64,000 bases of DNA from Tepidiforma bonchosmolovskayae (GCF_008838325.1 NZ_CP042829.1:1302001-1366000), one strand, 5' to 3'. Positions 1-64,000 are shown, counted from the stretch's first letter. Numbers and translations are program-made. Notes: a model not told the origin generated them from the sequence alone.

Positions 1-1
1 G

Positions 2-94
2 TCGATCTTCCGCTACGACCCGGGCGGCCGCTCGGCCGCCGCTTACGAGGCCGTCGCCTCCGAACTCTTGGAACGCGTGGGAGTCGCCGTATGA
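2..94 (+). CDS. parA: ParA/Soj chromosome-partitioning ATPase, C-terminal end only
   Basis: Only the last 30 codons are in the window. The reading frame gives a tail resembling the end of ParA ATPases (a YDPGGRSAAAYEAVASELL stretch). Its stop codon TGA shares ATGA with the start of parB at 91, the usual translational coupling of parA to parB. In this family the ATPase forms a nucleoid-bound gradient that moves ParB-parS complexes. The catalytic Walker motifs would lie upstream of the window, so the call rests on the tail and the neighbour. Confidence 0.8.
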   Translation, partial: SIFRYDPGGRSAAAYEAVASELLERVGVAV

Positions 95-1107
95 CACAGC
101 CGAAGCGTGGACTGGGCCGGGGGCTCGATGCCCTCTTCGGGAGCTCCTCGGCAGCGCCCCCGGTGCAGGAGCCGCCCGCCCCCGCACCGCAGCCCCCCGC
201 CAGCGAGGCGCCGACCATTCCCGAGCGCGAACCGGCGCACGAGGTCCCGCCGGAGGCGGCTGCCCGCGTCGCGCCGGAGCCGCGGCCCGCCCCGCCCGCC
301 CGCCGCGGCGGCCCTGAGCTGCTCGATATCGACCTGATTGCGCCCAATCCCGAGCAGCCGCGCACCCACTTCGAACCCGAGCAGCTGCGCGAGCTCGCCG
401 AATCGATCCGCGAGCACGGCATCATCCAGCCGCTCATCGTCACCCGCGACGACGAAGGCGGCTACCGGCTCATCGCCGGCGAACGGCGCCTGCAGGCAGC
501 TCGCCTCGCCGGGCTCGAAACGGTGCCCGTCGTGGTCCGCGAAGCCGCGGATTCGGAGCTGCTCGAGCTCGCCCTTATCGAAAACATCCAGCGCGCCGAC
601 CTGAACCCGGTCGAAGAGGCGATGGCCTACCGCCGCCTCATCGAGGAGTACGGCCTCACGCAGGAGGAGGTGGCCCGGAGGGTCGGCAAGAGCCGCGCCA
701 CGATCGCGAACGCGCTCCGCCTGCTCCAGCTCGAGGCGGAGATCCGGCGCAGCCTCGTCAGCGGCGAAATCACCGAAGGCCACGCCCGCGCCCTCCTCGG
801 CCTGCCCGAGGGGCGAGGCCGGGTGAACGCATGGCGCGAGGTCGTCCGCCGCCAGATGTCGGTCCGCGACACCGAAAGCTATGTCCGGCGGCAGCTCGCG
901 GCCTCCCCCGCGACCGCCTCGAAGCCGGCCGCGCAGACGGCCCGCCGCGATGCGGCGCTCAGCGACATCGAAGCCCGCCTCCGGCGCGCCCTGAGCACCC
1001 GCGTCCGCGTCGAACCGCAGAAGAAGGGCGCGAAAATCATCATCGAGTGCTACTCGCCGGAGGAGTTCGAGAACGTCGTCGCCACCCTGCTCGGGGAGTA
1101 CCAGTAG
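91..1107 (+). CDS. parB: Chromosome-partitioning protein ParB
   Basis: This 338-residue protein has the standard ParB layout. It starts with the basic GLGRGLDALFG N-terminal motif (residues 7-17) that binds ParA, followed by a Pro/Ala-rich spacer to about residue 72. The ParB/Srx CTP-binding domain carries GERRLQAARLAG (from residue 130) and ENIQRADLNP (from residue 164). A helix-turn-helix lies near residues 189-212 and a dimerisation domain at the C-terminus. Known members bind parS, load as CTP-dependent clamps and spread. The N-terminal spacer is long for the family. The start overlaps the parA stop. No parS-like palindrome was recognised in the window. Confidence 0.95.
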   Translation: MTQPKRGLGRGLDALFGSSSAAPPVQEPPAPAPQPPASEAPTIPEREPAHEVPPEAAARVAPEPRPAPPARRGGPELLDIDLIAPNPEQPRTHFEPEQLRELAESIREHGIIQPLIVTRDDEGGYRLIAGERRLQAARLAGLETVPVVVREAADSELLELALIENIQRADLNPVEEAMAYRRLIEEYGLTQEEVARRVGKSRATIANALRLLQLEAEIRRSLVSGEITEGHARALLGLPEGRGRVNAWREVVRRQMSVRDTESYVRRQLAASPATASKPAAQTARRDAALSDIEARLRRALSTRVRVEPQKKGAKIIIECYSPEEFENVVATLLGEYQ

Positions 1108-1109
1108 CC

Positions 1110-1586
1110 ATGGCGCACGAAGAACGGCCCGAACACCGCCTCGCCGACCTTGGCATCGAGCTGCCGGCCGTGCCGCCGCCGGCGGGGCTCTACGCCCCGG
1201 CCGTGCGTTCCGGCAGCCAGCTCTTCGTCTCCGGGCAGGTGCCGCGCGCCGCCGACGGCTCGGGCGTGGCCGCCGTCGGCAAGCTCGGCCACGACATCAC
1301 CGTGGAGGAGGGTGCGGCGCTGGCGCGGGTCTGCGCTCTGCAGGCGCTCGCCGTGGTCCGCGCCGAGCTCGGCAGCCTCGACCGGGTGCGGCGCGTCGTG
1401 CGGGTCGCCGGGTACGTCGCGAGCGCGCCGGGGTTCACGCAGCACCCGGCGGTCATCAACGGCGCCTCCCAGCTGCTGCTCGACGTCTTCGGCGAAGCCG
1501 GCCGCCACGCGCGGGTCGCCATCGGCGTCGCCGAACTCCCCGCCGGCGTCCCGGTCGAAGTCGAGTTCCTGTTCGAGGTCGACTGA
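1110..1586 (+). CDS. RidA/YjgF family protein
   Basis: A 158-residue protein of the RidA (YjgF/YER057c/UK114) superfamily, two bases after parB. The motifs LYAPAVRSGSQLFVSGQVPR near residue 29, the central ALARVCALQALAVVRAEL helix and the C-terminal GVAELPAGVPVEVEFLFEV strand match the group with an extended N-terminus. Classical RidA deaminates reactive enamine and imine intermediates, but many paralogues have other or unknown substrates. The spacing suggests co-transcription with parAB. A terminator-like hairpin follows at 1670. Confidence 0.85.
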   Translation: MAHEERPEHRLADLGIELPAVPPPAGLYAPAVRSGSQLFVSGQVPRAADGSGVAAVGKLGHDITVEEGAALARVCALQALAVVRAELGSLDRVRRVVRVAGYVASAPGFTQHPAVINGASQLLLDVFGEAGRHARVAIGVAELPAGVPVEVEFLFEVD

Positions 1587-1669
1587 CCCGTACCGGACCC
1601 CTTGTGGACGGCACCGGCCCCAGCGATACCGGTTGGGTATCCCCCCTCACCGCTTCGGCGGGAGGGCCA

Positions 1670-1692
1670 GGCCGCGGCAACGCGGCCTTTGT
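1670..1692 (+). terminator. Rho-independent terminator after parAB-ridA
   Basis: A perfect 7-bp stem GGCCGCG/CGCGGCC (1670-1676 and 1681-1687) with a GCAA tetraloop is followed by TTTGTTGT. It lies 84 nt beyond the RidA-like stop and before the NYN fragment, so it plausibly ends the parA-parB-ridA transcript. Confidence 0.7.
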
Positions 1693-1722
1693 TGTATCTG
1701 ACCCCGGAGCGACGTTCGGCTG

Positions 1723-1863
1723 ATGCGGGCGGCGGCCTGCATCGACGGCTTTAACCTCTACTACGGCCTCCGCGCGCTGCGCGAACGGGCGCCGCAGTTC
1801 GGCGAGAACCGCTGGCTCGATCTGCGCCGGCTGGCCCAGGAGCTTGCACCAGGCGCGGAATTG
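1723..1863 (+). pseudogene. Truncated NYN-domain (PIN-like RNase) gene fragment
   Basis: From the ATG at 1723 the frame reads MRAAACIDGFNLYYGLRAL and WLDLRRLAQELAPGAE, the start of NYN-domain proteins, whose first acidic residue sits in the IDGFNLYYGLR motif. Family resemblance stops after about 46 residues. The rest of the domain, with the other catalytic aspartates, is missing. Beyond that point lies a heptanucleotide repeat (1895-1943), and the frame stays open straight into prs, so a naive call would give a 409-residue fusion. I read this as a remnant cut by the repeat or by a deletion. A working N-terminal extension of Prs is less likely, because Prs has its own GTG start and normal length. 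Confidence 0.6.
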
Positions 1864-1894
1864 GGAGCCTGGGCTGTGAGGGCAGGCCATACCT

Positions 1895-1943
1895 GCTCCC
1901 CGTTCCCCGCTCCCTGCTCCCTGCTCCCTGCTCCCTTCTACCT
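1895..1943. repeat. Heptanucleotide tandem array, 7 units (GCTCCCT-type)
   Basis: Seven consecutive 7-nt units fill 49 bases: GCTCCCC, GTTCCCC, four copies of GCTCCCT, then TCTACCT. Related heptad arrays occur at 52974-53022, within 53030-53179 and at 58028-58104. The array lies between the NYN fragment and prs. On the opposite strand the unit reads AGGGAGC, like the short tandemly repeated heptamers known from cyanobacteria. Confidence 0.85.
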
Positions 1944-2010
1944 CCCCCGACCCCGTGCTACCCTCCATCTCGGCGCAGCCAGAAGGCCCGCCGCATCGAG
2001 GGGACTGCCG

Positions 2011-2952
2011 GTGTACAACGACCTCGCCATCTTCTCCGGCCGCGCCCACCCGGCGCTCGCCGAAGCGATCGCTGCCCGCCTCGGCCGCTCCCTCGGCAGG
2101 GTCGATGTCTTCGAGTTCTCCAACGAAAACATCTTCGTCCAGTTCCAGGAGAACATCCGCCAGCGCGACGTCTTCCTCGTCCAGCCGTTCGTCAGCCCCG
2201 TGAATACGTCGATCATGGAGCTGCTCATCATGATCGACGCCGCCCGGCGCGCCTCGGCCGGCCGGATCACCGCCGTCATTCCCTACTACGCCTACGGCCG
2301 CAGCGATAAGAAGGACCAGCCGCGCGTCCCCATCACCGCCCGGCTCATCGCCAACATGCTCGAAACCGCCGGGGCCGACCGCGTCCTCACCCTCAACCTC
2401 CACGCCGGCCAGATCCAGGGCTTCTTCAACATTCCCGTCGATGAACTGAACGCCCTCTACCCCGTCTCGGCCTACTTCCGCACCAAGAACCTCGACAATT
2501 ACACCGTCGTCGCCACCGATGTCGGCGGCGAAAAGCGCGCCCGCGACCTCGCCGTCCGGCTCGACCGGCCCCTCGCCATCATCGATAAGCGGCGCATCGG
2601 CAACGCCGAGGTGACCGAGGCGATGCACGTCATCGGCGACGTCGACGGCCGGAACTGCCTCATCCTCGACGACGAAATCAGCACGGCGGGGACGATCGTG
2701 TCGGCCGTGCACGCCCTGCGGCAGCACGGCGCCCGGGAGATCATCGTCAGCTGCTACCACCCCGTCTTCGCCGGCCCGGCGGTGGACCGGCTGCGCGCGC
2801 TCGACGTGCAGGAGATCGTCGTCACCGACTCCGTTCCCCTCGGCCCGGAGAAGATGCTGCCGAACATGACGGTCATCCCCGTCGCGCCTCAGCTCGGCGA
2901 CGCCATCGGGCGGATCCACAGCGGGCAGTCGGTCGGCGCACTCTTCCAGTAG
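2011..2952 (+). CDS. prs: Ribose-phosphate pyrophosphokinase (PRPP synthetase)
   Basis: This enzyme makes PRPP from ribose 5-phosphate and ATP, the precursor for nucleotides, histidine, tryptophan and NAD. The GTG at 2011, behind a GAGGGGAC purine stretch, gives 313 residues, the normal length for the family, starting VYNDLAIFSG. Diagnostic motifs are FEFSNENIFVQ near residue 30, the catalytic flexible-loop region YGRSDKKDQPR (residues 95-105) and the PRPP-binding loop LILDDEISTAGT (217-228). The frame is open upstream to 1723 through the NYN remnant and the heptad array, so annotation software may overextend it. Confidence 0.95.
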   Translation: MYNDLAIFSGRAHPALAEAIAARLGRSLGRVDVFEFSNENIFVQFQENIRQRDVFLVQPFVSPVNTSIMELLIMIDAARRASAGRITAVIPYYAYGRSDKKDQPRVPITARLIANMLETAGADRVLTLNLHAGQIQGFFNIPVDELNALYPVSAYFRTKNLDNYTVVATDVGGEKRARDLAVRLDRPLAIIDKRRIGNAEVTEAMHVIGDVDGRNCLILDDEISTAGTIVSAVHALRQHGAREIIVSCYHPVFAGPAVDRLRALDVQEIVVTDSVPLGPEKMLPNMTVIPVAPQLGDAIGRIHSGQSVGALFQ

Positions 2953-3044
2953 CCGGCGCCCCGCCCGGCGCGCCCGTCATCCGGCTGTCATGCGCTGTTG
3001 ACGAACTGTTCATCCACACGCCCCCGCACATGTGGTACAACTAC

Positions 3045-3209
3045 GGGTGCCGAATCGGCGGAACTGCCGCCGAGCGGGGGACCCGTCTCCACTGGGGTGT
3101 ATCCCGGCTCCGGCCGGGTAGGCGACTCCCCTCGCCGAACCCGTCAGCTAACCCCGCAGGCGTAGTGGGAGAGGCCCGGCAGCCCTCCAGCCTGCCGCAC
3201 GTGCCTCTC
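3045..3209 (+). ncRNA. Cyclic di-AMP riboswitch (ydaO/yuaA type)
   Basis: The class hallmarks appear in order: GCGGGGGACCC (from 3074), ACTGGGGTGTATCCC, CTCGCCGAACCCGTCAGCTA and ACCCCGCAGGCG, then GGGAGAGGC. GAGAGGC (3169-3175) can pair with GCCTCTC (3203-3209), a feature shared with the second copy at 38067. Known members sense c-di-AMP and usually switch off genes for cell-wall turnover or K+/osmolyte handling. A GC-rich hairpin around 3236-3254 could be the expression platform. The next gene is the 58-residue zinc-ribbon ORF at 3290. The rest of the 337-nt gap (2953-3289) holds only a possible promoter (TACAAC at 3036-3041). Confidence 0.9.
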
Positions 3210-3289
3210 AGGTCCGCAGGGACGTTCGCACCGGGCCGCCCCGGCGCCGGGCGGGCTCCCCTCAGCCCCGCGATGCAAGGAGGCACGCA

Positions 3290-3466
3290 ATGCTCCGACC
3301 CGAATTCCAGTCCTGGTGGCGCCGCTGGCTCGCCCCCCAGCCCGCCGACGCCGTCGCCCGCCGGCAGACGCCCCGCATCTGCCCCGAGTGCCGCGCCCGG
3401 TACGAACCGCGCGACCGCTACTGCCCCGGCTGCCACATGGCCACCCCGGAGTGGCGCTACGGCTGA
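3290..3466 (+). CDS. 58-residue zinc-ribbon protein under c-di-AMP riboswitch
   Basis: A short ORF begins at ATG 3290 behind a strong AAGGAGG ribosome-binding site (3278-3284). The product has an amphipathic, Trp/Arg-rich N-terminus (MLRPEFQSWWRRWLAP) and two CxxC knuckles, CPEC near residue 36 and CPGC near residue 50, typical of a small zinc ribbon. It ends TPEWRYG. It has no signal peptide or membrane segment. It is the first gene after the c-di-AMP riboswitch and appears monocistronic, as hairpins follow. I do not recognise a named family. The RBS, codon usage and riboswitch argue that it is real. Confidence 0.8.
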   Translation: MLRPEFQSWWRRWLAPQPADAVARRQTPRICPECRARYEPRDRYCPGCHMATPEWRYG

Positions 3467-3488
3467 AGACGCCCAGTTCCCTCCTCTG

Positions 3489-3546
3489 GTGTGCTGCGAC
3501 CCCTGGCAGCACACACCGGCGGGCCGCCCCAGGCACGGGCGGCCCG
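3489..3546 (+). terminator. Two tandem hairpins, possible terminator
   Basis: A perfect 9-bp stem GTGTGCTGC/GCAGCACAC (3489-3497 with 3506-3514) is followed by another perfect 9-bp stem CGGGCCGCC/GGCGGCCCG (3520-3528 with 3538-3546). They lie just after the zinc-ribbon ORF and before the DsbA-like gene. There is no clear T-tract, so termination is inferred from position. Confidence 0.5.
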
Positions 3547-3604
3547 TTCGGCGTGGTCTTGACCGGCGCGTGATCGCTGCGCCCCGGCCTGCGACAATGC
3601 CCGG

Positions 3605-4507
3605 GTGACCTCACCCGAGCCCGGGCAGCCGGGCCCCAGCGACCTCCCCGGGCCCCCGCCGCCCTTCGCGGTCGAAGAAGGCAGCGGCCGGCCGGTCTAC
3701 CTCCGCCGCCAGCCCGCCTGGAGCTACTTCCTCACCCCCGGCGCCATCCTGCTCGGCGCGCTCGTGATCGCCGCCGCCATCTGGTGGCAGCCCGGCAGCG
3801 ACGACCCGGCATCGCCCGCGGCCACGCCCGGGGCTGCTGCGGCCAGCACCGCGCCTGCCGGTTCCCCCACCGCCCGGCCCCAGGCCGCCACGCTCCTCGA
3901 TACCTTCCTCGGCTACGCCCGCTCGCTCGGGCTCGATGAGCAGAAACTGCTGCAGTGCCTGAACGACAGCGCCAACGTCCAGCTCATCAACAGCCACCTC
4001 CAGCGCGGCAGCCAGCTCGGCGTCTCGGGGACGCCCACCTTTTTTATCAACAACAAGAAGCTGGTCGGCGCCCAGCCGACGGCCCTCCTCCTCGAAATCG
4101 TCGAAAAGGAGCGCTCGGCGAACCCGCCGGCCTCCCTCGCCGACTACTCGCAGCAGCTCCAGCAGCTCGCGGCCCAAAACCCGCCATCGTTCGAAATCCT
4201 GCCGCAGCGCCCCGACCTGTCCGGCGCCGCCTTCGAAGGCGACCCGAACGCGCGCGTCGTCGTCGCCGAATTCAGCGATTTCCAGTGCCCCTTCTGCCAG
4301 CGCTGGACGCAGACCTCGCTCCCCGAGCTGCGGAAGCTCGTCGGGAGCGACGTTGCCCTCGCCTTCCTCCACTTCCCCATCACGCAGATTCACCCGAACG
4401 CCGGCAACGCCAGCCTGCTCGCCATCTGCGCCGGCGCCCAGGGGAAGTTCTGGGAGATGCACGACCTCCTCTTCGCCCGCCAGGCGGAGTGGTCGAACCT
4501 GCGCTGA
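3605..4507 (+). CDS. Membrane-anchored DsbA-like thioredoxin with swapped halves (apparent circular permutation)
   Basis: The protein has 300 residues: a cytoplasmic N-terminus, one membrane helix (about 39-60), a Pro/Ala linker, then DsbA-like thioredoxin sequence. The order is reversed. Residues about 95-165 match the C-terminal half of DsbA family proteins (FLGYARSLGLDEQKLLQCL, then TPTFFINNKKLVGAQP with the cis-Pro at 144). Residues about 195-300 match the N-terminal half (GDPNARVVVAEFSDFQCPFC with Cys228 and Cys231, ending GKFWEMHDLLFARQAEWSNLR). A normal order would join the end of this protein to FLGYARSLGL. The GTG start sits 6 nt after a GACAAT -10-like box, suggesting a leaderless mRNA. 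The expected role is extracytoplasmic thiol oxidation or isomerisation. Confidence 0.75.
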   Translation: MTSPEPGQPGPSDLPGPPPPFAVEEGSGRPVYLRRQPAWSYFLTPGAILLGALVIAAAIWWQPGSDDPASPAATPGAAAASTAPAGSPTARPQAATLLDTFLGYARSLGLDEQKLLQCLNDSANVQLINSHLQRGSQLGVSGTPTFFINNKKLVGAQPTALLLEIVEKERSANPPASLADYSQQLQQLAAQNPPSFEILPQRPDLSGAAFEGDPNARVVVAEFSDFQCPFCQRWTQTSLPELRKLVGSDVALAFLHFPITQIHPNAGNASLLAICAGAQGKFWEMHDLLFARQAEWSNLR

Positions 4508-4562
4508 CACGGCTGGCAGGCCCGCACGCAGCGCGCGGCGGCTTCGCTACGATCACCGAGGA

Positions 4563-5324
4563 ATGCCCGAAACCCGCCGCTCCGGCCTCCGCATCCACTA
4601 CCGCGTCGAAGGGCGCGGCGCCCCGGTCGTCCTCGTCCACGGCTACACGGCGAGCGGCTGGGCGAACTGGATCGCCGCCGGCTGGGCCGAGCGGCTCGCC
4701 GGCCACCACACGCTGATCATCCCCGACCTCCGGGGCCACGGCCGGAGCGAGAAGCCGCACGCCGTCGAAGCCTACAGCCGGCAGGCGCTCGCCGCGGATG
4801 TCCTGGCCGTCATGGACGAAGAGGGCATCGAAACCGCCCCGGTGGTCGGCTACTCCATGGGCGGGATGGTCGCACTCGAACTGCTCGGCCGGCACGGGAA
4901 GCGGTTCCCCCGCGGCATCGTCGGCGGCATGGGGAGCTACTTCCCGCGGGGCCGGGGCCGCTTCGCCTTCGAACGGCGGCACCCGCGCAGCCTCGCGCCG
5001 CGCCGCCGCCTGCTCGATGTCCTCGCCTACCTCGCCCGCTACTGGAGCGAGATGGACCTCGTCGCCCTCAACCGGGTGTTCCGGGGCGTCTTTGCCGACG
5101 GCGTCCCCGTCGAGGCGGAGCTGCTGCCCGCCATCCGGCAGCCGGTGCTCGTCGCTGCCGGCACGCGCGATGTTTTCTTCGAGCCGGCCGTCGCCCTTGC
5201 CCGGTCGCTCCCGAACGCCCGCTTCCTGCCCGTCCCCCACGATGCGCATGTGAGCGCAGTGCGGAATCCGCGGTTCATCGAGGCGGCCGCCGCTTTCCTC
5301 CGCGGTGAGACGGCGCCGCGGTAG
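4563..5324 (+). CDS. Alpha/beta hydrolase
   Basis: A 253-residue soluble alpha/beta-hydrolase-fold protein. It has the oxyanion-hole motif LVHGYTASG, the DLRGHGRS strand, the nucleophile elbow GYSMGG with Ser98, the acid Asp203 in AGTRDVFF, and His226 or His229 in HDAHVSAV. The ATG at 4563 is preceded by a weak GAGGA and a TACGAT box at 4548-4553. The substrate cannot be told from sequence. Related proteins are esterases or hydrolases of cyclic or lactone substrates. It is convergent with the DUF2231 gene, which ends at the next base. Confidence 0.85.
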   Translation: MPETRRSGLRIHYRVEGRGAPVVLVHGYTASGWANWIAAGWAERLAGHHTLIIPDLRGHGRSEKPHAVEAYSRQALAADVLAVMDEEGIETAPVVGYSMGGMVALELLGRHGKRFPRGIVGGMGSYFPRGRGRFAFERRHPRSLAPRRRLLDVLAYLARYWSEMDLVALNRVFRGVFADGVPVEAELLPAIRQPVLVAAGTRDVFFEPAVALARSLPNARFLPVPHDAHVSAVRNPRFIEAAAAFLRGETAPR

Positions 5325-5831
5325 CTATCCGCCGTGCACGAAATTGCCGACGTCCTTCCAGACGAGCTGGGCCCCGGAGTGGCCGGCGACCGTCATCACG
5401 GCCGTGGCAATCGCTGCGACGGCGAGCACGGCAGCCCAGGCCGCCAGCGGCGCCCAGCGCGGCAGCTCCCGCTTCCGCTCCAGCCAGGCCAGCACGGCGA
5501 ACCCGATGAGCGCCGCCCCGAGGAGCATGGCCCAGAAGAATGCCGCGTCGCCCTGCTCCGGGTGGTCGCCGAACCGGGCGCGCTGGCCGACCGCCTTCGC
5601 CGCGTCCTTGACCCGGTCTTCGATGGCCTCGCCGCTCGCCTTCGCTGCCCAGGCGAACACGGCCCCGGCGACGCCGATGAGCGCCACCGGGATGGCGTAG
5701 GAGCGCCGCCAGGCCGGCCGCCAGCCCGTCACGGCGTGGGCGACGGCCGCCAGCGGCACAAGGACGACGGCCGCGTGCACGAGCAGCGGGTGGCCCGGCA
5801 GGCCGGCAATCGAACTGAACGCAAGGAACAT
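5325..5831 (-). CDS. DUF2231-type integral membrane protein
   Basis: A 168-residue protein with four hydrophobic segments, starting MFLAFSSIAGLPGHPLLVHA. The GLPGHPLLVHAAVVLVPLA motif is characteristic of the DUF2231 family, whose paired histidines suggest metal or heme contact. No function is established. The ATG at 5831 is fixed by GGAGGTTGCAG just upstream on the minus strand, so longer ORFs starting near 5912 are not used. It abuts the hydrolase stop codon tail to tail. Confidence 0.8.
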   Translation of the reverse strand: MFLAFSSIAGLPGHPLLVHAAVVLVPLAAVAHAVTGWRPAWRRSYAIPVALIGVAGAVFAWAAKASGEAIEDRVKDAAKAVGQRARFGDHPEQGDAAFFWAMLLGAALIGFAVLAWLERKRELPRWAPLAAWAAVLAVAAIATAVMTVAGHSGAQLVWKDVGNFVHGG

Positions 5832-6055
5832 CTGCAACCTCCAGGTGCCCCCGTGTGATGCTGTCCCCGCCGCAGTGTGGCGCGCCCGCAGCCTCCGCGG
5901 AAGGCGGCGCAAGGCAGTCCATCTTTACCCTGCAGGGGCAGCCGAACCCGGCGGATGCGCCGGTGCGAACAGGCAGGACCGCGCCGCTCGACACGGCCGC
6001 CAGCGCCGGCGCACAATCGGCGCCGAGCCCGTTCGCGCACTGGAGGTCCCGCGCC

Positions 6056-7258
6056 ATGGAGTTCCGCGATTCGCCCGCCGAGGCCGCCTTCCGGCAGGAA
6101 GTGCGCGCCTTCCTCGATGCCGAATTCCCGCCTGAGTTCGCCGAGCGGCCGGTCGAATGGGGGCTCTTCAACGGCGCCGGGCGCGCCGTGCCCGGGTTCG
6201 CCGAGTTCATGCGCGAGTGGACAAAGAAGCTGAACGCCCGCGGCTGGGGCGCCCCCGCCTGGCCGAAGGAGCACGGCGGCGGCGGGCTCTCCGTCAAGGA
6301 GCAGTTCATCCTCAGCGAGGAGTTCGCCTGGCGGCGCGCCCCGCGGCCCGGCGGCATCGGCCACGGCTGGGCCGGGCCCACCATCATGGTCTACGGCACC
6401 GAAGAGCAGAAGCGCGAATACCTCCCGAAGATCATCTCGGGCGAGCATATCTGGTGCCAGCTCTTCTCCGAGCCCGGCGCCGGCTCCGACCTCGCCTCGC
6501 TCCAGACCCGCGCCGTGCGCGACGGCGACGACTACGTCATCAACGGCCAGAAGATCTGGACCTCCGGCGCGCAGCACGCCCACATGGGCATCCTCCTCGC
6601 GCGGACCAACCCCGACGCGCCCAAGCACCGCGGCATCAGCTACTTCCTCGTCGACATGAAGACGCCCGGCATCACCGTCCGGCCGCTCGTCAACATGCTG
6701 AACAGCCACGAGTTCAACGAGGTCTTCTTCGAGGATGTCCGCGTGCCGGCGAAGAACCTCCTCGGCGAGGAGAACCGGGGGTGGTACCTCGCCACCACGA
6801 CGCTCGATTTCGAACGGAGCGGCATCGCCACCAGCGTCTCCCACCAGCTGATCGTGCGCGACCTCGTCCGGTTCGCGAAGGAGTCCCCGGTTGGTAGCCG
6901 CAGCGTAGCCACACGGCCCTCGATCCGCACCGAGCTGGCCGACCGCGCCATCGAGGCGCAGGTCGAATCGCTCATCTCCTACCGGATCATCTCGATGCAG
7001 GAGCGCGGCCAGATTCCGAACAAGGAATCATCGATCGCGAAGCTGTACTCGAGCGAACTCGATGTACGCCTGGCCGTGACAGCCATGCACCTCGCCGGCC
7101 TCTACGGGCAGATCACCGACCGCGAGGATGCGCGCGTCCTCGGCGGGCGGATCGCCCGGTTCTACATGCACAGCACCACGAGCCCGATCGGCGGCGGGAC
7201 GAGCGAAATCCAGCGGAACATCATCGCCACCCGCGGGCTCGGGCTGCCGCGCGGCTGA
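6056..7258 (+). CDS. Acyl-CoA dehydrogenase family protein
   Basis: A 400-residue FAD enzyme of the acyl-CoA dehydrogenase superfamily. N-terminal helices (residues 1-120) lead to the flavin-contacting beta domain (QLFSEPGAGSDLASLQTRA, then VINGQKIWTSGAQHA). The C-terminal helical domain ends with SPIGGGTSEIQRNIIATRGLGLPR. Members oxidise acyl-CoA thioesters to trans-2-enoyl-CoA and pass electrons to ETF. The exact chain length or branched substrate is not evident. The start is set by GGAGG 9 nt upstream of ATG 6056. The 224-nt upstream gap holds a CACAAT box near 6013 but no clear -35. Confidence 0.9.
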   Translation: MEFRDSPAEAAFRQEVRAFLDAEFPPEFAERPVEWGLFNGAGRAVPGFAEFMREWTKKLNARGWGAPAWPKEHGGGGLSVKEQFILSEEFAWRRAPRPGGIGHGWAGPTIMVYGTEEQKREYLPKIISGEHIWCQLFSEPGAGSDLASLQTRAVRDGDDYVINGQKIWTSGAQHAHMGILLARTNPDAPKHRGISYFLVDMKTPGITVRPLVNMLNSHEFNEVFFEDVRVPAKNLLGEENRGWYLATTTLDFERSGIATSVSHQLIVRDLVRFAKESPVGSRSVATRPSIRTELADRAIEAQVESLISYRIISMQERGQIPNKESSIAKLYSSELDVRLAVTAMHLAGLYGQITDREDARVLGGRIARFYMHSTTSPIGGGTSEIQRNIIATRGLGLPRG

Positions 7259-7263
7259 GCCGC

Positions 7264-7761
7264 CTAGCCGGCGCGGCGGAGCTGGCCCTGCAGCCAGGCG
7301 ATATCGGCCCGGAGGTGGGCCGCCTCCCGCTCCTCGAGCGCGGCCCGGGGGCCCGCGGCGCCTGCGCGCAGCCCCCGCTCGAGCGCCGTCAGCCGGCGCG
7401 CGGCGGCCGCCATCCGCTCGCGGAGCACCTCCGTGAGCCCCGGCGCCGCGATGGCGCCCCCCGCGGCAAGGGCCAGCGCGAAGGCCGGACCATCGACCGG
7501 TTCGCGCCGCAGCGTGCGCAGGGCCGCCCGGGCGAGCTGCTCCCGGCCGGCGCCGGTCAGCTCGAGCCGCTTCCGGCGGTGGCCGGTTTCCCCGGTTTCG
7601 AGCTGCACGGCGACAAACCCGTCCCGTTCGAGCGCATCGACGGCGCGGTAGAGCGCGCTCCGGCTCACCGGCAGGCCGAGCCCGGAGAGGTGGTCGAGCA
7701 GGGCGTACGGGTGGGCAGGCGAGAGGGCGAGGGCGGCGAGTACGGCGAAGCTGGCATCCAT
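7264..7761 (-). CDS. PadR-family transcriptional regulator
   Basis: A 165-residue protein with an N-terminal winged helix (residues 1-75: ALALSPAHPYALLDHLSGLGLPVSRSALYRAVDALERDGFV, with the basic wing TGHRRKRLELT). A helical, Ala/Arg-rich C-terminal domain would form the PadR-s2 dimerisation coil (about 110-163). PadR proteins usually repress a nearby transporter or stress gene in response to small ligands. The structured spacer directly upstream (7762-8074) is the likely place for its own operator. It is convergent with the acyl-CoA dehydrogenase gene. Confidence 0.85.
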   Translation of the reverse strand: MDASFAVLAALALSPAHPYALLDHLSGLGLPVSRSALYRAVDALERDGFVAVQLETGETGHRRKRLELTGAGREQLARAALRTLRREPVDGPAFALALAAGGAIAAPGLTEVLRERMAAAARRLTALERGLRAGAAGPRAALEEREAAHLRADIAWLQGQLRRAG

Positions 7762-8074
7762 GGCCGCGATCCTGCCCGGTCTGCGTCTCGGGGACGTATC
7801 GGGGATTCGCCCGATTCCGTCCTGCCGGCACGCCCAATTCGGCCCGCCCGCGCCGCCGATCCTCCCCCGCGGGAGCTGCTCCCGCCCGGGAAGGTCCCTC
7901 CCGGGCGTGCCGGTCCGGCAGGGGAACGGCCCGCCGGCCCACGCCGGGGAGCGGCCTCCCCCGCACCCGGTTATCGAACCGGAACTTGACCGCCCCGGTG
8001 GAGAGTTGGTGACCGGCGTGCGGAGGCGTCAGCGGCGACAGGGCCCGTCGGCCGAACCTGCTACCGTGGGATCC
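7762..8074. other. 313-nt gene-free spacer with five consecutive perfect hairpins
   Basis: No supported ORF lies here. Between 7870 and 7982 five inverted repeats follow one another: GCGGGAGC/GCTCCCGC (7870-7886), CCCGGGA/TCCCGGG (7886-7906), GCCGG/CCGGC (about 7910-7920), GGGGAG/CTCCCC (7946-7961) and CCGGTT/AACCGG (7967-7982). Loops are 1-7 nt. Strand and function are unknown. It may be a structured RNA, a regulatory leader of PadR or of the small gene at 8075, or a mobile palindromic element. It does not match a riboswitch class I recognise. Confidence 0.5.
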
Positions 8075-8359
8075 GTGGATACCCGTTTCAGCTCCCCGCC
8101 CGACCTGACCGTTGTCTGCGCCTGGTGCGAGGCCGTCGTGCGCAGCGGCGCCGCCGGGCCGGTCTCCCACGGCATCTGCCGGGAGTGCGCGCGCAGCTTC
8201 CTCGAGCGGCTCCCCTTCGCCTACCTCGAAGCGATCGCCGATGACGACGGCACCGTCACGCTCCTCTCGGGCTACCGGTTCCCGCTCGCGGAGGTCCGGC
8301 AGGACGGCTCGCCGCCCCGCCTGCCCGGGTTTCCCACGGCGAAGGGCGAAGGCGGCTGA
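8075..8359 (+). CDS. Small cysteine-rich protein with CxWC and SHGIC-xx-C motif
   Basis: A 94-residue protein beginning at GTG 8075. Residues about 13-42 hold VCAWCEAVV and VSHGICRECARSFL. The pattern CxWC ... SHGICxxC also occurs as an appended zinc-binding segment in some PAS and sensory proteins, but here it stands alone. The rest is an acidic beta-rich tail (DDDGTVTLLSGYRFPLAEV). It has no signal peptide or membrane helix. A TACCGT box is close upstream. Function is unknown. A metal-binding sensory or adaptor role is a guess. Confidence 0.6.
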   Translation: MDTRFSSPPDLTVVCAWCEAVVRSGAAGPVSHGICRECARSFLERLPFAYLEAIADDDGTVTLLSGYRFPLAEVRQDGSPPRLPGFPTAKGEGG

Positions 8360-8398
8360 CGCTCGCCCCGCCGCCCCGACCGCTCGAACGAGACTCCG

Positions 8399-8674
8399 CT
8401 ATGCGGTCCGCCGGCCCAGTACCGCCCGGAGCAGCAGCAGGAAGAGGACGCCGCCGAGCACAGCGAGCGCCATGCTTCGGATGTCGAATTCGCTGACGGA
8501 GCCCCAGCCGATCGCGGTGCCGATGAACCCGCCGATGACGGCGCCGATGATGCCGATGAGGATGGTGACGACGAGTCCGCGCAGCCCTCCGCCGCCCGGG
8601 TCGTCGCCCGGGACGATCAGCTTCGCGAGCGCGCCGGCGATCAGTCCGAAGATAAGCCATGCGATGAGTCCCAT
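8399..8674 (-). CDS. GlsB/YeaQ/YmgE family small membrane protein
   Basis: A 91-residue, three-helix membrane protein starting MGLIAWLIFGLIAGALAKLI with the family PGDDPGGGGLRGL segment and IIGAVIGGFIGTAIGW. These proteins are often labelled transglycosylase-associated, and their biochemical role is unclear. They are commonly linked to envelope stress. The ATG at 8674 follows GGGAG on the minus strand. Insertions after the last membrane helix end in an Arg-rich tail. Confidence 0.85.
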   Translation of the reverse strand: MGLIAWLIFGLIAGALAKLIVPGDDPGGGGLRGLVVTILIGIIGAVIGGFIGTAIGWGSVSEFDIRSMALAVLGGVLFLLLLRAVLGRRTA

Positions 8675-8942
8675 GGTCTGCTCCCGTGCGGAGGGCCGAC
8701 GATTTCCGAGGGTGGCCCGTCCGCTCCGCAACCTTACCCCAAATGACCGGGGCGCGTTTGCTGTCACACTGCCGGCCCGCCTGCCCTGCCCGGCGGCGGC
8801 CTGCGGAGGCAGGGTTTCCCCGCATTTTTCGCCGCCTTCACCCGCCGTTGCCGATTTGGAAACATCCGTGAGCCCGGGGCGTGGTACGGTGGCCTAAGCA
8901 CCCGGGGTGCGCAGCTGCCCCGCGGCATCCGTTGATACAGGT

Positions 8943-10262
8943 GTGGCTGATTTGCAGGTGGCGGCCTCCCGTCTCCCCGTCCCGGCGCTCGTCGCCTTCG
9001 CAGTCGCCAAGCTGACCTCGCAGGCGGCGCAGAACCTCTTCTTCGCGGCGCTGCTGGTCGCCGCCGGCACCTCCGACCACGCCGCCGCCGGGCTCTCCTC
9101 CTTCTTCGTGGCCATGCTCGCCGGTTCGCTCATCTTCGGGGTCCCGGGCGGCGCCCTGGCCGACCGGATCGGCCCCTCGCGCTCCTTCGCGCTTGGCGGC
9201 ATCGGCCGGGCCGCCGTGATCCTCGCCTGGGCGCTCGAACCGGGCAGCGGGCTGCTGGTGCCGGCGGCCGTTTTCGCCTACTCCGCCGTCTCGCAGGCGT
9301 ACTCCCCGGCCGAGATGGCGCTCGTCCGCACGCTCGGCAGCGGCCGCCACGGGGCGCTGCACGCCCTGCTCCTCACCCTCCAGTTCGGCGGGCAGGGGCT
9401 GGCGGTCGCGGTGCTTGCCCCGCTCCTCTGGTGGCTCGGCGGTACGAATGCGATGGTCGCCGGGGCCGCCGTCATTGCGCTTGCGGCCGCCGCGGCAGCG
9501 TGTAGCCTCGCTGTGGCCACCTCGCGGATGCAGCTCGAATGCCCGGCCCGCGGCTCCGCCTTCCGCGATACCGTCCGCTTCTTCCGCCGCCAGGCCATCG
9601 CCCGCGAGGCGCTGATCGCCCTTGCGCTCACGTCGATGGTCGTGCAGGGCAGCATCGTCGCCCTCCCGCTCTACCTCCGGAACGACCTCGCGGCCGGCTC
9701 GCTCGGCGCCGGGGCCGTCATTGGCGCTGCCGGGCTCGGCGTCGCCGCCGGCCTCCTCCTCGCCGCCTTCCGGCTCCGCCCGCGGGCGGCGGGCGGCACG
9801 ATCCGCGCTGCCGTGCTCGCGATGGCGGTCGGCACCTTCGCGCTCGCTTCGCTCGATTACGGCCTCCGCGCCGCCCTCGAACTCACCGAGTTCGGCCCGC
9901 TCGTCGACCTCGACCTCCGCCTCGGCACCGCCTACGCGGTCGCCGTGCCCGTCGCCTTCCTCCTCGGCCTCTCCGTCTCGCTCGCGCTGCTCGCCGGCCG
10001 GACCGCGCTGACCGCCGCGGCACCCGCTGCCCACCAGTCGCGCGTCTTTGCCGTGCAGGCGACGCTCACCGACGCCTTCGTCGTGCTGCCGCTCGTCCTG
10101 TTCGGCGTCGGCGTCGAGGTGGCCGGCGCCCGGCCGGTGCTCGCGCTGATGGGCGGCGTCGCCGGGTTTGCGTTCCTCGTGCTCGAAGGGCGGATCCTGG
10201 TGTCCTGGTTCCACCCGCCGGCCGAGCCGGCTGCGGTGCCCGTGCCCGTCGAACGCGACTGA
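8943..10262 (+). CDS. Major facilitator superfamily transporter (paralogue of 38270-39598)
   Basis: About 439 residues with roughly 12 hydrophobic segments. The loop motif GGALADRIGPSRSFALGG after helix 2 fits MFS motif A, and an equivalent loop follows in the second half. It is clearly paralogous to the protein at 38270: both carry TSQxxQNxxxAALxxxAGT near the N-terminus, a TPAEL/SPAEMALVR motif and an RVFAVQxTLT motif. The start is uncertain: GTG 8907 or GTG 8943. I chose 8943 because it begins nearer the conserved part. The substrate is unknown. Unlike the paralogue, no riboswitch is seen upstream. Confidence 0.8.
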   Translation: MADLQVAASRLPVPALVAFAVAKLTSQAAQNLFFAALLVAAGTSDHAAAGLSSFFVAMLAGSLIFGVPGGALADRIGPSRSFALGGIGRAAVILAWALEPGSGLLVPAAVFAYSAVSQAYSPAEMALVRTLGSGRHGALHALLLTLQFGGQGLAVAVLAPLLWWLGGTNAMVAGAAVIALAAAAAACSLAVATSRMQLECPARGSAFRDTVRFFRRQAIAREALIALALTSMVVQGSIVALPLYLRNDLAAGSLGAGAVIGAAGLGVAAGLLLAAFRLRPRAAGGTIRAAVLAMAVGTFALASLDYGLRAALELTEFGPLVDLDLRLGTAYAVAVPVAFLLGLSVSLALLAGRTALTAAAPAAHQSRVFAVQATLTDAFVVLPLVLFGVGVEVAGARPVLALMGGVAGFAFLVLEGRILVSWFHPPAEPAAVPVPVERD

Positions 10263-10271
10263 CCCGCCGCC

Positions 10272-10814
10272 TCAGCGCCCGCCGAGCAGCTCGTCCACCT
10301 TCGCCCGGAACGTCTCCGCATCGGGCAGCGCGCCGAACCGCGCGAGCTCCCGCCCTGCCGCATCGATGAGCACGAACGTCGGCGTCTCCCGGATGCCGTA
10401 CGCCGCCGAGACCGGGTCGCGGTCCACGGACTTCTCCACGAACACGACGCGGTCGCGCTCCCCGGCCATCACCCGGTGCACGAACTGCATCCGTTCGCAG
10501 GCAGCGCAGGCCGGGGCGCTGAAGAAGACGAGCGTGGGCAGGCCGTCGGCGCGCGGCGCCGCCTCCGTGGGCAGCGGGGCGAGGCTGTGGTACGCCGTGT
10601 GCTCCGGTCCGCGGACGATGAGGATCTCGCTGCCGGCGTTCGCGCGGGCGAGGTCGGCCAGGGCCGGGTCGACCGGCGATTCGCCGCGGGCGGCCAGCCC
10701 GACCCACGCGGTGAGGCCGACCGTCGGGAAGACCATCGCCAGGATGATCGCCCAGGCCTTCCAGCTCCAGCCGGGATTCCACCACTGCCGCCGGCCCGGC
10801 CGCTGTGCCGTCAT
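10272..10814 (-). CDS. Membrane-anchored thioredoxin-like protein (CAAC active site)
   Basis: A 180-residue protein with an N-terminal membrane anchor (about 17-42) and an extracytoplasmic thioredoxin fold. The active site is C103-A-A-C106 in FFSAPACAACERMQ, and cis-Pro sits in RETPTFVLID. The CAAC dipeptide differs from CGPC, which usually changes redox potential. A poorly conserved segment lies between the anchor and the fold. It likely reduces or delivers electrons to exported thiol proteins. With the DsbA-like protein at 3605 it makes a second extracytoplasmic thiol protein in this region. Confidence 0.75.
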   Translation of the reverse strand: MTAQRPGRRQWWNPGWSWKAWAIILAMVFPTVGLTAWVGLAARGESPVDPALADLARANAGSEILIVRGPEHTAYHSLAPLPTEAAPRADGLPTLVFFSAPACAACERMQFVHRVMAGERDRVVFVEKSVDRDPVSAAYGIRETPTFVLIDAAGRELARFGALPDAETFRAKVDELLGGR

Positions 10815-10850
10815 GCCTCCATTGTCGGGCCGCGCGCCCCCGGCGTCGCG

Positions 10851-11096
10851 TCAGCCGCCGCCCCGCATCGTCTTCTGGCGGAGGAAGGCCGCCGCCTCGG
10901 CGGCGCGCGGCCCCTCGACCTCGTAGAAGACCACCGGGATGCGGCTGCCCCAGGCGCGGACCGCCTCGCCCGGCACGATGCGGACGGTCCACCCCTCCCC
11001 GCGGACGAGGTCGCCCTCGGCGGTGCCGCCGAGCTCGCGCTCCAGATAGCCGACGACGAGCGCCGTATCGACGTTCCGGACCTCGAGCCGCTCCAC
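10851..11096 (-). CDS. Small hypothetical protein downstream of MoaD-like gene
   Basis: An 81-residue soluble protein from GTG 11096 to TGA 10851, beginning VERLEVRNVDTALVVGYLERELGG. It is immediately downstream of the MoaD-like gene, six bases from its stop, and probably co-transcribed with it and the LLM oxidoreductase. It has a likely alpha/beta make-up with VPGEAVRAWGSRIPVVFYEVEG near the middle and a basic tail. I do not recognise the family. Position suggests it works with the ubiquitin-like protein next to it. Confidence 0.6.
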   Translation of the reverse strand: MERLEVRNVDTALVVGYLERELGGTAEGDLVRGEGWTVRIVPGEAVRAWGSRIPVVFYEVEGPRAAEAAAFLRQKTMRGGG

Positions 11097-11101
11097 GTCG
11101 G

Positions 11102-11377
11102 TCAGCCCCCGGCCGCGGGCGGGAAGATGTCGACCTCCGCGCCCGGCGGCACCGGCGTCTCCAGGAGCTGCAGGTGCCGGATTTCGCGCCCGTTGACGAA
11201 CACCTTGATGTAGTCGCCCAGCTCGCCCGGGGCGGTCCACAGCAGCTCGCCGATGGCCGGGAAGCGGGCCCCGACCGCCTCGAGGAGGTCGCGCGCGGTG
11301 GCCCCCGGCGGGAGGTCGAACTCCACGGTCTTGCCGCCCGCAAGCGGCCTCAGGGTGGCGTAGAAGTTCACGTGCAC
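11102..11377 (-). CDS. MoaD/ThiS-family ubiquitin-like sulfur carrier
   Basis: A 91-residue beta-grasp protein ending in AAGG, the C-terminal Gly-Gly that is adenylated and thiocarboxylated in MoaD and ThiS proteins. The start is GTG (MHVNFYATLRPLAGGKTVEF), and the fold motif FVNGREIRHLQLLETPVPPGAEVDIFPP is standard. No MoaE, ThiG, ThiF or MoeB gene is nearby, so it may supply sulfur to a pathway other than molybdopterin. It sits between the LLM oxidoreductase and the small partner gene. Confidence 0.85.
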   Translation of the reverse strand: MHVNFYATLRPLAGGKTVEFDLPPGATARDLLEAVGARFPAIGELLWTAPGELGDYIKVFVNGREIRHLQLLETPVPPGAEVDIFPPAAGG

Positions 11378-11410
11378 CGCGGCGAACCTCCCCTCCCGCC
11401 GGGACGGCGG

Positions 11411-12247
11411 CTACAGCCCGGCAACCTCCGCGTACCGCTTCAGGGCCGGGAGGACCTGGTCGGCGCCTTCGGGCCGGACGCCGAAGATGACGCGGTCGAC
11501 GCCCATTTCGGCGTACTGTTCGATGACCTCCTTCGAGGGCGGCACCCCGAAGACGGAGACCGGGATCGGCCCGCGGCCGGCAGCCTTCGCCCGCTCCTGC
11601 AGCTCGCGGATCATCGCCCCGAGCACTTGGCCCGTCCGGCCCCCGATCGGCATCCAGCCGTCGCCGTATTCGAGCACCCGGTCGAGCGTGTGCGGGCCGG
11701 CCCCGCCCACGAGGATCGGCGGGTGCGGCTTCTGCACCGGCTTCGGCCACTGCCAGATCGGGTCGAAGTTCACGAACTTCCCGTGGAACTCCGCCTCCTC
11801 CTTCGTCCAGATCTCCTTCATCGCCAGGATCCGCTCGCGCAGGATCTTCCACCGCAGCTTCGGGTCGGTCCCGTGGTTCTCCATCTCGTCTTCGTTCCAG
11901 CCGCCGCCGATGCCGAAGATGAACCGCCCGCCCGAAAGGTGGTCGACCGAGGCGACCTCCTTCGCCGTGATGATCGGGTCGCGCTGCATCACGAGGCAGA
12001 CGCCGGTGCCCACCTTCAGCGTCTTCGTGACTGCCGCCACCGCCGCGCAGACGACGAAGGGGTCGAGCGTGTGCGAATACTCCTTCGGGAGTTCGCCGCC
12101 GCCCGGCCAGGGGGTCCGGCGGCTGGTTGGGATGTGCGTGTGCTCGGGGAAGAAGACGGATTCGAAGCCGAGCTCCTCTGCAGCCCGGCCGAGCTCGGTG
12201 ACCGGGATGGCGTAATCCGTCGGGAACATCTGGATGCCGTACTTCAC
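11411..12247 (-). CDS. LLM-class F420-dependent oxidoreductase
   Basis: A 278-residue TIM-barrel protein of the luciferase-like monooxygenase family, beginning VKYGIQMFPTDYAIPVTELGRAAEELGF. Features include the FFPEHTHIP segment, KVGTGVCLVMQRDPI, and HLSGGRFIFGIGGGWNEDEMENHG, typical of the F420-binding branch. Members transfer hydride between F420 and organic substrates. The substrate is unknown. GTG 12247 is chosen because AAGGAGCC lies 4 nt upstream, and longer frames up to 12850 are shadows. F420 supply is plausible given cofD and cofC at 27574. Confidence 0.85.
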   Translation of the reverse strand: MKYGIQMFPTDYAIPVTELGRAAEELGFESVFFPEHTHIPTSRRTPWPGGGELPKEYSHTLDPFVVCAAVAAVTKTLKVGTGVCLVMQRDPIITAKEVASVDHLSGGRFIFGIGGGWNEDEMENHGTDPKLRWKILRERILAMKEIWTKEEAEFHGKFVNFDPIWQWPKPVQKPHPPILVGGAGPHTLDRVLEYGDGWMPIGGRTGQVLGAMIRELQERAKAAGRGPIPVSVFGVPPSKEVIEQYAEMGVDRVIFGVRPEGADQVLPALKRYAEVAGL

Positions 12248-12288
12248 GACTGGCTCCTTCTGAGATCGGGGGTTGGCGTCCGCGGATT

Positions 12289-12963
12289 CTAGCCCGCCGC
12301 GCCGGCCGATGCGACCGCCCGCACGACGGCAAGCGAATCGCTGATGACGCCGCGCACCCCCAGCGCAGCGAGCGGCCCGAGGAGCGCCGGGTCGTTCACC
12401 GGCCAGGTGAGCACCGCCTCGCTCACCGCCTGCAGCCGCCCGGCCCGCTCCTGCGTGAGCAGCTCCCGGTGGATGGCGACGGCCGCGGCCCGCCGTCCCT
12501 CCAGGTGCCGGGCGATCCGCTCGAACCGCCGCGCGCTGCCGATCGAATGGACCACGAGCGCCTCCTCGACGGCATGGAACGGCTCGAGCAGCGACCAGCG
12601 CTGGGCGCTCACGAGGTACGGCCGCCCCGGCGCGAGCGCGGCCATCGCCTCCCGGACCGCCGGTCCGAGCCGGTCGTCCCAGCCCTTCAGGTCGAGGTGG
12701 AGGAGGACGCCCGGCGGCGCGGCCTCCAGCAGCTCCGGCAGCCGGAGCCGAGGGCGCCAGCCGGGGCGCAGCTCCCAGCGGTCCCAGAGGATGGGCAGCG
12801 GCCCGGCCGTTTTGGTATGGCGCACCTCGATGTGGCCACGGTGCAGCCACAGGTCGGCTTCGATGGCGAGGGCGCCGGCGGCCACCGCTTCGGCCAGCCG
12901 CGCCGGCTCGTTTCCCGCGCGGTGGGCGATGGCGAACAGCCCGGCCGGGAGCTCAGGCGGCAT
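12289..12963 (-). CDS. Glycerophosphodiester phosphodiesterase family protein
   Basis: A 224-residue protein with GDPD signatures: AHRAGNEPARLAEAVAAGALAIEADLWLHRG near the N-terminus supplies the HR pair, the Glu-x-Asp metal ligands and a second His. LHLDLKGW and VLTWPVNDP follow. The family hydrolyses glycerophosphodiesters to glycerol 3-phosphate and an alcohol. No signal peptide is seen, so it is probably cytoplasmic. Its start overlaps the end of the PAP2 gene by 11 nt, indicating co-expression of two lipid-phosphate enzymes. Confidence 0.8.
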   Translation of the reverse strand: MPPELPAGLFAIAHRAGNEPARLAEAVAAGALAIEADLWLHRGHIEVRHTKTAGPLPILWDRWELRPGWRPRLRLPELLEAAPPGVLLHLDLKGWDDRLGPAVREAMAALAPGRPYLVSAQRWSLLEPFHAVEEALVVHSIGSARRFERIARHLEGRRAAAVAIHRELLTQERAGRLQAVSEAVLTWPVNDPALLGPLAALGVRGVISDSLAVVRAVASAGAAG

Positions 12964-13744
12964 CTGCGGGCACCCGCTCCAGCGGCCGAACCCAGGCCCG
13001 CATCTCCCACGGCGCGAACCGGCGCCCGCGCGCCAGCTCGACGGCGTAGAGTGCCGCCAGGGCGATCGCTGCGCCGGCCGCAAGGTCGAGGAGGTAGTGG
13101 TTGGCGGTGAGGACCGTCGCCAGGCCCATCGCCGCCGGGGCCGCCACCCCGGCCGCCTTCGCCCACCGCCGCTCCGAGCACCGCACGATGCCCAGTCCGA
13201 TCAGCACGTTCCAGCCGAAGTGGAAGCTCGGCATGGCGGCGTACTGGTTCACCAGCGCCGGCGGCTGGAGCACGCGGTACGCCCGCGAATGCTCGGTCAC
13301 CGTGTCGACGAGCGTGGGGTCGAACAGCCGCGGCGGCGCCACCGGGAAGGTCGCGAAGATGACGAGCCCAATGCTGCCGGAGACGAGGAAGGCATTGCGG
13401 ATCGCCCGGTACTCGGCCGGGTGGCTGATGACCAGCCAGGCCGCCACCGCGGCGATGAACGGCCAGTGACCCCAGATGTACACCCAGTTCGCCAGGGTCA
13501 CCAGCGCATGGGAGCCGAGAATCACGTCCTGCAGCTCCTCTTCGATGTGGATGTGGAGCAGCTGCTCGAGGTCGACCACCCGCTGCGCGTTCGCCAGGGC
13601 GTCGTCGTAGGCGCCTTCGGTGAACCCGCGGATGGCGAAGTAGGCGATGACGGCGACGAACATGAGCCCCAGCTCGCGGGCTGCGGCGAGCGCTGCCCGC
13701 CGGGCATCCAGCGTTTCGCCATTCCGGAAACCGCCGTGCGTCAT
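12953..13744 (-). CDS. PAP2-superfamily membrane phosphatase/phosphotransferase
   Basis: A 263-residue protein with about six membrane helices. The phosphatase signature is split as usual: APPRLFD, then MPSFHFGWNVLIG, then ANHYLLDLAAGAAIA, with the catalytic histidines in the second and third motifs. The PSFHFGW form is nearer to the inositolphosphotransferase/DUF5933-like branch than to classical PgpB with PSGH. It probably removes or transfers phosphate groups on lipids. It is the upstream partner of the GDPD gene. Confidence 0.8.
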   Translation of the reverse strand: MTHGGFRNGETLDARRAALAAARELGLMFVAVIAYFAIRGFTEGAYDDALANAQRVVDLEQLLHIHIEEELQDVILGSHALVTLANWVYIWGHWPFIAAVAAWLVISHPAEYRAIRNAFLVSGSIGLVIFATFPVAPPRLFDPTLVDTVTEHSRAYRVLQPPALVNQYAAMPSFHFGWNVLIGLGIVRCSERRWAKAAGVAAPAAMGLATVLTANHYLLDLAAGAAIALAALYAVELARGRRFAPWEMRAWVRPLERVPADAA

Positions 13745-13834
13745 CTTCCCAGTCTACCGCGCCAGGCAGCCCCGCTGCGTGCGGGCCGCCCAATCGACTA
13801 CCATCGCTCCAGCACACCTCCGGGGGCGCGGCCG

Positions 13835-14152
13835 ATGCCGCTGCTGCCATCGCTCACGCTCGCCGATGCGGCCGGGATCGCCGGGCTGGCGCTCTTTGCG
13901 GCCGGGGTGCTCGCTGCGCTTCGTCTCCCCGCTGCCGCTGCCGGGCGGCCCCGGCTTGAGGCTGCCGCCGCCCTCGGCTTCGTCCTCTGGGGGCTCGCCC
14001 TCTTCGCTGCCTGGTACGCCTGGAGCGCCCCCGCGCGGACGTGCGCGGTCTGCGGCGAACCGCTCACCCTCGCTGTGGAGGATGGCGGCGCCGTCCCGTT
14101 CGAGGCCGAGCAGCCCGCCGGTCTGGCGGGGCTCGATGCCCGTGCACCCTGA
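13835..14152 (+). CDS. Small membrane protein with C-terminal CxxC
   Basis: A 105-residue protein with two hydrophobic helices (about 11-32 and 45-66), followed by TCAVCGEPL and an acidic tail. The CxxC pair lies on the side after helix 2 and could bind metal or form a disulfide. The family is not recognised. A TACCAT box lies about 30 nt upstream of the ATG. The gene ends just before the promoter of the cobalamin operon, so it is probably a separate unit. Confidence 0.55.
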   Translation: MPLLPSLTLADAAGIAGLALFAAGVLAALRLPAAAAGRPRLEAAAALGFVLWGLALFAAWYAWSAPARTCAVCGEPLTLAVEDGGAVPFEAEQPAGLAGLDARAP

Positions 14153-14158
14153 GGCCGC

Positions 14159-14187
14159 TTGACGTTCGCCTGTCAAACCGCCAGATT
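14159..14187 (+). promoter_or_regulatory. Candidate promoter for the cobalamin riboswitch operon
   Basis: TTGACG (14159-14164) and CAGATT (14182-14187) are separated by 17 nt and lie just upstream of the riboswitch aptamer. This is the only AT-richer patch in the gap. The -10 match is imperfect. Confidence 0.4.
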
Positions 14188-14199
14188 GCATTTCGACAA

Positions 14200-14330
14200 T
14201 CGAAGACCGGGAGGGCCCTTCCGCCGCCAGCCGTGCGGGAGGAGCCGGGGCAAGTCCGGTGCGAATCCGGCGCTGTGCCGCAACTGTGAGGCCGAACGGC
14301 CGAGCCAGAAAACCCGCCCAACCGGACCGA
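14200..14330 (+). ncRNA. Cobalamin riboswitch
   Basis: The conserved core is plain: GTCCGGTGCGAATCCGGCGC (14254-14273), then TGCCGCAACTGTGAGGCCG, and the B12 box GAGCCAGAAAACCCGCC (14302-14318). The class binds adenosyl- or methylcobalamin and lowers expression when B12 is plentiful. A strong terminator 47 nt after the aptamer (14377-14401) indicates control by transcription termination. It governs the operon from 14489 to 19953, which fits the predicted B12 uptake role. With promoter and terminator it accounts for the 336-nt gap 14153-14488. Confidence 0.95.
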
Positions 14331-14376
14331 TGATCCTTCGCGCGAAAGGGGTCGGTGCCATGGTTCTCGCCACCTG

Positions 14377-14401
14377 AGCCCGCCGCCGCGGCGGGCTTTT
14401 T
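14377..14401 (+). terminator. Rho-independent terminator of the cobalamin riboswitch
   Basis: A perfect 9-bp stem AGCCCGCCG/CGGCGGGCT (14377-14385 and 14389-14397) with a 3-nt loop runs into TTTTT. It lies between aptamer and first gene, so it is the likely off-state structure. Confidence 0.85.
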
Positions 14402-14488
14402 CGTTACTTCCCGCCTGCCCGGCATGTCTGTCCTGCCGCTGCGGCGCCTCCCGCGCCGCCCCGCTTCACCCTGCTCCAAGGAGTCCCC

Positions 14489-15610
14489 ATGAAACGGCTT
14501 GTCCTCGCCTTCGCCGCGGCCCTCGCCGTCCTCCCGGCTGCCGCATTCGCCGCGCTTCCCGCCACCGACGCCGTCATCAAGGGCGCGGCCTTCATCAAGA
14601 CGGTCCAGCGCTCCGACGGCAGCTACGCCGAGTCGCCCGGGCAGTCCATCGATGCCATCATCGCCGTCCGCGCCGCCGGCTACGACCCGCGCCTCGATGT
14701 GAAGGACGGCAAGTCGCCGGTCGACTGGCTCACGGCCGCCGCTCCGTCGATCACCTCTCCGGTGTCGGCCGCCAAGGCGGCGCTCGGCGCCAAAGCGCTC
14801 GGCCTCGACCCAAAGAACGTCGGCGGCGTGAACCTCATCGCCGTCGCCCAGGGCGGCTACAAGGCGGACACCGGCGCCTACGCCGATAACGCCTTCAGCC
14901 AGTCGATCGCCATCCTCGGCCTGGCCTGCACCGGCAACACCGTCGGCGCGAAGGCGGCCGACAACCTGAAGGCGCTCGCCGTCCAGGGCGGCGGCTGGGG
15001 CTTCGGCGGCAACGCCGACCCCGATACGACCGCGATCGCCATCCAGGCCCTCCTCGCGGCCGGCGTCCCGAAGACCGACGAGAAGGTCGCCCAGGGCCTC
15101 GCCTGGCTGAAGGCGAACCAGGGCAGCGACGGCGGCTGGGGCTACGACCCGAATGATTCGAACACCTCGTCGACCGCCTTCGCCATCCAGGCGCTCCTCG
15201 CCCTCGGCGAGAACCCCGAAGCGGCGGCCTACACGAAGAACGGCGTGACGCCCGTCCAGTACCTCCTCAGCAAGCAGCTGCCGGACGGCTCCTTCGTCGG
15301 CTACGACCCCGCCTTCGCGGCGAACCAGGTCGTCCCGGCGCTCGCGGGCCGCACCTTCTGCAACGCGCCGGAGACGCCGATTACCCGCACCCGGCCGGCC
15401 GCCCAGCCGACGCCGACCCCGCAGCCGACGACTCCGGCCGCCTCGCCGACGCCGCGCGCCACCACCCCGGCGCCGCGGCCGCCGGCCACCGGCGATACCG
15501 CCGCCGCCCAGCCGGGCAGCCCCGCGCCGCTGCTTGCCGCCGGCGGGCTGCTGCTCCTCGCCCTCGGCGGCGCGGCTGCTGCCGCCGCAGCCCGGCGCGC
15601 CCGCGCCTGA
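14489..15610 (+). CDS. Secreted alpha/alpha-barrel protein like the alpha domain of intrinsic factor, membrane anchored
   Basis: A 373-residue protein with a signal peptide (1-21, MKRLVLAFAAALAVLPAAAFA). Prenyltransferase/squalene-cyclase-type helical repeats cover about 22-290: SDGSYAE, GGGWGFGGNADPDTTAIAIQALLAAG, SDGGWGYDPNDSNTSSTAFAIQALLALG and LPDGSFVGYDP. The repeat region ends QVVPALAGRTF, a place equivalent to the end of the alpha domain in transcobalamin-family proteins. A Pro/Thr linker and C-terminal helix with an Arg tail (about 345-373) anchor it. SD AAGGAG precedes the ATG. As first gene behind a B12 riboswitch, it is predicted to capture cobalamin outside the cell with the beta-domain protein at 18282. 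Confidence 0.75.
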   Translation: MKRLVLAFAAALAVLPAAAFAALPATDAVIKGAAFIKTVQRSDGSYAESPGQSIDAIIAVRAAGYDPRLDVKDGKSPVDWLTAAAPSITSPVSAAKAALGAKALGLDPKNVGGVNLIAVAQGGYKADTGAYADNAFSQSIAILGLACTGNTVGAKAADNLKALAVQGGGWGFGGNADPDTTAIAIQALLAAGVPKTDEKVAQGLAWLKANQGSDGGWGYDPNDSNTSSTAFAIQALLALGENPEAAAYTKNGVTPVQYLLSKQLPDGSFVGYDPAFAANQVVPALAGRTFCNAPETPITRTRPAAQPTPTPQPTTPAASPTPRATTPAPRPPATGDTAAAQPGSPAPLLAAGGLLLLALGGAAAAAAARRARA

Positions 15611-15619
15611 GCCCCTCGC

Positions 15620-16705
15620 GTGCACCCGGCGAGCTGGATCGGCTGGGTTCTTGCGGTGATGGTGGTGGCCCTCGCCACCACCAACCCGTTCTACCTGTCG
15701 CTCCTCCTGCTCGCCGTGGTGCTCGTGGCGGTCCTCGCCCCGCGCGAGGGCGCCGGCGTGGTGAGCTTCCGCGCCCTCGCCGTCTTCGGCGTGGTGATGT
15801 TCGCGCTCTCCCTCGGCATCGCCGCCATCAACGGCAACTACGGCGACCACATCCTCTTCACCCTGCCCGGCCCGCGCGTGCCCGAGTGGCTCGGCGGGCT
15901 GCGGCTCGGCGGGCCGGTCTCGGCCGAAGGCTTCGCCGCCGCGGCCATCCGCGGGCTCGCCATCCTCTGCATCCTGTTCGCCTACGGCGTCTTCAACGGC
16001 GCCGTGAGCCCCCACCGGGTGCTCCGCTCCACGCCGGCCGCGCTCTTCCAGGCGAGCCTGGTCGTGACGGTCGGCCTCACACTGCTTCCCTCGAGCGTGG
16101 AGGACCTCCGCCGCGTGCGGGAGATGCGGGCCCTCCGCGGCGCACCCGGCGGCCTGCGCGAACTGCCCGCGCTCGTCGTGCCGGCCATCGTCGGCGGCCT
16201 CGAGCGCTCGCTGCGGCTGGCCGAGGCGATGGAGGCCCGCGGCTACGGCGCCAGCCCGCCGCTCCCGGCGCGGGCCCGGCTCGCCGCTGCCGCCTCGGCT
16301 CCCCTCCTCATCGCCGCCGCCTGGCTCTGGTTCTACGAGGCGGACTGGCGCATCCCGGCCCTCGGGCTTTTCGGCGCTGCGCTGGCGCTCCTCGCGCTCT
16401 GGTGGCGGGCCGCCAGCCGTGTACGCCCGGTCACCCGCTTCGAACAGGAGCGCCTGCCGGCCGCCGAGCGGGCAGGGCTCGCCGTGGCCGCGGCCCTCGC
16501 CGTGGGCGCGCTCGGCCTGCGCCTCACCGGCGCCGGCGCCATGGACTACAACCCCTTCGCCGGGCTCCCGGTGCCGGGCTTCGAACTCCTCCCCGCGCTC
16601 ATCGCCGTCGCCAGCGCCTGGCCGGCGGTCCTCCTCATCGCCCGGCCCGCGCCTGCCCCCGCCGCCTCGCCCGAGGCGCGGCTCGCCCCGGAGCGCGCCC
16701 CATGA
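15620..16705 (+). CDS. ecfT: ECF transporter transmembrane component EcfT
   Basis: A 361-residue integral membrane protein starting at GTG 15620. It has the N-terminal NPFYLSLLLLAVVLV helix typical of CbiQ/EcfT proteins, several more helices, and the coupling helices EMRALRGAPGG and EAMEARGYGAS. The latter is the Ala-Arg-Gly motif that contacts the ATPase grooves. It is longer than usual (family about 250-270) because two or three extra hydrophobic segments follow near residues 275-345. Its stop overlaps the ATPase start as ATGA. It links the S component to ATP hydrolysis. Confidence 0.85.
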   Translation: MHPASWIGWVLAVMVVALATTNPFYLSLLLLAVVLVAVLAPREGAGVVSFRALAVFGVVMFALSLGIAAINGNYGDHILFTLPGPRVPEWLGGLRLGGPVSAEGFAAAAIRGLAILCILFAYGVFNGAVSPHRVLRSTPAALFQASLVVTVGLTLLPSSVEDLRRVREMRALRGAPGGLRELPALVVPAIVGGLERSLRLAEAMEARGYGASPPLPARARLAAAASAPLLIAAAWLWFYEADWRIPALGLFGAALALLALWWRAASRVRPVTRFEQERLPAAERAGLAVAAALAVGALGLRLTGAGAMDYNPFAGLPVPGFELLPALIAVASAWPAVLLIARPAPAPAASPEARLAPERAP

Positions 16706-18294
16706 CGGCGCTGGCCAGCCTCCAGGGCGTCACCTACACCTACCCGGGCGCGCCCGGCCCCGCGCTCGAGGATGCCGCGCTCGACCTCGAACCGGGCGCC
16801 TTCGCCCTCGTTGCCGGCCCCTCTGCGAGCGGCAAATCGACGCTCCTCCGCGTCTTCAACGGCCTCGTCCCCCAGTTCCACGGCGGAACCATCTCCGGCA
16901 GCGCCCGCGTGGCCGGGCTCGACCCCTTCGCCACGCCCGCCCGCCGGATGGCCCTCGCCGTCGGCATGGTCTTCCAGGAGCCGGAGGCCCAGGCCGTGGC
17001 CGAAACCGTCCAGGACGAAATCGTCTTCGGCATGGAGCAGCAGGCCGTCCCGCCCGCCGAGATGCGCCGCCGCCTCGAACGGGTGCTCGCCGAGCTCGGC
17101 ATCGGCCACCTCCGCGGGCGGCGGCTCGCGACCCTCTCCGGCGGCGAACGCCAGCGGGTCGCCATCGCCGCTGTCCTCGCGCTCGAACCGCAGCTCCTCG
17201 TGCTCGACGAACCGACCTCCCAGCTCGACGGCGACGGCGCCGATGCCGTCCTCGCCGCGGTCGAGGCCCTCCACCGCCGGGGCGACCTCGCCATCATCCT
17301 CGCCGAGCACCGGCTCGAACGGCTGCTCCACCGGGTCGATGCCGTTGTCGCCGTTGAGGGCGGCCGGGTGGCTGCCGCGCCGCCGGGCGAAGCGGCGCAG
17401 ACGCTCCGCTCGGTGCCGCCGGCCGTCGAACTCGCCCGCCGGCTCGGGGCCGACCCCGTCCCGCTGACGGTCGACGGGGTGCGCGCCGCCCTCGCCGGGC
17501 GGCTCCCGGCAGCCAGTTCGCGGGTGCACCCCTCGCCGGGCGAGGAGCTGCTCCGCGCCGAGGGGCTGACCGTCGCCTACGGGCCGGTCGAGGCGCTCCG
17601 CGGCGTTTCGCTCAGCCTGCGCGAAGGGGAGCTGGTCGCGCTCGTCGGGCCGAACGGCAGCGGCAAGACGACCCTCTTCCGCGCGCTGACGGGGCTGGTC
17701 GAACCGGCCCGCGGCGGGGTCCGGTTCGGCCGGGCGCCGGCGCCCCGCTCGCCGCGGGAGCGGACCCGCCACGCCGGCCTCGTCCCGCAGGACCCGGCGC
17801 TCGCGCTCTACCAGGAGCAGGTGGCCGCCGAGCTCGCCGAGACCCTCCGCCACCGCGGCCTCCCCCGCGGGCGCGCCGAGATCGAGGCCGCCGCCCGGGC
17901 CTGGGGCATCGCCGACCTCCTCGGCCGCGACCCGCGCGACCTCTCCGTCGGCCAGCAGCAGCGGGTCGCCATCGCCGCGATGCTCGCCCACGGGCCGCGC
18001 ACCTGGTTGATGGACGAACCGACCCGCGGCATGGACGGCCCGGCGAAGGCCTGGCTCGCCGCCCGCCTGCGCGACCACGCTGCCGCCGGCGGCGCGGCCA
18101 TCGTCGCCACCCACGACATCGAAGCAGCCGCGCTCTTCGCCACCCGCGTCATCGGGCTCCGCGCCGGCGAGGTCGTCTTCGACCTGCCCGCGCGGGAGGC
18201 GTTCGCGGCCGACGGCCCCCTGCCGACCCAGGTCGCCCGGCTCGTGCCCGGTGCCGTCACCCTCGATGAGGTGGTGCTCCCGTGCGCCGCCTGA
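16702..18294 (+). CDS. Fused ECF transporter ATPases (EcfA-EcfA')
   Basis: A 530-residue protein with two complete ABC ATPase domains. Domain 1 has Walker A GPSASGKST (39-47), the signature LSGGERQRVAIAAVL, and Walker B LLVLDEPTSQLD. Domain 2, from about residue 290, has GPNGSGKTT, LSVGQQQRVAIAAML and WLMDEPTRGMD. Both carry a downstream switch His (AEHRLERL and ATHDIEAA). Most ECF systems encode the two ATPases separately. Here they are fused, as in several Actinobacteria and Chloroflexota. It energises the vitamin uptake complex with EcfT and the S component. Confidence 0.9.
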   Translation: MTALASLQGVTYTYPGAPGPALEDAALDLEPGAFALVAGPSASGKSTLLRVFNGLVPQFHGGTISGSARVAGLDPFATPARRMALAVGMVFQEPEAQAVAETVQDEIVFGMEQQAVPPAEMRRRLERVLAELGIGHLRGRRLATLSGGERQRVAIAAVLALEPQLLVLDEPTSQLDGDGADAVLAAVEALHRRGDLAIILAEHRLERLLHRVDAVVAVEGGRVAAAPPGEAAQTLRSVPPAVELARRLGADPVPLTVDGVRAALAGRLPAASSRVHPSPGEELLRAEGLTVAYGPVEALRGVSLSLREGELVALVGPNGSGKTTLFRALTGLVEPARGGVRFGRAPAPRSPRERTRHAGLVPQDPALALYQEQVAAELAETLRHRGLPRGRAEIEAAARAWGIADLLGRDPRDLSVGQQQRVAIAAMLAHGPRTWLMDEPTRGMDGPAKAWLAARLRDHAAAGGAAIVATHDIEAAALFATRVIGLRAGEVVFDLPAREAFAADGPLPTQVARLVPGAVTLDEVVLPCAA

Positions 18295-19112
18295 TCGCCG
18301 CGCTCGCGGCCGCCGCTGCCCTGGCGCCCTTCGCCGCCCGCGCCGACGGCGAGGCGGGGCTCGTCATCCAGGTCGGCGACCAGGTGACCACCTACTGTGT
18401 GCCGTTCACCGGCGACAGCATCTCCGGCGAGCGCCTCCTCGCGGCCAGCGGCCTGCCGATCGAGCAGTTCGGCGGCAGCTCGGGGCGCGTCGTCTGCGCC
18501 ATCGGGCAGGTCGGCTGCTTCGACCCCTCCTCGTTCGACAGCTGCTTCTGCCAGTGCAAAGGGAACGACTGCACCTACTGGGCGCTCTTTACCCGCGCCT
18601 ACGGAAAGGGCTGGGTCTACTCCTCGGTCGGGATTTCGCTCGCCCGCGCGAAGGACGGCGAGGTCCACGGCTGGAAGTGGGGCCGGGGCGGCCCCTCCAG
18701 CGCCCCGGCGCCGGCCGATATCACCTTCGAGCAGATTTGCGGCCATCCGCCCCGCGGCGGCGCTGCGCCGACGCCGCTCCCGCCGACGCCGACGCCGGCC
18801 TTCCAGCCTTCGCCGACCGCGGGCGCCGCTGCCCCGGCGAGCCCGGGGGCGGCCGCTGCCGCCAGCCCGGAAACCCCCGGCGCAACGATGACGCTCGCAC
18901 CATCCCCCGCCGCGACCGCCGCCGTCACGCTCGTCCCGCAGAGCCCGGCCGCGGCCTCGCCCGCCGCCCCGGGGCCGGCCCCGGCCGCCGTCGATGACCG
19001 CGGTGACGGCGGGAGCGCGGCCGCCCGCCTCGCCGCGTTCGCCATCCTCGCCGGGGCGCTGCTGGCCGCGATCGGCGGGGCCGCAGCCTGGAGGGCGCGC
19101 CGTGGCCGTTAG
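18282..19112 (+). CDS. Exported protein with DUF4430/transcobalamin beta-like domain, membrane anchored
   Basis: A 276-residue protein. It has a signal peptide (about 1-21), a roughly 130-residue domain, a long Pro/Ala/Thr linker (about 160-245) and a C-terminal helix with an RRGR tail. The domain includes GERLLAASGLPIEQFGG, a Cys-rich CFDPSSFDSCFCQCKGNDC stretch, TYWALFTRAYGKGWVYSSVG and DGEVHGWKWG. This order resembles DUF4430, the fold of the C-terminal beta domain of intrinsic factor and transcobalamin. The resemblance is by motif only. It overlaps the ATPase gene by 13 nt and the S-component gene by 11 nt. I predict it closes over cobalamin together with the 14489 protein. Confidence 0.65.
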   Translation: MRRLIAALAAAAALAPFAARADGEAGLVIQVGDQVTTYCVPFTGDSISGERLLAASGLPIEQFGGSSGRVVCAIGQVGCFDPSSFDSCFCQCKGNDCTYWALFTRAYGKGWVYSSVGISLARAKDGEVHGWKWGRGGPSSAPAPADITFEQICGHPPRGGAAPTPLPPTPTPAFQPSPTAGAAAPASPGAAAAASPETPGATMTLAPSPAATAAVTLVPQSPAAASPAAPGPAPAAVDDRGDGGSAAARLAAFAILAGALLAAIGGAAAWRARRGR

Positions 19113-19953
19113 CCTCCCCCTGCCGGCCCGCCAGCGCGCCGCGGCCCGCCTGGACCCGGGCGGCGTCGTCTTTGTGCTGCTCAACCTGCTCGGGCTGTTC
19201 GCCTACCTCCACCCGTTCTTCGCCCCCGGCGTCGTCGACGAGGGCACCGCCTGGTTCGCCCACCGCACCGATGCGCCGGCGGTGTTCGCCGGGATTGCGG
19301 CGCTCTGCCTCGTCCTCGTCGTTGCCGACCTTGCCGGCGGGGGGCTCGACAGCAAGCGGCTGGCCGTGCTCGGGGTGCTCTCCGCCCTCGCAGCCGTGCT
19401 CCGCACCATCACCCTGCCCGCGGGCGCGAACCTCTACTTCTTCCTCGTCATCCTCGGCGCCTTCACCTTCGGCGCCCGACTCGGCTTCCTGCTCGGCGCG
19501 CTCTCCTTCTTCCTGAGCGCCGTCGTGACCGGCGGGTTCGGCCCCTGGCTGCCGTTCCAGATGTTCGCCTCGGCCTGGATGGGCGCCAGCGCCGGGCTGG
19601 TCGGCCGGGCCGCCGACCGCGCCGGCCTCGGCCCCCGCGGCCGGCTCGCGCTCGTCATCGCGTTCGGCTCCGCCTGGGGGCTGCTCTACGGCGCGATCAC
19701 GAACCTCTGGGCCTGGCCCTGGATTGTCGCCGGCCCCGATATCTCCTACGAACCCGGCCTCGGCCCGGCCGAAACCCTCCGCCGCTACTGGAACTACTAC
19801 CTGCTCACCAGCCTCGGCTGGGACCTCTTCCGGACCCTCTGCAACGCGGTCGTGCTCGCCGCCGTCGGCGGGCCGATCCTCCGCGCGCTCCTCCGCTTCC
19901 GGGAGCGGTTCGCCTTCCAGGTCGCCGGCGTCAGGGCTGGCCCCCGCAGCTGA
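19102..19953 (+). CDS. ECF transporter S component, probably cobalamin-specific
   Basis: A 283-residue membrane protein from GTG 19102 with about six helices after a short N-terminal extension. LPAGANLYFFLVILGAFTFGARLGFLLGALSFFLSAV and GFGPWLPFQMFASAWMGASAGL match the S-component group that includes the B12 transporter CbrT. Charged helices such as an Arg in the first core helix may bind the corrin side chains. The B12 riboswitch upstream supports cobalamin as the ligand. The last 23 nt overlap the end of the convergent sigma-factor gene. Confidence 0.8.
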   Translation: MAVSLPLPARQRAAARLDPGGVVFVLLNLLGLFAYLHPFFAPGVVDEGTAWFAHRTDAPAVFAGIAALCLVLVVADLAGGGLDSKRLAVLGVLSALAAVLRTITLPAGANLYFFLVILGAFTFGARLGFLLGALSFFLSAVVTGGFGPWLPFQMFASAWMGASAGLVGRAADRAGLGPRGRLALVIAFGSAWGLLYGAITNLWAWPWIVAGPDISYEPGLGPAETLRRYWNYYLLTSLGWDLFRTLCNAVVLAAVGGPILRALLRFRERFAFQVAGVRAGPRS

Positions 19954-21814
19954 CCGGCGCCACCGCCCGCGCCGCCGTCCGCCCTGCCCCGTCGTACGCC
20001 GTAAAGGTGACCTGCGTCACCCCGGCCAGGCTCGTCTGTGTCCCGAGCGTCCAGAGCGCGCCGCCCGCGTGGCCGAGGTCGAGCGTCACCGGCCCGTTCT
20101 CGCCGGCGAACGCCACGGTAACGCGCACCACGGCGATGTCATCCGCCGCCTCGGCGGTGAAGGTCGCCATCGGCCGGCTGCCGCCGCTGCAGGAGGCGCT
20201 CGCCGAGAGGAGCTGCGGCGGCTGTCCGCCCCGCCGGGCCGTGACCGGCAGGGTAAAGCTGTTCGCCGGCCCGGTCACCGTCACCGTCGTCGGGTAGTCG
20301 CCTTCTTCGGCCGGGAGCGCCCCTGCGTCGACCCGGAGTGTCACGGTCACGGAGCCGAAGGCCGGCACCGTCCCGCCCGCGGGCCCGACCAGCCAGGCGG
20401 CGCCGTAGGCGAGTGAGAACCCTGCCGGGCAGCCGGTCGCGTTCTGGAGCTGGAAGCTCGCCTGGCCCCCCGCGGGGATGGTCAGCCCGCCGGTGCCCGG
20501 CGGCAGGCCGATCGCCGGGGTGCACGGCGTGGGACTCGCGGTCGGTGTGGCCGTTGCGGTGACACCGGGCGACGGCGCGGTCGTCGGGGTGGCCGCGGCT
20601 GCCGCGGTCGGCGTCGCGGGACCCGGCGTCGCGGTGGGGGTCGGGGCCGTGCCCCCCGGCGCACCGCCCGGCGAGGGGCTCGCCGGCGCCGCGGGCGAAC
20701 CCCCGGGCGGCGATGTCGCCGACGCTCCCGGCGCCGAAGGGCTCACCGGGATGATGATGGTCGAGCTGCCGCCCGGCCGCGGGGTCTCCCCGGCGGGCGC
20801 GCCCATCCGCAGGCCGCTGCCGCCATCGCGGGTGAGCGCGAGCGGGCTGAAGGGCAGCACCAGCGCCAGCAGGAGCAGTCCGGCGGCCACCCCCAGCAGC
20901 GCCCCCGCCCGGAGGAACTGCGGCGCAGCGAAGCCCTGCCGGGCCGCGCCCGGAGCCGGCGCCTGCCGCGGGGTGGGGTGCGCAGGCCGGGCCGGGGAGG
21001 CAGGCCGTGGCTGCCGGAGGAGCTGGTCGAGCCCGGCGGCCCGTGCGCCCGGCGGCGGCGTGGCCGGGGCCAGCGCCCCGAAGACCGCCAGCGGCGCCAG
21101 CCTCCGCCGCCGCTCCCGGCAGTCGGCGCATCGCTCCACGTGCCGGTCGACCTCCCTCCGGATGGCGGGTGTGAGCGCGCCCCCGGCCGCTGCCGGCGCG
21201 AGCACCGCCGCGAGCCCTTCGCACCGTTCGCCGGCCTGCTTCCAGAGCACGTAGGCCGCAATCGCGCTCTCCACCGCCTTCTTCAGCCGGTGGAGGAGCA
21301 CGTAGGCGTTGTTCCGGGTGATTCCGAGCGCCTGCGCAATCTCCTCGGCGTCGAGCCCCTGCCGCACGTGGAGGTCGAGGAGCGAGAGCTGGCGCGGGTC
21401 GAGCGCGCTGGCCGCTTCCCAGACGAGCCGCGCCGCTGCCGCCGCCTCGGCCGCCTCCTGCGGGCTGGAGAAGCGGGAGGTATCGACGACGTCGAGGGCG
21501 AGCTCCTCGCCGTCGCCGCCCGGGGTTGTGAGCGGGCGGGTCCTGCCCCGCCGTTCGAGCCGGTTGAGCGCGGTGTTCCGCGCGATGCTGAACAGCCAGC
21601 CGCGGAAGCTAGCCCCCTGCTTGAGCCCGCCGAGCCCGTTCATGGCCTTGAGGAACGTCTCCTGCGCGATGTCGGCGGCCTCGTCGCGGTCCCGCACCAT
21701 GCGCGCGGCAAAGTCGTAGACGGCGTCGAAGTAGCGCTCGTACAGCGAGGCGAGCGCCTCCCGGTCGCCGCCCTGTGCGGCGTTGACGAGGTCCGCGTCA
21801 GCGAGCTGGGTCAT
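19931..21814 (-). CDS. Membrane-bound ECF sigma factor fused to anti-sigma zinc finger and extracellular domain
   Basis: A 627-residue chimera. Residues 1-190 form an ECF sigma factor: region 2 with DEAADIAQETFLKAMNGL and SFRGWLFSIARNTALNRL, and region 4 with DPRQLSLLDLHVRQGLDAEEIAQALGITRNNAYVLLHRLKKA. Residues 198-232 match a zinc anti-sigma domain: Cys198, then His225-x3-Cys229-x2-Cys232. A single membrane helix spans about 303-325. A Pro/Thr/Ala linker follows to about 440, then an Ig-like or beta-sandwich ectodomain (440-627). Sigma and anti-sigma are normally two proteins. GGAGTTGGT precedes ATG 21814. Release by proteolysis would be needed for a mobile sigma factor. Confidence 0.85.
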   Translation of the reverse strand: MTQLADADLVNAAQGGDREALASLYERYFDAVYDFAARMVRDRDEAADIAQETFLKAMNGLGGLKQGASFRGWLFSIARNTALNRLERRGRTRPLTTPGGDGEELALDVVDTSRFSSPQEAAEAAAAARLVWEAASALDPRQLSLLDLHVRQGLDAEEIAQALGITRNNAYVLLHRLKKAVESAIAAYVLWKQAGERCEGLAAVLAPAAAGGALTPAIRREVDRHVERCADCRERRRRLAPLAVFGALAPATPPPGARAAGLDQLLRQPRPASPARPAHPTPRQAPAPGAARQGFAAPQFLRAGALLGVAAGLLLLALVLPFSPLALTRDGGSGLRMGAPAGETPRPGGSSTIIIPVSPSAPGASATSPPGGSPAAPASPSPGGAPGGTAPTPTATPGPATPTAAAAATPTTAPSPGVTATATPTASPTPCTPAIGLPPGTGGLTIPAGGQASFQLQNATGCPAGFSLAYGAAWLVGPAGGTVPAFGSVTVTLRVDAGALPAEEGDYPTTVTVTGPANSFTLPVTARRGGQPPQLLSASASCSGGSRPMATFTAEAADDIAVVRVTVAFAGENGPVTLDLGHAGGALWTLGTQTSLAGVTQVTFTAYDGAGRTAARAVAPVSCGGQP

Positions 21815-21901
21815 ACCAACTCCGGGCGCCCGGGCGGGCGGTGCCCCGGCCGGACAGGAAGGGGAGCGCCGGGGCGGCCGAGATCTTACAGCCGGGCGCG
21901 G

Positions 21902-22936
21902 TCAGGCCCGATTCGCGCGTTCGCGCCACCAGCCTTCGAGGAAGCCGGCCCCGTAGGCGAGGTGCATGGTGGCCATGGCGGCAAAGGTGAGCGCCGGGTT
22001 CGCGCCGTGGCGCTTCGCTGCCCGGTAGGCTGCGAACCCGCCGACCCCGAGGTAGGCCAGCGCCAGCCCGCGCAGGGCAATCCGCGCCGTCTTCGAAACG
22101 CGCCCCGCCAGCCAGAGCGCCGGCCCGCCGACGACCATCGCCGAGGGCGCGAAGTGCCGCGGCCGGAGCGGCCGTCCCCGCGCGAAGAGCGTCCCCTTGG
22201 CGGCGCCGTACTCCCGGTACTGTCGCGCCAGCGCCTGCAGCGTCCGCCGCGGGTAGTAGGTCGAGCGGATCGCCGGGTCCAGCCAGATCCGCCCGCCGGC
22301 TTCGATCAGCCGCGCGTTGTAGCTGTCCTCATCGGCGCCGTCGACCGTTTCGTCGAATTCGCCGACCACCTCCCAGACCCGCCGGTGATAGCAGCCGAAC
22401 GGCACCGTGTCGACGTAGCCGGCTTCGTTCGCGTAGCGGAACTTCGCGTTGCCGACGCCGAACGGGGAGGACATCGCTGCCGCGATGGCGCGGCCCACGG
22501 CCCCGTCGCCGACCGTGTCGATCGGCCCGCCGACGCAGGCCGCGCCGGTCCGCTTCAGCGCTTCGACCGACTGGCGGACGAAGTCGGGCCGCACCGTGCT
22601 GTGCGCCCCGATGATGATCCAGCAATCGCCGCGCGCCGCTTTCATCCCCTCGTTCAGGCCGGCAACCGTAATCCGGCGGGGGTTGTCGACGAGTTCGAGG
22701 CGGGCGAAGGGCGATTGGTAGCCCCGCACCAGCTCGCGGGTCGCATCGGTGCTGCCGCCGTCGGCCACGATGACCTCGATCCCGTCCGGGCCGTAGTCCT
22801 GCGCGGCGAGCGCATCGAGCAGCCCCGTGATGTACCGCTCTTCGTTCAGGCAGGGGATGACGATGGAGACGAGCGGCCGCTCGGGAAGGGTGAGCGGGGC
22901 ATCGTCGAGGCGGGCGGACGAAGCAGAGGCGGTCAT
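21902..22936 (-). CDS. Glycosyltransferase family 2
   Basis: A 344-residue GT-A glycosyltransferase resembling ExoA/succinoglycan-type enzymes. It has VSIVIPCLNEERYITGLLDALAAQ, the first acid motif VIVADGGSTDATRE, and RRVWEVVGEFDETVDGADEDSYNARLIEAGG with the catalytic acid. The C-terminal 90 residues contain one or two hydrophobic stretches that may hold it at the membrane. Its start overlaps the upstream glycosyltransferase gene stop as ATGA. It should add a sugar to a lipid-linked repeat unit. Sugar specificity is not evident. Confidence 0.9.
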   Translation of the reverse strand: MTASASSARLDDAPLTLPERPLVSIVIPCLNEERYITGLLDALAAQDYGPDGIEVIVADGGSTDATRELVRGYQSPFARLELVDNPRRITVAGLNEGMKAARGDCWIIIGAHSTVRPDFVRQSVEALKRTGAACVGGPIDTVGDGAVGRAIAAAMSSPFGVGNAKFRYANEAGYVDTVPFGCYHRRVWEVVGEFDETVDGADEDSYNARLIEAGGRIWLDPAIRSTYYPRRTLQALARQYREYGAAKGTLFARGRPLRPRHFAPSAMVVGGPALWLAGRVSKTARIALRGLALAYLGVGGFAAYRAAKRHGANPALTFAAMATMHLAYGAGFLEGWWRERANRA

Positions 22937-23943
22937 GCCTCCACGCTACCACGGCCCGGGCGGCGGTCAATCCGCGCGCGGTGCCACGCCTCGACCCGCT
23001 CGGCGATGCGGGCGGCGTCGTGGTGCTCTTCCACCCAGCGGCGGGAGGCCGCGCCGACCGCCTCGGCCAGCGCCCGGTCGTCGAGGAGCTGCTCCACGGC
23101 GGCGGAGATCGCCTCGGGCGTCTCCGCGTGGACGACCGGCGCCTCCACACCGTACACGTCGGCGAAGCGGAACGAGGCGATGACCGGCCGCCCGCAGGCC
23201 ATCCCCTCCAGCTCGACCATTCCAATCGCCCCCTCGTGCACCTGCCCGATGAGCACCCGGTGGCGGGCCATCAGCCCGGGGAGCCGCTCGCGCGGCTGGT
23301 GGAGCAGGAGCACGATGGTCGGGAGCGCCTCGAACTGCCGCGTCAGTTCGCCCCCGGCGATCGCCGTAATCCGCAGGTGCGGGCGGCGCGCGCTGAGCTG
23401 GCGCGCGGCCGCGAGGATCTTCTCCGCGCCCTTGTTGGGCGCCAGCGCGCAGATGATGAAGACGTCGCGCGCATCGGCCGGCAGCGGCTGCGGCCGGAAG
23501 GTCGCGGTATCGACCGGGTTCGGCAGGAACTCGGCATCAGGCCGGATGGCCGTGCACCACGGCGCAAGGTCCGGCGTGGAGTAGTACACGTGCGCCGCCC
23601 GCCGGAGGGCGAGCCGGATCAGCCCGCGCCACGGCCGCCGGGCGAGGTCGCGCACGTCGTCGCCGTGGCAGTGGAGGACGTACGGCACGCCGGCGAGCAC
23701 GCCCACCAGCCCGAGGTAGGCATAGTGAATGTGGACCGCGTCGTAGCGGCCCCGCCGGAGCCGGGCCGCCAGCCGCAGCCAGTCGATCAGCCGCAGCGGG
23801 GCGACCGCCAGCTTCAGCAGGGGCGGCAGCTTCGCGCCGTACAGCCGCGGCCGGAGGATGTCGACGGTGTGGCCCCGAGCGCGCAGCCCGGCAGCGAGCT
23901 CGGTGGCGACGGAAGCGACGTCATTGACCTGTGCGAACCGCAT
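22933..23943 (-). CDS. Glycosyltransferase family 4 (first of two paralogues)
   Basis: A 336-residue GT-B enzyme, starting MRFAQVNDVASVATELAAGLRARGHTVD. Mid-protein are YDAVHIHYAYLGLVGVLAGVPYVLHCHGDD and FLPNPVDTATFRP. The donor-sugar motif is GMVELEGMACGRPVIASF with the E-x7-E pattern. It is about half identical by eye to the next gene upstream, so the pair arose by tandem duplication. The start is set by the one-base overlap with that gene's stop (TGATG). Confidence 0.9.
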   Translation of the reverse strand: MRFAQVNDVASVATELAAGLRARGHTVDILRPRLYGAKLPPLLKLAVAPLRLIDWLRLAARLRRGRYDAVHIHYAYLGLVGVLAGVPYVLHCHGDDVRDLARRPWRGLIRLALRRAAHVYYSTPDLAPWCTAIRPDAEFLPNPVDTATFRPQPLPADARDVFIICALAPNKGAEKILAAARQLSARRPHLRITAIAGGELTRQFEALPTIVLLLHQPRERLPGLMARHRVLIGQVHEGAIGMVELEGMACGRPVIASFRFADVYGVEAPVVHAETPEAISAAVEQLLDDRALAEAVGAASRRWVEEHHDAARIAERVEAWHRARIDRRPGRGSVEA

Positions 23944-24950
23944 CAGGCTGCCGGTGCTGCGGGGATAGGCTCGCCGCGGACGATCGCCCGGGCCACCGCC
24001 TCGACGCGGTCCACGATCCGGTCCACGGCGTGGTGGCGCTCGACCCACGCCCGGCCGGCCGCCCCGGCCCGGTCGCGCAGCGCCGGGTCGTCGGCCAGCC
24101 GGCCCACGATGCGGGCAATGTCGTCGCCGTCGACGGCGGAGAAGAACGGCGGCGGCTCTGCGTACGCGCCGCGCTCGTTGAACCAGGTCACAACCGGCCG
24201 CCCGCAGGCCATCGCCTCCAGTTCGGCCATGCCGGCCGAGCCGAGCCGCGCCTGGCCGATGACGATACCGTGCTCGTCGATGATCTGCGGCAGCCGGCTC
24301 CGCGGGTGGCGGGCGTAGAGCGTCACGTTCGGGAGCTCCCGGAAGGCTGCCGTGTACTCGCCGCCGCCGAAGGCGTCGATCCGCAGGCCGGGATGGGTTT
24401 CGGCCAGCAGCTGGCAGGCGCGGAGGATGCGGCCCGCCCCCTTCACCTCGGTCAGGGCGCAGGCGACCCAGGCCGACTGGTGGACCGAGGGCGGGGTCTT
24501 CGGCGCGAACTGCGCCGTATCGACCGGGTTCGGCAGGAACTCGGCGTCCGGCCGCAGCGGCAGCACCCAGCCCGCCAGGTCGGGCGTGGAGTAGAACACG
24601 TGGCGCGCCTGCCGGATAGCGTTCGCGATGAGCGGCCGGGTGAACGGGGTTCCCTCGCGGAGGTCGCTGCCGTGGCAGTGGAGGATGTAGGGGAAGCCGC
24701 CCAGCGCCCCGATATTGCCGAGGTAGGCGTAGTGGATGTGGACGAGGTCGTATCGGCCGGCCCGGATGCGCCGGATCAGGTCGAGCCAGTCGAGCGCGCG
24801 CACGGGGCCGGTGATCGGCTTGATGTTCGGGTGGAGCTTCGCGCCCACGAGCCGCGGGTAGTAGTGGTCGACGGTGTGGCCGCGGGCGCGCAGCCCGGCG
24901 CCGATCTCCGTGGCGACCGAGGCGATGTCGTTGATCTCGGCGATGCGCAC
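23943..24950 (-). CDS. Glycosyltransferase family 4 (second paralogue)
   Basis: A 335-residue GT-B enzyme from GTG 24950, beginning VRIAEINDIASVATEIGAGLRARGHTVDHY, with YDLVHIHYAYLGNIGALGGFPYILHCHGSD and the donor site AGMAELEAMACGRPVVTWF. It is the paralogue of 22933-23943. The GTG start follows the chain-length gene stop by 4 nt, so a longer start at 25001 would overlap that gene and is not preferred. The likely role is adding consecutive sugars to the same exopolysaccharide unit. Confidence 0.9.
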   Translation of the reverse strand: MRIAEINDIASVATEIGAGLRARGHTVDHYYPRLVGAKLHPNIKPITGPVRALDWLDLIRRIRAGRYDLVHIHYAYLGNIGALGGFPYILHCHGSDLREGTPFTRPLIANAIRQARHVFYSTPDLAGWVLPLRPDAEFLPNPVDTAQFAPKTPPSVHQSAWVACALTEVKGAGRILRACQLLAETHPGLRIDAFGGGEYTAAFRELPNVTLYARHPRSRLPQIIDEHGIVIGQARLGSAGMAELEAMACGRPVVTWFNERGAYAEPPPFFSAVDGDDIARIVGRLADDPALRDRAGAAGRAWVERHHAVDRIVDRVEAVARAIVRGEPIPAAPAA

Positions 24951-24954
24951 GGGG

Positions 24955-26055
24955 CTACCCCTCGCCCGGGCGCCGCGACGGGCTGAGCCACTCCAGGGCA
25001 AAGATGGCCGCCAGGCCGAAGATGACCGTCACCGCAAGCGCCACCGCAACGCGGCCGGCGAGCGTGCCCGCAAGCCCGCCTGAGAAGCTGTACGACGTCT
25101 CGATGCGGCTCTCGGCGCTGCGGACCGCAATCTGCGCGTTGCCGAGGTTCACATACGCCGTATCGCGGACCTGCCGCAGCCCCCGCACCTCGCTCAGGAG
25201 CGCCTGCGTGGCCGCATCGAGCTGCTGCTCGGGGAGGGCCGGGGCGAGCTGGCTGTATTCCTTGAGGGCCGCCTCCAGAGCTGCAACCCGCGCGCTCAGC
25301 ACCGGGCCGGCCTGCCCGGCCTGCACCGGCTGGCCGATGACCGCCGATGCCACGGCTGCCGCCGCCTCCGGGCTGGCGCCCGGCACCGCCGCGAGCGCCC
25401 CCTTCGCCTCGGCAAGCTGCCGCTCCAGCTCCACCCGCTGCTGAGTCACGAAGACGAGCGGGTTGGCCTCGCCCCGCGTCTCGACCAGCGCCGCAAGGTC
25501 GACCCCCTTGCCGGCGGTGGCCTGCGCGAGCCGCTGGAAGGCGGCCTGGTAGTCGGCCTCGGCATTCGCCGCGACCTCGCGCCGCCGGTCCACAAACCGC
25601 GTGCGGAAGAGGCCGTCCGGCTTCGTGTACTCGGCCGTGAACACGTCGACGAACGCCTTCCGGTACCGCTCCGCCTTGGCCTTCTCCGGGTCCGAAATCG
25701 AGACGGTGAGGGTGCCGCGCGAAATGCCGTCCCCGACGGAGATGGGAAAGAGGCTCACGCTGAAGCGGGCGTAATCGAAATCGGGCTCCCCGATCGCCGC
25801 GATGACCTTCTCCTTGAACGCAGGGTCGGCCGTCATCGCCTGGGCCTCGAAGATCCGCAGGCCGCGGTCGCCGCCGACGACGAGGTCGTGCACCGTCGTG
25901 TCGAGCGTCATCGTCGCCACCGCCGTCGAACCGCCGGAGACCGCGCCGATGGCGAGCGCCGCCAGGAGGCCGAGCGCAGCGAACGGGATGAAGACCCACC
26001 AGCGGCGCCGGATAACCTGGAAATCGCGCTGGAGGCCGCTGGTTTCGGAGGGCAT
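24955..26055 (-). CDS. Wzz-type chain-length determinant / polysaccharide co-polymerase
   Basis: A 366-residue membrane protein. It opens QRDFQVIRRRWWVFIPFAALGLLAALAIGAV, the first membrane helix of Wzz proteins. A long extracytoplasmic region includes predicted coiled coils around 185-250. A second helix (about 335-358) is followed by a short SPSRRPGEG tail. No cytoplasmic tyrosine kinase domain is attached. It would set chain length together with the ligase/polymerase encoded divergently at 26119. The ATG is 8 nt after a TACCAT box on the minus strand and has no SD, so it is probably leaderless. Confidence 0.85.
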   Translation of the reverse strand: MPSETSGLQRDFQVIRRRWWVFIPFAALGLLAALAIGAVSGGSTAVATMTLDTTVHDLVVGGDRGLRIFEAQAMTADPAFKEKVIAAIGEPDFDYARFSVSLFPISVGDGISRGTLTVSISDPEKAKAERYRKAFVDVFTAEYTKPDGLFRTRFVDRRREVAANAEADYQAAFQRLAQATAGKGVDLAALVETRGEANPLVFVTQQRVELERQLAEAKGALAAVPGASPEAAAAVASAVIGQPVQAGQAGPVLSARVAALEAALKEYSQLAPALPEQQLDAATQALLSEVRGLRQVRDTAYVNLGNAQIAVRSAESRIETSYSFSGGLAGTLAGRVAVALAVTVIFGLAAIFALEWLSPSRRPGEG

Positions 26056-26081
26056 CGCCGGGTATGGTAGGTTCGCCCGGT

Positions 26082-26093
26082 TTGACCGGTCAA
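26082..26093. promoter_or_regulatory. Palindromic shared -35 region between divergent exopolysaccharide genes
   Basis: TTGACCGGTCAA is a perfect 12-bp palindrome and gives a TTGACC -35 box on both strands. On the minus strand it is followed after 18 nt by TACCAT (26069-26064) and the chain-length start. On the plus strand a weak TTCACG (26105-26110) lies 17 nt away, before GTG 26119. It could also be an operator. Confidence 0.45.
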
Positions 26094-26118
26094 TCGTGAC
26101 GCGCTTCACGAGGTTCGC

Positions 26119-27534
26119 GTGCCCCATCTCGACCTCGCGCTCATCGTACTCGTCCAGGCGGCCCTCCTCGCCGCCGTGGTCATCCTCCGCGAGCCGAAGC
26201 TGCTCATCCCCGCGGTCGTCATCGGCCTCCCCGTCGAGTACCTCCAGACGCAGACGGTCGACACGCTCGGCGAGGGCGGCATCGGCGGGGCGATCCGCGC
26301 CATGCTCAACCCCGGCAAGGCCGCCATGGCGGCCACCGTCGTCATCGCCCTCTGGCGCGCCCGGTACGAGCCGCGGCGGCTCCTTCCGCGGAGCGGGGTG
26401 CTCCTTCCGGCGCTCGTCATCCTCTTCCTGTCGGTCGTCGGCCTCGCCTGGTCCGACCTGCAGCGGCCGAACAACGCCGTCCTCATCCTCGTGCTGTATG
26501 TGGCGTTCGTCTTCGCCGCGCCGTCGCTCATCGAAGACCGGCGCGACCTCGAGCGGGTGCTCGCGGCGTTCTTCCTTGCGGCAATCGGGCTTTCGCTCCT
26601 GGCTGTGGCCCAGCGGCTGCTCGGCGTCTTCCAGTGGCGGGCCATCCTCGTCCAGTCCGATGCCTACAGCTACCGCTCGAACGCCACCTTCGCCGACCCG
26701 AACAACCTGGCGCGCTACCTCGCGATAACGATGGCGCTGGCGGCGGCCAGCCTCCTCGCCCTGGGGCCGCGCCGGCTGACGGTCTACCTCGCCGCGCCGG
26801 CGCTCGTGCTCTCCGCGCCCGCGCTCATCGCCACCGCCTCCCGCTCGGGCTGGCTCGGCATGCTGATGGCGAGCTTCATCGTGGTGGTCCTGGCGCCTGT
26901 GCCGCGCTACACGAAAGTCCGCATCAACGTCGCCGCCTTCGGCACGCTCGGTGCCCTCCTCAGCCTGCTCCTCATCCAGGGCGGCTCCGATGCGGCCCGC
27001 GTCCGTTCGCTCGCCAGCGGGCTCGATGTTGTCCTCGGCGTCCGCCGGTTCCTCATCCGCGCGGGCTGGGAGATGTGGAAGGATAACCCGCTCGTCGGCG
27101 TCGGGACCGGCGGCTACCAGAACGCCCTGGTCACGGTCTACAACTATGTGATGCCCGCCTGGGCGAAGACCTCGCTCTCCCACACCTCATTCATCAGCAT
27201 CCTCGCCGAATGGGGGCTGGTCGGCGTCGCGGCCTTCGCCTTCTTCGCGGGCAGGGTCGGGGCTTCCTGCGCGCGCATCTACCGCAGCGCCGGCGACCCC
27301 TTCGAGCGGATGCTCGGGGGCTGGCTCATCGCCGCCTTCGTCGAAATCCTCTTCCAGTCGCAGTCCGAGGGCCGGCTGTTCGAGGAGCCGTACCTCTGGC
27401 TGCTGCTCGCGCTGGTCGCCGCGCTCGAAGCCGGCGCCGCCCGGCGCGCGCCCGCTGCCGCGCCCGCCGCCGCGGACGCGCCCGCTGCAGCCGCGCCTGC
27501 TCCGCCCCGCGAGCCGGCGCCGGCCCCGGCCTGA
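26119..27534 (+). CDS. O-antigen ligase / Wzy-type polymerase family membrane protein
   Basis: A 471-residue protein with about 11-12 hydrophobic helices from GTG 26119. The Wzy_C-type signature is the large loop with RFLIRAGWEMWKDNPLVGVGTGGYQ and the later LSHTSFISILAEWGLVGV, where the His is important in WaaL and Wzy enzymes. An earlier ATFADPNNLARYLA loop is also typical. It ends in an Ala/Pro-rich tail of about 40 residues. It likely polymerises or ligates the polysaccharide made by the divergent cluster. Ligase versus polymerase cannot be decided from sequence. Confidence 0.85.
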   Translation: MPHLDLALIVLVQAALLAAVVILREPKLLIPAVVIGLPVEYLQTQTVDTLGEGGIGGAIRAMLNPGKAAMAATVVIALWRARYEPRRLLPRSGVLLPALVILFLSVVGLAWSDLQRPNNAVLILVLYVAFVFAAPSLIEDRRDLERVLAAFFLAAIGLSLLAVAQRLLGVFQWRAILVQSDAYSYRSNATFADPNNLARYLAITMALAAASLLALGPRRLTVYLAAPALVLSAPALIATASRSGWLGMLMASFIVVVLAPVPRYTKVRINVAAFGTLGALLSLLLIQGGSDAARVRSLASGLDVVLGVRRFLIRAGWEMWKDNPLVGVGTGGYQNALVTVYNYVMPAWAKTSLSHTSFISILAEWGLVGVAAFAFFAGRVGASCARIYRSAGDPFERMLGGWLIAAFVEILFQSQSEGRLFEEPYLWLLLALVAALEAGAARRAPAAAPAAADAPAAAAPAPPREPAPAPA

Positions 27535-27573
27535 TCGCAGCCATCCCTCCCGGGCGGTAGCATGGAGCCCGCC

Positions 27574-28506
27574 ATGTACACGGTCCTTGCCGGCGGCGTC
27601 GGAGCCTCCCGCTTCCTCCAGGGGCTCGCCGCGGCCGTCCCCCAGCGCGAGATCGCCGTCATCTCCAACACCGGCGACGACCTCGAATTCGCAGGGCTCC
27701 ACGTTTCGCCCGATACCGACATCGTCATCTACGCACTCGCCGGCGCCGTGAACCCCGAGACCGGCTGGGGGCTCGCCGGCGATACCTTCGCCGTCGTCGA
27801 AGCGCTCGAGCGGTTCGGCTACCCGCGCTGGTTCAACCTCGGCGACCGCGACCTCGCGATGTCGCTCCACCGGACCCGCCTCCTCCGCGAGGGCTGGCCC
27901 GTGCACCGCATCACCGCCGACCTGGCCCGCGCCTGGGGCCTCGAAATCCGCCTCCTGCCGATGAGCGACGACCCGGTCCGCACGGTCATCGAAGGGCCGG
28001 AGGGCGAGCTGCCGTTCCAGGAGTACATGGTCCGCCTGCGGACGGATGTGGAGGTCCGGGGCTTCCGCTTCGCCGGCGCGGAGGCGGCCCGCCCGGCCCC
28101 GGGCGTGCTCGAAGCGATCCGCGAGGCCAGGGCCGTCATCCTCGCGCCGAGCAACCCGTTCGTCAGCATTGGGCCGATCCTCGCCGTCCCCGGCATCCGC
28201 GAGGCGCTGGCCGCCACCCGCGCCCGCCGGGCCGCCATCAGCCCGATCATCGCCGGGCAGGTGGTCAAGGGCCCGGCCGCGAAGATGCTCGCCTCGCTCG
28301 GCCACGAGGTCTCGGCCCTCGGCGTGGCCCGGCTCTACCGCGGGCTCATCGACCTCTTCGTGCTCGATACGGCCGATGCAGCGCTCGCGACCGAAGTCGA
28401 GGCGCTCGGCATGCGCGCCCTCGTCACCGAGACGCTGATGACGACCGCCGAGCGGAAGCGCGCGCTCGCCGCTGCGGTCCTCGCCGCGCTGGAGGCTGCC
28501 CCGTGA
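27574..28506 (+). CDS. cofD: 2-phospho-L-lactate transferase (coenzyme F420 biosynthesis)
   Basis: A 310-residue CofD/FbiA-type protein. The N-terminus TVLAGGVGASRFLQGLAA, then ISNTGDDLEFAGLHVSPDTDIVIYALAG, WFNLGDRDLAMSLHRT and LAPSNPFVSIGPILAVPG are family signatures. The enzyme transfers a phospholactyl (or phosphoenolpyruvyl) group from the GTP-activated donor to the deazaflavin Fo. ATG 27574 is preferred over ATG 27562 because GGAG lies 7 nt upstream of it. Its last codon overlaps cofC as GTGA. The other F420 genes (fbiB/cofE, fbiC) are not in the window. Confidence 0.9.
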   Translation: MYTVLAGGVGASRFLQGLAAAVPQREIAVISNTGDDLEFAGLHVSPDTDIVIYALAGAVNPETGWGLAGDTFAVVEALERFGYPRWFNLGDRDLAMSLHRTRLLREGWPVHRITADLARAWGLEIRLLPMSDDPVRTVIEGPEGELPFQEYMVRLRTDVEVRGFRFAGAEAARPAPGVLEAIREARAVILAPSNPFVSIGPILAVPGIREALAATRARRAAISPIIAGQVVKGPAAKMLASLGHEVSALGVARLYRGLIDLFVLDTADAALATEVEALGMRALVTETLMTTAERKRALAAAVLAALEAAP

Positions 28507-29162
28507 CCCTCCCGGTCCTCATCCCCGTCAACCGGCTCGAACAGGCCAAAGGCCGCCTCGCTCCCCTCCTCACCGAGGCCGAGCGCGAGGAGCTGGCGCT
28601 CATCACCGCAGAGACCGTGGCCCACGCCGCCGGCGCCGACGCCGTCATCCTCACCGCCGACCCGCGGGTGATCGAGCGGATGGCCGGGCGCTACCGCGTC
28701 CTCGCTGAAGACCCGGCCGTGCACGGCCTGAACGGCCAGCTCGAACGCGCGATCGCACGGCTCCAGGCCGACGGCACCGTCGCCGACCGCCTCCTCATCC
28801 TTCACGCCGACCTTCCCCTCGTGCGCGGCTGGACCATCGCAACGCTTGCGGAGGAGGACGACGGCCCCGGCTGTGTCGTCATGGTGCGCAGCGCCGACGG
28901 CGGCACCAACGCGATGCTCCTCCACCCGCCGGGCCGCTTCCGGCTCGCCTACGGGCCGGGCAGCTTCGAACGGCACGCGGCCGCCGCCCGCGCCGCCGGA
29001 CTGCGCGTCGTCGAAAGCCCGAACCGCGAACTGCAGCTCGACCTCGATACCCCGGCCGATGTCGCCGCCCTCCTCGCGACGGCCCGGGGCCAGCAGACGG
29101 CCGCCGGCCACTACCTCCTCGCCATCGGGGCCGACCGGCGCCTCGCGGCAGCGCAGACATGA
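28503..29162 (+). CDS. cofC: 2-phospho-L-lactate (or PEP) guanylyltransferase
   Basis: A 219-residue nucleotidyltransferase starting at GTG 28503 with LPVLIPVNRLEQAKGRLAPLLT, whose Lys/Arg pair contacts GTP. LLILHADLPLV carries a metal-binding Asp, and SADGGTNAMLLHPPGRF lies in the acceptor site. It activates phospholactate or phosphoenolpyruvate for CofD. Which substrate is used cannot be read from the sequence. It overlaps cofD upstream and the binding-lipoprotein gene downstream, so all three are translated from one message. Confidence 0.9.
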   Translation: MTLPVLIPVNRLEQAKGRLAPLLTEAEREELALITAETVAHAAGADAVILTADPRVIERMAGRYRVLAEDPAVHGLNGQLERAIARLQADGTVADRLLILHADLPLVRGWTIATLAEEDDGPGCVVMVRSADGGTNAMLLHPPGRFRLAYGPGSFERHAAAARAAGLRVVESPNRELQLDLDTPADVAALLATARGQQTAAGHYLLAIGADRRLAAAQT

Positions 29163-30112
29163 GGCGGCTCCTCCCGGCGCTCGCTGCCGCGCTCCTGTTC
29201 GCCGGGGCCGCCTGCGGCTCCGAACGGCCGCAGGCGCCGCCCCGCCCGACGCCGACCCCCACCCTCGCCGGGAGCGGGCCGGCCGGCGACCGCGTCGTGA
29301 CCGACATGGCCGGCCGCGCGGTGCGCCTCCCTGCCAGGGTGGAGCGCGTTGTGGTCACCGCCCCCGCCGCGGCCGACTACGCGCGCGCCCTCGGGCTCGA
29401 GGTCATCGGCCAGCCTTCCGACATCCCCCCGGCGGCCGGGGCGCAGCCGGTGGGCAGCACGCTCAACCCCGATTTCCCCGCCATCGCCGCGCTCGCGCCG
29501 GACCTCGTCATCGGCGACGCCGCCGTGCAGGGCGCGCGCATCGCCGATTTCGACCGGTTCACGCTTCCCGTCTACCTCGTGAAAGCCGCGGACTACCTGT
29601 CGATCCTCGACGCCATCGAGCGGCTCGGTGGCGCCGTGGGCCGGGAGGGGGACGCCGCCGCCCTCCGCGCCGACGTCGAAGCGCGCGTTGTCGCCGCCGC
29701 GCTGGCCGCCCGGGAGCGCCGCGGGGCCGCCGGTCCGCGGGTGCTCGTCCTCACTGGCGCCGGCCGCGATACCTTCGCCGCCGGCCCCGCGACCTACGTG
29801 GGCAACCTGCTCAGCATCCTCGGCGCCGAGAACGCCCTGCCGAACCCGCCCGAGGGCGGACCGCTGCCCGGCTTCGGCGTCATCGATGCCGGGCAGGCCG
29901 CGCTCCTCCGGCCGGATGTCGTGCTCATCCTCCCCGCGGGCGACGGGAGCCTCGAGTCGCGCATCCGGAGCGACCCGGCGTGGTCCGCCGCACCCGCCGT
30001 CCGCAGCGGCCGCGTCTACGTGCTCGACCGGATGCTCTTCCTGCGCGCGCCCGGCCCGCGGGTCGCCGAGGCGGTCGAAACGCTCCTCGAGCTGCTCTAC
30101 CCAGCGCGCTAG
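29159..30112 (+). CDS. Periplasmic-binding-protein-type lipoprotein (BtuF/FhuD fold)
   Basis: A 317-residue class III substrate-binding protein. A lipobox LLFAGAAC gives an anchoring Cys at about 19. After a Pro/Thr linker comes TDMAGRAVRLPARVERVVV, then GSTLNPDFPAIAALAPDLVIGD, the spine helix, and WSAAPAVRSGRVYVLDRMLFLRAPGPRVAEAVETL. Ligands of this group include cobalamin, hemes and ferric siderophores. No permease or ATPase gene is adjacent, so it is an orphan or joins a transporter elsewhere. Its ATGA overlap with cofC is unusual and may point to an F420- or corrin-related ligand. Confidence 0.8.
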   Translation: MRRLLPALAAALLFAGAACGSERPQAPPRPTPTPTLAGSGPAGDRVVTDMAGRAVRLPARVERVVVTAPAAADYARALGLEVIGQPSDIPPAAGAQPVGSTLNPDFPAIAALAPDLVIGDAAVQGARIADFDRFTLPVYLVKAADYLSILDAIERLGGAVGREGDAAALRADVEARVVAAALAARERRGAAGPRVLVLTGAGRDTFAAGPATYVGNLLSILGAENALPNPPEGGPLPGFGVIDAGQAALLRPDVVLILPAGDGSLESRIRSDPAWSAAPAVRSGRVYVLDRMLFLRAPGPRVAEAVETLLELLYPAR

Positions 30113-31266
30113 GCCTGCTGCCGGGCCGCTGCCGCCTCGAGCACCAGCGGGTGGGGCCGCTCCTCGAGCGTATCCAGCACGTCGTACGCCTCGAGGTCGA
30201 GGATCGCGTCCAGGGCCCGGCGGAGCATCGCCCGGGCCAGCGCCAGCCCGCGCTCGTTCGCGAGGTCGATCGACCCGCACGAGACCACCGGGTAGGTGAG
30301 GCACCACATGACGGTCATCCGGTAGTCGTCCCAGCACTGTTCCCAGCTGTAGTCCCGCACGCCGTGCTCCACCAGCGTCTCGTGGTAGGCGCGGACAATG
30401 TCCCGCTCGTGCGCCCGGCGGATGGGCGTATCGACCGACTGGCTCATGAAGTAGCCGATGTCGTACGGGCCGCGGGCTTTGATGGCGATCTGCCAGTCGA
30501 CCAGCGTGAGCGGCGCGTCGCCCTCGGGGCTGCCCCAGAAGACATTGTCGAGCCGGAGGTCGCCGTGGCAGAGCGTCTCAGGCGCCTGCGAGAAGCGGTC
30601 CTGCATCGGGTTCATCCGGTGCATGTACCGGAGGACGAGGTCGCGCTCGAATTCGCTCAGTTCGCCGCCGAAGTTCTGGAGGAACGGTTCGACGGCCTGC
30701 GCGAAGGCGACGGCGGCCATCAGGTTGACGGGGTCGTTCCCGCGCGGGATCCAGTCGAGCGCGGCGAGCTCGGGCGCGTTCCACCAGCGGGCGTGCAGTT
30801 TCCCGACCTCGCGCACGAGCGTGAAGCACTCCTCGGCCGAGGCCCCGGCCACCTGGTCGCCCAGGCGCAGCCCGGCGAGGTCCTCCATCAGGATGATGTA
30901 CTGCACCGATTCGGGGTCGCCGGCCGTGTAGTACGCCCGCGCGCTGCGGACGCCGATCCGGTGGGCCAGCTCGTCGTAGATCCGCCGCTCCTTCTCGTAG
31001 AAGCCGAGCATGTGGGCCACGCCCCGGCCGCCGGGGTCCGCCGTCGGGATCTTCGCGATGAGCGTCCGCGGGGCGCCCGGCTCCTCCCGGTCGTAGACAA
31101 GCGTGATGCGGGCGAGTTCGCCGAGAATGCCCACCCCCTCGCCGATCCGCTGGCGCGGCGCCTCGATGACGCGGGCCTCGCGCAGGTGGCCGCGCTCGCG
31201 CAGCGCGGCGGTCAGCCACTCCGGCGTGACCTCATCCATCGTGGCGGGAATCGAAAGGCTGGTCAT
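30109..31266 (-). CDS. Aminoglycoside-phosphotransferase/ecdysteroid-kinase-like protein
   Basis: A 385-residue kinase-fold protein. Ligand features are TLIAKIPT with the ATP-binding Lys, YIILMEDLAGLRLGDQ, the catalytic loop LCHGDLRLDNVFWG and the metal motif LTLVDWQIAIKARGPYDIGYFMSQS. It belongs with the EcKinase/APH group that phosphorylates small hydroxylated molecules. The natural substrate is unknown. Its stop overlaps the tail of the lipoprotein gene by 4 nt on the opposite strand. A nested palindrome (31275-31314) lies directly before its start. Confidence 0.8.
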   Translation of the reverse strand: MTSLSIPATMDEVTPEWLTAALRERGHLREARVIEAPRQRIGEGVGILGELARITLVYDREEPGAPRTLIAKIPTADPGGRGVAHMLGFYEKERRIYDELAHRIGVRSARAYYTAGDPESVQYIILMEDLAGLRLGDQVAGASAEECFTLVREVGKLHARWWNAPELAALDWIPRGNDPVNLMAAVAFAQAVEPFLQNFGGELSEFERDLVLRYMHRMNPMQDRFSQAPETLCHGDLRLDNVFWGSPEGDAPLTLVDWQIAIKARGPYDIGYFMSQSVDTPIRRAHERDIVRAYHETLVEHGVRDYSWEQCWDDYRMTVMWCLTYPVVSCGSIDLANERGLALARAMLRRALDAILDLEAYDVLDTLEERPHPLVLEAAAARQQA

Positions 31267-31274
31267 TCAGCAAA

Positions 31275-31314
31275 CCCCCGGGCGAACAGATTCGTGGAAT
31301 CTATCACCCGGGGG
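31275..31314 (-). terminator. Nested palindrome: terminator or operator
   Basis: Outer arms CCCCCGGG/CCCGGGGG (31275-31282, 31307-31314) enclose an inner inverted repeat AGATTC-GTG-GAATCT (about 31288-31302). On the minus strand the outer stem is followed by TTTGCTG. It could terminate the membrane-protein transcript (31347-31841) before the kinase gene, or bind a regulator. Confidence 0.45.
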
Positions 31315-31346
31315 CGTTGGGGGCGATGCGCCCGGTGCGGTCCGGC

Positions 31347-31841
31347 TTACAGCTGCGGCGGCGGCGCCGTTGTCGGCTGGCGCAGCTCCACCCAGAGCAG
31401 CGCCACGATGGCGGAGACGACCGTGAGGCCCAGCGAGATCCCGCCGAGCGCCGCCACAATCCGCCGCGTGTCGCGGCTGACTTCGTCGATGTCGCCGAGG
31501 AAGACCGAGACGGTGAAGATGCCCGTGAGCAGCAGGAAGCCGCCGGGCACGGCGAGCGCCTCCCACTTCCCGCGGTACATCAGGTGGCCGAAGGCGAGCC
31601 CCGCAATCGCGAAGAAGGGGATGAACGAGACGAGCCACTCGCGGTGCTTGTCCCACGAGTCGCGCAGTTCGAAGAGGGCCACGGTGAAGATGACCGAGAA
31701 GGCGACGCCCATGCCGAGCCCCCAGAAGCGGCCCGTGAGCTCGCGCCAGCCGATCGGCGGGCGCTTCGGGCGGGTCGCCCGGTCGTGGATGTACGTCGAT
31801 TTCTGCGGTTCGAACGGTGCGGGAAGCGAAAAGTCGGCCAT
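31347..31841 (-). CDS. Four-helix membrane protein of unknown function
   Basis: A 164-residue protein with a basic, Pro-rich N-terminus (PKRPPIGWRELTGRFWG). Four hydrophobic helices follow: GMGVAFSVIFTVALFEL, WLVSFIPFFAIAGLAFGHLMY, ALAVPGGFLLLTGIFTVSVFLG and GLTVVSAIVALLWVEL. It ends in a short Pro-rich tail. The start ATG 31841 gives MADFSLPAPFEPQK. Longer reading to 31880 lacks support. I do not recognise a family. It is isolated between the kinase and TPR genes. Confidence 0.6.
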   Translation of the reverse strand: MADFSLPAPFEPQKSTYIHDRATRPKRPPIGWRELTGRFWGLGMGVAFSVIFTVALFELRDSWDKHREWLVSFIPFFAIAGLAFGHLMYRGKWEALAVPGGFLLLTGIFTVSVFLGDIDEVSRDTRRIVAALGGISLGLTVVSAIVALLWVELRQPTTAPPPQL

Positions 31842-31898
31842 CGTGGGGCGATTGTGGCCGGATTCCGGGGGTAGAGGCAACCGCCGGGGCCGGCCGGC

Positions 31899-33230
31899 TC
31901 AGGCGGTCGCTGCCTCCCGCGCGGTGATGTGCTCCAGCCAGCGGCGGTCGCGGCCGTTCGGGCGCCGGTCGAGCCGCTCCTCGAGAATGGCGCGTGCCTG
32001 TTCGAGCCGCCCGGCCCGCGCGCACGCCTCGATCAGGGTCTCCTCGAAGACGTCGCGCTGGGCATGGCTCCCGCCGAGGCGGACCACCTCCGGCCGGGCG
32101 AGCTGGAAGAGGTTCGCCGCCCGGTCCCAGTCGCCGTGGGCGAAGGCGAGGTACCCCTCGGCCAGCGTCACGAGGACCGGCCCCGCGTACACCTTTCCGC
32201 CGGCCACCCGGTCGCGCAGCTGGCCGACGAGCGCCGTCAGCCGGGCGGTGTCGTTCACCGCGCACCAGGCGATGAGGCAGTGGGCGTCGGCCCAGGTCGT
32301 CCCCGGCCGCGGGAACCAGGCGGCGGCGTACTCCGCGACCTCGGCCCACGGGAGGTCGGCCGCCGGCCGCTCGGTGAGCGTGCACCGCCAGAGGAGCGAG
32401 GCCGCATCGGCGATGGTGCCCAGCGGCGGCGAGGTGGCCACCGACGGCCGGATCACCCGGTCGTACAGGTCGAGGACGCGCGCGAAGTTCCCGGCCGCCA
32501 GCTCGAAGAGGGCGAGGTGCCAGTGATTGTGGACGTAGAGCTGGTGGGCAGGGTCGTAGCCGACGAGCCACTCCCGGAGGAAGGCCGCGCCGCCCTCGGC
32601 GTCGCCGGTTTCGTAGGCGATATGGGCGACGGTGTGCGATGCGTGGCCGTTGCGCGGGTTCCCGGCCAGCGAGCGCTCCACCGCCTGCTGCGCTTCGCGG
32701 TGGCGGAACAGCTCGTTGTAGGCGAAGGCGATCTGCGAGAGGAACCACCAGTCGTCGCCGTAGGCCCCGGCGAGCGGTTCGAGCAGGGCGAGCTGCTCCT
32801 CGTTCCGCTCCAGCCGCCCGCTGAAGCCGATGAGCCCGTACACGCCCGTGGCCTGCGAGAGCACGAAGGCGTCGCGCGGGAACTCCGCCACGTGGGCGCG
32901 GACCTTCTCGAGCGCGCCGCGGGGGTCGCCTGCGACGGCCGTGGCGATCGCCTCGACGTGCTGGCGTTCGCGCCGCGTCGCCCCGCCGACCACCTGCAGG
33001 GCGCGGTCGGCGGCCTCGCGGGCTTCGGCCGGCCGTGCCCGGAACTGGAGCATCCGCGCCTCAGCGATGTGGGCGAGCGCGAAGCCCGGGTCTTCGAGCC
33101 GCGCTTCGCGGAAGCAGGCCTCGGCCTCCGCCTCGGCGGCGAGCGCGTGGTCCAGCCCGCGGCAGTAGGCCTCGGCGGCCCGCGGCGAGCCGGTCGAAAG
33201 TTCGAGCCCGTAGCGGTCGGTCAAGGGCAT
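31899..33230 (-). CDS. TPR-repeat protein resembling the TTC38 family
   Basis: A 443-residue helical repeat protein without signal peptide. Pairs of helices with TPR spacing run through the length, for example DPGFALAHIAEARMLQFRARPAEAREAADRAL and NGHASHTVAHIAYETGDAEGGAAFLREWL. The segment HASHTVAHIAYETG ... LYVHNHWHLALFELAAGNF resembles TTC38-like proteins, where several His residues are conserved. Function is unestablished. A scaffold or enzyme role is possible. It is a single-gene unit between two unrelated minus-strand genes. Confidence 0.7.
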   Translation of the reverse strand: MPLTDRYGLELSTGSPRAAEAYCRGLDHALAAEAEAEACFREARLEDPGFALAHIAEARMLQFRARPAEAREAADRALQVVGGATRRERQHVEAIATAVAGDPRGALEKVRAHVAEFPRDAFVLSQATGVYGLIGFSGRLERNEEQLALLEPLAGAYGDDWWFLSQIAFAYNELFRHREAQQAVERSLAGNPRNGHASHTVAHIAYETGDAEGGAAFLREWLVGYDPAHQLYVHNHWHLALFELAAGNFARVLDLYDRVIRPSVATSPPLGTIADAASLLWRCTLTERPAADLPWAEVAEYAAAWFPRPGTTWADAHCLIAWCAVNDTARLTALVGQLRDRVAGGKVYAGPVLVTLAEGYLAFAHGDWDRAANLFQLARPEVVRLGGSHAQRDVFEETLIEACARAGRLEQARAILEERLDRRPNGRDRRWLEHITAREAATA

Positions 33231-33288
33231 GAGCGTTCCCCCGGCAGCGTGGGGGCATTCTAGGGCAGCCGGCGCGCGCCCGCGCGGG

Positions 33289-34305
33289 CTACTGGCCGCT
33301 CCCCTTCGGCACGGGGAAGAGCGCCCAGACCCCGTTGTGGTCGCTGGCATAAAGCGGCCGTCCGTCCGGCAGCCGGCCCGGCTTCGTCGCAAAGGCGGCG
33401 GCCACCGAGGCCCGCCACCCTGCCGAGAGGATGAACGACGTCCGCACCGTCGGCTCCGGCTGGTCGCCGATGACGCCCGGGCGGCAGCAGGTCGGCGGGT
33501 CGATGCCGGCCAGCGGGTCCTCGAAGCCGAGGCCAATCAGCGCCTGGTACGCCGGCGAGCCCGGCGGGTCGGAGAGGTCGGCGAGGATGATCGCCGGCCC
33601 GCCGGTCCGCTGCTTCCGGACGAACTCGGCGAACGACTCCGCCTGCTGGCCGCGCAGCCGTTCGCCCCCGCCTGTCAGGTGGGTGATGAAGACGTCGACC
33701 GTGCCCACGGCCGACGGCCCCTTGATGCGGACGTGGAGCGCGGCCCGCCCTTCGGTCTCGCTGGTCCGCGGGTTCAGCCACGCCGGCGTCGCGCCGAGCA
33801 CCACCCACCGGTCGCTGCGGACCAGCACCAGCTCGCCTTCCTCGAAGCCGATCTGCTTCGCAAGCTCCCGGTTCTGCTGCTCGGTGCGGCCCGCAAACCA
33901 CGGGTTCGCCTGCACGAAGAGCGGCTCCATCTTCAGCTCCGCAGCGAGCTTCGCCACCGCCGAGCCGTGCTTCGCCGTCCACGTGGCCTCGCTGAAGCCG
34001 ACGAGGTCGGGCCGGTAGCTCCGCAGCTCATCGATGACGAGCTGGAGCCGCTGGTCGAAGGTGTCGCCGGCGCTCGTGTCGTTCGCGTCGGTCTGGACCG
34101 GGCTCATCAGGTTGATGAAGGCGACCCGGAACTCGGTCGGCTCGGGCGTCGGCTCGGGCGTGGGCACGGGCCGGGTCGGGGTGGGCTCCGGCGTCTCGAC
34201 CGGCCGGGCGTAGCTGTCCGAGGGCGTGCTGCTCGAGCAGGCGGCGAGCCCGGCCCAGGCCACGGCCGCGAGCAGGCCGACAAGGGCCGCGCGCCGGGTC
34301 AGCAT
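33289..34305 (-). CDS. Exported lipoprotein of the endonuclease/exonuclease/phosphatase family
   Basis: A 338-residue protein. It has a basic start MLTRRAALVGLLAAVAWAG, lipobox LAACSSS (Cys near 23) and a Pro/Thr linker to about 58. The EEP fold begins with FRVAFINLMS; the metal ligand is in VGFSEATWT, and THLTGGGERLRGQQ, AIILADLSDPPGSPAY and YASDHNGVWALFP with the final Asp-His pair follow. The family includes DNases, phosphodiesterases and sphingomyelinases. The substrate is unknown. ATG 34305 was preferred to ATG 34311 for better spacing from a GGGGGA purine run. It is divergent from ileS. Confidence 0.75.
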   Translation of the reverse strand: MLTRRAALVGLLAAVAWAGLAACSSSTPSDSYARPVETPEPTPTRPVPTPEPTPEPTEFRVAFINLMSPVQTDANDTSAGDTFDQRLQLVIDELRSYRPDLVGFSEATWTAKHGSAVAKLAAELKMEPLFVQANPWFAGRTEQQNRELAKQIGFEEGELVLVRSDRWVVLGATPAWLNPRTSETEGRAALHVRIKGPSAVGTVDVFITHLTGGGERLRGQQAESFAEFVRKQRTGGPAIILADLSDPPGSPAYQALIGLGFEDPLAGIDPPTCCRPGVIGDQPEPTVRTSFILSAGWRASVAAAFATKPGRLPDGRPLYASDHNGVWALFPVPKGSGQ

Positions 34306-34339
34306 TGACATTCCCCCGCGGGCGCTGCTGTAGTGGAAG

Positions 34340-34590
34340 CCATCGGCGATGACGGAGACGAGTAGCGCCGCATCGGCCGTCCAGCGAGCCCCGGCAGGTG
34401 GAAGGGGGCACGGCACGGCAGCGCGAATATCCCTCCCGAGCCCCCGGCCGAACGGCGCCCCGCGCGCCCAGTAGACCCGGGCGGAGGCCCACCGTTACCA
34501 GGGGCTGGGGCGTGCCGGCGCCCCACGAGTGCCCGCCGCAGGGCGGGAACCAGGGTGGTACCGCGGGCGCGCGCGCTCGTCCCTGGAGCG
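34340..34590 (+). ncRNA. T-box leader of ileS (isoleucine specifier)
   Basis: The invariant T-box sequence AGGGTGGTACCGCGG is at 34552-34566 and is followed by CTCGTCCCTGG (from 34576), which completes the antiterminator/antisequestrator helix. Stem I begins at GATGACGGAGACGAGTAGCGC (from 34348), and an ATC isoleucine codon in GCGAATATCCCTC (34429-34431) fits the specifier position. Uncharged tRNA-Ile binding would turn on ileS. No clear intrinsic terminator with a T-run follows, so translational control of the GGAGG site at 34718-34722 is more likely, as in actinobacterial T-boxes. It fills most of the 422-nt gap 34306-34727. Confidence 0.9.
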
Positions 34591-34727
34591 GGGGCAGGCG
34601 CGCGTTGTCGTGTCCGGGCCTCCATGCGCGCATCCATCTCGCCGAAGGGTACGATACCGCCGCCCGCCGCGGCCTTCTCCCTCGCACCCCGGGGCGTCAA
34701 CTCCTGCGTTCTGCATCGGAGGCCACC

Positions 34728-37700
34728 GTGTTCCGTTCTGTCGACCCGAAGGTCAGCTTCCCCGAGCTCGAAGCGCGCATCCTCCAGTTCTGGAAGGAGC
34801 ACCGCATCTTCGAAAAGAGCATCGAGCAGCGCCCGGAAGACCGCCTCTTCGTCTTTTACGAAGGCCCGCCCACGGCCAACGCCCGCCCGGGCATCCACCA
34901 CGTCCTCTCTCGCGTCTTCAAGGACCTCATCCCGCGCTATAAGACGATGCGCGGCTACCGCGTCCCACGGAAAGGCGGCTGGGATACCCACGGCCTGCCC
35001 GTAGAACTCGAAATCGAAAAGGAGCTCGGACTCAAATCCAAGCCCGAGATCGAGGAGTACGGCATCGCCGCCTTCAATGAGAAGTGCAAGGAGTCCGTCT
35101 CCCGCTACGTGGAGGAGTGGACCCGCCTAAGCGAGCGGATCGCCTTCTGGGCCGACTACGACAACCCCTACGTCACCTACGACAACGGCTACATCGAAAC
35201 CTGCTGGTGGATCTTCAAGCAGCTCTGGGAGGCCGGCTTCGTCTACCAGGACTACCGCTCGACGCCCCACTGCCCCCGCTGCGGCACCAGCCTGAGCGAC
35301 CACGAAGTCGCCCTCGGCTACCAGGACGACGTGCCCGACCCCTCCGTCTTCGTGAAGTTCCGCATCCCCGGCGATGCCCTCGCCGCCGCAGGCTTCCGCA
35401 CCGAAAAGCCGCTCGCCCTCGTGGCGTGGACCACCACCCCGTGGACGCTCCCCGGCAACGTCGCCCTCGCCGTCAAGAGCGATGCCTCCTACGGCGTCTA
35501 CGACCTCGGCGAGGAGGCCGTGGTGCTCGCCGAGGCGCTCGCCCCGCGGGTGCTCGGCGAGGGCGCGCAGCCGGCCGCTTCGCTCCGCGGCGAGCAGCTC
35601 GTCGGCATCGCCTACGAGCCGCTCTACCGGCCCGAGCTGCTCGGCCACCCGGTCCGCCGGTTCGACGACGACGGCCGCCTCCGCCCGCTCGCACCCGGCG
35701 AAGCGACCGACGGCCTCCGCCGGGTCATCGCCGCCGACTACGTCTCCCTCGAGGACGGGTCGGGCATCGTCCACATCGCCCCGGCCTTCGGCGGCGAGGA
35801 CTTCGAAGAGGGCAAGCACTACCGCCTCCTCTTCGCCCAGCCGATCGACCTCCGCGGCATCATGGCCGAGGGGCTGCCCGGCGCCGGCAAATTCGCCAAG
35901 CAGGCCGACCGCGACATCGAGCGCGACCTCGAAGAGCGCGGCCTGCTGCTCAAGAAGGGCACCATCCGCCACACCTACCCCTTCTGCTGGCGCTGCGGCA
36001 CCCCGCTCCTCTACTACGCGAAGCCGAGCTGGTACCTCCGCACCACGGCCCTCCGCGAGCAGCTCCTGGCCGGAAACGAACGGATCAACTGGTACCCCGA
36101 GCACATCAAGCACGGCCGCTTCGGCAACTGGCTCGCGAACAACATCGACTGGGCCGTCAGCCGCGAGCGGTACTGGGGCACGCCCCTCCCCTTCTGGCGG
36201 TGCGACGCCTGCGGCGAGGCGGCCTGCATCGGCTCCCGCGCCGAGCTCATCGAGCGGGCCGAAGACCCGGAGGCCGCCCGCGCCCTCGACGACCTCCACC
36301 GCCCCTTCGTCGACGCCGTCACCATCCGCTGCCCGGCCTGCGGCGGCACCGCACGGCGCGTCCCCGAGGTGGCCGACGCGTGGTTCGACAGCGGCGCGAT
36401 GCCCTACGCCCAGTGGCACTTCCCCTTCGTGCACGAGGCGGAGTTCCAGCGCCACTTCCCGGCCGACTTCATCTGCGAGGCGATCGACCAGACCCGCGGC
36501 TGGTTCTATACCCTCCACGCCGAGGCCACGCTCCTCCACGCCGCCGGCGCCATCCCCGACGGCATCGCCTACCGCAACGTCATCTGCCTCGGCCACATCA
36601 ACGACGAAAAAGGCAACAAGATGTCGAAGAGCCGGGGCAACACGGTCGACCCGTGGACTGTCATCGACCGCCACGGCGCCGATGCAACCCGCTGGTACAT
36701 GTACGCCGCCAGCCCCGCCGGCTCACCCCGCCGCTTCAGCGCCGGCCTCGTCGAAGAGGGCCTCCGCCGCTTCCTCCTCACCCTCTGGAACACCTATAGC
36801 TTCTTCGTCAGCTACGCCAGCATCGACGGCTTCCGCCCCTCCGGCCGCTGGGAGCCGGCCGCCGAGATCGACCGCTGGCTTCTGAGCGAACTGAACGCCC
36901 TCGTCGCCAAAGTCACCGACGAGCTCGAACAGTACGACCCGACCGACGCCGCCCGCGCCATCGAGGCGTTCGTCGACGACCTTTCGAACTGGTACGTCCG
37001 CCGCTCCCGCCGCCGCTTCTGGCGCGGCGCCACCGAGGGCGACGCAGACAAGCAGAGCGCCTACGAAACGCTCTACGCAGCCCTCACCACCCTCGCGAAG
37101 CTGCTCGCGCCGTTTACCCCGTTCGTCGCCGAGGAGCTCTGGCAGAACCTCGTCCGCACGGTCGACCCCGCCGCTCCCGAGAGCGTCCACCTCGCGGCGT
37201 GGCCCGAGCCACACCCGGCGCGCATCGATGACCGCCTGAACGCCGAGACGCAGCTCGTCAAGCGGCTCTGCTCCCTGGGCCGCGCGGCCCGCGCGAAGGC
37301 CCAGATCAAGGTCCGCCAGCCGGTCGCCGAGGTCGTCGTGAAGCTCCGCGACGCCGCCGAGGCCGCGGTCGTCGAACGGAACCGGCACCTCGTCCTCGAA
37401 GAGCTGAACGCGAAGGCGCTCCGCATCGTCGAGGACGAAACGGCCGTGGTGGCCTACGACGTGAAGCCGAACCTCCCCGTCCTCGGGCCGAAGCACGGGC
37501 AGGCGCTGGGCGCCATCCGGCAGGGGCTCGCCGCCATGGACCCGGCCGAGGTCGCCGCCGCCGTCCGCCGCGGCCGGGCCATCACAATCGCCGGCATCGA
37601 ACTGGAGCCCGGCGACATCCTCCTGCAGGCGCAGGACCGTGAGGGGTACGCCGCCGCACAGGAGGCCGGCTACACCGTGGCCGTGGCGACCGCCATCACG

Positions 37701-37973
37701 CCCGAGCTCGCCGACGAGGGGCTCGCCCGCGAAATCGTCCGCCGGCTGCAGGACCTCCGCCGCGAGGCCGGCTTCGAACTTGCCGACCGGATCATCGCGT
37801 GGGTCGCCGGCGACGCCGATGTGGCCCGCGTGCTGGAGCGCCACGGCGCCTACATCCGCGGCGAGACGCTCGCCCTCGAGCTCCGCAGCGAGGAGCCGCC
37901 CGCCGACGCGACCCGTTCCGAGGACGACCTCGAAGGCACCCGGGTGGTCTTCGGCGTCCGCCGGGCCGGCTGA
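34728..37973 (+). CDS. ileS: Isoleucyl-tRNA synthetase
   Basis: A 1081-residue class I synthetase from GTG 34728, set by GGAGG 5 nt upstream. HIGH-type motif PGIHHVLSR is at residues 54-62 and KMSKS at 631-635. The CP1 editing domain includes TTPWTLPGN. Zinc ligands occur in CPRCGTSLSDHE and CWRCGTPLL. The C-terminal anticodon-binding region begins around 760. Length and motifs fit the type-2 (eukaryote-like, IleS2) group, often less sensitive to mupirocin. That reading is inference. Expression is under the T-box upstream. Confidence 0.95.
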   Translation: MFRSVDPKVSFPELEARILQFWKEHRIFEKSIEQRPEDRLFVFYEGPPTANARPGIHHVLSRVFKDLIPRYKTMRGYRVPRKGGWDTHGLPVELEIEKELGLKSKPEIEEYGIAAFNEKCKESVSRYVEEWTRLSERIAFWADYDNPYVTYDNGYIETCWWIFKQLWEAGFVYQDYRSTPHCPRCGTSLSDHEVALGYQDDVPDPSVFVKFRIPGDALAAAGFRTEKPLALVAWTTTPWTLPGNVALAVKSDASYGVYDLGEEAVVLAEALAPRVLGEGAQPAASLRGEQLVGIAYEPLYRPELLGHPVRRFDDDGRLRPLAPGEATDGLRRVIAADYVSLEDGSGIVHIAPAFGGEDFEEGKHYRLLFAQPIDLRGIMAEGLPGAGKFAKQADRDIERDLEERGLLLKKGTIRHTYPFCWRCGTPLLYYAKPSWYLRTTALREQLLAGNERINWYPEHIKHGRFGNWLANNIDWAVSRERYWGTPLPFWRCDACGEAACIGSRAELIERAEDPEAARALDDLHRPFVDAVTIRCPACGGTARRVPEVADAWFDSGAMPYAQWHFPFVHEAEFQRHFPADFICEAIDQTRGWFYTLHAEATLLHAAGAIPDGIAYRNVICLGHINDEKGNKMSKSRGNTVDPWTVIDRHGADATRWYMYAASPAGSPRRFSAGLVEEGLRRFLLTLWNTYSFFVSYASIDGFRPSGRWEPAAEIDRWLLSELNALVAKVTDELEQYDPTDAARAIEAFVDDLSNWYVRRSRRRFWRGATEGDADKQSAYETLYAALTTLAKLLAPFTPFVAEELWQNLVRTVDPAAPESVHLAAWPEPHPARIDDRLNAETQLVKRLCSLGRAARAKAQIKVRQPVAEVVVKLRDAAEAAVVERNRHLVLEELNAKALRIVEDETAVVAYDVKPNLPVLGPKHGQALGAIRQGLAAMDPAEVAAAVRRGRAITIAGIELEPGDILLQAQDREGYAAAQEAGYTVAVATAITPELADEGLAREIVRRLQDLRREAGFELADRIIAWVAGDADVARVLERHGAYIRGETLALELRSEEPPADATRSEDDLEGTRVVFGVRRAG

Positions 37974-38053
37974 GCGGCGGCATGGCCGCCCCGGCGACGG
38001 CCGTTCGTTTGTCATCCGTGAACGAGACGCATACGGGCCGTTCATGTGGCGCG

Positions 38054-38059
38054 TATACT
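38054..38059 (+). promoter_or_regulatory. -10 element before the second c-di-AMP riboswitch
   Basis: TATACT (38054-38059) is a near-perfect -10 box eight bases upstream of the aptamer, in a region otherwise poor in A and T. No convincing -35 box is seen at 16-18 nt. TACAAC occupies the same place before the first riboswitch (3036-3041). Confidence 0.6.
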
Positions 38060-38066
38060 GTGCGAA

Positions 38067-38212
38067 GCCGAATCTCCGCCCACGCGGAGAGCGGGGGACC
38101 CAACGCACGGGGTGAATCGCGCGCGAGCGCGTAGGCAACTCCCAATGCCGAACCCGTCAGCTAACCTCGCAGGCTCTTGGGAGAGACGCGGAAGCTGCAC
38201 GTCCCGTCTCTC
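38067..38212 (+). ncRNA. Cyclic di-AMP riboswitch (second copy)
   Basis: Motifs GAGCGGGGGACCC, ACGGGGTGAATCGCG, ATGCCGAACCCGTCAGCTA and ACCTCGCAGGC, then TTGGGAGAGACG, match the ydaO/yuaA class. GAGAGACG (38181-38188) pairs with CGTCTCTC (38205-38212), as in the first copy. It lies between ileS and an MFS transporter gene at 38270. The likely effect is c-di-AMP control of transporter expression. The remaining bases of the 296-nt gap hold the -10 box and a short leader. Confidence 0.92.
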
Positions 38213-38269
38213 GAGGCCACCGGCCGCACCGCACCCGGCGCGGCCACCGGACCGTTACGGGGGAACGGG

Positions 38270-39598
38270 ATGGATGCCCGCGAGCCGTCATCGCTTCGCT
38301 TCGAACGCGCCCTGAGCTACGCCGCGCGGTTCACCGCGCAGACCTCCCAGAACATCTGGCTGGCCGCGCTCTTCCTCGTCGCCGGCACAGGGGCGAAGCC
38401 CGCGCTCGACCTCTCGAGCCTCTTCATCGCCATGCTCCTGCCGTCGATCCTGCTCGGCCTGCCGGGCGGGTCCGTCGCAGACCGGCTCGGGCCGGGCAGG
38501 GGGTACGCCCTCGGCGCGCTCCTGCGCTTCCTGCCGGTGGCCGCCGGCATCTGGCTGCTCGATGGCGGCACCAGCGCGTGGGTGCTCGCCTTCCTCTACT
38601 CCACCGGCTCGCAGGTGTTCACCCCGGCCGAGCTCGCCCTCGTCCGCCCGCTCCAGGCGAGCCGTGTCGGCCGGGTCCACTCCTGGCTGGCGGCGCTCCA
38701 GTACGCGGGCCAGGGCGCCGGGATGCTGGTCCTCGCCCCGGCGCTCTACTTCCTCGGCGGTCCCACGGCCATGGTTATCGGCGCTGCGGTCGGCATGTCC
38801 CTCCTCTTCGCGCTGACCGTGGTGCTGGCCGTCCGTGTCGCACCGCTGGCCCGGGCGTTCGCTGCCGGGAGCGCCCGGGCCGCCCTCAGCTTCCGCGAAA
38901 CGGTGGCGTTCTTCGGCCGCGAATCGCTCGCCCGCTACGCCCTCGTCGCCCTTGGGCTGAAGATGGTCGTCTCGAAGGGCATCGTTGTGGCGCTCCCGTT
39001 CTACCTCGAGCGCGACCTCGGCCTCGGCTGGCAGGCGATGGCGTACCTCTTCGCGCCGGGCATCCTCGGCGTGCTGGCCGGGCTCTGGTGGTGCAGCCGC
39101 GAGCTGACGCTCGCCCGCGCCCACGAGGTGCTGCGGCTCGGGATGCTCGGGCTGCTCGCCGCGCTGGCGGCGCTCTCCGCACTCGATTACGGCATCACCG
39201 CGGTCGCCCAGTACAGCCACATCCCGCCGGTGGCCCGCCTCGAAGCCTCGATGAACACTACCTTCGCGGTCGCGATCCCCGTCGCCTTCCTGCTCGGCGT
39301 CTCCCTCTCCGGGCTCCTCATCGCCGGGCGCGTCGCCCTCACCGAGACGGCGCCTCCGGGCCAGCATGGCCGCGTCTTCGCCGTCCAGCTCACCCTCACG
39401 GAGACCGCGATTTCGCTGCCGCTGCTCGCCCTCGGCGTGGGCACCACCTACGCCGGCGCCCGCGTCACGCTCGCGGCCATGGCGCTGCTCGTCGCCGGCT
39501 TCCTCCTCCTCGCCGAGCTCGACCGGGCGCGCTGCTCCCGGCGGGCATCGAGCCCCGCCGGGGTGCTGCAGGGCGCCGCACCCTCGCCCGGGGCCTGA
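38270..39598 (+). CDS. Major facilitator superfamily transporter under c-di-AMP riboswitch
   Basis: A 442-residue membrane protein with about 12 helices. It starts MDAREPSSLRFERALSYAARFTAQTSQNIWLAAL, with the motif A loop GGSVADRLGPGRGYALG, TPAELALVRPLQASRVGRVHSWL and GQHGRVFAVQLTLTETAISLPLLALG. It is a paralogue of 8943-10262. ATG 38270 follows a GGGGGAACGGG purine stretch. The ORF is open upstream to 38177 inside the riboswitch, but that is leader sequence. The substrate is unknown. c-di-AMP control suggests a link to osmotic or envelope homeostasis. Confidence 0.85.
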   Translation: MDAREPSSLRFERALSYAARFTAQTSQNIWLAALFLVAGTGAKPALDLSSLFIAMLLPSILLGLPGGSVADRLGPGRGYALGALLRFLPVAAGIWLLDGGTSAWVLAFLYSTGSQVFTPAELALVRPLQASRVGRVHSWLAALQYAGQGAGMLVLAPALYFLGGPTAMVIGAAVGMSLLFALTVVLAVRVAPLARAFAAGSARAALSFRETVAFFGRESLARYALVALGLKMVVSKGIVVALPFYLERDLGLGWQAMAYLFAPGILGVLAGLWWCSRELTLARAHEVLRLGMLGLLAALAALSALDYGITAVAQYSHIPPVARLEASMNTTFAVAIPVAFLLGVSLSGLLIAGRVALTETAPPGQHGRVFAVQLTLTETAISLPLLALGVGTTYAGARVTLAAMALLVAGFLLLAELDRARCSRRASSPAGVLQGAAPSPGA

Positions 39599-39602
39599 CG
39601 GC

Positions 39603-40433
39603 TCAGCCCGTGAGGAACGGCCGCACGGCCTCGAGGAACTCCCGGGGCCGTTCAAGGGGGATGGAGTGCCCGGCGCCCGGGACCTCCACCAGCCGGCAGT
39701 CCGGGATCGTCGCCGCCATCCGGGCCGCAATCTCCGGCGCGAGCACGTCGCTCCGTTCGCCGCGGACGAGCAGCGTCGGCGCAGCAATCTTCGCGAGCTC
39801 CCGCCACGAGGCCTCCGGGTCCGGCCGGCTGATCGGCCGCGTCCCGTCGCGGAAGGCGCGGTCGTACCGGAACGTCCAGGTCCCGTCCTCGAGGAGGAGC
39901 AGGTTGTTCAGCGTGCGGTGGCGCGCCTCGGCAGGGTCGGCGTTCGGGTTCGCCCGGAGCGCCCGTTCGACCGCCTCATCCGGCGAGGCGAAGATGTCGG
40001 GCGCGCGAACGCCCGACTGGATGCGCGCGGCCCCTGCTGCGTGGACCTCGGGGCCGATATCGACGATGACCAGCCGCTCGACCGCCCCGGGATACCGCGC
40101 CGCGAAGAGGTACGCGTTGCGGCCGCCCATCGACAGCCCGAGCAGCGCGAACCGCTCGAGCCGGAGCGCCTGCGTGAAGGCCCGGACGTCTTCGACCATC
40201 GCGTCGGCCGAGGAGTCGTCGGCCCAGGCGCTCTCCCCGTGGCCGCGCTGGTCGAGGGCGTAGATGTGGAACTGCGGCTGCATCGCCGCCGCAAAGCTGT
40301 CCCATGAGCGGGCGTGGCTCGTGAAGCCGTGCAGCAGCACGAGCGGGGGGCGCCCGGGGTTCGGCCATTCGCGGTAGTGGAAGCGCAGGCCGCGCAGCAG
40401 GGCGTACTGGTCGAGCGGGGGCGGAAGCGTCAC
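39603..40433 (-). CDS. Alpha/beta hydrolase
   Basis: A 276-residue hydrolase from GTG 40433. Motifs are LVLLHGFTSHARSW, ALDQRGHGES, the nucleophile elbow GLSMGGRNAY, an acid in LLVRGERSDVL and the catalytic His in PGAGHSIPLERP. It resembles the esterase or 2-succinyl-6-hydroxy-cyclohexadiene/haloperoxidase-like cluster, which cannot be narrowed further. It is convergent with the MFS gene, with only 4 nt between the stops. Confidence 0.85.
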   Translation of the reverse strand: MTLPPPLDQYALLRGLRFHYREWPNPGRPPLVLLHGFTSHARSWDSFAAAMQPQFHIYALDQRGHGESAWADDSSADAMVEDVRAFTQALRLERFALLGLSMGGRNAYLFAARYPGAVERLVIVDIGPEVHAAGAARIQSGVRAPDIFASPDEAVERALRANPNADPAEARHRTLNNLLLLEDGTWTFRYDRAFRDGTRPISRPDPEASWRELAKIAAPTLLVRGERSDVLAPEIAARMAATIPDCRLVEVPGAGHSIPLERPREFLEAVRPFLTG

Positions 40434-40533
40434 AGGCGGACCTCCGTCGGGAGCAGCGTCGGTGTGGGGCGGATGCTACGCCGCCGGCCGGCTGCCGCAA
40501 CCCCGCAAGCCGCCCCTCCCGTACAATCCGGGC

Positions 40534-41967
40534 GTGAACCGGTTCCCTTCGACGCCCGACCTCGACCTCCTCTTCCGTCCCCGCTCCGTTGCTGTCGCCG
40601 GCGCCTCCACCAACGTCGACAGCCCCGGCCACGACTACCTCGAAGCGATGAAGCGGCAGGGGTTCAGCGGCCCCATCTATCCCATCAACCCGAAGGCCGA
40701 CACGGTCGCCGGCCTCCGCGCCTACCCCTCCCTGCGCGAGGTGCCCGGCCAGGTCGACCTCGTGATCTCCTGCGTGCCGGCCCCCGCCGTCCCGGAGCTG
40801 GTCGAGCACTGCGGCGAAAAAGGCGTCCGCTTCCTCCACCTCTTCACCGGCCGCTTCAGCGAAACCGGCGACGCCGAGGCCGCCCGCCTCGAACAGGCGA
40901 TCGCCCGCCGGGCCGCCGAACTCGGCGTCCGCATCCTCGGCCCGAACGGCATGGGGCTCTACCACCCGGCCGGAGGCCTCTCCTTCCGGCCCGACCTGCC
41001 GACCGAGCGGGGCGGCGTCGCCTTCCTCAGCCAGTCCGGCAACAACGCCGTCGAGGTCATCACCCGCGGCAACGCCCGCGGCCTCGCCTTCGGCAAGGTG
41101 GTGAACTACGGCAACGGGCTCGATATCACCCCCGGCGAACTCCTCCGCTACCTTGCCGACGACCCCGAGACCACGGTCATCGGCGGCTATGTCGAAGGCG
41201 TGCCCGACGGCCGCGGCTTCTACGAAGGGCTGCGTGCTGCCGCCGCCCGCAAGCCGGTCATCATCCACAAGGCCGGCCGCACCCGCGCCGGGGCCCGCTC
41301 CGCGGCCTCCCACACCGCTGCCCTTGCCGGACAGGCCGAGCTCTGGAGCACCGTCCTCCGCCAGGCCGGCGCCATCGAAGCCCGGAACCAGGAGCAGCTC
41401 CTCGACTTGATGGTCGGCGCCGCGCTCCTCCGCCCGCCCGCCGGCCGGAGAATCGCCATCGTGGGCGGCGGCGGCGGCCGCAGCGTCCAGTCGGCCGATG
41501 CCGCCGAAGAGAACGGCTTCGAGGTCGTGCCCCTCCCGCATGCCGTCCGCGAACGGGTCCGCGAACGCGCCCCCATGCTCGCCGACTGGGTCGGCAACCC
41601 GGTCGACCAGTCGATCCTCGCCGGCAGCGGCCTCTCCTCCAACGGCCTGCTCGAGCTGATGCTGGAGGGCGACCACTACGACCTCGCCATCGCCAACGTC
41701 GGCGAGGACTGGTTCTTCGGCCGGCCCGACGCCGCCGACCGCCTGAAGCACGCCTGCGGCCGGCTCGCCGCCATCGCCGCGGCCAGCCCGAAGCCGGTCG
41801 CCGTCGTCCTCGGGCCGACAGAGACGCGCAACCGCGACCACCGCGCGCTGGTCGACGAGGTCCGCGACGACTTCGTCGCACGGGGCATCGCCGTCTTCCC
41901 GAGCGTGGAGCGGGCCGCCTTCGCCCTCGGCCGGCTCGCCGCCGCCGCGGAGCGCCGCCGGGCGTAG
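40534..41967 (+). CDS. NDP-forming acyl-CoA synthetase, alpha-type subunit (CoA-binding plus ligase domains)
   Basis: A 477-residue protein. The N-terminal Rossmann CoA-binding domain has RSVAVAGASTNVDSPGHDYLEAMKRQGF and IYPINPKADTVAGLRAYPSL. The succinyl-CoA-ligase-like flavodoxin domain carries ILGPNGMGLYHP, VAFLSQSGNNAVEV and SHTAALAGQAELW; its His in the last motif is the expected phosphorylation site. The ATP-grasp (beta) domain is absent and no separate beta gene is next to it. Family members convert acyl-CoA plus NDP and phosphate to acid, NTP and CoA. GTG 40534 is 6 nt after a TACAAT box, so the mRNA is probably leaderless. Confidence 0.8.
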   Translation: MNRFPSTPDLDLLFRPRSVAVAGASTNVDSPGHDYLEAMKRQGFSGPIYPINPKADTVAGLRAYPSLREVPGQVDLVISCVPAPAVPELVEHCGEKGVRFLHLFTGRFSETGDAEAARLEQAIARRAAELGVRILGPNGMGLYHPAGGLSFRPDLPTERGGVAFLSQSGNNAVEVITRGNARGLAFGKVVNYGNGLDITPGELLRYLADDPETTVIGGYVEGVPDGRGFYEGLRAAAARKPVIIHKAGRTRAGARSAASHTAALAGQAELWSTVLRQAGAIEARNQEQLLDLMVGAALLRPPAGRRIAIVGGGGGRSVQSADAAEENGFEVVPLPHAVRERVRERAPMLADWVGNPVDQSILAGSGLSSNGLLELMLEGDHYDLAIANVGEDWFFGRPDAADRLKHACGRLAAIAAASPKPVAVVLGPTETRNRDHRALVDEVRDDFVARGIAVFPSVERAAFALGRLAAAAERRRA

Positions 41968-42003
41968 CGCGCCGGCCCGCCGCCGGCAGGAAGGGTTTGC
42001 GCC

Positions 42004-42798
42004 ATGGCCACTGACGACGTGCTCGCGCACTACACCGGGGAGGCGCTCGCCGAGCGGATCCTCGAGGCCGCCCGCGCGGCCGGCGTCCACCCCCTCACCC
42101 CGGCCGCGCTCGCCCCGGCCGACCAGTTCCACATGGGCGGCCTCCGCGCCACCCGCGAACTCGCCCGGCTCGCCGGCGTCGGCCCCGGCGACCGCGTGCT
42201 CGACCTCGGCTGCGGCCTCGGCGGGCCTGCCCGCGTGCTCGCCGCCGAGTTCGGCTGCGAGGTCACGGGCGTCGACCTCTCGCCCGAGTTCGTCCGCTCG
42301 GCTGCGGTGCTGACCGAGGCCTGTGGGCTCGGCGAACGGGCCGCCTTCCGCGTCGCCGATGCGACCGCCCTCCCCTTCGCCGATGCGAGCTTCGATGTCG
42401 TCTTCACCCAGCACGTGGTGATGAACATCGCCGACCGGCGCGCGTTCTGGTCCGAGGCGTACCGGGTGCTCCGGCCCGCCGGGCGGTTCGCCTTCTTCGA
42501 TGTCATCCGCGGGCCGAACCCGGCAGAACCGGCCTACCCCCTGCCCTGGGCGCGGGACCCGTCGATCAGCTTCCTCCTCGATGCCGCCGCCACCCGCGCC
42601 CTGCTGGAGGAGGTCGGCTTCGACATCGAGGCCTGGAACCAGCCCGCGCCGCCTGCCGGCCGGCCCGATACTACCAGCCCCTTCTCCCTCCGCACCGTGA
42701 TGGGCGCCGGGATGGAGGAACGGGTCGCCAACATTGCCGCCTGCATGGCCGACGGCCGCCTTGGCCTGCTCCAGGGGGTGTGCCGCCGCCCGGCCTGA
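42004..42798 (+). CDS. SAM-dependent methyltransferase
   Basis: A 264-residue class I methyltransferase. The SAM-binding motif is VLDLGCGLGGPARVLAAEFGCEVTGVDLS, followed by VADATALPFADASFDVVFTQHVVMNI and YRVLRPAGRFAFFDVI. The N-terminus HYTGEALAERILEAARAAG resembles sarcosine/tocopherol-type small-molecule methyltransferases. The acceptor is unknown. A purine-rich AGGAAGG sits 10 nt before the ATG. Confidence 0.85.
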   Translation: MATDDVLAHYTGEALAERILEAARAAGVHPLTPAALAPADQFHMGGLRATRELARLAGVGPGDRVLDLGCGLGGPARVLAAEFGCEVTGVDLSPEFVRSAAVLTEACGLGERAAFRVADATALPFADASFDVVFTQHVVMNIADRRAFWSEAYRVLRPAGRFAFFDVIRGPNPAEPAYPLPWARDPSISFLLDAAATRALLEEVGFDIEAWNQPAPPAGRPDTTSPFSLRTVMGAGMEERVANIAACMADGRLGLLQGVCRRPA

Positions 42799-42862
42799 GC
42801 CGCCCTCGCCCGCACGGCTGTCCCGCGCGACACTTGGGCAAATCGCTCCGCGAGCTGGCCGC

Positions 42863-44230
42863 ATGCCCGATTCCGTCGAACCTCGCCCGATGGTGCTCCG
42901 CACCTTCCGCGTGCGCACCAGCAATCACGTTGGGGTCCTCGCCCGCGTCCTCGGCATCCTCGCCGAGCACGGCGCCTCGATCGGCGACCTCCGCACGGTG
43001 TTCATGGGCCCCCTCAGCCGCGTCCGCGATATCGAAATCGGATTCGCCGATGCCGATTCCATCGAGCCGGCCATCCGCGCCATCGAGGCCACCGGCGAAG
43101 CCCACGTCCTCGAAGTGCGCGACGAGGTGCTCGACCTCCACGTGGGCGGCAAGCTCGTCATCCGCGCCCGCCATCCCATCGCCACCGAGGCCGACCTCCG
43201 CCGCGTCTACACGCCCGGCGTCGGCGAGGTGGCCCGTCGCATCGCCGCGGAACCGGAGCTGGCCGACCACTACACCATGCGCGCGAGCACCGTTGCCATC
43301 GTCTCCGACGGCACCGCCATCCTCGGGCTCGGCAACCTCGGACCGCTCGCGGCCCTCCCCATCCTCGAAGGGAAGGCCGCCATCCTCGCTGAACTCGTCG
43401 ATGTGAGCTGCGTCCCGCTCGCGGCAGGGGCCGTGCCCACCGGCGACCTCGTGCAGGCCATCGCGACCCTCGCGCACGGCTTCGGGCTCGTCCTGCTCGA
43501 AGACATTGCCGCGCCGCGCTGCTTCGAGGTCGAAGCCGGCCTCCGGGCCGCCGGTATCCCCGTCTTCCACGATGACCAGCACGGCACCGCCGCCGTCGTC
43601 CTTGCCGCCGTCATCGGCGCTGCCGGGCTGGCCGGGCTCGACCTCGCCCGCTGCCGGGTCGGCTGCGTCGGGCTTGGCGCCGCGGGCACAGCGATCGCCC
43701 GCGCACTCATGGACTACCTCGGCCGGCCCGTGTTCGGTGCCGACCTCGACCCGGCCGCCATCGAACGCTTCCGCGCTTCCGGCGGCGAACCCTCGGACCT
43801 CGCCGCGATCATGGCCACCTGCGACCTCGTCGTGGCGACAACGGGCCGCCCCGGCCTCATCGAACCGGCCATGGTTCGCCGCGGGCAGGTGATCCTCGCC
43901 CTCTCGAACCCCGTGCCCGAGATTGAGCGCGATGCCGCGATGGCCGCCGGAGCTGCGCTGGCCACCGACGGCCGGGCAACGAACAACATGCTCGCCTTCC
44001 CCGGGCTCTGCCGCGGCGGGCTCGACGCCGGTGTCCGCGAGTTCGTTCCCGCAATCTTCCGGGCTGCCGCCGAGGCGATCGTGCAGAGCGCGCCCCGCGG
44101 GCAGCTCCTCCCGCCGCCGCTGGACCGCACCGTTCACCGGCGCGTGGCCCGGGCCGTCGCCGGCGCGGCCATCGCTGCCGGGGTCGCCACCCGCGAAGTT
44201 CCGCCCGACTACATGCTCGAAGGGCGCTGA
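42863..44230 (+). CDS. Malate dehydrogenase (decarboxylating, malic enzyme) with N-terminal ACT domain
   Basis: A 455-residue protein. Residues about 10-85 form an ACT domain (TFRVRTSNHVGVLARVLGILAEHGASIGDLRTV) that probably senses an amino acid or other small ligand. The malic enzyme core follows: RRVYTPGVGEVARRI with the catalytic Tyr, LPILEGKAAILAELVDV with the catalytic Lys, LLEDIAAPRCFEVE and VFHDDQHGTAAVVLAAV for the metal. The NAD(P) domain has VGLGAAGTAIARALM. It converts malate to pyruvate and CO2. ATG 42890 is an alternative start. The 3' end overlaps the convergent lipase gene by 22 nt. Confidence 0.9.
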   Translation: MPDSVEPRPMVLRTFRVRTSNHVGVLARVLGILAEHGASIGDLRTVFMGPLSRVRDIEIGFADADSIEPAIRAIEATGEAHVLEVRDEVLDLHVGGKLVIRARHPIATEADLRRVYTPGVGEVARRIAAEPELADHYTMRASTVAIVSDGTAILGLGNLGPLAALPILEGKAAILAELVDVSCVPLAAGAVPTGDLVQAIATLAHGFGLVLLEDIAAPRCFEVEAGLRAAGIPVFHDDQHGTAAVVLAAVIGAAGLAGLDLARCRVGCVGLGAAGTAIARALMDYLGRPVFGADLDPAAIERFRASGGEPSDLAAIMATCDLVVATTGRPGLIEPAMVRRGQVILALSNPVPEIERDAAMAAGAALATDGRATNNMLAFPGLCRGGLDAGVREFVPAIFRAAAEAIVQSAPRGQLLPPPLDRTVHRRVARAVAGAAIAAGVATREVPPDYMLEGR

Positions 44231-45375
44231 CGCCCCCGCGCGCGAGCCAGCGACGCGGTCAGGAGGCACGCAACACCGGTCAGAACCAGCATGGCTCCGA
44301 TCCCAGCCATGGCACCGCGCATGTTCCATGCGAGATGGTCCGTGGCCGGCGCGGCCGGGCCATTGCCCGTTGCCGGAGGCCTGGGTGCTGCCGGCGCATC
44401 TGCCGCAGCGTAACCGGCCAGGGCGGGCTCGGCCTTCACCTGCGGGGCGCCGAACACACGGCTCAGGGCGAGGTTACTCAGCTCGGTCGCCTTCGATTCG
44501 GCCGTGGCTCCCGAGACCCCCGGCACCAGCGTGCCGCAGACGCCCGGGGAAACGCGGCTCGCATCGGCCGGCCCCGGTCGGAGCAGTGCGTCGAGCACCA
44601 GGGCGAAGACCGCGCCGTCGGCCGGGAAGCCGATGTGCGCCAGCTGGCTCGCCGGGCAGAGCTCCTGCAGTTCGATATTGGCAACCCGCGAACCGGCGAC
44701 GGCCTTGAGCGAGGAGCGTTCCCTCGGAGGAATAACCACGCCGTCATGACGGGAGTAAATCACCGTGTAGTCGAGGCCCGCGAATGTTTCGCCACCATTG
44801 TTCACTGCTCGAATGAGCCGCGAGCCCGGGACCATCTGCCAGATGCTTGCCCCGCAGGCCCCGCTCGCCTGGCAGATCGCTGCGGCGCTATCGGCGCCGT
44901 GGTTTGCGGGTGCAAGGCCCACCACGTCTGAGACCATGGGTCGGATATCTGGCCAGTATTTCAGTGCCCAGCGGATATCAAGTCCACCCTGGCTGTAGCC
45001 AACGAGTGCGACCTGTTGGCCGGTTTTCTCATGCATCGTGCGGACCGCGTGAACGATCCGGCCGGCGGAGACCTGAATGTCGCCCATACCAAGGTCAGCC
45101 ATATCGACGGTGCACACCGCGAAGCCCTGTGCCTCAAGGGCCGGCCGGTAGCTCCAGTCCCAGTTTTCCGGGCCAGAAAGGCCGGTGCCGGGGACCAGCA
45201 GCACTGGCCAGCGGTAACTGCGCGCGAGGTTGTCGGGACAATGCAACGCTGCGGCGAGTGTCGATGCTGGCTCGGGCAGGCTCGGCCCAGGACCGTCCGC
45301 ACGCGCCGACCCGCCGGTTACGACCGCGAGGGAGAACGCCACCGCCGAAAGAAGCGGCATGAGCCAGCGTGTCAT
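44209..45375 (-). CDS. Exported lipase/esterase resembling Candida antarctica lipase B
   Basis: A 388-residue protein. A signal peptide (to about 26) precedes WPVLLVPGTGLSGPENWDWSYRPALEAQGF, the CalB-like oxyanion region. The nucleophile elbow is GYSQG with Ser128, acid Asp211 in YSRHDGVV, and His247 in LAHIGFP. Cys pairs probably form disulfides. A Pro/Ala linker and a C-terminal helix (about 360-380) anchor it. ATG 45390 is an alternative start. CalB-like lipases are best known from fungi and some Actinobacteria. Local base composition is slightly less GC-biased than its neighbours. It overlaps the malic enzyme gene tail to tail. Confidence 0.8.
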   Translation of the reverse strand: MTRWLMPLLSAVAFSLAVVTGGSARADGPGPSLPEPASTLAAALHCPDNLARSYRWPVLLVPGTGLSGPENWDWSYRPALEAQGFAVCTVDMADLGMGDIQVSAGRIVHAVRTMHEKTGQQVALVGYSQGGLDIRWALKYWPDIRPMVSDVVGLAPANHGADSAAAICQASGACGASIWQMVPGSRLIRAVNNGGETFAGLDYTVIYSRHDGVVIPPRERSSLKAVAGSRVANIELQELCPASQLAHIGFPADGAVFALVLDALLRPGPADASRVSPGVCGTLVPGVSGATAESKATELSNLALSRVFGAPQVKAEPALAGYAAADAPAAPRPPATGNGPAAPATDHLAWNMRGAMAGIGAMLVLTGVACLLTASLARARGRQRPSSM

Positions 45376-45498
45376 GCTCCGTACCCCCATGAGTTGTGCT
45401 CGAGCTGCGGCAGCGTACGCGATGGCTGGATGGGTTGCAAGCTCGCTCCCCGCGCGCATTGACCGCCCGCCTGCCGACCCCCGACGATCGAATACGAC

Positions 45499-46224
45499 AT
45501 GGTCACCGACCTCCCCGGGCACGTCGTCGAACAGCGCCGCGACGGACGCAGGACCGTCCTCCTCCACCGGGCGATGGCCGTCATCGGCGATGACCGCATC
45601 GAAATCAAGAGCGCCCGCGGCACGGTCATCCTCCCCCTCCTCGGCCTCCTCATCTCGGCCGCCATCGGCTGGCTCATGGTCGACCGCGGCCCCACCCTGC
45701 CCTTCTGGCTGCTTGTCACCCTCCTCGTCGTCCTCATCATCCTCGTGCCCGTCTCGGTCATGGGGCTCGTCGGCGCCCTCGTCGGCGCCGATGTCGTTGT
45801 CGACCGCAGGAAGGGCTCGGCCACCTGGCAGCAGGGCTACCTCGGCATGGGCATCGGCACGAAGGAGCTCGTCCCCTTCGCCAAGATCGACCACCTCGAA
45901 ATCTGCATCGAAGGCGACCAGCCCGACCGCTGGCACGACCTGCCCGATGACCTCCGCCAGTTCTCCCTTGTCCTCGTCAAGAAGAGCGGCAAGCGCCTGC
46001 CCATCTGCAACGTCCCCGTACCCGCCTACGGGCAGGAAGACGGGATGGACCGCACCCTCGCCGTCGGCCAGGCGGTCGCCGCGATGACCGGCGCCCGGCT
46101 CGACCTGCCCGAGGGGTGGGAGCTCGTCGAAATCGACCTCGAGACCGGCGAGCCGGTCATCAAACCCGAACCCGCGGGGAACCGGCCCCGCCCACGGAGG
46201 AAGCGCCATGACCGCCGCCGCTGA
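45499..46224 (+). CDS. Two-helix membrane protein, possibly PH-like
   Basis: A 241-residue protein. A short cytoplasmic N-terminal strand region leads to two adjacent membrane helices (VILPLLGLLISAAIGWLMV and FWLLVTLLVVLIILVPVSVMGLVGALVGADV). A soluble beta-rich domain follows (FAKIDHLEICIEG, FSLVLVKKSGKRLPICNVPVP), ending in a very basic tail. The layout is reminiscent of bacterial PH-domain membrane proteins, but I cannot assign a family. The end overlaps the CoA-binding gene by 17 nt, indicating co-translation. Confidence 0.6.
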   Translation: MVTDLPGHVVEQRRDGRRTVLLHRAMAVIGDDRIEIKSARGTVILPLLGLLISAAIGWLMVDRGPTLPFWLLVTLLVVLIILVPVSVMGLVGALVGADVVVDRRKGSATWQQGYLGMGIGTKELVPFAKIDHLEICIEGDQPDRWHDLPDDLRQFSLVLVKKSGKRLPICNVPVPAYGQEDGMDRTLAVGQAVAAMTGARLDLPEGWELVEIDLETGEPVIKPEPAGNRPRPRRKRHDRRR

Positions 46225-46654
46225 GCAGCCCGCCATCGACCTGCTGATGGGCGCGAAGACCATCGCCGTCGTCGGACTCGACAGCCGCACCGACCGCCCG
46301 GCCTACCGGGTCGCCAGCTACCTGAAGGAGCACGGCTACCGGGTCATCCCCGTCCACCGCGGCCGCTTCCCGGCCGACGAAATCCTCGGCGAACGGGCCT
46401 ACGCCTCCCTGCGCGACATCCCCGGGCCGGTCGACCTCGTCGACGTCTTCGTCCGCCCGGCCGATACCGACGAGGTGATCGACGACGCGATCGCCATCGG
46501 CGCGAAGGGGGTGTGGCTGCAGGAGGGCATCACCAACGACGCCGGGCTGGAGCGGGCGCGGGCTGCCGGCCTCGTCACCATGCAGGACCGCTGCGCGAAG
46601 GTGGTCCACCAGCAGCAGGCCGAGCGCCGCGCCGGGGACCACGCCGCAGGCTGA
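46208..46654 (+). CDS. CoA-binding domain protein (YccU-like)
   Basis: A 148-residue stand-alone CoA-binding Rossmann protein: AKTIAVVGLDSRTDRPAYRVASYLKEHGYRVIPVHRG, then VDLVDVFVRPADTDEVIDDAIAIGAKGVWLQEGI and VTMQDRCAKV. Members bind CoA or acyl-CoA, and their physiological role is unknown. AGGAAG precedes the ATG. A symmetrical terminator follows at 46710. Confidence 0.85.
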   Translation: MTAAAEQPAIDLLMGAKTIAVVGLDSRTDRPAYRVASYLKEHGYRVIPVHRGRFPADEILGERAYASLRDIPGPVDLVDVFVRPADTDEVIDDAIAIGAKGVWLQEGITNDAGLERARAAGLVTMQDRCAKVVHQQQAERRAGDHAAG

Positions 46655-46709
46655 GTCGGCATCCCCGCATGGCGCCGGAAAACGGCGTCGAGAGCCGAAG
46701 CACACGACA

Positions 46710-46735
46710 ACGGGGCCGCCACCCGGCGGCCCCGT
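46710..46735. terminator. Bidirectional terminator between convergent genes
   Basis: A perfect 11-bp stem ACGGGGCCGCC/GGCGGCCCCGT (46710-46720 and 46725-46735) with a 4-nt loop stands between the CoA-binding gene (+) and the thiolase gene (-). T-tracts are weak on both sides. Confidence 0.7.
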
Positions 46736-46760
46736 CGCGTTCGTCGAGTGACCGGCTGCG

Positions 46761-47936
46761 TCAGTCGAGCCGTTCGAAGATGGTCGCGATCCCCTGCCCG
46801 CCGCCGATGCAGAGGCTGACGATGCCGTAGCGGCCGCCCGTGCGTTCCAGCTCGTACATCAGCTTCACCGTGAGGATGGCGCCGGTCGCGCCGATCGGGT
46901 GGCCGAGCGCGATGGCGCCGCCGTTCGGGTTGACCTTCTCGGGGTCGAGGCAGAGCTCGCTCGCGCAGGCGCAGGAGACGCTCGCGAACGCCTCGTTCAG
47001 CTCGATGCAGTCGATCTGGTCGAGGGTCATCTTCGCCTTCTCGAGCGCCTTGCGGATGGCCGGGATGGGGCCGGCGCCCATGATTGCCGGGTCGACGCCG
47101 GCCTCGGCCCGGGCGACGATCCGCATCCGCGGGCGGGCGCCCAGCTCCTTCGCCTTGCTCGCGCTCATCAGGACGAGCGCGGCCGCGCCGTCGTTGATGC
47201 CGCTGGCGTTGCCGGCCGTCACCACGCCGCCCTCCTTGAAGGCCGGGCGGAGCTTCGCCAGCGCCTCCACGGTCGTGGCCCGCGGGTGCTCATCGGTATC
47301 GAAGACCTTCTCTTCCCTGCCGACGCGGATGGTGATCGGGGCGATTTGCTCCTTGAACCGCCCGGCTTCGATGGCGGCGAGGGCGCGCCGCTGGCTCTCG
47401 GCGGCGAAGGCGTCCTGCGCCTCGCGGCTCACTTCGAACCGCTCGGCGAGGTTCTCCGCGGTGATGCCCATGTGGTACCCCTTGAAGGGGTCGCTCAGCA
47501 TGTGGATGATGCCGTCTTCAATCGAGTCGTGGCCGAGCCGGTACCCCTGCCGCGCTTTGCGGAGGTAGAAGGGCATCCGCGTCATGTTCTCGGCGCCGCC
47601 GGCGACGACCACCTCGGCGTCGCCGCTCTGGATGAGGCGCGACGCCGTGTTGATCGCCTCGAGCCCCGAGCCGCAGATCCGGTTCACGTTCATCGCCGGG
47701 GTGCCGATCGGCAGGCCCGCCTTCACCGCCGCGTGGCGGGAGAGGTAGGCGTCCTCGGCCACCTGCCCGACGATGCCCATGATGACGTGGTCGACCCGGT
47801 CGGGCTCGATCCCCGCGCGGTTGACCGCCTCGCGGATCACGTGGGCGCCGAGGTCGGAGGCCGGCACATCGGCGAGCGAGCCCTGGAACCGGCCGATCGC
47901 GGTGCGCACACCGCTGGTAATGACGACATCTTCCAT
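46761..47936 (-). CDS. Acetyl-CoA acetyltransferase (thiolase)
   Basis: A 391-residue thiolase II-type enzyme. Active sites are Cys88 in NRICGSG, His346 in [15 protein letters not shown] and Cys376 in [14 protein letters not shown] is also present. It can condense two acetyl-CoA or cleave acetoacetyl-CoA. Direction depends on partners, which are not adjacent. ATG 47936 gives [17 protein letters not shown], the usual family start. Upstream frames to 48041 lie in leader sequence. A TACAAT -10 box on the minus strand at 48010-48005 predicts a leader of about 60 nt. Confidence 0.95.
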
Positions 47937-48004
47937 CTTCGAAAATCCCGGGTGCATGGAATGCTGGAGCCCGCGGGGATGGGGCCCAGGGAGCACGTTC
48001 GCCA

Positions 48005-48010
48005 CATTGT
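48005..48010 (-). promoter_or_regulatory. -10 element of the thiolase promoter
   Basis: On the minus strand TACAAT lies about 70 nt upstream of the thiolase start inside the 193-nt divergent gap. No -35 of good quality was found. Confidence 0.45.
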
Positions 48011-48129
48011 ACGCGCGGGGTTCCGGGGCGTGCCAGCCCATAGCAGCCGCCCCACCGATAGCCCTGCCCTATGGGTCGGAACCGCCCCGCATCGTACCCT
48101 ACCCCCACCATCCCCCGAGGAGCCGCCCC

Positions 48130-48423
48130 GTGAGCGAAGCCGAGCAATCCGTCCCCGAGTTCTATGTCGATGCCGTCCAGATCAGCACCGGCGTCTACGG
48201 CGTCGCCCTCACCTTCGGGCTGAACCCGCCCCACCCGACCGGCCCCCACGGCGCCGTGCCGAAGGACCTCTGCGTGCTCCGCATGAGCCTCGAGCACGCC
48301 AAGGTGCTGGCCATGCTCCTCCGCGCCCAGCTGAAGGAGTACGAGCGGGAGAACGGCGAAATTCCCCTCCCGCCGAGCCTCTACACCTCGCTCGGCATCG
48401 CCCGCGAAGACTGGGGCTTTTAG
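48130..48423 (+). CDS. DUF3467-like small protein
   Basis: A 97-residue soluble protein from GTG 48130 (SD GGAGCC). The pattern FYVDAVQISTGVYGVALTFGL, then LCVLRMSLEHAKVLAMLLRAQLKEYERENGEIPLPPSLY is close to the DUF3467 family of small proteins without known function. It lies tail to tail with radC and is divergent from thiolase. Confidence 0.7.
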   Translation: MSEAEQSVPEFYVDAVQISTGVYGVALTFGLNPPHPTGPHGAVPKDLCVLRMSLEHAKVLAMLLRAQLKEYERENGEIPLPPSLYTSLGIAREDWGF

Positions 48424-48432
48424 CCGGGCCGT

Positions 48433-49149
48433 TCACGCGTCGAAGGCGAGCCCTTCGCGCCGGAGCGAGACGAACCCCCGCGCGCCGATGACGACGTGGT
48501 CGAGCACGGCGATATCGAGCAGCTCGCCGGCCCGGATGAGCTCGCGCGTCAGGGCGATATCCTGCGGGCTCGGCCGCGGGTCGCCCGAGGGGTGGTTGTG
48601 GGCGAGGATCACCGACGTCGCTTCCAGCACGATCGCCTGGCGGAAGGTCTCGGCCGCGCGGATGCTGACTGCGTTCACGCTCCCGCCGTTCACGGGGGCG
48701 ATGCCGCCGAGCAGCCGCCCCTTCGTATCGAGCGGCAGGGCGTAGAACTCCTCGCGCGTCTTCCCCAGCAGCCGCGGCCCGAGGAGGTCGAACACGGCCT
48801 CCGGGCGGAGAAGGGTCGGCTGCTCGCCCGGGTCGAGGGCGTGGACCCGCCGCCCGAGCTCGACCGCCGCGGCCAGCTCGGCCGCCTTGGCCGGGCCGAG
48901 GCCGTCGACCCGCTGGAGCGCGGCAGGGTCGGCGCGGACCAGCCCGCGGAGCCCGCCGAGCGATTCGAGCAGCCGCCGGGCGAGGTCGACCACGTTTTCG
49001 CCGCGCCGCCCGGTGCGGAGGAGGATGGCCAGCAGCTCGGCATCGGCGAGGACGCCGGGCCCGTGCTCGAGCAGCCGCTCGCGCGGGCGCTCGTCGCCCG
49101 CCCACTCCCGCATCGTGCGGTAGGGTGCCGCCCGCTGCTCCTCGCCCAT
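48433..49149 (-). CDS. radC: RadC/JAB-domain protein
   Basis: A 238-residue protein with an N-terminal helix-hairpin-helix region (GLRGLVRADPAALQRVDGLGPAKAAELAAAVELGRR) and a JAB/MPN metallo domain. The latter has EEF near 133-135, His184 and His186 in HNHPSGDPRPS, and Asp190. The full JAMM metal site appears intact. The name RadC implies repair, but the biochemical role is still uncertain. Its start ATG 49149 yields MGEEQRAAPYRTMREW, as in other RadC proteins. Confidence 0.9.
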   Translation of the reverse strand: MGEEQRAAPYRTMREWAGDERPRERLLEHGPGVLADAELLAILLRTGRRGENVVDLARRLLESLGGLRGLVRADPAALQRVDGLGPAKAAELAAAVELGRRVHALDPGEQPTLLRPEAVFDLLGPRLLGKTREEFYALPLDTKGRLLGGIAPVNGGSVNAVSIRAAETFRQAIVLEATSVILAHNHPSGDPRPSPQDIALTRELIRAGELLDIAVLDHVVIGARGFVSLRREGLAFDA

Positions 49150-49168
49150 GGGCCGCGATTGTAGCCGC

Positions 49169-50209
49169 TCAGTCGCGCGCAAGGAGCGGCACCCGCAGCC
49201 GGAACTGGCCTGCCGGGGGCACCGGCGTCGCCGTGCGCGTCGGGGTTGGGGTGGCCGTCGGCGTGCGCGTCGGGGTCGGGGTCGCCGTCGGTGCAGGGCC
49301 CTCGACGTACCACTCGAAGCCGCAGCCCATCTGGTTGCATGCCTCCACAAGGTCGGCAATCACGACATCGTCGATGCGGGTCGCCTCGTTGTAGCCCGCG
49401 GAGGCGTTGCCCCGCACGTGAACCCCCACGATGTAGCCGAGCAGGTGGGCCCGGTTCGTCGTGTTCGTGAGGATGACGGCGGAGCCGCTCTGCCCGGGTG
49501 CCGTGTCGATCGTGTGATAAAGCGTGAACGCGTCGACCTCGAGGAAGCCGGGCTGGTAGTGGAACCACATCGTGCCTTCCGGCTTATCGCCCGGGTAGCC
49601 CACGATGGCCGGTTCAATGTCGGGCAGCCGCAGCGTGGCCGTCGAGAGGATCGCCATCGTCAGCCAGCCCGTCTCCCATCCCGGTTCGTCGGCCACGTGA
49701 ATCAGCCCCCAGTCGTACAGCTCGTTGCCGGGGTCGAAGTACCAGGGGTCGGGCACCCACCAGTCGGTCCCCCAGGTGAAGCCGAACGGTTCGAACCAGC
49801 TGTCCTTCCCGGGGACGACGCGGATGTCTTCGGTCCAGCCGTCTTCGCTGTAGAGGCAGTGGGCCGCGGTCAGGATGGCGTCGGGCGAGATGAAGGTGCC
49901 GCTGCAGGTGCCGGTGACGTCGCCGTACCGGTCGTACAGCTCCAGGTAGACGACCGCCGACCAGGGGAAGTCTGCGGTGTTGGTCACCCGGATGCGGTTA
50001 TCGGGGCCGATGACGGCTGCGGCGCCGGCATCCGGCGCGGTGCGGGCGGCGACCGGCGGGTGGAGGCCGTCGTCGCGGAAGACCCGCCCGCTGCGGGCGG
50101 TCGGCAGGGCCGGGTCGGCGCCGGCTTCGCCGCCGGGCGCGAGGAGGACGAGCAGGAGGCCGGCCAGCCCGAGAACGGCCGGCAGGAGCGGGAGCGTGCG
50201 GCCGCGCAT
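49169..50209 (-). CDS. Exported V8/trypsin-like serine protease with C-terminal LARD tail
   Basis: A 346-residue protein with a signal peptide (to about 30), a propeptide-like segment and a trypsin-fold domain. The triad is His117 in LTAAHCLY, Asp166 in LYDWGLIHV and Ser241 in APGQSGSAV, like S1B glutamyl endopeptidases. GYPGDKP is shared with the paralogue at 50308. After the domain comes a TPTPTRTPT linker, and the last residues are FRLRVPLLARD. GAGG is present upstream of ATG 50209. It would act at the cell surface or be secreted. Confidence 0.85.
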   Translation of the reverse strand: MRGRTLPLLPAVLGLAGLLLVLLAPGGEAGADPALPTARSGRVFRDDGLHPPVAARTAPDAGAAAVIGPDNRIRVTNTADFPWSAVVYLELYDRYGDVTGTCSGTFISPDAILTAAHCLYSEDGWTEDIRVVPGKDSWFEPFGFTWGTDWWVPDPWYFDPGNELYDWGLIHVADEPGWETGWLTMAILSTATLRLPDIEPAIVGYPGDKPEGTMWFHYQPGFLEVDAFTLYHTIDTAPGQSGSAVILTNTTNRAHLLGYIVGVHVRGNASAGYNEATRIDDVVIADLVEACNQMGCGFEWYVEGPAPTATPTPTRTPTATPTPTRTATPVPPAGQFRLRVPLLARD

Positions 50210-50307
50210 GCGAGGACCTCGCCGCCGGAAGCGTCGCAGGCAGCCGCGGCGGGCCGCGCTGCGCTGCGCGGCCGCCATTCTACCCGGCGCCGGCTACCGA
50301 CAGGGGT

Positions 50308-51435
50308 TCAATCGCGCGCCAGCTGCGGGATGCGGATCGGCGCCGGCCGCGGCGGAGGCGGCGGCGTGGCCGCCCGCGTGGGCGTCGCCGTCGGCGTGAA
50401 GGTGGGCGGAGTCGTCCGCGTCGGGGTGGGCGTCGGGGTCCGGGTCGGCGTCGCGGTCGGGGTAGGCGTCACGCCGAGCCCGGCGCCCTCGGGGGCCGTG
50501 AACGTCAGCAGCACGCAGCCGAACGGCCGGCAGTAGGTTTCGAGTGCGGCGAGCATTCCCCGGGTAAAGCGCACTGAGAAGTTCCAGTCGCTGTTGCCGG
50601 AGGAGACCACGCTGAAGATGAAACCGATGTCGTTGGCGATGGCGTAGATGGGCGAGCCGCTCTGGCCATGCCACACGTCCATCTTCGTGTAGAGCATCGT
50701 CGGGGTGACGAAGAACTCGCGCGAGGTGGTCCACCACATGCCGTCGGGCTTGTCGCCGGGGTAGCCGGCGGTGAACAGCTGCACATCCGGCCGGGCGAAG
50801 AACGAATCGGGCGCGTCAGCGAGGTACGGGTACGGCTCCAGCGCCCGCCCCCAGGGCGGGTTTTCGAAGACCACGATGCCCCAGTCGTATTCGTCAGGGA
50901 TGGCGGGGTTCGGCACTGCGGCGCCCCGGCCCTCCGCCCACCCCCGCGGGATGACCATCTTGGAGCTGGCGGCCACACCAAACGGCCCGTAGGTCTCCCC
51001 GTTGTAGCCCGGCACCGCGACGATGCGGTCGAAGAATCGCCCCTGCTCGTACAGGCAGTGCGCTGCGGTCATCATGACCACGGGCGTCACCATGAATCCC
51101 GTGCAGCTCCCGAAGTAACGGTTTCCCACGTAGATTGCGACATAGCTGATAGTCCGGATGAGCGGCAGGTTCGCATCGGGAACGCGGTACCGCTCGTCCG
51201 GCGGAAAGACGCCGTACGCGGCGCTTCCAGTCGCCAGCTCCTCGAGCGTCCGCTCGAAGAGCTTCTCCGCCTCTGCCGGCGAAAGCGGCTCGGTGGAGTG
51301 TTCGATGAGTTCGATGCCCGGGTCAGCTGACGCGCTGTCCGCGCTGGCGCCCGGCGCCGCCAGGGTGAACAGCAGCGCTCCGAGCGCCGGGAGGAGCAGC
51401 GCCAGGGCGGCCGAGCGGGAGCGCGTGCTGCGCAT
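50308..51435 (-). CDS. Exported V8/trypsin-like serine protease, tandem paralogue
   Basis: A 375-residue protein with a signal peptide (to about 32), a propeptide, then His126 in MTAAHCLY, Asp184 in EYDWGIVVF and Ser259 in WHGQSGSPIY. AGYPGDKPDGMWW repeats the paralogue's GYPGDKP motif. A Pro/Thr linker leads to a tail PIRIPQLARD, close to that of 49169-50209. The start ATG 51435 follows GGGGGTGA; GTG 51444 is an alternative. The two genes arose by tandem duplication but have diverged outside the catalytic regions. Confidence 0.85.
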   Translation of the reverse strand: MRSTRSRSAALALLLPALGALLFTLAAPGASADSASADPGIELIEHSTEPLSPAEAEKLFERTLEELATGSAAYGVFPPDERYRVPDANLPLIRTISYVAIYVGNRYFGSCTGFMVTPVVMMTAAHCLYEQGRFFDRIVAVPGYNGETYGPFGVAASSKMVIPRGWAEGRGAAVPNPAIPDEYDWGIVVFENPPWGRALEPYPYLADAPDSFFARPDVQLFTAGYPGDKPDGMWWTTSREFFVTPTMLYTKMDVWHGQSGSPIYAIANDIGFIFSVVSSGNSDWNFSVRFTRGMLAALETYCRPFGCVLLTFTAPEGAGLGVTPTPTATPTRTPTPTPTRTTPPTFTPTATPTRAATPPPPPRPAPIRIPQLARD

Positions 51436-51484
51436 GGGTGTCACCCCCGGTTACGAATGTCCGGGGCATGCTGCGCTGCGCGTG

Positions 51485-51499
51485 CGTCATCTCATGACG
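51485..51499. promoter_or_regulatory. Inverted repeat upstream of protease gene, possible operator
   Basis: CGTCAT-CTC-ATGACG is a perfect 6-bp inverted repeat about 50 nt upstream of the protease start on the minus strand, in the 110-nt gap before 51546. The surrounding bases are richer in A/T than average. No regulator can be named. Confidence 0.4.
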
Positions 51500-51545
51500 T
51501 AATCGGCGATTGCCGGCCGCCCGACGAAAATTTCACAAAACCCGC

Positions 51546-52082
51546 CTACCGCCGCTCGATCGGCCCCCGCCCGCTCCCGCCGGCGGGACCCCGGCCCTGC
51601 CCGCGCGCCTCCTCGCCGCCGCCCGGCTCCTTCAGCACCTCGGCCCAGACCAGCACCGCCGAATGCGGGTAGTAGGTCACCTCCACCCAGTCGCCCTCCC
51701 GCACCCCGGCCACGGCGTGCGCATCGGCCCGCAGAATCTGCCGGTCGACCCGTACGTAGTACGTCTTCAGCACGAGCGAATCGCGCCGCGACCACATCCG
51801 CGTGACCCGCCCCTGCCGCACGCGCGGCTTCGCAAACAGGTCCAGCACCGACTGCACCGCCTGATACCCGAACAGGAAGGCGAGGAACCCGAGCACCACC
51901 ACGAGAAACCAGGTCGAGCCGCGCTCGCCGCCCCCGGCGGTCCGGTCGTACAGGAAGAAGAGGAAGGCGCCGACGGTGACGGCCGCCACCGGGACCCAGA
52001 GCAGCGCCGAGCGGAGGATGCCCGCGCGCACCGCCCGCGCCTTCAGCTCGCGCTCCAGCTCCGGGTCGCCGTACGCGCTCAC
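51546..52082 (-). CDS. DUF3592-like membrane protein
   Basis: A 178-residue protein from GTG 52082 with two membrane helices (SALLWVPVAAVTVGAFLFFLY and TWFLVVVLGFLAFLFGYQAV). A small beta domain follows (RVTRMWSRRDSLVLKTYYVRV, then VREGDWVEVTYYPHSAVLVWAEVL), resembling DUF3592/OB-like folds that follow membrane helices. It ends in a Gly/Arg-rich tail. Its start overlaps the stop of the LysM gene as GTGA, so the two are translationally coupled. Function is unknown. Confidence 0.6.
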   Translation of the reverse strand: MSAYGDPELERELKARAVRAGILRSALLWVPVAAVTVGAFLFFLYDRTAGGGERGSTWFLVVVLGFLAFLFGYQAVQSVLDLFAKPRVRQGRVTRMWSRRDSLVLKTYYVRVDRQILRADAHAVAGVREGDWVEVTYYPHSAVLVWAEVLKEPGGGEEARGQGRGPAGGSGRGPIERR

Positions 52083-52639
52083 GGCAGCCGGAGCTCCATG
52101 CCGACGGCGAGAGTGTCCGGGTTCAGCCCCGGGTTCGCCGCCACGATCGCCTCGACAGTGGTGCCGTTGTCGCGCGCAATCTGGAAGAGGGTGTCGCCGG
52201 GCTTCACGACGTAGATGCGGGCCCCAGGGGTGGGGGTGGCCGCCGCCGCCGTGGGCGAAATCGCCGCCGTGGCCGTGGTCGCCGCTGTGGCTGCGGACGT
52301 CGCGGTGCGCCCGGGAGCAGGGGTCGCCGTCGGCGCGCCGCCGCGCGGCGTCGGCGTCGCGGTTGCGCTGACCGCCGGCGTCGGGCTCGGCAGTTCGCGC
52401 ACGAGCGGACCGCGGCTTTCGCTCGCCGGCGGGCGGATGAGCAGGAAGGCCGTCACAAGCGTGGCCAGCGCCAGCAGGGCCAGCGACCCGCGGAAGACCT
52501 TCGCCGAGGGCACGGCCGATTCGGGCGCCATGCACCGGAGGCACACCTCGGCGCCGTGCTCCTCGCAGTAGAGCCGGCCGCAGGTCGGGCAGTCGGCGGT
52601 CGCCGGGCGTTCGCAGTAATGACAGGTCGTGTCGGTCAC
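52079..52639 (-). CDS. Membrane protein with N-terminal zinc-binding motif and extracellular LysM domain
   Basis: A 186-residue protein. Residues 1-40 form a cytoplasmic B-box-like zinc motif (CHYCERPATADCPTCGRLYCEEHG, then VCLRC). One membrane helix spans about 50-68. A long Thr/Ala/Pro linker follows, and the last 45 residues are a LysM domain (YVVKPGDTLFQIARDNGTTVEAIVAANPGLNPDTLAVGMELRLP) that should bind peptidoglycan. It thus links a zinc-binding cytoplasmic head to the wall. Start is GTG 52639. It is the first gene of a two-gene unit with 51546-52082. Confidence 0.85.
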   Translation of the reverse strand: MTDTTCHYCERPATADCPTCGRLYCEEHGAEVCLRCMAPESAVPSAKVFRGSLALLALATLVTAFLLIRPPASESRGPLVRELPSPTPAVSATATPTPRGGAPTATPAPGRTATSAATAATTATAAISPTAAAATPTPGARIYVVKPGDTLFQIARDNGTTVEAIVAANPGLNPDTLAVGMELRLP

Positions 52640-52678
52640 CGGTGGTTCAAGCCTACCCCGCCGGCCGGAACGGGAAAG

Positions 52679-52972
52679 TCAACCGCGGCTGGCGGCGGGC
52701 TCGATGGTTGCGGTCAGCCCGAACGACTCGAGCCGCGCCCGGTAGTGTTCGGCGGCCTCTTTCGGGCATTCGATGACGACGGCCCGGCCGTGGTGGTGCG
52801 CCTCGAGCATGATCGCCGTCGCCTCCTCCGCCGTGAGCGACGGCACCGAGCGCCGCAGCGCCGTCACCACGTGGTCCATCGTGTTCACGTCATCGTTGTG
52901 GAGGATGACGCGGTAGGGCGGCAGCAGCTTTTCCAGGACCGCAGGGTCGAGTTCCGTGGTCGGTGTCGACAT
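52679..52972 (-). CDS. clpS: ATP-dependent Clp protease adaptor ClpS (canonical copy)
   Basis: A 97-residue adaptor that delivers N-degron substrates to ClpAP or ClpCP. Binding-pocket residues are intact: Asn26-Asp-Asp in VILHNDDVNTMDHVV, Thr31, and the His59 triad in LEAHHHGRAVV. The ATG 52972 is directly preceded by 49 nt of degenerate heptads (52974-53022) and a TATACT promoter at 53029-53024. No SD is visible, since the leader is CTCC-rich. A divergent second copy is at 63452. Confidence 0.95.
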   Translation of the reverse strand: MSTPTTELDPAVLEKLLPPYRVILHNDDVNTMDHVVTALRRSVPSLTAEEATAIMLEAHHHGRAVVIECPKEAAEHYRARLESFGLTATIEPAASRG

Positions 52973-52973
52973 G

Positions 52974-53022
52974 GGAGTTCGGAGACTGGAGGTGGGAGGT
53001 TGGAGGCTGGAGCCTGGAGCTT
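52974..53022. repeat. Degenerate heptad array, 7 units (GGAGNNN), forming the clpS leader
   Basis: Seven units in exact 7-nt register: GGAGTTC, GGAGACT, GGAGGTG, GGAGGTT, GGAGGCT, GGAGCCT and GGAGCTT. The array starts 2 nt from the clpS ATG and ends next to its -10 box. In the mRNA it reads as NNNCTCC repeats. A period of 7 cannot encode a periodic peptide. Confidence 0.9.
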
Positions 53023-53023
53023 G

Positions 53024-53029
53024 AGTATA
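53024..53029 (-). promoter_or_regulatory. -10 element of clpS (first copy)
   Basis: TATACT on the minus strand, within a 13-mer TTGAGTATACCCC (plus strand 53021-53033) that recurs exactly at the second clpS (63795-63807). No clear -35 is present, so an extended or alternative promoter is possible. Confidence 0.65.
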
Positions 53030-53179
53030 CCCCACGCCTCCCTCCTCCCTGTGGCGGGGCAGGGCTGTGGCGGGTCTCCCTCCTCCCCCGGCGGGGCGCG
53101 GGGGCTGTGGTGGGGCTCCCTCCTCCCTCCTCCCTCCTCCCCCGGCGGGGCGGCGGCGGCCGCGGGCGGGTCTCCCTCC
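53030..53179. repeat. Composite repeat of CTCCCTC heptads and CCCCGGCGGGG hairpins
   Basis: This spacer between clpS and the patatin gene has no ORF of its own. It alternates GTGGCGGGTCTCCCTCCTCC-type segments, CCCCCGGCGGGG hairpin cores (about 53088-53099 and 53142-53153) and a run of four CTCCCTC-type heptads (about 53119-53145). A closely similar block, hairpin core plus GCTCCCT heptads, is at 58059-58104. The family appears dispersed and non-coding. Confidence 0.75.
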
Positions 53180-54037
53180 CTATGCCGCCAGCCGCGTGCT
53201 CCCGCCCGGGTGGGACCTCCCCTCAGGCACCACCCGCCCCCAGGGGTCGATGACGCGCGTCAGCTCGCTCCGCGCCCGGGCCAGCTGCGCCTGGATGAGC
53301 CCCTCCGACACATCGAGCCGCCACGGCGACAGCCCCGCAAGGTCCGGCCGCACCACCCGCACCGCCGCCGCCGACCGTGCGATCGCCTCCATCGCATCGG
53401 TCGTGGCATGGGTCAGGATGCGGAACGACTGCGCGAGCACGCCGATAGCCGTCCGCGGCGGCGCCACCGTCCCGGGCGGCGGCGTCAGGTCGATCGCCAG
53501 CACCTCGCTGGCGCCGAGGGCAATCGCGCTGGCGATATCGACCGAGGCCGTGATGCAGCCGTCGACGAACAGGTCGCCGCCGATCTCCACCGGTTCGAAG
53601 ACTCCCGGGATCGCCGTTGAGGCCGCGATCGCCGGCGCCAGCGGCCCTTCGCGGAAGAGGTGCTTCCGCCCGCGCGTCAGGTTCGTTGCCACCACTGCGA
53701 GCTGGAGGCGCGCATCCTCGAAGCGGAGGTCGCGCACGTGGGCGTCGATCAGCCCCCGCACGATGTCGTTGTCGCGCAGGGCGAGGGGGCTCCGCGCGAT
53801 GCGTGCCGCGAGGTGGACCGGGTTCCAGCGCAGCACCCGGATCCGGCCGAGCCCCCGCCAGACTTCGAGCAGCCCCTCCGGGTCGTCCGGGTACATCGCC
53901 ACCCAGGCGCCGTTCAGCGAACCGACGCTCGTGCCGATGACGAGGTCGGGCCGGAAGCCGAGTTCGAACGCAGCCTGGATGTAGGCGGCCTGGACCACGC
54001 CGTACGTGCCGCCTCCCCCGAGGACGAGTGCGCGCAT
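53180..54037 (-). CDS. Patatin-like phospholipase
   Basis: A 285-residue patatin-fold lipid acyl hydrolase, beginning MRALVLGGGGTYGVVQAAYIQA. The catalytic dyad is Ser37 in GTSVG and Asp159 in FVDGC, with the Gly-rich oxyanion loop at 7-14. It lacks a signal peptide and probably acts on membrane lipids from inside. ATG 54037 starts at the conserved first strand. The stop lies at the edge of the composite repeat. A 126-nt gap to the next gene contains only C/T-rich sequence. Confidence 0.85.
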   Translation of the reverse strand: MRALVLGGGGTYGVVQAAYIQAAFELGFRPDLVIGTSVGSLNGAWVAMYPDDPEGLLEVWRGLGRIRVLRWNPVHLAARIARSPLALRDNDIVRGLIDAHVRDLRFEDARLQLAVVATNLTRGRKHLFREGPLAPAIAASTAIPGVFEPVEIGGDLFVDGCITASVDIASAIALGASEVLAIDLTPPPGTVAPPRTAIGVLAQSFRILTHATTDAMEAIARSAAAVRVVRPDLAGLSPWRLDVSEGLIQAQLARARSELTRVIDPWGRVVPEGRSHPGGSTRLAA

Positions 54038-54163
54038 GCCGTGCCGCGGAGCCTCCGGTGCCACCCTGCATCCTCCTGTGTCATGGGTATCGGCCGGCCT
54101 GCCCGGCCCGTACAGCCCCTTCCCTCTTCCCTTTCCCTGCGGGCTGCTACCTTCATCCCTGCC

Positions 54164-55894
54164 ATGGCCCGACGCCTCCTCCTTTTCGCTGCCGCCACCT
54201 TCGCCGCCCTCGCGCTGGCCTGCTCCGACCGCGCACCCTCGAACGCCGGCGCCGGCACCGCCGGACCCCGCCACGCCGCGCTCCAGTGGTCGAACTGCGG
54301 CGGCCGCGCCGAGTGCGCCACCCTCGAGGTCCCGCTCGACTGGAACGCCCCCGCGGGCGAAACGATTGACATCGCCGTCATCCGCTACCCGGCGCGCAAG
54401 CCCGACCAGCGGATCGGCGTGCTGATGGCCAACCCCGGCGGCCCCGGCGGCTCCGCCATCGACTTCCTCCGCGCCTGGCAGAGCATCCTCGCCCCCGAGA
54501 TCCGCGACCGCTTCGACCTCGTCGCCTTCGACCCCCGCGGCGTCGGCGAAAGCACCCCCATCCTCTGCCACGACCGCCTCCAGCAGCTCGTCGCCGTCGA
54601 CCCCGACCCGGATACCGAGGCCGAATGGCAGGAGGCCGAGCGCGTCTCGAAGGCCTTCGCCGATGACTGCGCCGCAGCCGCGGGCCGGCTCCTGCCCCAC
54701 GTCGGCACGAAGAACGTTGCCCGCGACATGGATGCCCTCCGCGAGGCGCTCGGCGAAGAGCAGCTCACCTACGTCGGCTACTCCTACGGCACCACCCTCG
54801 GCGCGGTCTACGCCGACCTCTTCCCCCAGCGCGTCCGCGCCTTTGTGCTCGACGGCGGCACCGACCAGTCGCTCGATTACGAAACGCTCGCTGTGACCCA
54901 GATGGTCGGCTTCGAGCGCGCCCTCCAGGCCTACCTCGATGACTGCGCCGCCCGGCGGTGCATGCTCGCCCGCGACGGCAACCCCCGCACCGCCATCGAC
55001 CGCGTCCTCGCTGCTGCGGAGCAGGCGCCGATCCCCGCGCCCGGCGCCGACCGGCCCGCCGGACCCGGCGAGGTCCAGCTCGGCATCATCTCCGCCCTCT
55101 ACAGCACCGCGACCTGGAACCAGCTCACCCAGGCGCTCGTCCGCGCACTCGCCGGCGACGGTACCGGCCTCGTCCAGCTCACCGACCAGTACCTGCTCCG
55201 CAACCCCGACGGCTCCTACCCGAACCTGATCGAAGCGAACTACGCCGTGAACTCGGTCGATTCGGTCTGCCCGAAGGACCCGCGCGCCTACCGGGCAATG
55301 GCCGACCGGTTCGCGGCGATTGCGCCTACCTTCGGCCGGTCGGCGGCCACGAGCGGGCTCGTGTGCGCCTACTGGGCTGCCCCGCCCGACCCGCTCGGCG
55401 TGCCCCGGGCCGCCGGCTCGGCGCCCATCCTCGTCATCGCCACGACCAACGACCCGGCGACGCCCTACGAGTGGGGGAAGGCCCTCAGCGAGCAGCTCGA
55501 GAACGGCGTGCTCGTGACCTACCGCGGCAACGGCCACACCATCTACGCCCAGGGCAACGCCTGCGTCGATGCCGTGGTCAACGCCTACCTGCTGAACCTG
55601 GCCGTTCCCTCGGCCGGCACCACCTGCGGCGACGGCCCGCCGCCGCCCGGGCAGGCCGCCGCCTCGCAGGCGTCGCCGCCGACCGAAGCCGCGACGCCGT
55701 CCCCCGCCGCGCGCCTCGCCACCCCGACGCCGCCCGCTGCCGCAGACCCGCCGGCCGAGGGCGATACGGCCGGCAGCGGCGAACCGGCGACCTGGGGCTA
55801 CTGGGTCGCCGGCCTGCTCCTGCTGGCGACGGCTGTCGCCTTCGCCGGCATCGGCATCGCCCAGGCCCGGCGGGGGCGGCCGCCCGGCCCCTAA
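54164..55894 (+). CDS. Secreted alpha/beta-hydrolase peptidase (TAP/SlpE-like lipoprotein)
   Basis: A 576-residue protein with lipobox LALACSD (Cys20). It matches tripeptidyl-aminopeptidase-like hydrolases: WSNCGGRAECATLEVPLDW, MANPGGPGGSAIDFL (oxyanion), GYSYGTTLG with Ser207, and a C-terminal TAP-C part with IATTNDPATPYEW and GNGHTIYAQGN. A Pro/Thr linker and a C-terminal helix (about 543-565) follow, so the protein has both a lipid and a membrane anchor. It likely removes N-terminal peptides or hydrolyses esters outside the cell. Confidence 0.85.
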   Translation: MARRLLLFAAATFAALALACSDRAPSNAGAGTAGPRHAALQWSNCGGRAECATLEVPLDWNAPAGETIDIAVIRYPARKPDQRIGVLMANPGGPGGSAIDFLRAWQSILAPEIRDRFDLVAFDPRGVGESTPILCHDRLQQLVAVDPDPDTEAEWQEAERVSKAFADDCAAAAGRLLPHVGTKNVARDMDALREALGEEQLTYVGYSYGTTLGAVYADLFPQRVRAFVLDGGTDQSLDYETLAVTQMVGFERALQAYLDDCAARRCMLARDGNPRTAIDRVLAAAEQAPIPAPGADRPAGPGEVQLGIISALYSTATWNQLTQALVRALAGDGTGLVQLTDQYLLRNPDGSYPNLIEANYAVNSVDSVCPKDPRAYRAMADRFAAIAPTFGRSAATSGLVCAYWAAPPDPLGVPRAAGSAPILVIATTNDPATPYEWGKALSEQLENGVLVTYRGNGHTIYAQGNACVDAVVNAYLLNLAVPSAGTTCGDGPPPPGQAAASQASPPTEAATPSPAARLATPTPPAAADPPAEGDTAGSGEPATWGYWVAGLLLLATAVAFAGIGIAQARRGRPPGP

Positions 55895-55948
55895 CCCTGC
55901 CCTCGCGTACACTCCCCATCACCCCCACCACGGGACCGGAGGACCTGC

Positions 55949-57241
55949 GTGGCCGATGCCGCGCCCGGCGCCCTCGCAGGCCGGCAGACCCGCCCGGCCC
56001 GCATCTTCTACGGCTGGTGGATTGTCGCCGCCGGCGCGGCCCTGCAGGCCCTCCAGGCCGCCCTCCTCGGCCAGGCCTACGGCGCCTACGTCGTCCTCCT
56101 CCGCAGCGAATTCGGCTGGAGCACGACGATGCTCTCCGCCGCCTCCAGCCTCCGCGAGGCCGAAAGCGGCATCCTCGGCCCCGTCCACGGCACCCTGCTC
56201 GACCGGTTCGGACCGCGCAGGGTCGCCTCGGCCGGCGTCGTCCTCCTCGGCCTCGGCTTCATGCTCTTCAGCCGCGTGCAGGAACCGTGGCAGTTCTACG
56301 CCGCCTTCCTCGTCATGGCCGTCGGCGCGAGCATGTGCGGCTTCCTGACCGCCGCCTTCTCCGCCGTCCACTGGTTCGAACGCCGCCGTGCGACCGCGAT
56401 TTCGCTCGCCTCGGCCGGGTTCGCCGTGGGCGGCATGTGTGTGCCCCTCACCGTCCTTGCCCTCGAAAGCCTCGGCTGGCGGACGACGGCGCTCCTCTCC
56501 GGGGCCCTGGTCATCGCGGCCGGGCTGCCGCTGGCGCAGCTCTACCGCCACCACCCCCACGAGCTCGGGCTCGAACCCGATGGCGTCCCGCCGGCCCCCG
56601 TCCGCCGCGCACCCGGGGAACCGCAGCCGCCGCCGGCCCGCCGCGATTTCACCCTCGGCGAAGCCGTCCGCACCCCGGCCTTCTGGCTGATTTCGCTCGG
56701 CCACGCCTCTGCGCTGTTCGTGGTCGTCGCGATGAGCGTGCACCTCGTCTCCCACCTCCGGGAGAGCCAGGGCTACACGCTCGGGCAGGCCTCCTCGGTC
56801 GTGATGGCGCTCACCTTCACGTTCATGGTCGGCAACCTCACGGGCGGCTTCCTCGGGGACCGGGTGAACAAGCGCGCCCTGCTGGTGACCTGCATGGCGA
56901 TGCACTGCACCGGGCTGCTCCTCCTGTCGCATGCCGTCAACCCGTGGATGGTGGGCGGGTTTGTCGTCATCCACGGCCTTGCGTGGGGCTGGCGCGGCCC
57001 CCAGATGACCGCCATCCGGGCCGACTACTTCGGGCGGGCAGCCTTCGGGAAGATTATGGGCGTCTCGAACATGGTCATCCTGAGCGGCACGATCCTCGGG
57101 CCGCTCATCGCCGGCTTCGCCTACGACCGCACCGGCAACTACCGCCTCGGCTTCGATATCCTCGCCTTCATCGCCCTTGCCGGCTCGGTCTTCTTCCTCC
57201 TCGCCCGCCGTCCCGCCCCGCTGCCGTCCCGCAGCCCCTAG
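55949..57241 (+). CDS. MFS transporter of the oxalate/formate antiporter-like group
   Basis: A 430-residue, 12-helix MFS protein from GTG 55949 with a strong GGAGGACC SD. FYGWWIVAAGAALQALQA at the start, the loop GTLLDRFGPRRV, AAFSAVHWFERRRATAISLASAGFAVGG and GLAWGWRGPQMTAIRADYFGR are typical of the monocarboxylate/oxalate antiporter group (OFA-type, YhjX-like). It probably carries a small organic anion. A TACACT box at about 55908 and the SD indicate a normal leader. Confidence 0.85.
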   Translation: MADAAPGALAGRQTRPARIFYGWWIVAAGAALQALQAALLGQAYGAYVVLLRSEFGWSTTMLSAASSLREAESGILGPVHGTLLDRFGPRRVASAGVVLLGLGFMLFSRVQEPWQFYAAFLVMAVGASMCGFLTAAFSAVHWFERRRATAISLASAGFAVGGMCVPLTVLALESLGWRTTALLSGALVIAAGLPLAQLYRHHPHELGLEPDGVPPAPVRRAPGEPQPPPARRDFTLGEAVRTPAFWLISLGHASALFVVVAMSVHLVSHLRESQGYTLGQASSVVMALTFTFMVGNLTGGFLGDRVNKRALLVTCMAMHCTGLLLLSHAVNPWMVGGFVVIHGLAWGWRGPQMTAIRADYFGRAAFGKIMGVSNMVILSGTILGPLIAGFAYDRTGNYRLGFDILAFIALAGSVFFLLARRPAPLPSRSP

Positions 57242-57276
57242 CCCCCGCTCCCCGCTCCAGGAGTACACTGGCGTTG

Positions 57277-58023
57277 ATGCCCTCAGGCCGCAGGCGCTTC
57301 GGCCGCTACGACTGGGACGCTATCGCCGGCATCGTCGCTGCTGGTGCGGCCCTGGTGCTCCATTTCCTGCACATCGTCGAGGTTGAGGTCCTCCTCGCCA
57401 TCGCGCTCGTTCTGCTGGCGCTCCTGCTGTTGCGGGACCTTCGCCGCGAGTCCGGCGACGAGGCTGCCGAGGAACGCCTCGCCCGCACCGAGGCCGCCGT
57501 CGCGGCTCTCGCCGCCTCGCTGCGGCGCCCCGATGTCGTGCTTATCGGCCCGCGGGACCTTCGCCGCGCCAGCGCCGAGTTCGCTCGCCGCGCCCGGGGC
57601 GAGGTAACCTGGTTTAATGTGTGCCTGCTCATGTTTCGGCCGCAGGAGCTCTTTGATGTGCTCCTTCGGCCGGCTCTCGAGAACCCGGCCGTCACGACCG
57701 TTCGCTTCATCCTCGACCCTTCTCAGGGCGACCTGTGGGAAACCGAGCTGCTTCCGAAGGTGCACGCTATCGGTGCCGGCAGCCGGCTTGCTCCGCCTGT
57801 GTGGGTCCCGCTCCGGGAGGAGGCGGTCTCTTTCATCCTCACCGACACCGACGCCGGCACCACGGAAGCGCATCTCAGCTTCTGGGGTGAGCCGTTCATG
57901 TCACGCGCGGCGGGACTCGATATCCCCCGCTTCGTCCTCCACGTTCAGCCCGGCAGCGAACTGCTCGTCCAGCTCTCCGAGATGGAGCGCCGCTACCGAA
58001 CCGCCCGGGCACCTGCCACCTGA
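57277..58023 (+). CDS. Membrane-anchored protein with PLD-like cytoplasmic domain, function unknown
   Basis: A 248-residue protein. A basic start MPSGRRRFGRYDWD leads to two short hydrophobic helices (about 16-55), an Ala/Arg-rich helix with coiled-coil character (60-80), then an alpha/beta domain with ARGEVTWFNVCLLMFRPQELFDVLL and TVRFILDPSQGDLWETELL. The last part recalls half of a phospholipase D-like fold, but no HKD motif is visible. Codons are a little less GC-biased than in neighbours. ATG 57277 lies 7 nt after TACACT (57264-57269), so it is probably leaderless. A heptad repeat begins 1 nt after the stop. Confidence 0.55.
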   Translation: MPSGRRRFGRYDWDAIAGIVAAGAALVLHFLHIVEVEVLLAIALVLLALLLLRDLRRESGDEAAEERLARTEAAVAALAASLRRPDVVLIGPRDLRRASAEFARRARGEVTWFNVCLLMFRPQELFDVLLRPALENPAVTTVRFILDPSQGDLWETELLPKVHAIGAGSRLAPPVWVPLREEAVSFILTDTDAGTTEAHLSFWGEPFMSRAAGLDIPRFVLHVQPGSELLVQLSEMERRYRTARAPAT

Positions 58024-58104
58024 CCCTCCTCCCTGCTCCCGGCTCCCTGCTCCCGGCTCCCCCGGCGGGGCGCGGGCCGCTGCGGCGGGGCTCCCTCCTC
58101 CCTC
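58024..58104. repeat. Heptad array plus CCCCGGCGGGG hairpin, same family as 53030-53179
   Basis: Units CCTCCCT, GCTCCCG, GCTCCCT, GCTCCCG and GCTCCCC (58028-58062) run into CCCCCGGCGGGGCGCGGGCC, then GGCGGGGCTCCCTCCTCCCTCCTAC. The array fills the whole gap between two convergent genes and ends at the fucosidase stop codon. The order hairpin core, G-rich stretch, heptads matches the 53030 block. Confidence 0.8.
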
Positions 58105-59343
58105 CTACTCCCACTCCACCGCCAGCACCGTCGCCAGCGGGTCCAGCTCTTCCCCCGGCACCTCGATCGTCAGCTCGCCCAGCGGGTCGCGCCCCAGCAG
58201 CCGGTCCACGATTGCGCACCGGCCGGAGGTCGCCAGTTCGCGGCCCGTGGCCACGTTCCACGCCCGGCGCACGTGGTCGATCGGCACGCCCCGCACCGTC
58301 ACGCGGTCGTACGGCCGCATCAGGAGGTGAAGGTAGGTCACGTTCCCCCGCTTCGTCGCCGGGCCGTAGAACTGCCACGGCTCCAGCCCCGGTTCGGTGC
58401 CGGTGATCGCCTCGCCGTGGCGGGCCATCCAGCCGGCCACCTCCTCGAGGATGGCAGTCTGCTCCGGCGGCAGCGTACCGTCGCCCCGCGGGCTCACGTT
58501 CAGGAGCAGGTTCCCGCCGCGCCCGGCCACCTCGCACAGGGTGTGCACCACCTGCCGCGGCGTCTTCCAGCGGGTATCGGAGGGGACGTACCCCCAGCTC
58601 TCGTTCAATGTCATGCAGGTCTCCCACGGCCCCGCGGGCGGCTGCGGCGGCACGAACTGCTCCGGCGTCGCGAAGTCGCCGGCGCCGGGCAGCCGGTCGT
58701 TCAGCAGGATGCCGGGCTGCAGCCGCCGGATGAGCGCCTCAAGCTCCTTCGCCCGCCACTGCTCCGGCGTCCGCTCCCAGCCGCCGTCGAACCAGAGCAG
58801 GTCGATCGGCCCGTAGTTCGTCAGCAGCTCGCGCACCTGCTCGAACATGTCGGCAAGGAACCGCGCCCAGCCCTCCGGGGTCGGCTGGCGGCCGCGCCCG
58901 AACCGGTACGGCCGGTCTTCGTCGGTGAGCGCCGGGTAGCCGGGGTGGTGCCAGTCGCAGAGCGAGAAGTAGAGCCCGATGCGCAGCCCCTCGGCGCGGA
59001 ACGCCTCGACATACTCGCGGACGAGGTCGGCCCCCACGGGCGAATGGGCCACGCCGAACTCGCTCGTCTTCGTGTGGAACATGGCGTAGCCGTCGTGGTG
59101 CTTCGCGGTGAAGACGGCGTACTGCATCCCGCAGCGCTTCGCGAGGCGGGCGAGGGCGGGGAAGTCGCGGTTGCGCGGGTCGAAGGTGGCCGCCGAGGCC
59201 TGGTACTCCGCTACCGTCATCGCGCCCGTGGGCAGGGCCGCATTTCCCCCGGCCATCGGCCACGAGAGCTCGACTCCCTGCTGGGACGCGTGCCCCCAGT
59301 GGATGAACATGCCGAAGCGGGCCGTCGCGAACCAGTCTGCCAT
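58105..59343 (-). CDS. Alpha-L-fucosidase (GH29)
   Basis: A 412-residue GH29 enzyme starting MADWFATARFGMFIHWGHAS. YAVFTAKHHDGYAMFHTK and GLYFSLCDWHHP line the sugar pocket. The nucleophile is Asp187 in IDLLWFDGGWE. A C-terminal beta domain ends LDPLATVLAVEWE. No signal peptide is seen, so it may work on imported oligosaccharides or on fucose-containing lipid-linked sugars. The ATG 59343 is chosen because the conserved domain begins there. Confidence 0.9.
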   Translation of the reverse strand: MADWFATARFGMFIHWGHASQQGVELSWPMAGGNAALPTGAMTVAEYQASAATFDPRNRDFPALARLAKRCGMQYAVFTAKHHDGYAMFHTKTSEFGVAHSPVGADLVREYVEAFRAEGLRIGLYFSLCDWHHPGYPALTDEDRPYRFGRGRQPTPEGWARFLADMFEQVRELLTNYGPIDLLWFDGGWERTPEQWRAKELEALIRRLQPGILLNDRLPGAGDFATPEQFVPPQPPAGPWETCMTLNESWGYVPSDTRWKTPRQVVHTLCEVAGRGGNLLLNVSPRGDGTLPPEQTAILEEVAGWMARHGEAITGTEPGLEPWQFYGPATKRGNVTYLHLLMRPYDRVTVRGVPIDHVRRAWNVATGRELATSGRCAIVDRLLGRDPLGELTIEVPGEELDPLATVLAVEWE

Positions 59344-59378
59344 CGGGGCCGGATGGTACGCGCCGGCCGCCGCGGCCG

Positions 59379-59999
59379 CTACCGGAGGACCCGCAGCACC
59401 CGTTCCACGGCGAGCTCCGCAACTCGCTCCGCGGGCAGGCTGGCATCGATGACGGCCCACCGGGCCGGGTCGTCCCGCGCCTGGAGGAGGTACCCCTCGC
59501 GCACCTTCCGGTGGAACTCGAGCCCCTCCTGGCCGGTGGCGATGGCCGCTCCTTCGCCTGCCTTCCGGGCCAGCCCGGCCGCCGGGTCGAGGTCCAGGTA
59601 GACCACGAGGTCGGGCTCCAGCCCGCCGGTGGCGGCGCGGTTGGCGGTCCGCACGACCACCGGGTCGAGGCCGCGGGCATGGACCTGGTAGGCGAAGGTG
59701 CTCGGCGCGAACCGGTCGCAGAGAACGGTCGCGCCGCCCTCGAGCGCGGGGCGGATGACTGTGCTGACCAGCTCGGCGCGGGCAGCGAGGAAGGCGAACA
59801 GCTCGGCCCACGGGCTCAGCCGCTGGTGGAGCAGGGCCCGGATCGCCTCGCCGGCGGGGGTGCCGCCCGGCTCCCGCGTGAGCACCACCCGCCGGCCGGC
59901 CGCCTCCAGCCGCGCCGCCACGGCCGCCGCCGCGGTGCTCTTCCCCGAGCCTTCGCCCCCTTCGAAGACGATGAACCGGCCGCGCGCGCCGCTGCTCAC
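59379..59999 (-). CDS. tmk: Thymidylate kinase
   Basis: A 206-residue dTMP kinase that makes dTDP for DNA synthesis. P-loop EGGEGSGKST (13-22), the LTREPGGT dTMP-binding motif, LCDRFAPSTFAYQ and the lid region are all present. The lid segment AGLARKAGEGAAIATGQEGLEF is somewhat short. Start GTG 59999 overlaps the upstream ATPase gene stop as GTGA, so expression is coupled to it. Confidence 0.9.
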   Translation of the reverse strand: MSSGARGRFIVFEGGEGSGKSTAAAAVAARLEAAGRRVVLTREPGGTPAGEAIRALLHQRLSPWAELFAFLAARAELVSTVIRPALEGGATVLCDRFAPSTFAYQVHARGLDPVVVRTANRAATGGLEPDLVVYLDLDPAAGLARKAGEGAAIATGQEGLEFHRKVREGYLLQARDDPARWAVIDASLPAERVAELAVERVLRVLR

Positions 60000-61759
60000 C
60001 GTTCGAACGGCGTCCCGGTGCCGAGCGGCAGGATCTTCACCCGGCGCATCGGCTCCTTGCCGGAGCTGCGGCTTTCGAGGTTGTACCGGTTCGCCAGCTG
60101 GTGCTGCACACGCCGGACGTAGCTGTTCGCCGGCGGCAGCTCCACCGGCCGCCCCTCCTCCAGCACCTTCGCGATCGCCTCCTCCGTCTCGCGGAAGATA
60201 TCGACCATCGGGTCGCGGCGCGGGCCGCGGCCCGTGCTCCCGCGGTCGCCCCGGAGCTGGAGGAGCGCCTGCTCGAGCTGGTAGACGCCGCTGCTCTTGA
60301 CCACGTAGAGCGGCAGGTTCCGCTCTTCGGCCTCGCGCAGGGCCGGCGGCTTGTTCCGGTAGTAGTTGCGGAGCGTGATGACGGCATCGGCGTCGGCCGG
60401 GTCATCGACCAGCTCGATGTTGGCGCCCACCGAGCGCGCGGCCTGCTCCAGCCGCCCCCGCGGGATGCCGAACGGGAAGAGCCGCGTAATCCGCGACGCC
60501 GGCCGCGGGGCTGCCGTCACGAACGGCGTGCCCTCCTCGTCCTCGGCAGGCTCCGGCTCGAGGGGCTCTGCCGGCTCGAAGGCGCGCGGCTCGCGCGGTT
60601 CGCGGTACTCGCGGATGTGGCCGCCGTTCCGGCGGTGGCCGATCTCCCACGTGGGCGGCCGCCCGCCGCGCGCGCCGCCGGCGCCCTGGGCGCCCATGCC
60701 GAATTCGCCGCCCTCGCGGTCCGAATCATCGATGATCTCGATCCGGCCGCCCGGGCCGAGCTGGCGCGTCTCCGGCTTCGCCCGGTAGCCGCGGAGGATG
60801 GCATCGACCGTCTCCGCCACGTTCTTGTGGATCGACACCCGCCGCCAGCTCTCGATCTCGACCACGATGTCGAAGGTCGGCGGCGCCTTCCGCTCGAGGA
60901 TCGACTTCTGCGTGCCGCGGCGGCGGGCCTCTTCGTCGCCGAGGGTGACCGACTGGATGCCGCCGATCAGGTCGGCCAGCGTCGGGTTCAGCATCAGGTT
61001 CTCGAGCGAGGTGCCGTGGGCCGTGCCGACGAGCTGCACGCCGCGCTCGGCGATCGTCCGGGCCGCCTGCGCCTCCAGCTCGGTGCCGATCTCGTCGATG
61101 ACGATGACTTCGGGCATGTGGTTCTCGACGGCTTCAATCATCACCGCGTGCTGCATCGACGGGGTCGCGACCTGCATCCGGCGCGAGCCCCCGATCGCCG
61201 GGTGAGGCACATCGCCGTCGCCGCCGATTTCGTTCGAGGTGTCGACGATGATGACCCGCTTGTTCGCGTCGTCGGCGAGGACGCGGGCCACTTCGCGCAG
61301 CATCGTCGTCTTGCCGACGCCCGGGCGGCCGAGGAGGAGGATGTTCTTGCCGCTCAGCACGAGGTCTTCGATGACGCGGATGGTGCCGTAGACGGCGCGC
61401 CCCACGCGGCAGGTGAGGCCGATCACCTTGCCCCGCCGGTTGCGGATGCAGGAGATGCGGTGGAGGGTCCGCTCGATGCCGGCGCGGTTGTCATCGCCGA
61501 AGTCGCCGATCCGGGCGATCACCCACTGGAGGTCGGCCTCGGTCACCTCCTCGCGGCTGAGGACGACTTCGCGGCCGGGGTAGCGCGCCTCGGGCAGGCG
61601 GCCGAGGTCCATCACCACTTCGAGCAGGTCGGTGCGGCGCTCGGCGTCGCGCAGCGGGCCGGAGATGTGCGGCGGCAGCGCATCGAGCAGCAGGTCGAGG
61701 TCGTCGGTGACGATCTGTTCAGATGGCAGCGGCGTTGAAGAAGAAGACGGGTGGGTCAC
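59996..61759 (-). CDS. AAA ATPase with R3H domain (Ycf45/SpoIIIAA-like)
   Basis: A 587-residue protein. Residues about 1-330 form a RecA/AAA-type secretion-ATPase-like core with P-loop LLGRPGVGKTTMLREVARVL, Walker B VIVIDEIGTELEAQAART and GTAHGTSLENLMLNPTL. A disordered Arg/Glu-rich section (about 340-420) follows, then a small alpha/beta region. The C-terminal R3H domain (about 525-570) has the RxxxH-type motif with YVRRVQHQLANRYNL. R3H domains bind single-stranded nucleic acid. The combination occurs in cyanobacteria and plastids as Ycf45, with unclear function. It precedes tmk. Confidence 0.85.
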   Translation of the reverse strand: MTHPSSSSTPLPSEQIVTDDLDLLLDALPPHISGPLRDAERRTDLLEVVMDLGRLPEARYPGREVVLSREEVTEADLQWVIARIGDFGDDNRAGIERTLHRISCIRNRRGKVIGLTCRVGRAVYGTIRVIEDLVLSGKNILLLGRPGVGKTTMLREVARVLADDANKRVIIVDTSNEIGGDGDVPHPAIGGSRRMQVATPSMQHAVMIEAVENHMPEVIVIDEIGTELEAQAARTIAERGVQLVGTAHGTSLENLMLNPTLADLIGGIQSVTLGDEEARRRGTQKSILERKAPPTFDIVVEIESWRRVSIHKNVAETVDAILRGYRAKPETRQLGPGGRIEIIDDSDREGGEFGMGAQGAGGARGGRPPTWEIGHRRNGGHIREYREPREPRAFEPAEPLEPEPAEDEEGTPFVTAAPRPASRITRLFPFGIPRGRLEQAARSVGANIELVDDPADADAVITLRNYYRNKPPALREAEERNLPLYVVKSSGVYQLEQALLQLRGDRGSTGRGPRRDPMVDIFRETEEAIAKVLEEGRPVELPPANSYVRRVQHQLANRYNLESRSSGKEPMRRVKILPLGTGTPFER

Positions 61760-61763
61760 GGGC

Positions 61764-62687
61764 TTATTGCGGCACGGGGAACGATTCCGCCGGGACCGCT
61801 ACGACCTCCTTGAGGGTCTCGGCCCGCGCGAGGCGGCGAGCGCACATGAGCCGCACTCCGAGGGCCGGATAGCCGCGCTCCTGCGCGGCAGCTTCGATGC
61901 CGGGCTGGTGTTCGGCCACCACCAGCGCCCCGTGGCGGGGTGCATGGGCCTCCACGGTGTCGAGCGCAGCCTCGACGAGGCTGCCGCCCTCGGCGAGCAG
62001 GAGGTGCGCCTCGCGCTCGCCGATCCCGGCCCAGCCGATGAGCGCGCCGTCGCCATCGGCCACGAACTCGTGCTCGCAATCGAACGAATCGAGCACGGCC
62101 CGGAACTCCTGCAGGCCCGGCGCCTCGTTCCGGCGGACCTGCTCCGGCACGGCCCGGCAGTACAGCCGGAAGATGCCGGCGCGGTCGGCCCGGGCAGCCG
62201 GCCGGAACGGGTTGCCCTCCGCCATCTTTGCCCGCGCGCTGCGGATGGCGTACAGCCGCTCCAGCCGGTAGGCGAAGAAGCCGGCCCGCCGGAGCGCCGC
62301 CGCGTGGGGCGACCCCTCGGCGTAGCGCAGGTAGAGCACCCGCCCGCCGCGGAGCGCCACCTCCCGCGCAAGCCCCTGCAGCAGCGCGGCCACCGCATCG
62401 TCGTCCTTCGGTCGGCCGATGCGTACCGAGGCGACATCCCAGCCGGCGCCGCCGGCAAGCTGGCGCGCCACCGCGACGCCCCGGTAGCTCAGCCCGCGGC
62501 GCAGCCCCACGACCGCCGTCCGGGGCACGCGCGGCAGCCGGGTGATGCCCGTCGCCGCCAGCCCGCTCGAAACCAGCAGGTTCTGCGAACCGCGCAGCGC
62601 CACCACCTCGGTGTCGAGCCGGTGCAGCTGCGGCCAGAGCGTTGCCGCGTCGATGGGGCTGAGGGCTTCGGCTGCCAGCTCGCTCAT
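61764..62687 (-). CDS. GNAT-type acetyltransferase-like protein
   Basis: A 307-residue protein. The second half resembles a GNAT acetyltransferase: FRPAARADRAGIFRLYCRAVPEQVRRNE, then FDCEHEFVADGDGALIGWAGIG, and a C-terminal ALVVAEHQPGIEAAAQERGYPALGVRLMCARRL. The first half (LPRVPRTAVVGLRRGLSYRGVAVARQL, then AEGSPHAAALRRAGFFAYRLERLYAI) also has the look of an acyl-transfer fold, so the protein may be a tandem GNAT. No substrate is evident. It overlaps pdxT by ATGA and precedes the R3H ATPase by 4 nt. Confidence 0.7.
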   Translation of the reverse strand: MSELAAEALSPIDAATLWPQLHRLDTEVVALRGSQNLLVSSGLAATGITRLPRVPRTAVVGLRRGLSYRGVAVARQLAGGAGWDVASVRIGRPKDDDAVAALLQGLAREVALRGGRVLYLRYAEGSPHAAALRRAGFFAYRLERLYAIRSARAKMAEGNPFRPAARADRAGIFRLYCRAVPEQVRRNEAPGLQEFRAVLDSFDCEHEFVADGDGALIGWAGIGEREAHLLLAEGGSLVEAALDTVEAHAPRHGALVVAEHQPGIEAAAQERGYPALGVRLMCARRLARAETLKEVVAVPAESFPVPQ

Positions 62688-63298
62688 TTCGCTGCCCCCT
62701 GCGGCGCGCCGATGGTCAGGAAGTAGGCATGCAGCCGCGGGTCGCGCGTCAGCTCCGGGTGGAAGCTCGTCGCCAGCAGGTTCCCCTGCCGCGCCGCCAC
62801 CACGGTCCCGTCCTCCAGCCGGGCGATCGCCCGGGCCGGCGGGTCGACCCGCTCGATGACCGGCGCGCGGATGAACACCGCCCGGAACGGCCCGCCATCG
62901 ATCCCCTCGATCGCAATCTCCTCTTCGAAGCTGTCCACCTGGCGGCCGAAGGCGTTCCGGCGCACCCGGATCGCCATCGTCTCGATGCCCGGCCGGTCGA
63001 GCCGGTCGACCTCCTTCGCGAGGAGGATGGCGCCCGCGCAGGTGCCCCAGGTCGGCTTCCCGCTCGCGCAGAAGTCGCGCAGCGGCTGCTGGAAGCCGTT
63101 CGAGAGGATGAGCCGGGCGATGGTCGTGCTTTCGCCCCCCGGGATGATGAGCGCATCAATCCCCTCGAGCTGGGCCGGCTTCCGAATTTCGATGGCGCGG
63201 TGCCCCATCGCCTCGAGCATCTCGCGGTGCTCGCGGAAGTCGCCCTGCAGGGCGAGGACGCCCACCGTCTGCGGGCCTGGAACCTGGACATTGGTCAT
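62684..63298 (-). CDS. pdxT: Pyridoxal 5'-phosphate synthase glutaminase subunit
   Basis: A 204-residue class I glutaminase: VGVLALQGDFREHREMLEAMG, GGESTTI, the nucleophile Cys87 in TWGTCAGAILLA, and the His180-Glu182 pair in TSFHPELT. It provides ammonia to PdxS for PLP synthesis. pdxS is not in the window, so the usual pair is split. A TACACT box lies on the minus strand at 63417-63412, about 115 nt upstream of the ATG. Confidence 0.95.
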   Translation of the reverse strand: MTNVQVPGPQTVGVLALQGDFREHREMLEAMGHRAIEIRKPAQLEGIDALIIPGGESTTIARLILSNGFQQPLRDFCASGKPTWGTCAGAILLAKEVDRLDRPGIETMAIRVRRNAFGRQVDSFEEEIAIEGIDGGPFRAVFIRAPVIERVDPPARAIARLEDGTVVAARQGNLLATSFHPELTRDPRLHAYFLTIGAPQGAAK

Positions 63299-63411
63299 GC
63301 GGAACGGTCCCCCGGCGCAGGGCGCGGCTCACGGACGGCAACCGAGGGGTGCGTGGAACGGCGGATGCTCGATGGCAACGGCAGTGCAAAAACCCTGCGC
63401 AACCTGTTTCC

Positions 63412-63439
63412 AGTGTAGCGCACCCGCAGGGGCCCTGCG
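63412..63439 (-). promoter_or_regulatory. Candidate pdxT promoter with overlapping palindrome
   Basis: TACACT (63417-63412 on the minus strand) follows a 15-nt odd palindrome CGCAGGG-G-CCCTGCG (63425-63439). The palindrome occupies the expected -35 side and may be an operator for pdxT or the terminator of clpS2, whose stop is at 63452. Confidence 0.4.
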
Positions 63440-63451
63440 TGCCGGGAAACG

Positions 63452-63790
63452 TTAACGTCCTGTGCCCTGGCAGGCCGGCTCGATGATTGCCGACATGCTC
63501 CCGCGCGAATTCGGCATCAGCGGGTCCGGCCCGTAGGCGTGGACGAGCTCCTGCTTTGCCCGCACCTCATCGTGGCTGCCCGTCATCAGCACGGCCCGCC
63601 CCTGGCTGTCGACCACGCAGGCGATGGCGTACCCCTTTTCCGGCCCGTAGCCGAAGATCTCGGCGCACATGCGGATGACGTAGGCGTAGGTGTGCTCGTC
63701 GTCGTCCAGCAGCACGAGGTGGTACGGCGGTTCGAGCTGCTGGTCGGTCTCTTCGATGACGCGTGTCCCGGGAGATGGCAGCAGGCTCAT
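63452..63790 (-). CDS. Divergent ClpS-like adaptor (second copy)
   Basis: A 112-residue ClpS-fold protein. The first strand reads PPYHLVLLDDDEHTYAYVIRMCAEIFGY, so the canonical Asn of the N-degron pocket is replaced by Asp29. The His of LEAHHHG becomes Asp in ACVVDSQGRAVLMTG. The C-terminal ELVHAYGPDPLMPNSRGSMSAIIEPA is longer than in ClpS1. The changed pocket suggests different or no N-end specificity. ATG 63790 is 7 nt after TATACT, so the mRNA looks leaderless. It shares its promoter 13-mer with clpS1. Confidence 0.85.
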   Translation of the reverse strand: MSLLPSPGTRVIEETDQQLEPPYHLVLLDDDEHTYAYVIRMCAEIFGYGPEKGYAIACVVDSQGRAVLMTGSHDEVRAKQELVHAYGPDPLMPNSRGSMSAIIEPACQGTGR

Positions 63791-63797
63791 ACCGTTG

Positions 63798-63803
63798 AGT
63801 ATA
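63798..63803 (-). promoter_or_regulatory. -10 element of the second clpS-like gene
   Basis: TATACT on the minus strand, 7 nt before the ATG. It sits in the 13-mer TTGAGTATACCCC (63795-63807), identical to the one at 53021-53033. Confidence 0.7.
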
Positions 63804-63829
63804 CCCCGCCGGCCCCGCAGGCCGGCCCC

Positions 63830-64000
63830 TCAGCGGCCGGGTTCGAACAGCGCGGCGATGACCGCCAGGGCCAGCAGCCGCCCGCCTGCCGGCGTGAAGT
63901 GGACCCCGTCGTCCGTCCGCATCACCCGTGGCACACCGTCTTCGTCGGGCAGCACCGCCGTGTAGCGGCCGTCCGGGCCCGAGGTCAGCGCCCACGCATC
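63830..64000 (-). CDS. SGNH/GDSL-type (DUF459-like) hydrolase, C-terminal end only
   Basis: Only 56 codons are in the window, ending at TGA 63830. The text TDDGVHFTPAGGRLLALAV carries the D-x-x-H block V (Asp and His) seen at the C-terminus of SGNH hydrolases, especially the DUF459 group that acts on cell-wall glycans. The nucleophile Ser block would lie beyond 64000. Assignment rests on this single motif. Confidence 0.65.
   Translation of the reverse strand, partial: DAWALTSGPDGRYTAVLPDEDGVPRVMRTDDGVHFTPAGGRLLALAVIAALFEPGR

Follow-up and report, generated by a model that had tools for sequence, protein, structure and literature searches.

The window, a stretch of 64,000 nucleotides from Tepidiforma bonchosmolovskayae in which positions are counted from the first letter, raises the question of what two exported proteins, one toroidal (A) and one Cys-rich (B), do among the genes of an ECF transporter behind a cobalamin riboswitch. 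The operon, its riboswitch, the folds or profile relations of its products, their conservation and their natural fusions were computed. The reading that we favour, and consider likely, is that the operon encodes a B12 (cobamide) importer in which surface-held A and B enclose B12 and then deliver it to the S component.

Riboswitch and operon

A cobalamin riboswitch aptamer (RF00174) lies on the + strand at positions 14196–14335, matching the full model (1–189) at 43.7 bits (gathering threshold 31.5), which bears out the riboswitch that an earlier note had placed ahead of the operon. This call is based on the covariance-model match and not on folding energy, which for the riboswitch region was no better than that of shuffled sequences. 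The aptamer sequence is almost the same in three other Tepidiforma genomes. Just 3' of the aptamer, a hairpin of 10 pairs, 8 of them GC, is followed by a T run (14376–14398, + strand) and resembles an intrinsic terminator. It is the sole terminator-like site within 13900–14700, its stem is kept in four Tepidiforma leaders, and it is likely the off switch of the riboswitch.

Five genes on the + strand follow the riboswitch and terminator, packed so tightly that their ends overlap or nearly touch. They encode protein A (14489–15610), the EcfT transmembrane component (15620–16705), a fused EcfA-EcfA' ATPase (16702–18294), protein B (18282–19112) and the ECF S component (19102–19953). All five ORFs and the riboswitch were found where the earlier note had located them, and the order A-EcfT-EcfA-A'-B-S with a fused EcfA-A' was confirmed. 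The curated Pfam cut-offs were passed by A, EcfA-A' and S. The ATPase contains two ABC domains (ABC_tran, 2.5e-56, in two stretches; ECF_ATPase_1, 2.2e-87), and S matches ECF_trnsprt (PF12822, 7.9e-15) over residues 85–254. EcfT matches CbiQ (PF02361) over residues 9–211 with 17.8 bits, under the cut-off of 25; it carries a long C-terminal extension past this match and nine TM-like segments, and its place is held across the Tepidiforma family by a gene at 47–94% identity. The ECF transporter set, comprising EcfT, paired ATPases and an S component, is complete, and we regard the operon and its B12 link as secure.

B is carried by 20 of the 25 Tepidiforma-family genomes searched, the nearest named loci being those of T. 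flava and Tepidiforma sp. KatS3mg064, and a simple protein search found it in 0 of 16 genomes outside the family. The order riboswitch-A-T-AA'-B-S is intact in every family locus with the full gene set (14/14), which argues that it is not due to chance. Among 28 distant Chloroflexota loci, selected by matches to the NCBIfam family SCO2322, the A toroid is in the same locus as B in 26, and a cobalamin riboswitch was detected in 18 of the 23 that were scanned. Domain numbers vary among these loci, with double toroids and double B genes.

The toroid protein A

Protein A consists of an N-terminal signal peptide, a toroid domain (residues ~21–300), a Pro/Thr linker, and a tail with a PPATG motif, a C-terminal hydrophobic segment and Arg residues. 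Pfam analysis gave matches to SQHop_cyclase_C (2.5e-10) and to Cobalamin_bind (PF01122, 2.7e-6), the latter at 27.0 bits being just over the cut-off of 25 and matched by only 8 of 15 A relatives. An AlphaFold2 model built from three sequences (pLDDT 85) predicts twelve helices arranged as an α6/α6 toroid, a fold assignment that we regard as secure at the level of the model. Foldseek ranked squalene cyclases first (2.8e-6), followed by transcobalamin (3.2e-5) and intrinsic factor (7.5e-5), and VIA-align gave Z 23.9 to squalene-hopene cyclase and Z 20.6 to human intrinsic factor (3kq4; 246 residues, 3.4 Å). Since both groups match in both comparisons, the fold of A is common to squalene cyclases and transcobalamins. 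The expectation of a secreted alpha/alpha barrel that superposes on intrinsic factor was thus borne out, with a signal-like N-terminus; as for a transcobalamin-type A, the superposition stands, but among solved folds squalene cyclases come closest and transcobalamins follow at a short distance.

Squalene-hopene cyclases being the best matches in both sequence and fold, A could instead be a terpene-cyclase- or glycosidase-type enzyme that shares the operon by chance. DXDD is the catalytic motif of class II terpene cyclases, and its absence from the aligned site in all 15 A relatives, which have DPDTT or similar there (D-P-D-T-T in A), argues against an enzyme. So do the match to Cobalamin_bind over its cut-off, the apparent export and surface anchoring of A, and the fusions with B described below, and we consider this explanation highly improbable.

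The tail of A has the form PPATG-hydrophobic-RR and is PPxTG-like in most of the 15 relatives, and five sortases are present in the Tepidiforma genome. The first motif residue is P instead of L, and no Pfam anchor was matched. As judged from the sequence, a sortase signal seems a better description of the tail than a plain anchor, and A is probably held at the surface by it. Of the C-terminal helix tethers previously suggested for both exported proteins, the one on B was retained, and that on A gives way to this sortase-like PPxTG-hydrophobic-basic tail.

Protein B and its fusions with the toroid

Protein B has a signal peptide, a Cys-rich SCO2322/DUF4430-like domain (residues ~21–158), a Pro/Thr linker, a C-terminal TM helix (250–268) and a basic tail, and contains eight Cys residues. 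It matches NCBIfam SCO2322_fam with 28.3 bits (E 1.9e-6), under the curated cut-off of 85 bits, and the same family is matched at E<0.01 by 25 of 26 diverse B domains. Protein A likewise matches NCBIfam SCO2321 with 80.3 bits (E 1.3e-22), under its curated cut-off of 300 bits. Both are families without assigned function, and the neighbouring Streptomyces gene numbers parallel the A-B operon.

Pfam DUF4430 gave no match in B or in the rest of its genome, and a Pfam scan of the diverse B domains gave a single DUF4430 match (E 0.17); the link between B and DUF4430 therefore rests on profile comparison. A profile of 26 B domains compared with nine bacterial DUF4430 domains gave prob 93.9 and score 48.0, against a mean score of 11.9, a maximum of 21.0 and a best prob of 4.1 for 298 column-shuffled decoys. 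The prob falls to 78 once fused or odd rows are left out, and the comparison with fused-type DUF4430 domains alone was not significant (prob 1.1). The earlier description of B as DUF4430-like thus fails at the level of Pfam and holds at the level of profile–profile comparison, which suggests that B is a real but distant relative of the DUF4430/transcobalamin C-terminal domain and likely a beta-grasp protein. The AlphaFold2 model of B from three sequences (pLDDT 44) was too poor for use, and the B profile found nothing relevant among PDB sequences. The Cys-rich stretch, which lies between a predicted helix and a YWAFF strand, may correspond approximately in position to the B12-contacting hairpin of transcobalamin.

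The toroid and B lie in separate genes in the Tepidiforma locus (14489 and 18282), not in one chain as in the transcobalamin family. Natural fusions of the two, which the earlier note had suggested searching for, were found in other genomes. Loci L087 and L090 encode a single A-A-B-TM chain with S-T-AA' next to it and a cobalamin riboswitch in front, and L081 encodes a B-A-A fusion. A toroid and DUF4430 share a single chain in L094, L117, L119 and L120, from other Chloroflexota of the same class. That the partners are fused in other genomes speaks well, if indirectly, for joint action of A and B. Among plasmids, neither B itself nor a DUF4430 stretch found any match, and the fused B of L087 led to Embleya (Actinomycetota), where a full riboswitch-A-B-T-AA'-S run is accompanied by a second, lone B.

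A and B might both serve B12 uptake and yet not enclose the same molecule, one of them (perhaps A) capturing B12 and the other acting as an adaptor to S or the wall, or each binding alone. Such separate roles would suit the second B of Embleya and one relative, L144, in which B stands alone behind a cobalamin riboswitch, as well as the numbers of toroid and B domains, which are not one to one. They would also suit L117, L119 and L120, where a second, Pfam-certified DUF4430 gene lies just ahead of T-AA'-S in the same operon as the fused chain. Direct cooperation is favoured by the A-A-B and toroid+DUF4430 fusions and by transcobalamin, in which a toroid and a beta-grasp domain sandwich one B12 (PMC1796856). 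On this evidence we judge separate roles unlikely and a two-piece clamp of A and B plausible.

Proposed cobamide import and related systems

No CbiC was found in the Tepidiforma genome, which encodes four proteins with B12-binding domains, and these two findings suggest that it probably needs B12 or another cobamide from outside. A second cobalamin riboswitch lies ahead of a BtuC-BtuF-BtuD-CobO-like run, in which BtuF was assigned by Pfam and the others by sequence reading. The genome thus probably depends on outside cobamides, with two routes for them. BtuFCD resembles the proposed system in importing B12 with the help of a binding protein outside the cell, but its capture protein and membrane part are of unrelated folds. 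Across the phylum, CbiC is kept in 11 of 35 B-bearing genomes compared with 27 of 266 others; dependence on uptake is therefore not general among carriers of B, and the use of B as a marker of B12 auxotrophs was rejected.

Cobalt transporters are also under cobalamin riboswitch control, and this, together with the weakly CbiQ-like EcfT and the separate BtuCFD with its own riboswitch, would fit import of cobalt or of an incomplete corrinoid (e.g. cobinamide) instead of B12. Against cobalt, S belongs to PF12822 and not to CbiM, a genome lacking CbiC would not put cobalt into new corrins, and we know of no role for a toroid/beta-grasp pair in known cobalt ECF systems. We regard cobalt or corrinoid import as improbable, the case being weaker against cobinamide than against cobalt, and continue with B12 as the probable ligand.

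S carries two extra N-terminal TM-like segments, which are found in 16 of 16 relatives. The conserved loop between them contains the invariant residues P38, F39, H54, D57 and P59, and is a candidate docking site for A/B. To our knowledge, ECF transporters have generally been described without extracellular capture proteins of their own. The S profile found no CbrT chain in the PDB, its sole match being 4hzu_S (E 0.066), so that the earlier label of CbrT-like is not supported. ECF-CbrT of Lactobacillus delbrueckii, an experimentally studied B12 ECF system (PMC5997447), is like the present transporter in being of the ECF type, here expected to carry B12. It differs in that S of the Tepidiforma operon has no detectable CbrT sequence match and has the two extra segments, and in that ECF-CbrT was described without extracellular capture proteins, whereas the Tepidiforma operon encodes A and B.

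In the mechanism that we propose, scarcity of B12 would lead the riboswitch to let transcription through the terminator. A, the toroid, and B, a Cys-braced beta-grasp protein, would be exported and held at the surface, A probably by its sortase-like signal and B by its membrane helix. B12 would be gripped between A and B, as transcobalamin grips it between two domains of a single chain, with both proteins closing on one molecule and then docking on S and handing over the B12; EcfT and the double ATPase would turn S over. The more specific picture of a heterodimeric, membrane- and wall-anchored transcobalamin that feeds the ECF transporter by docking via the S N-terminal TM hairpin is tentative, falling a little short of an even chance. 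Points that run against the importer reading are the lone B genes of L144 and Embleya, the variable domain numbers, the second system BtuCFD, the frequent retention of CbiC by B carriers across the phylum, the unusable model of B, and an A that resembles squalene cyclases at least as well as transcobalamins.

The general concept is not new. Burroughs, Balaji, Iyer and Aravind described in 2007 bacterial transcobalamin-like beta-grasp (SLBB) proteins, alone or toroid-fused, in CbiO/CbiQ operons, and the surface-exposed SLBB proteins of such operons were proposed as B12 scavengers (PMC1796856). An SLBB-type gene set (exported beta-grasp, toroid, ABC ATPase and CbiQ-like gene) is present here, the beta-grasp relation being by profile only. 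The Tepidiforma operon shares with SLBB operons a toroid and a transcobalamin-type beta-grasp beside ABC ATPase and CbiQ-like genes, and stand-alone beta-grasp proteins occur among the latter too. It differs in that the toroid and the beta-grasp domain are encoded as two chains, each with an anchor of its own, in that B is a Cys-rich branch missed by Pfam DUF4430, and in that Chloroflexota and Actinomycetota are outside the listed range of the SLBB clade, namely low-GC Gram-positives, planctomycetes and euryarchaea (PMC1796856). Like animal intrinsic factor, transcobalamin and haptocorrin, the system combines an α6/α6 barrel (A) with a partner that is profile-related to the DUF4430 C-terminal domain (B); unlike them, it would comprise two chains, at the cell surface and coupled to an ECF transporter, with eight Cys in B and presumptive B12 binding. 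Our literature search, with most subscription journals outside its reach, found nothing on SCO2322 or a split toroid/beta-grasp form, and the split, Cys-rich two-chain form with a divergent beta-grasp looks undescribed.

If the proposed importer is correct, nature would have supplied a split transcobalamin whose halves could be assayed one at a time for their share in B12 capture, together with an ECF importer that uses extracellular capture proteins, which are left out of the standard ECF model. The NCBI families SCO2321 and SCO2322 would gain a function, and there would be a testable picture of the origins of animal B12 carriers.

Cobalamin and c-di-AMP riboswitches

In the organism's own genome, a second cobalamin riboswitch is followed by BtuC-, BtuF-, BtuD- and CobO-like genes; riboswitch and genes together lie at L143 about 5148-9100 (C1 2206000-2218000). 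At a relative's locus (L144 3788-6597), a cobalamin riboswitch precedes B, the secreted cysteine-rich DUF4430/SCO2322-like protein, without the secreted toroid protein A; CofD- and CofC-like (F420) genes come after B, and no toroid or ECF genes adjoining B were found in this locus. Two c-di-AMP riboswitches (RF00379) occur within the one 64 kb window, at 3038-3176 (+, 82.4 bits) and 38056-38190 (+, 92.3 bits).

Terminal segments of two window proteins

At its N-terminus (window 19102-19350), the ECF S component carries a pair of additional TM-like segments joined by an invariant loop, an arrangement kept in 16/16 relatives. A 697-residue open frame at window 44212-46302 (-) ends in PPATGNG followed by a hydrophobic stretch and a basic tail, an ending that resembles that of A, and is possibly a second sortase substrate.

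Toroid and B copy numbers

Analysis of distant Chloroflexota loci (L084, L086, L096, L100 and L102) revealed single chains with a double toroid (A-A), in some loci together with two B genes, so the ratio of toroid to beta-grasp domains is variable.
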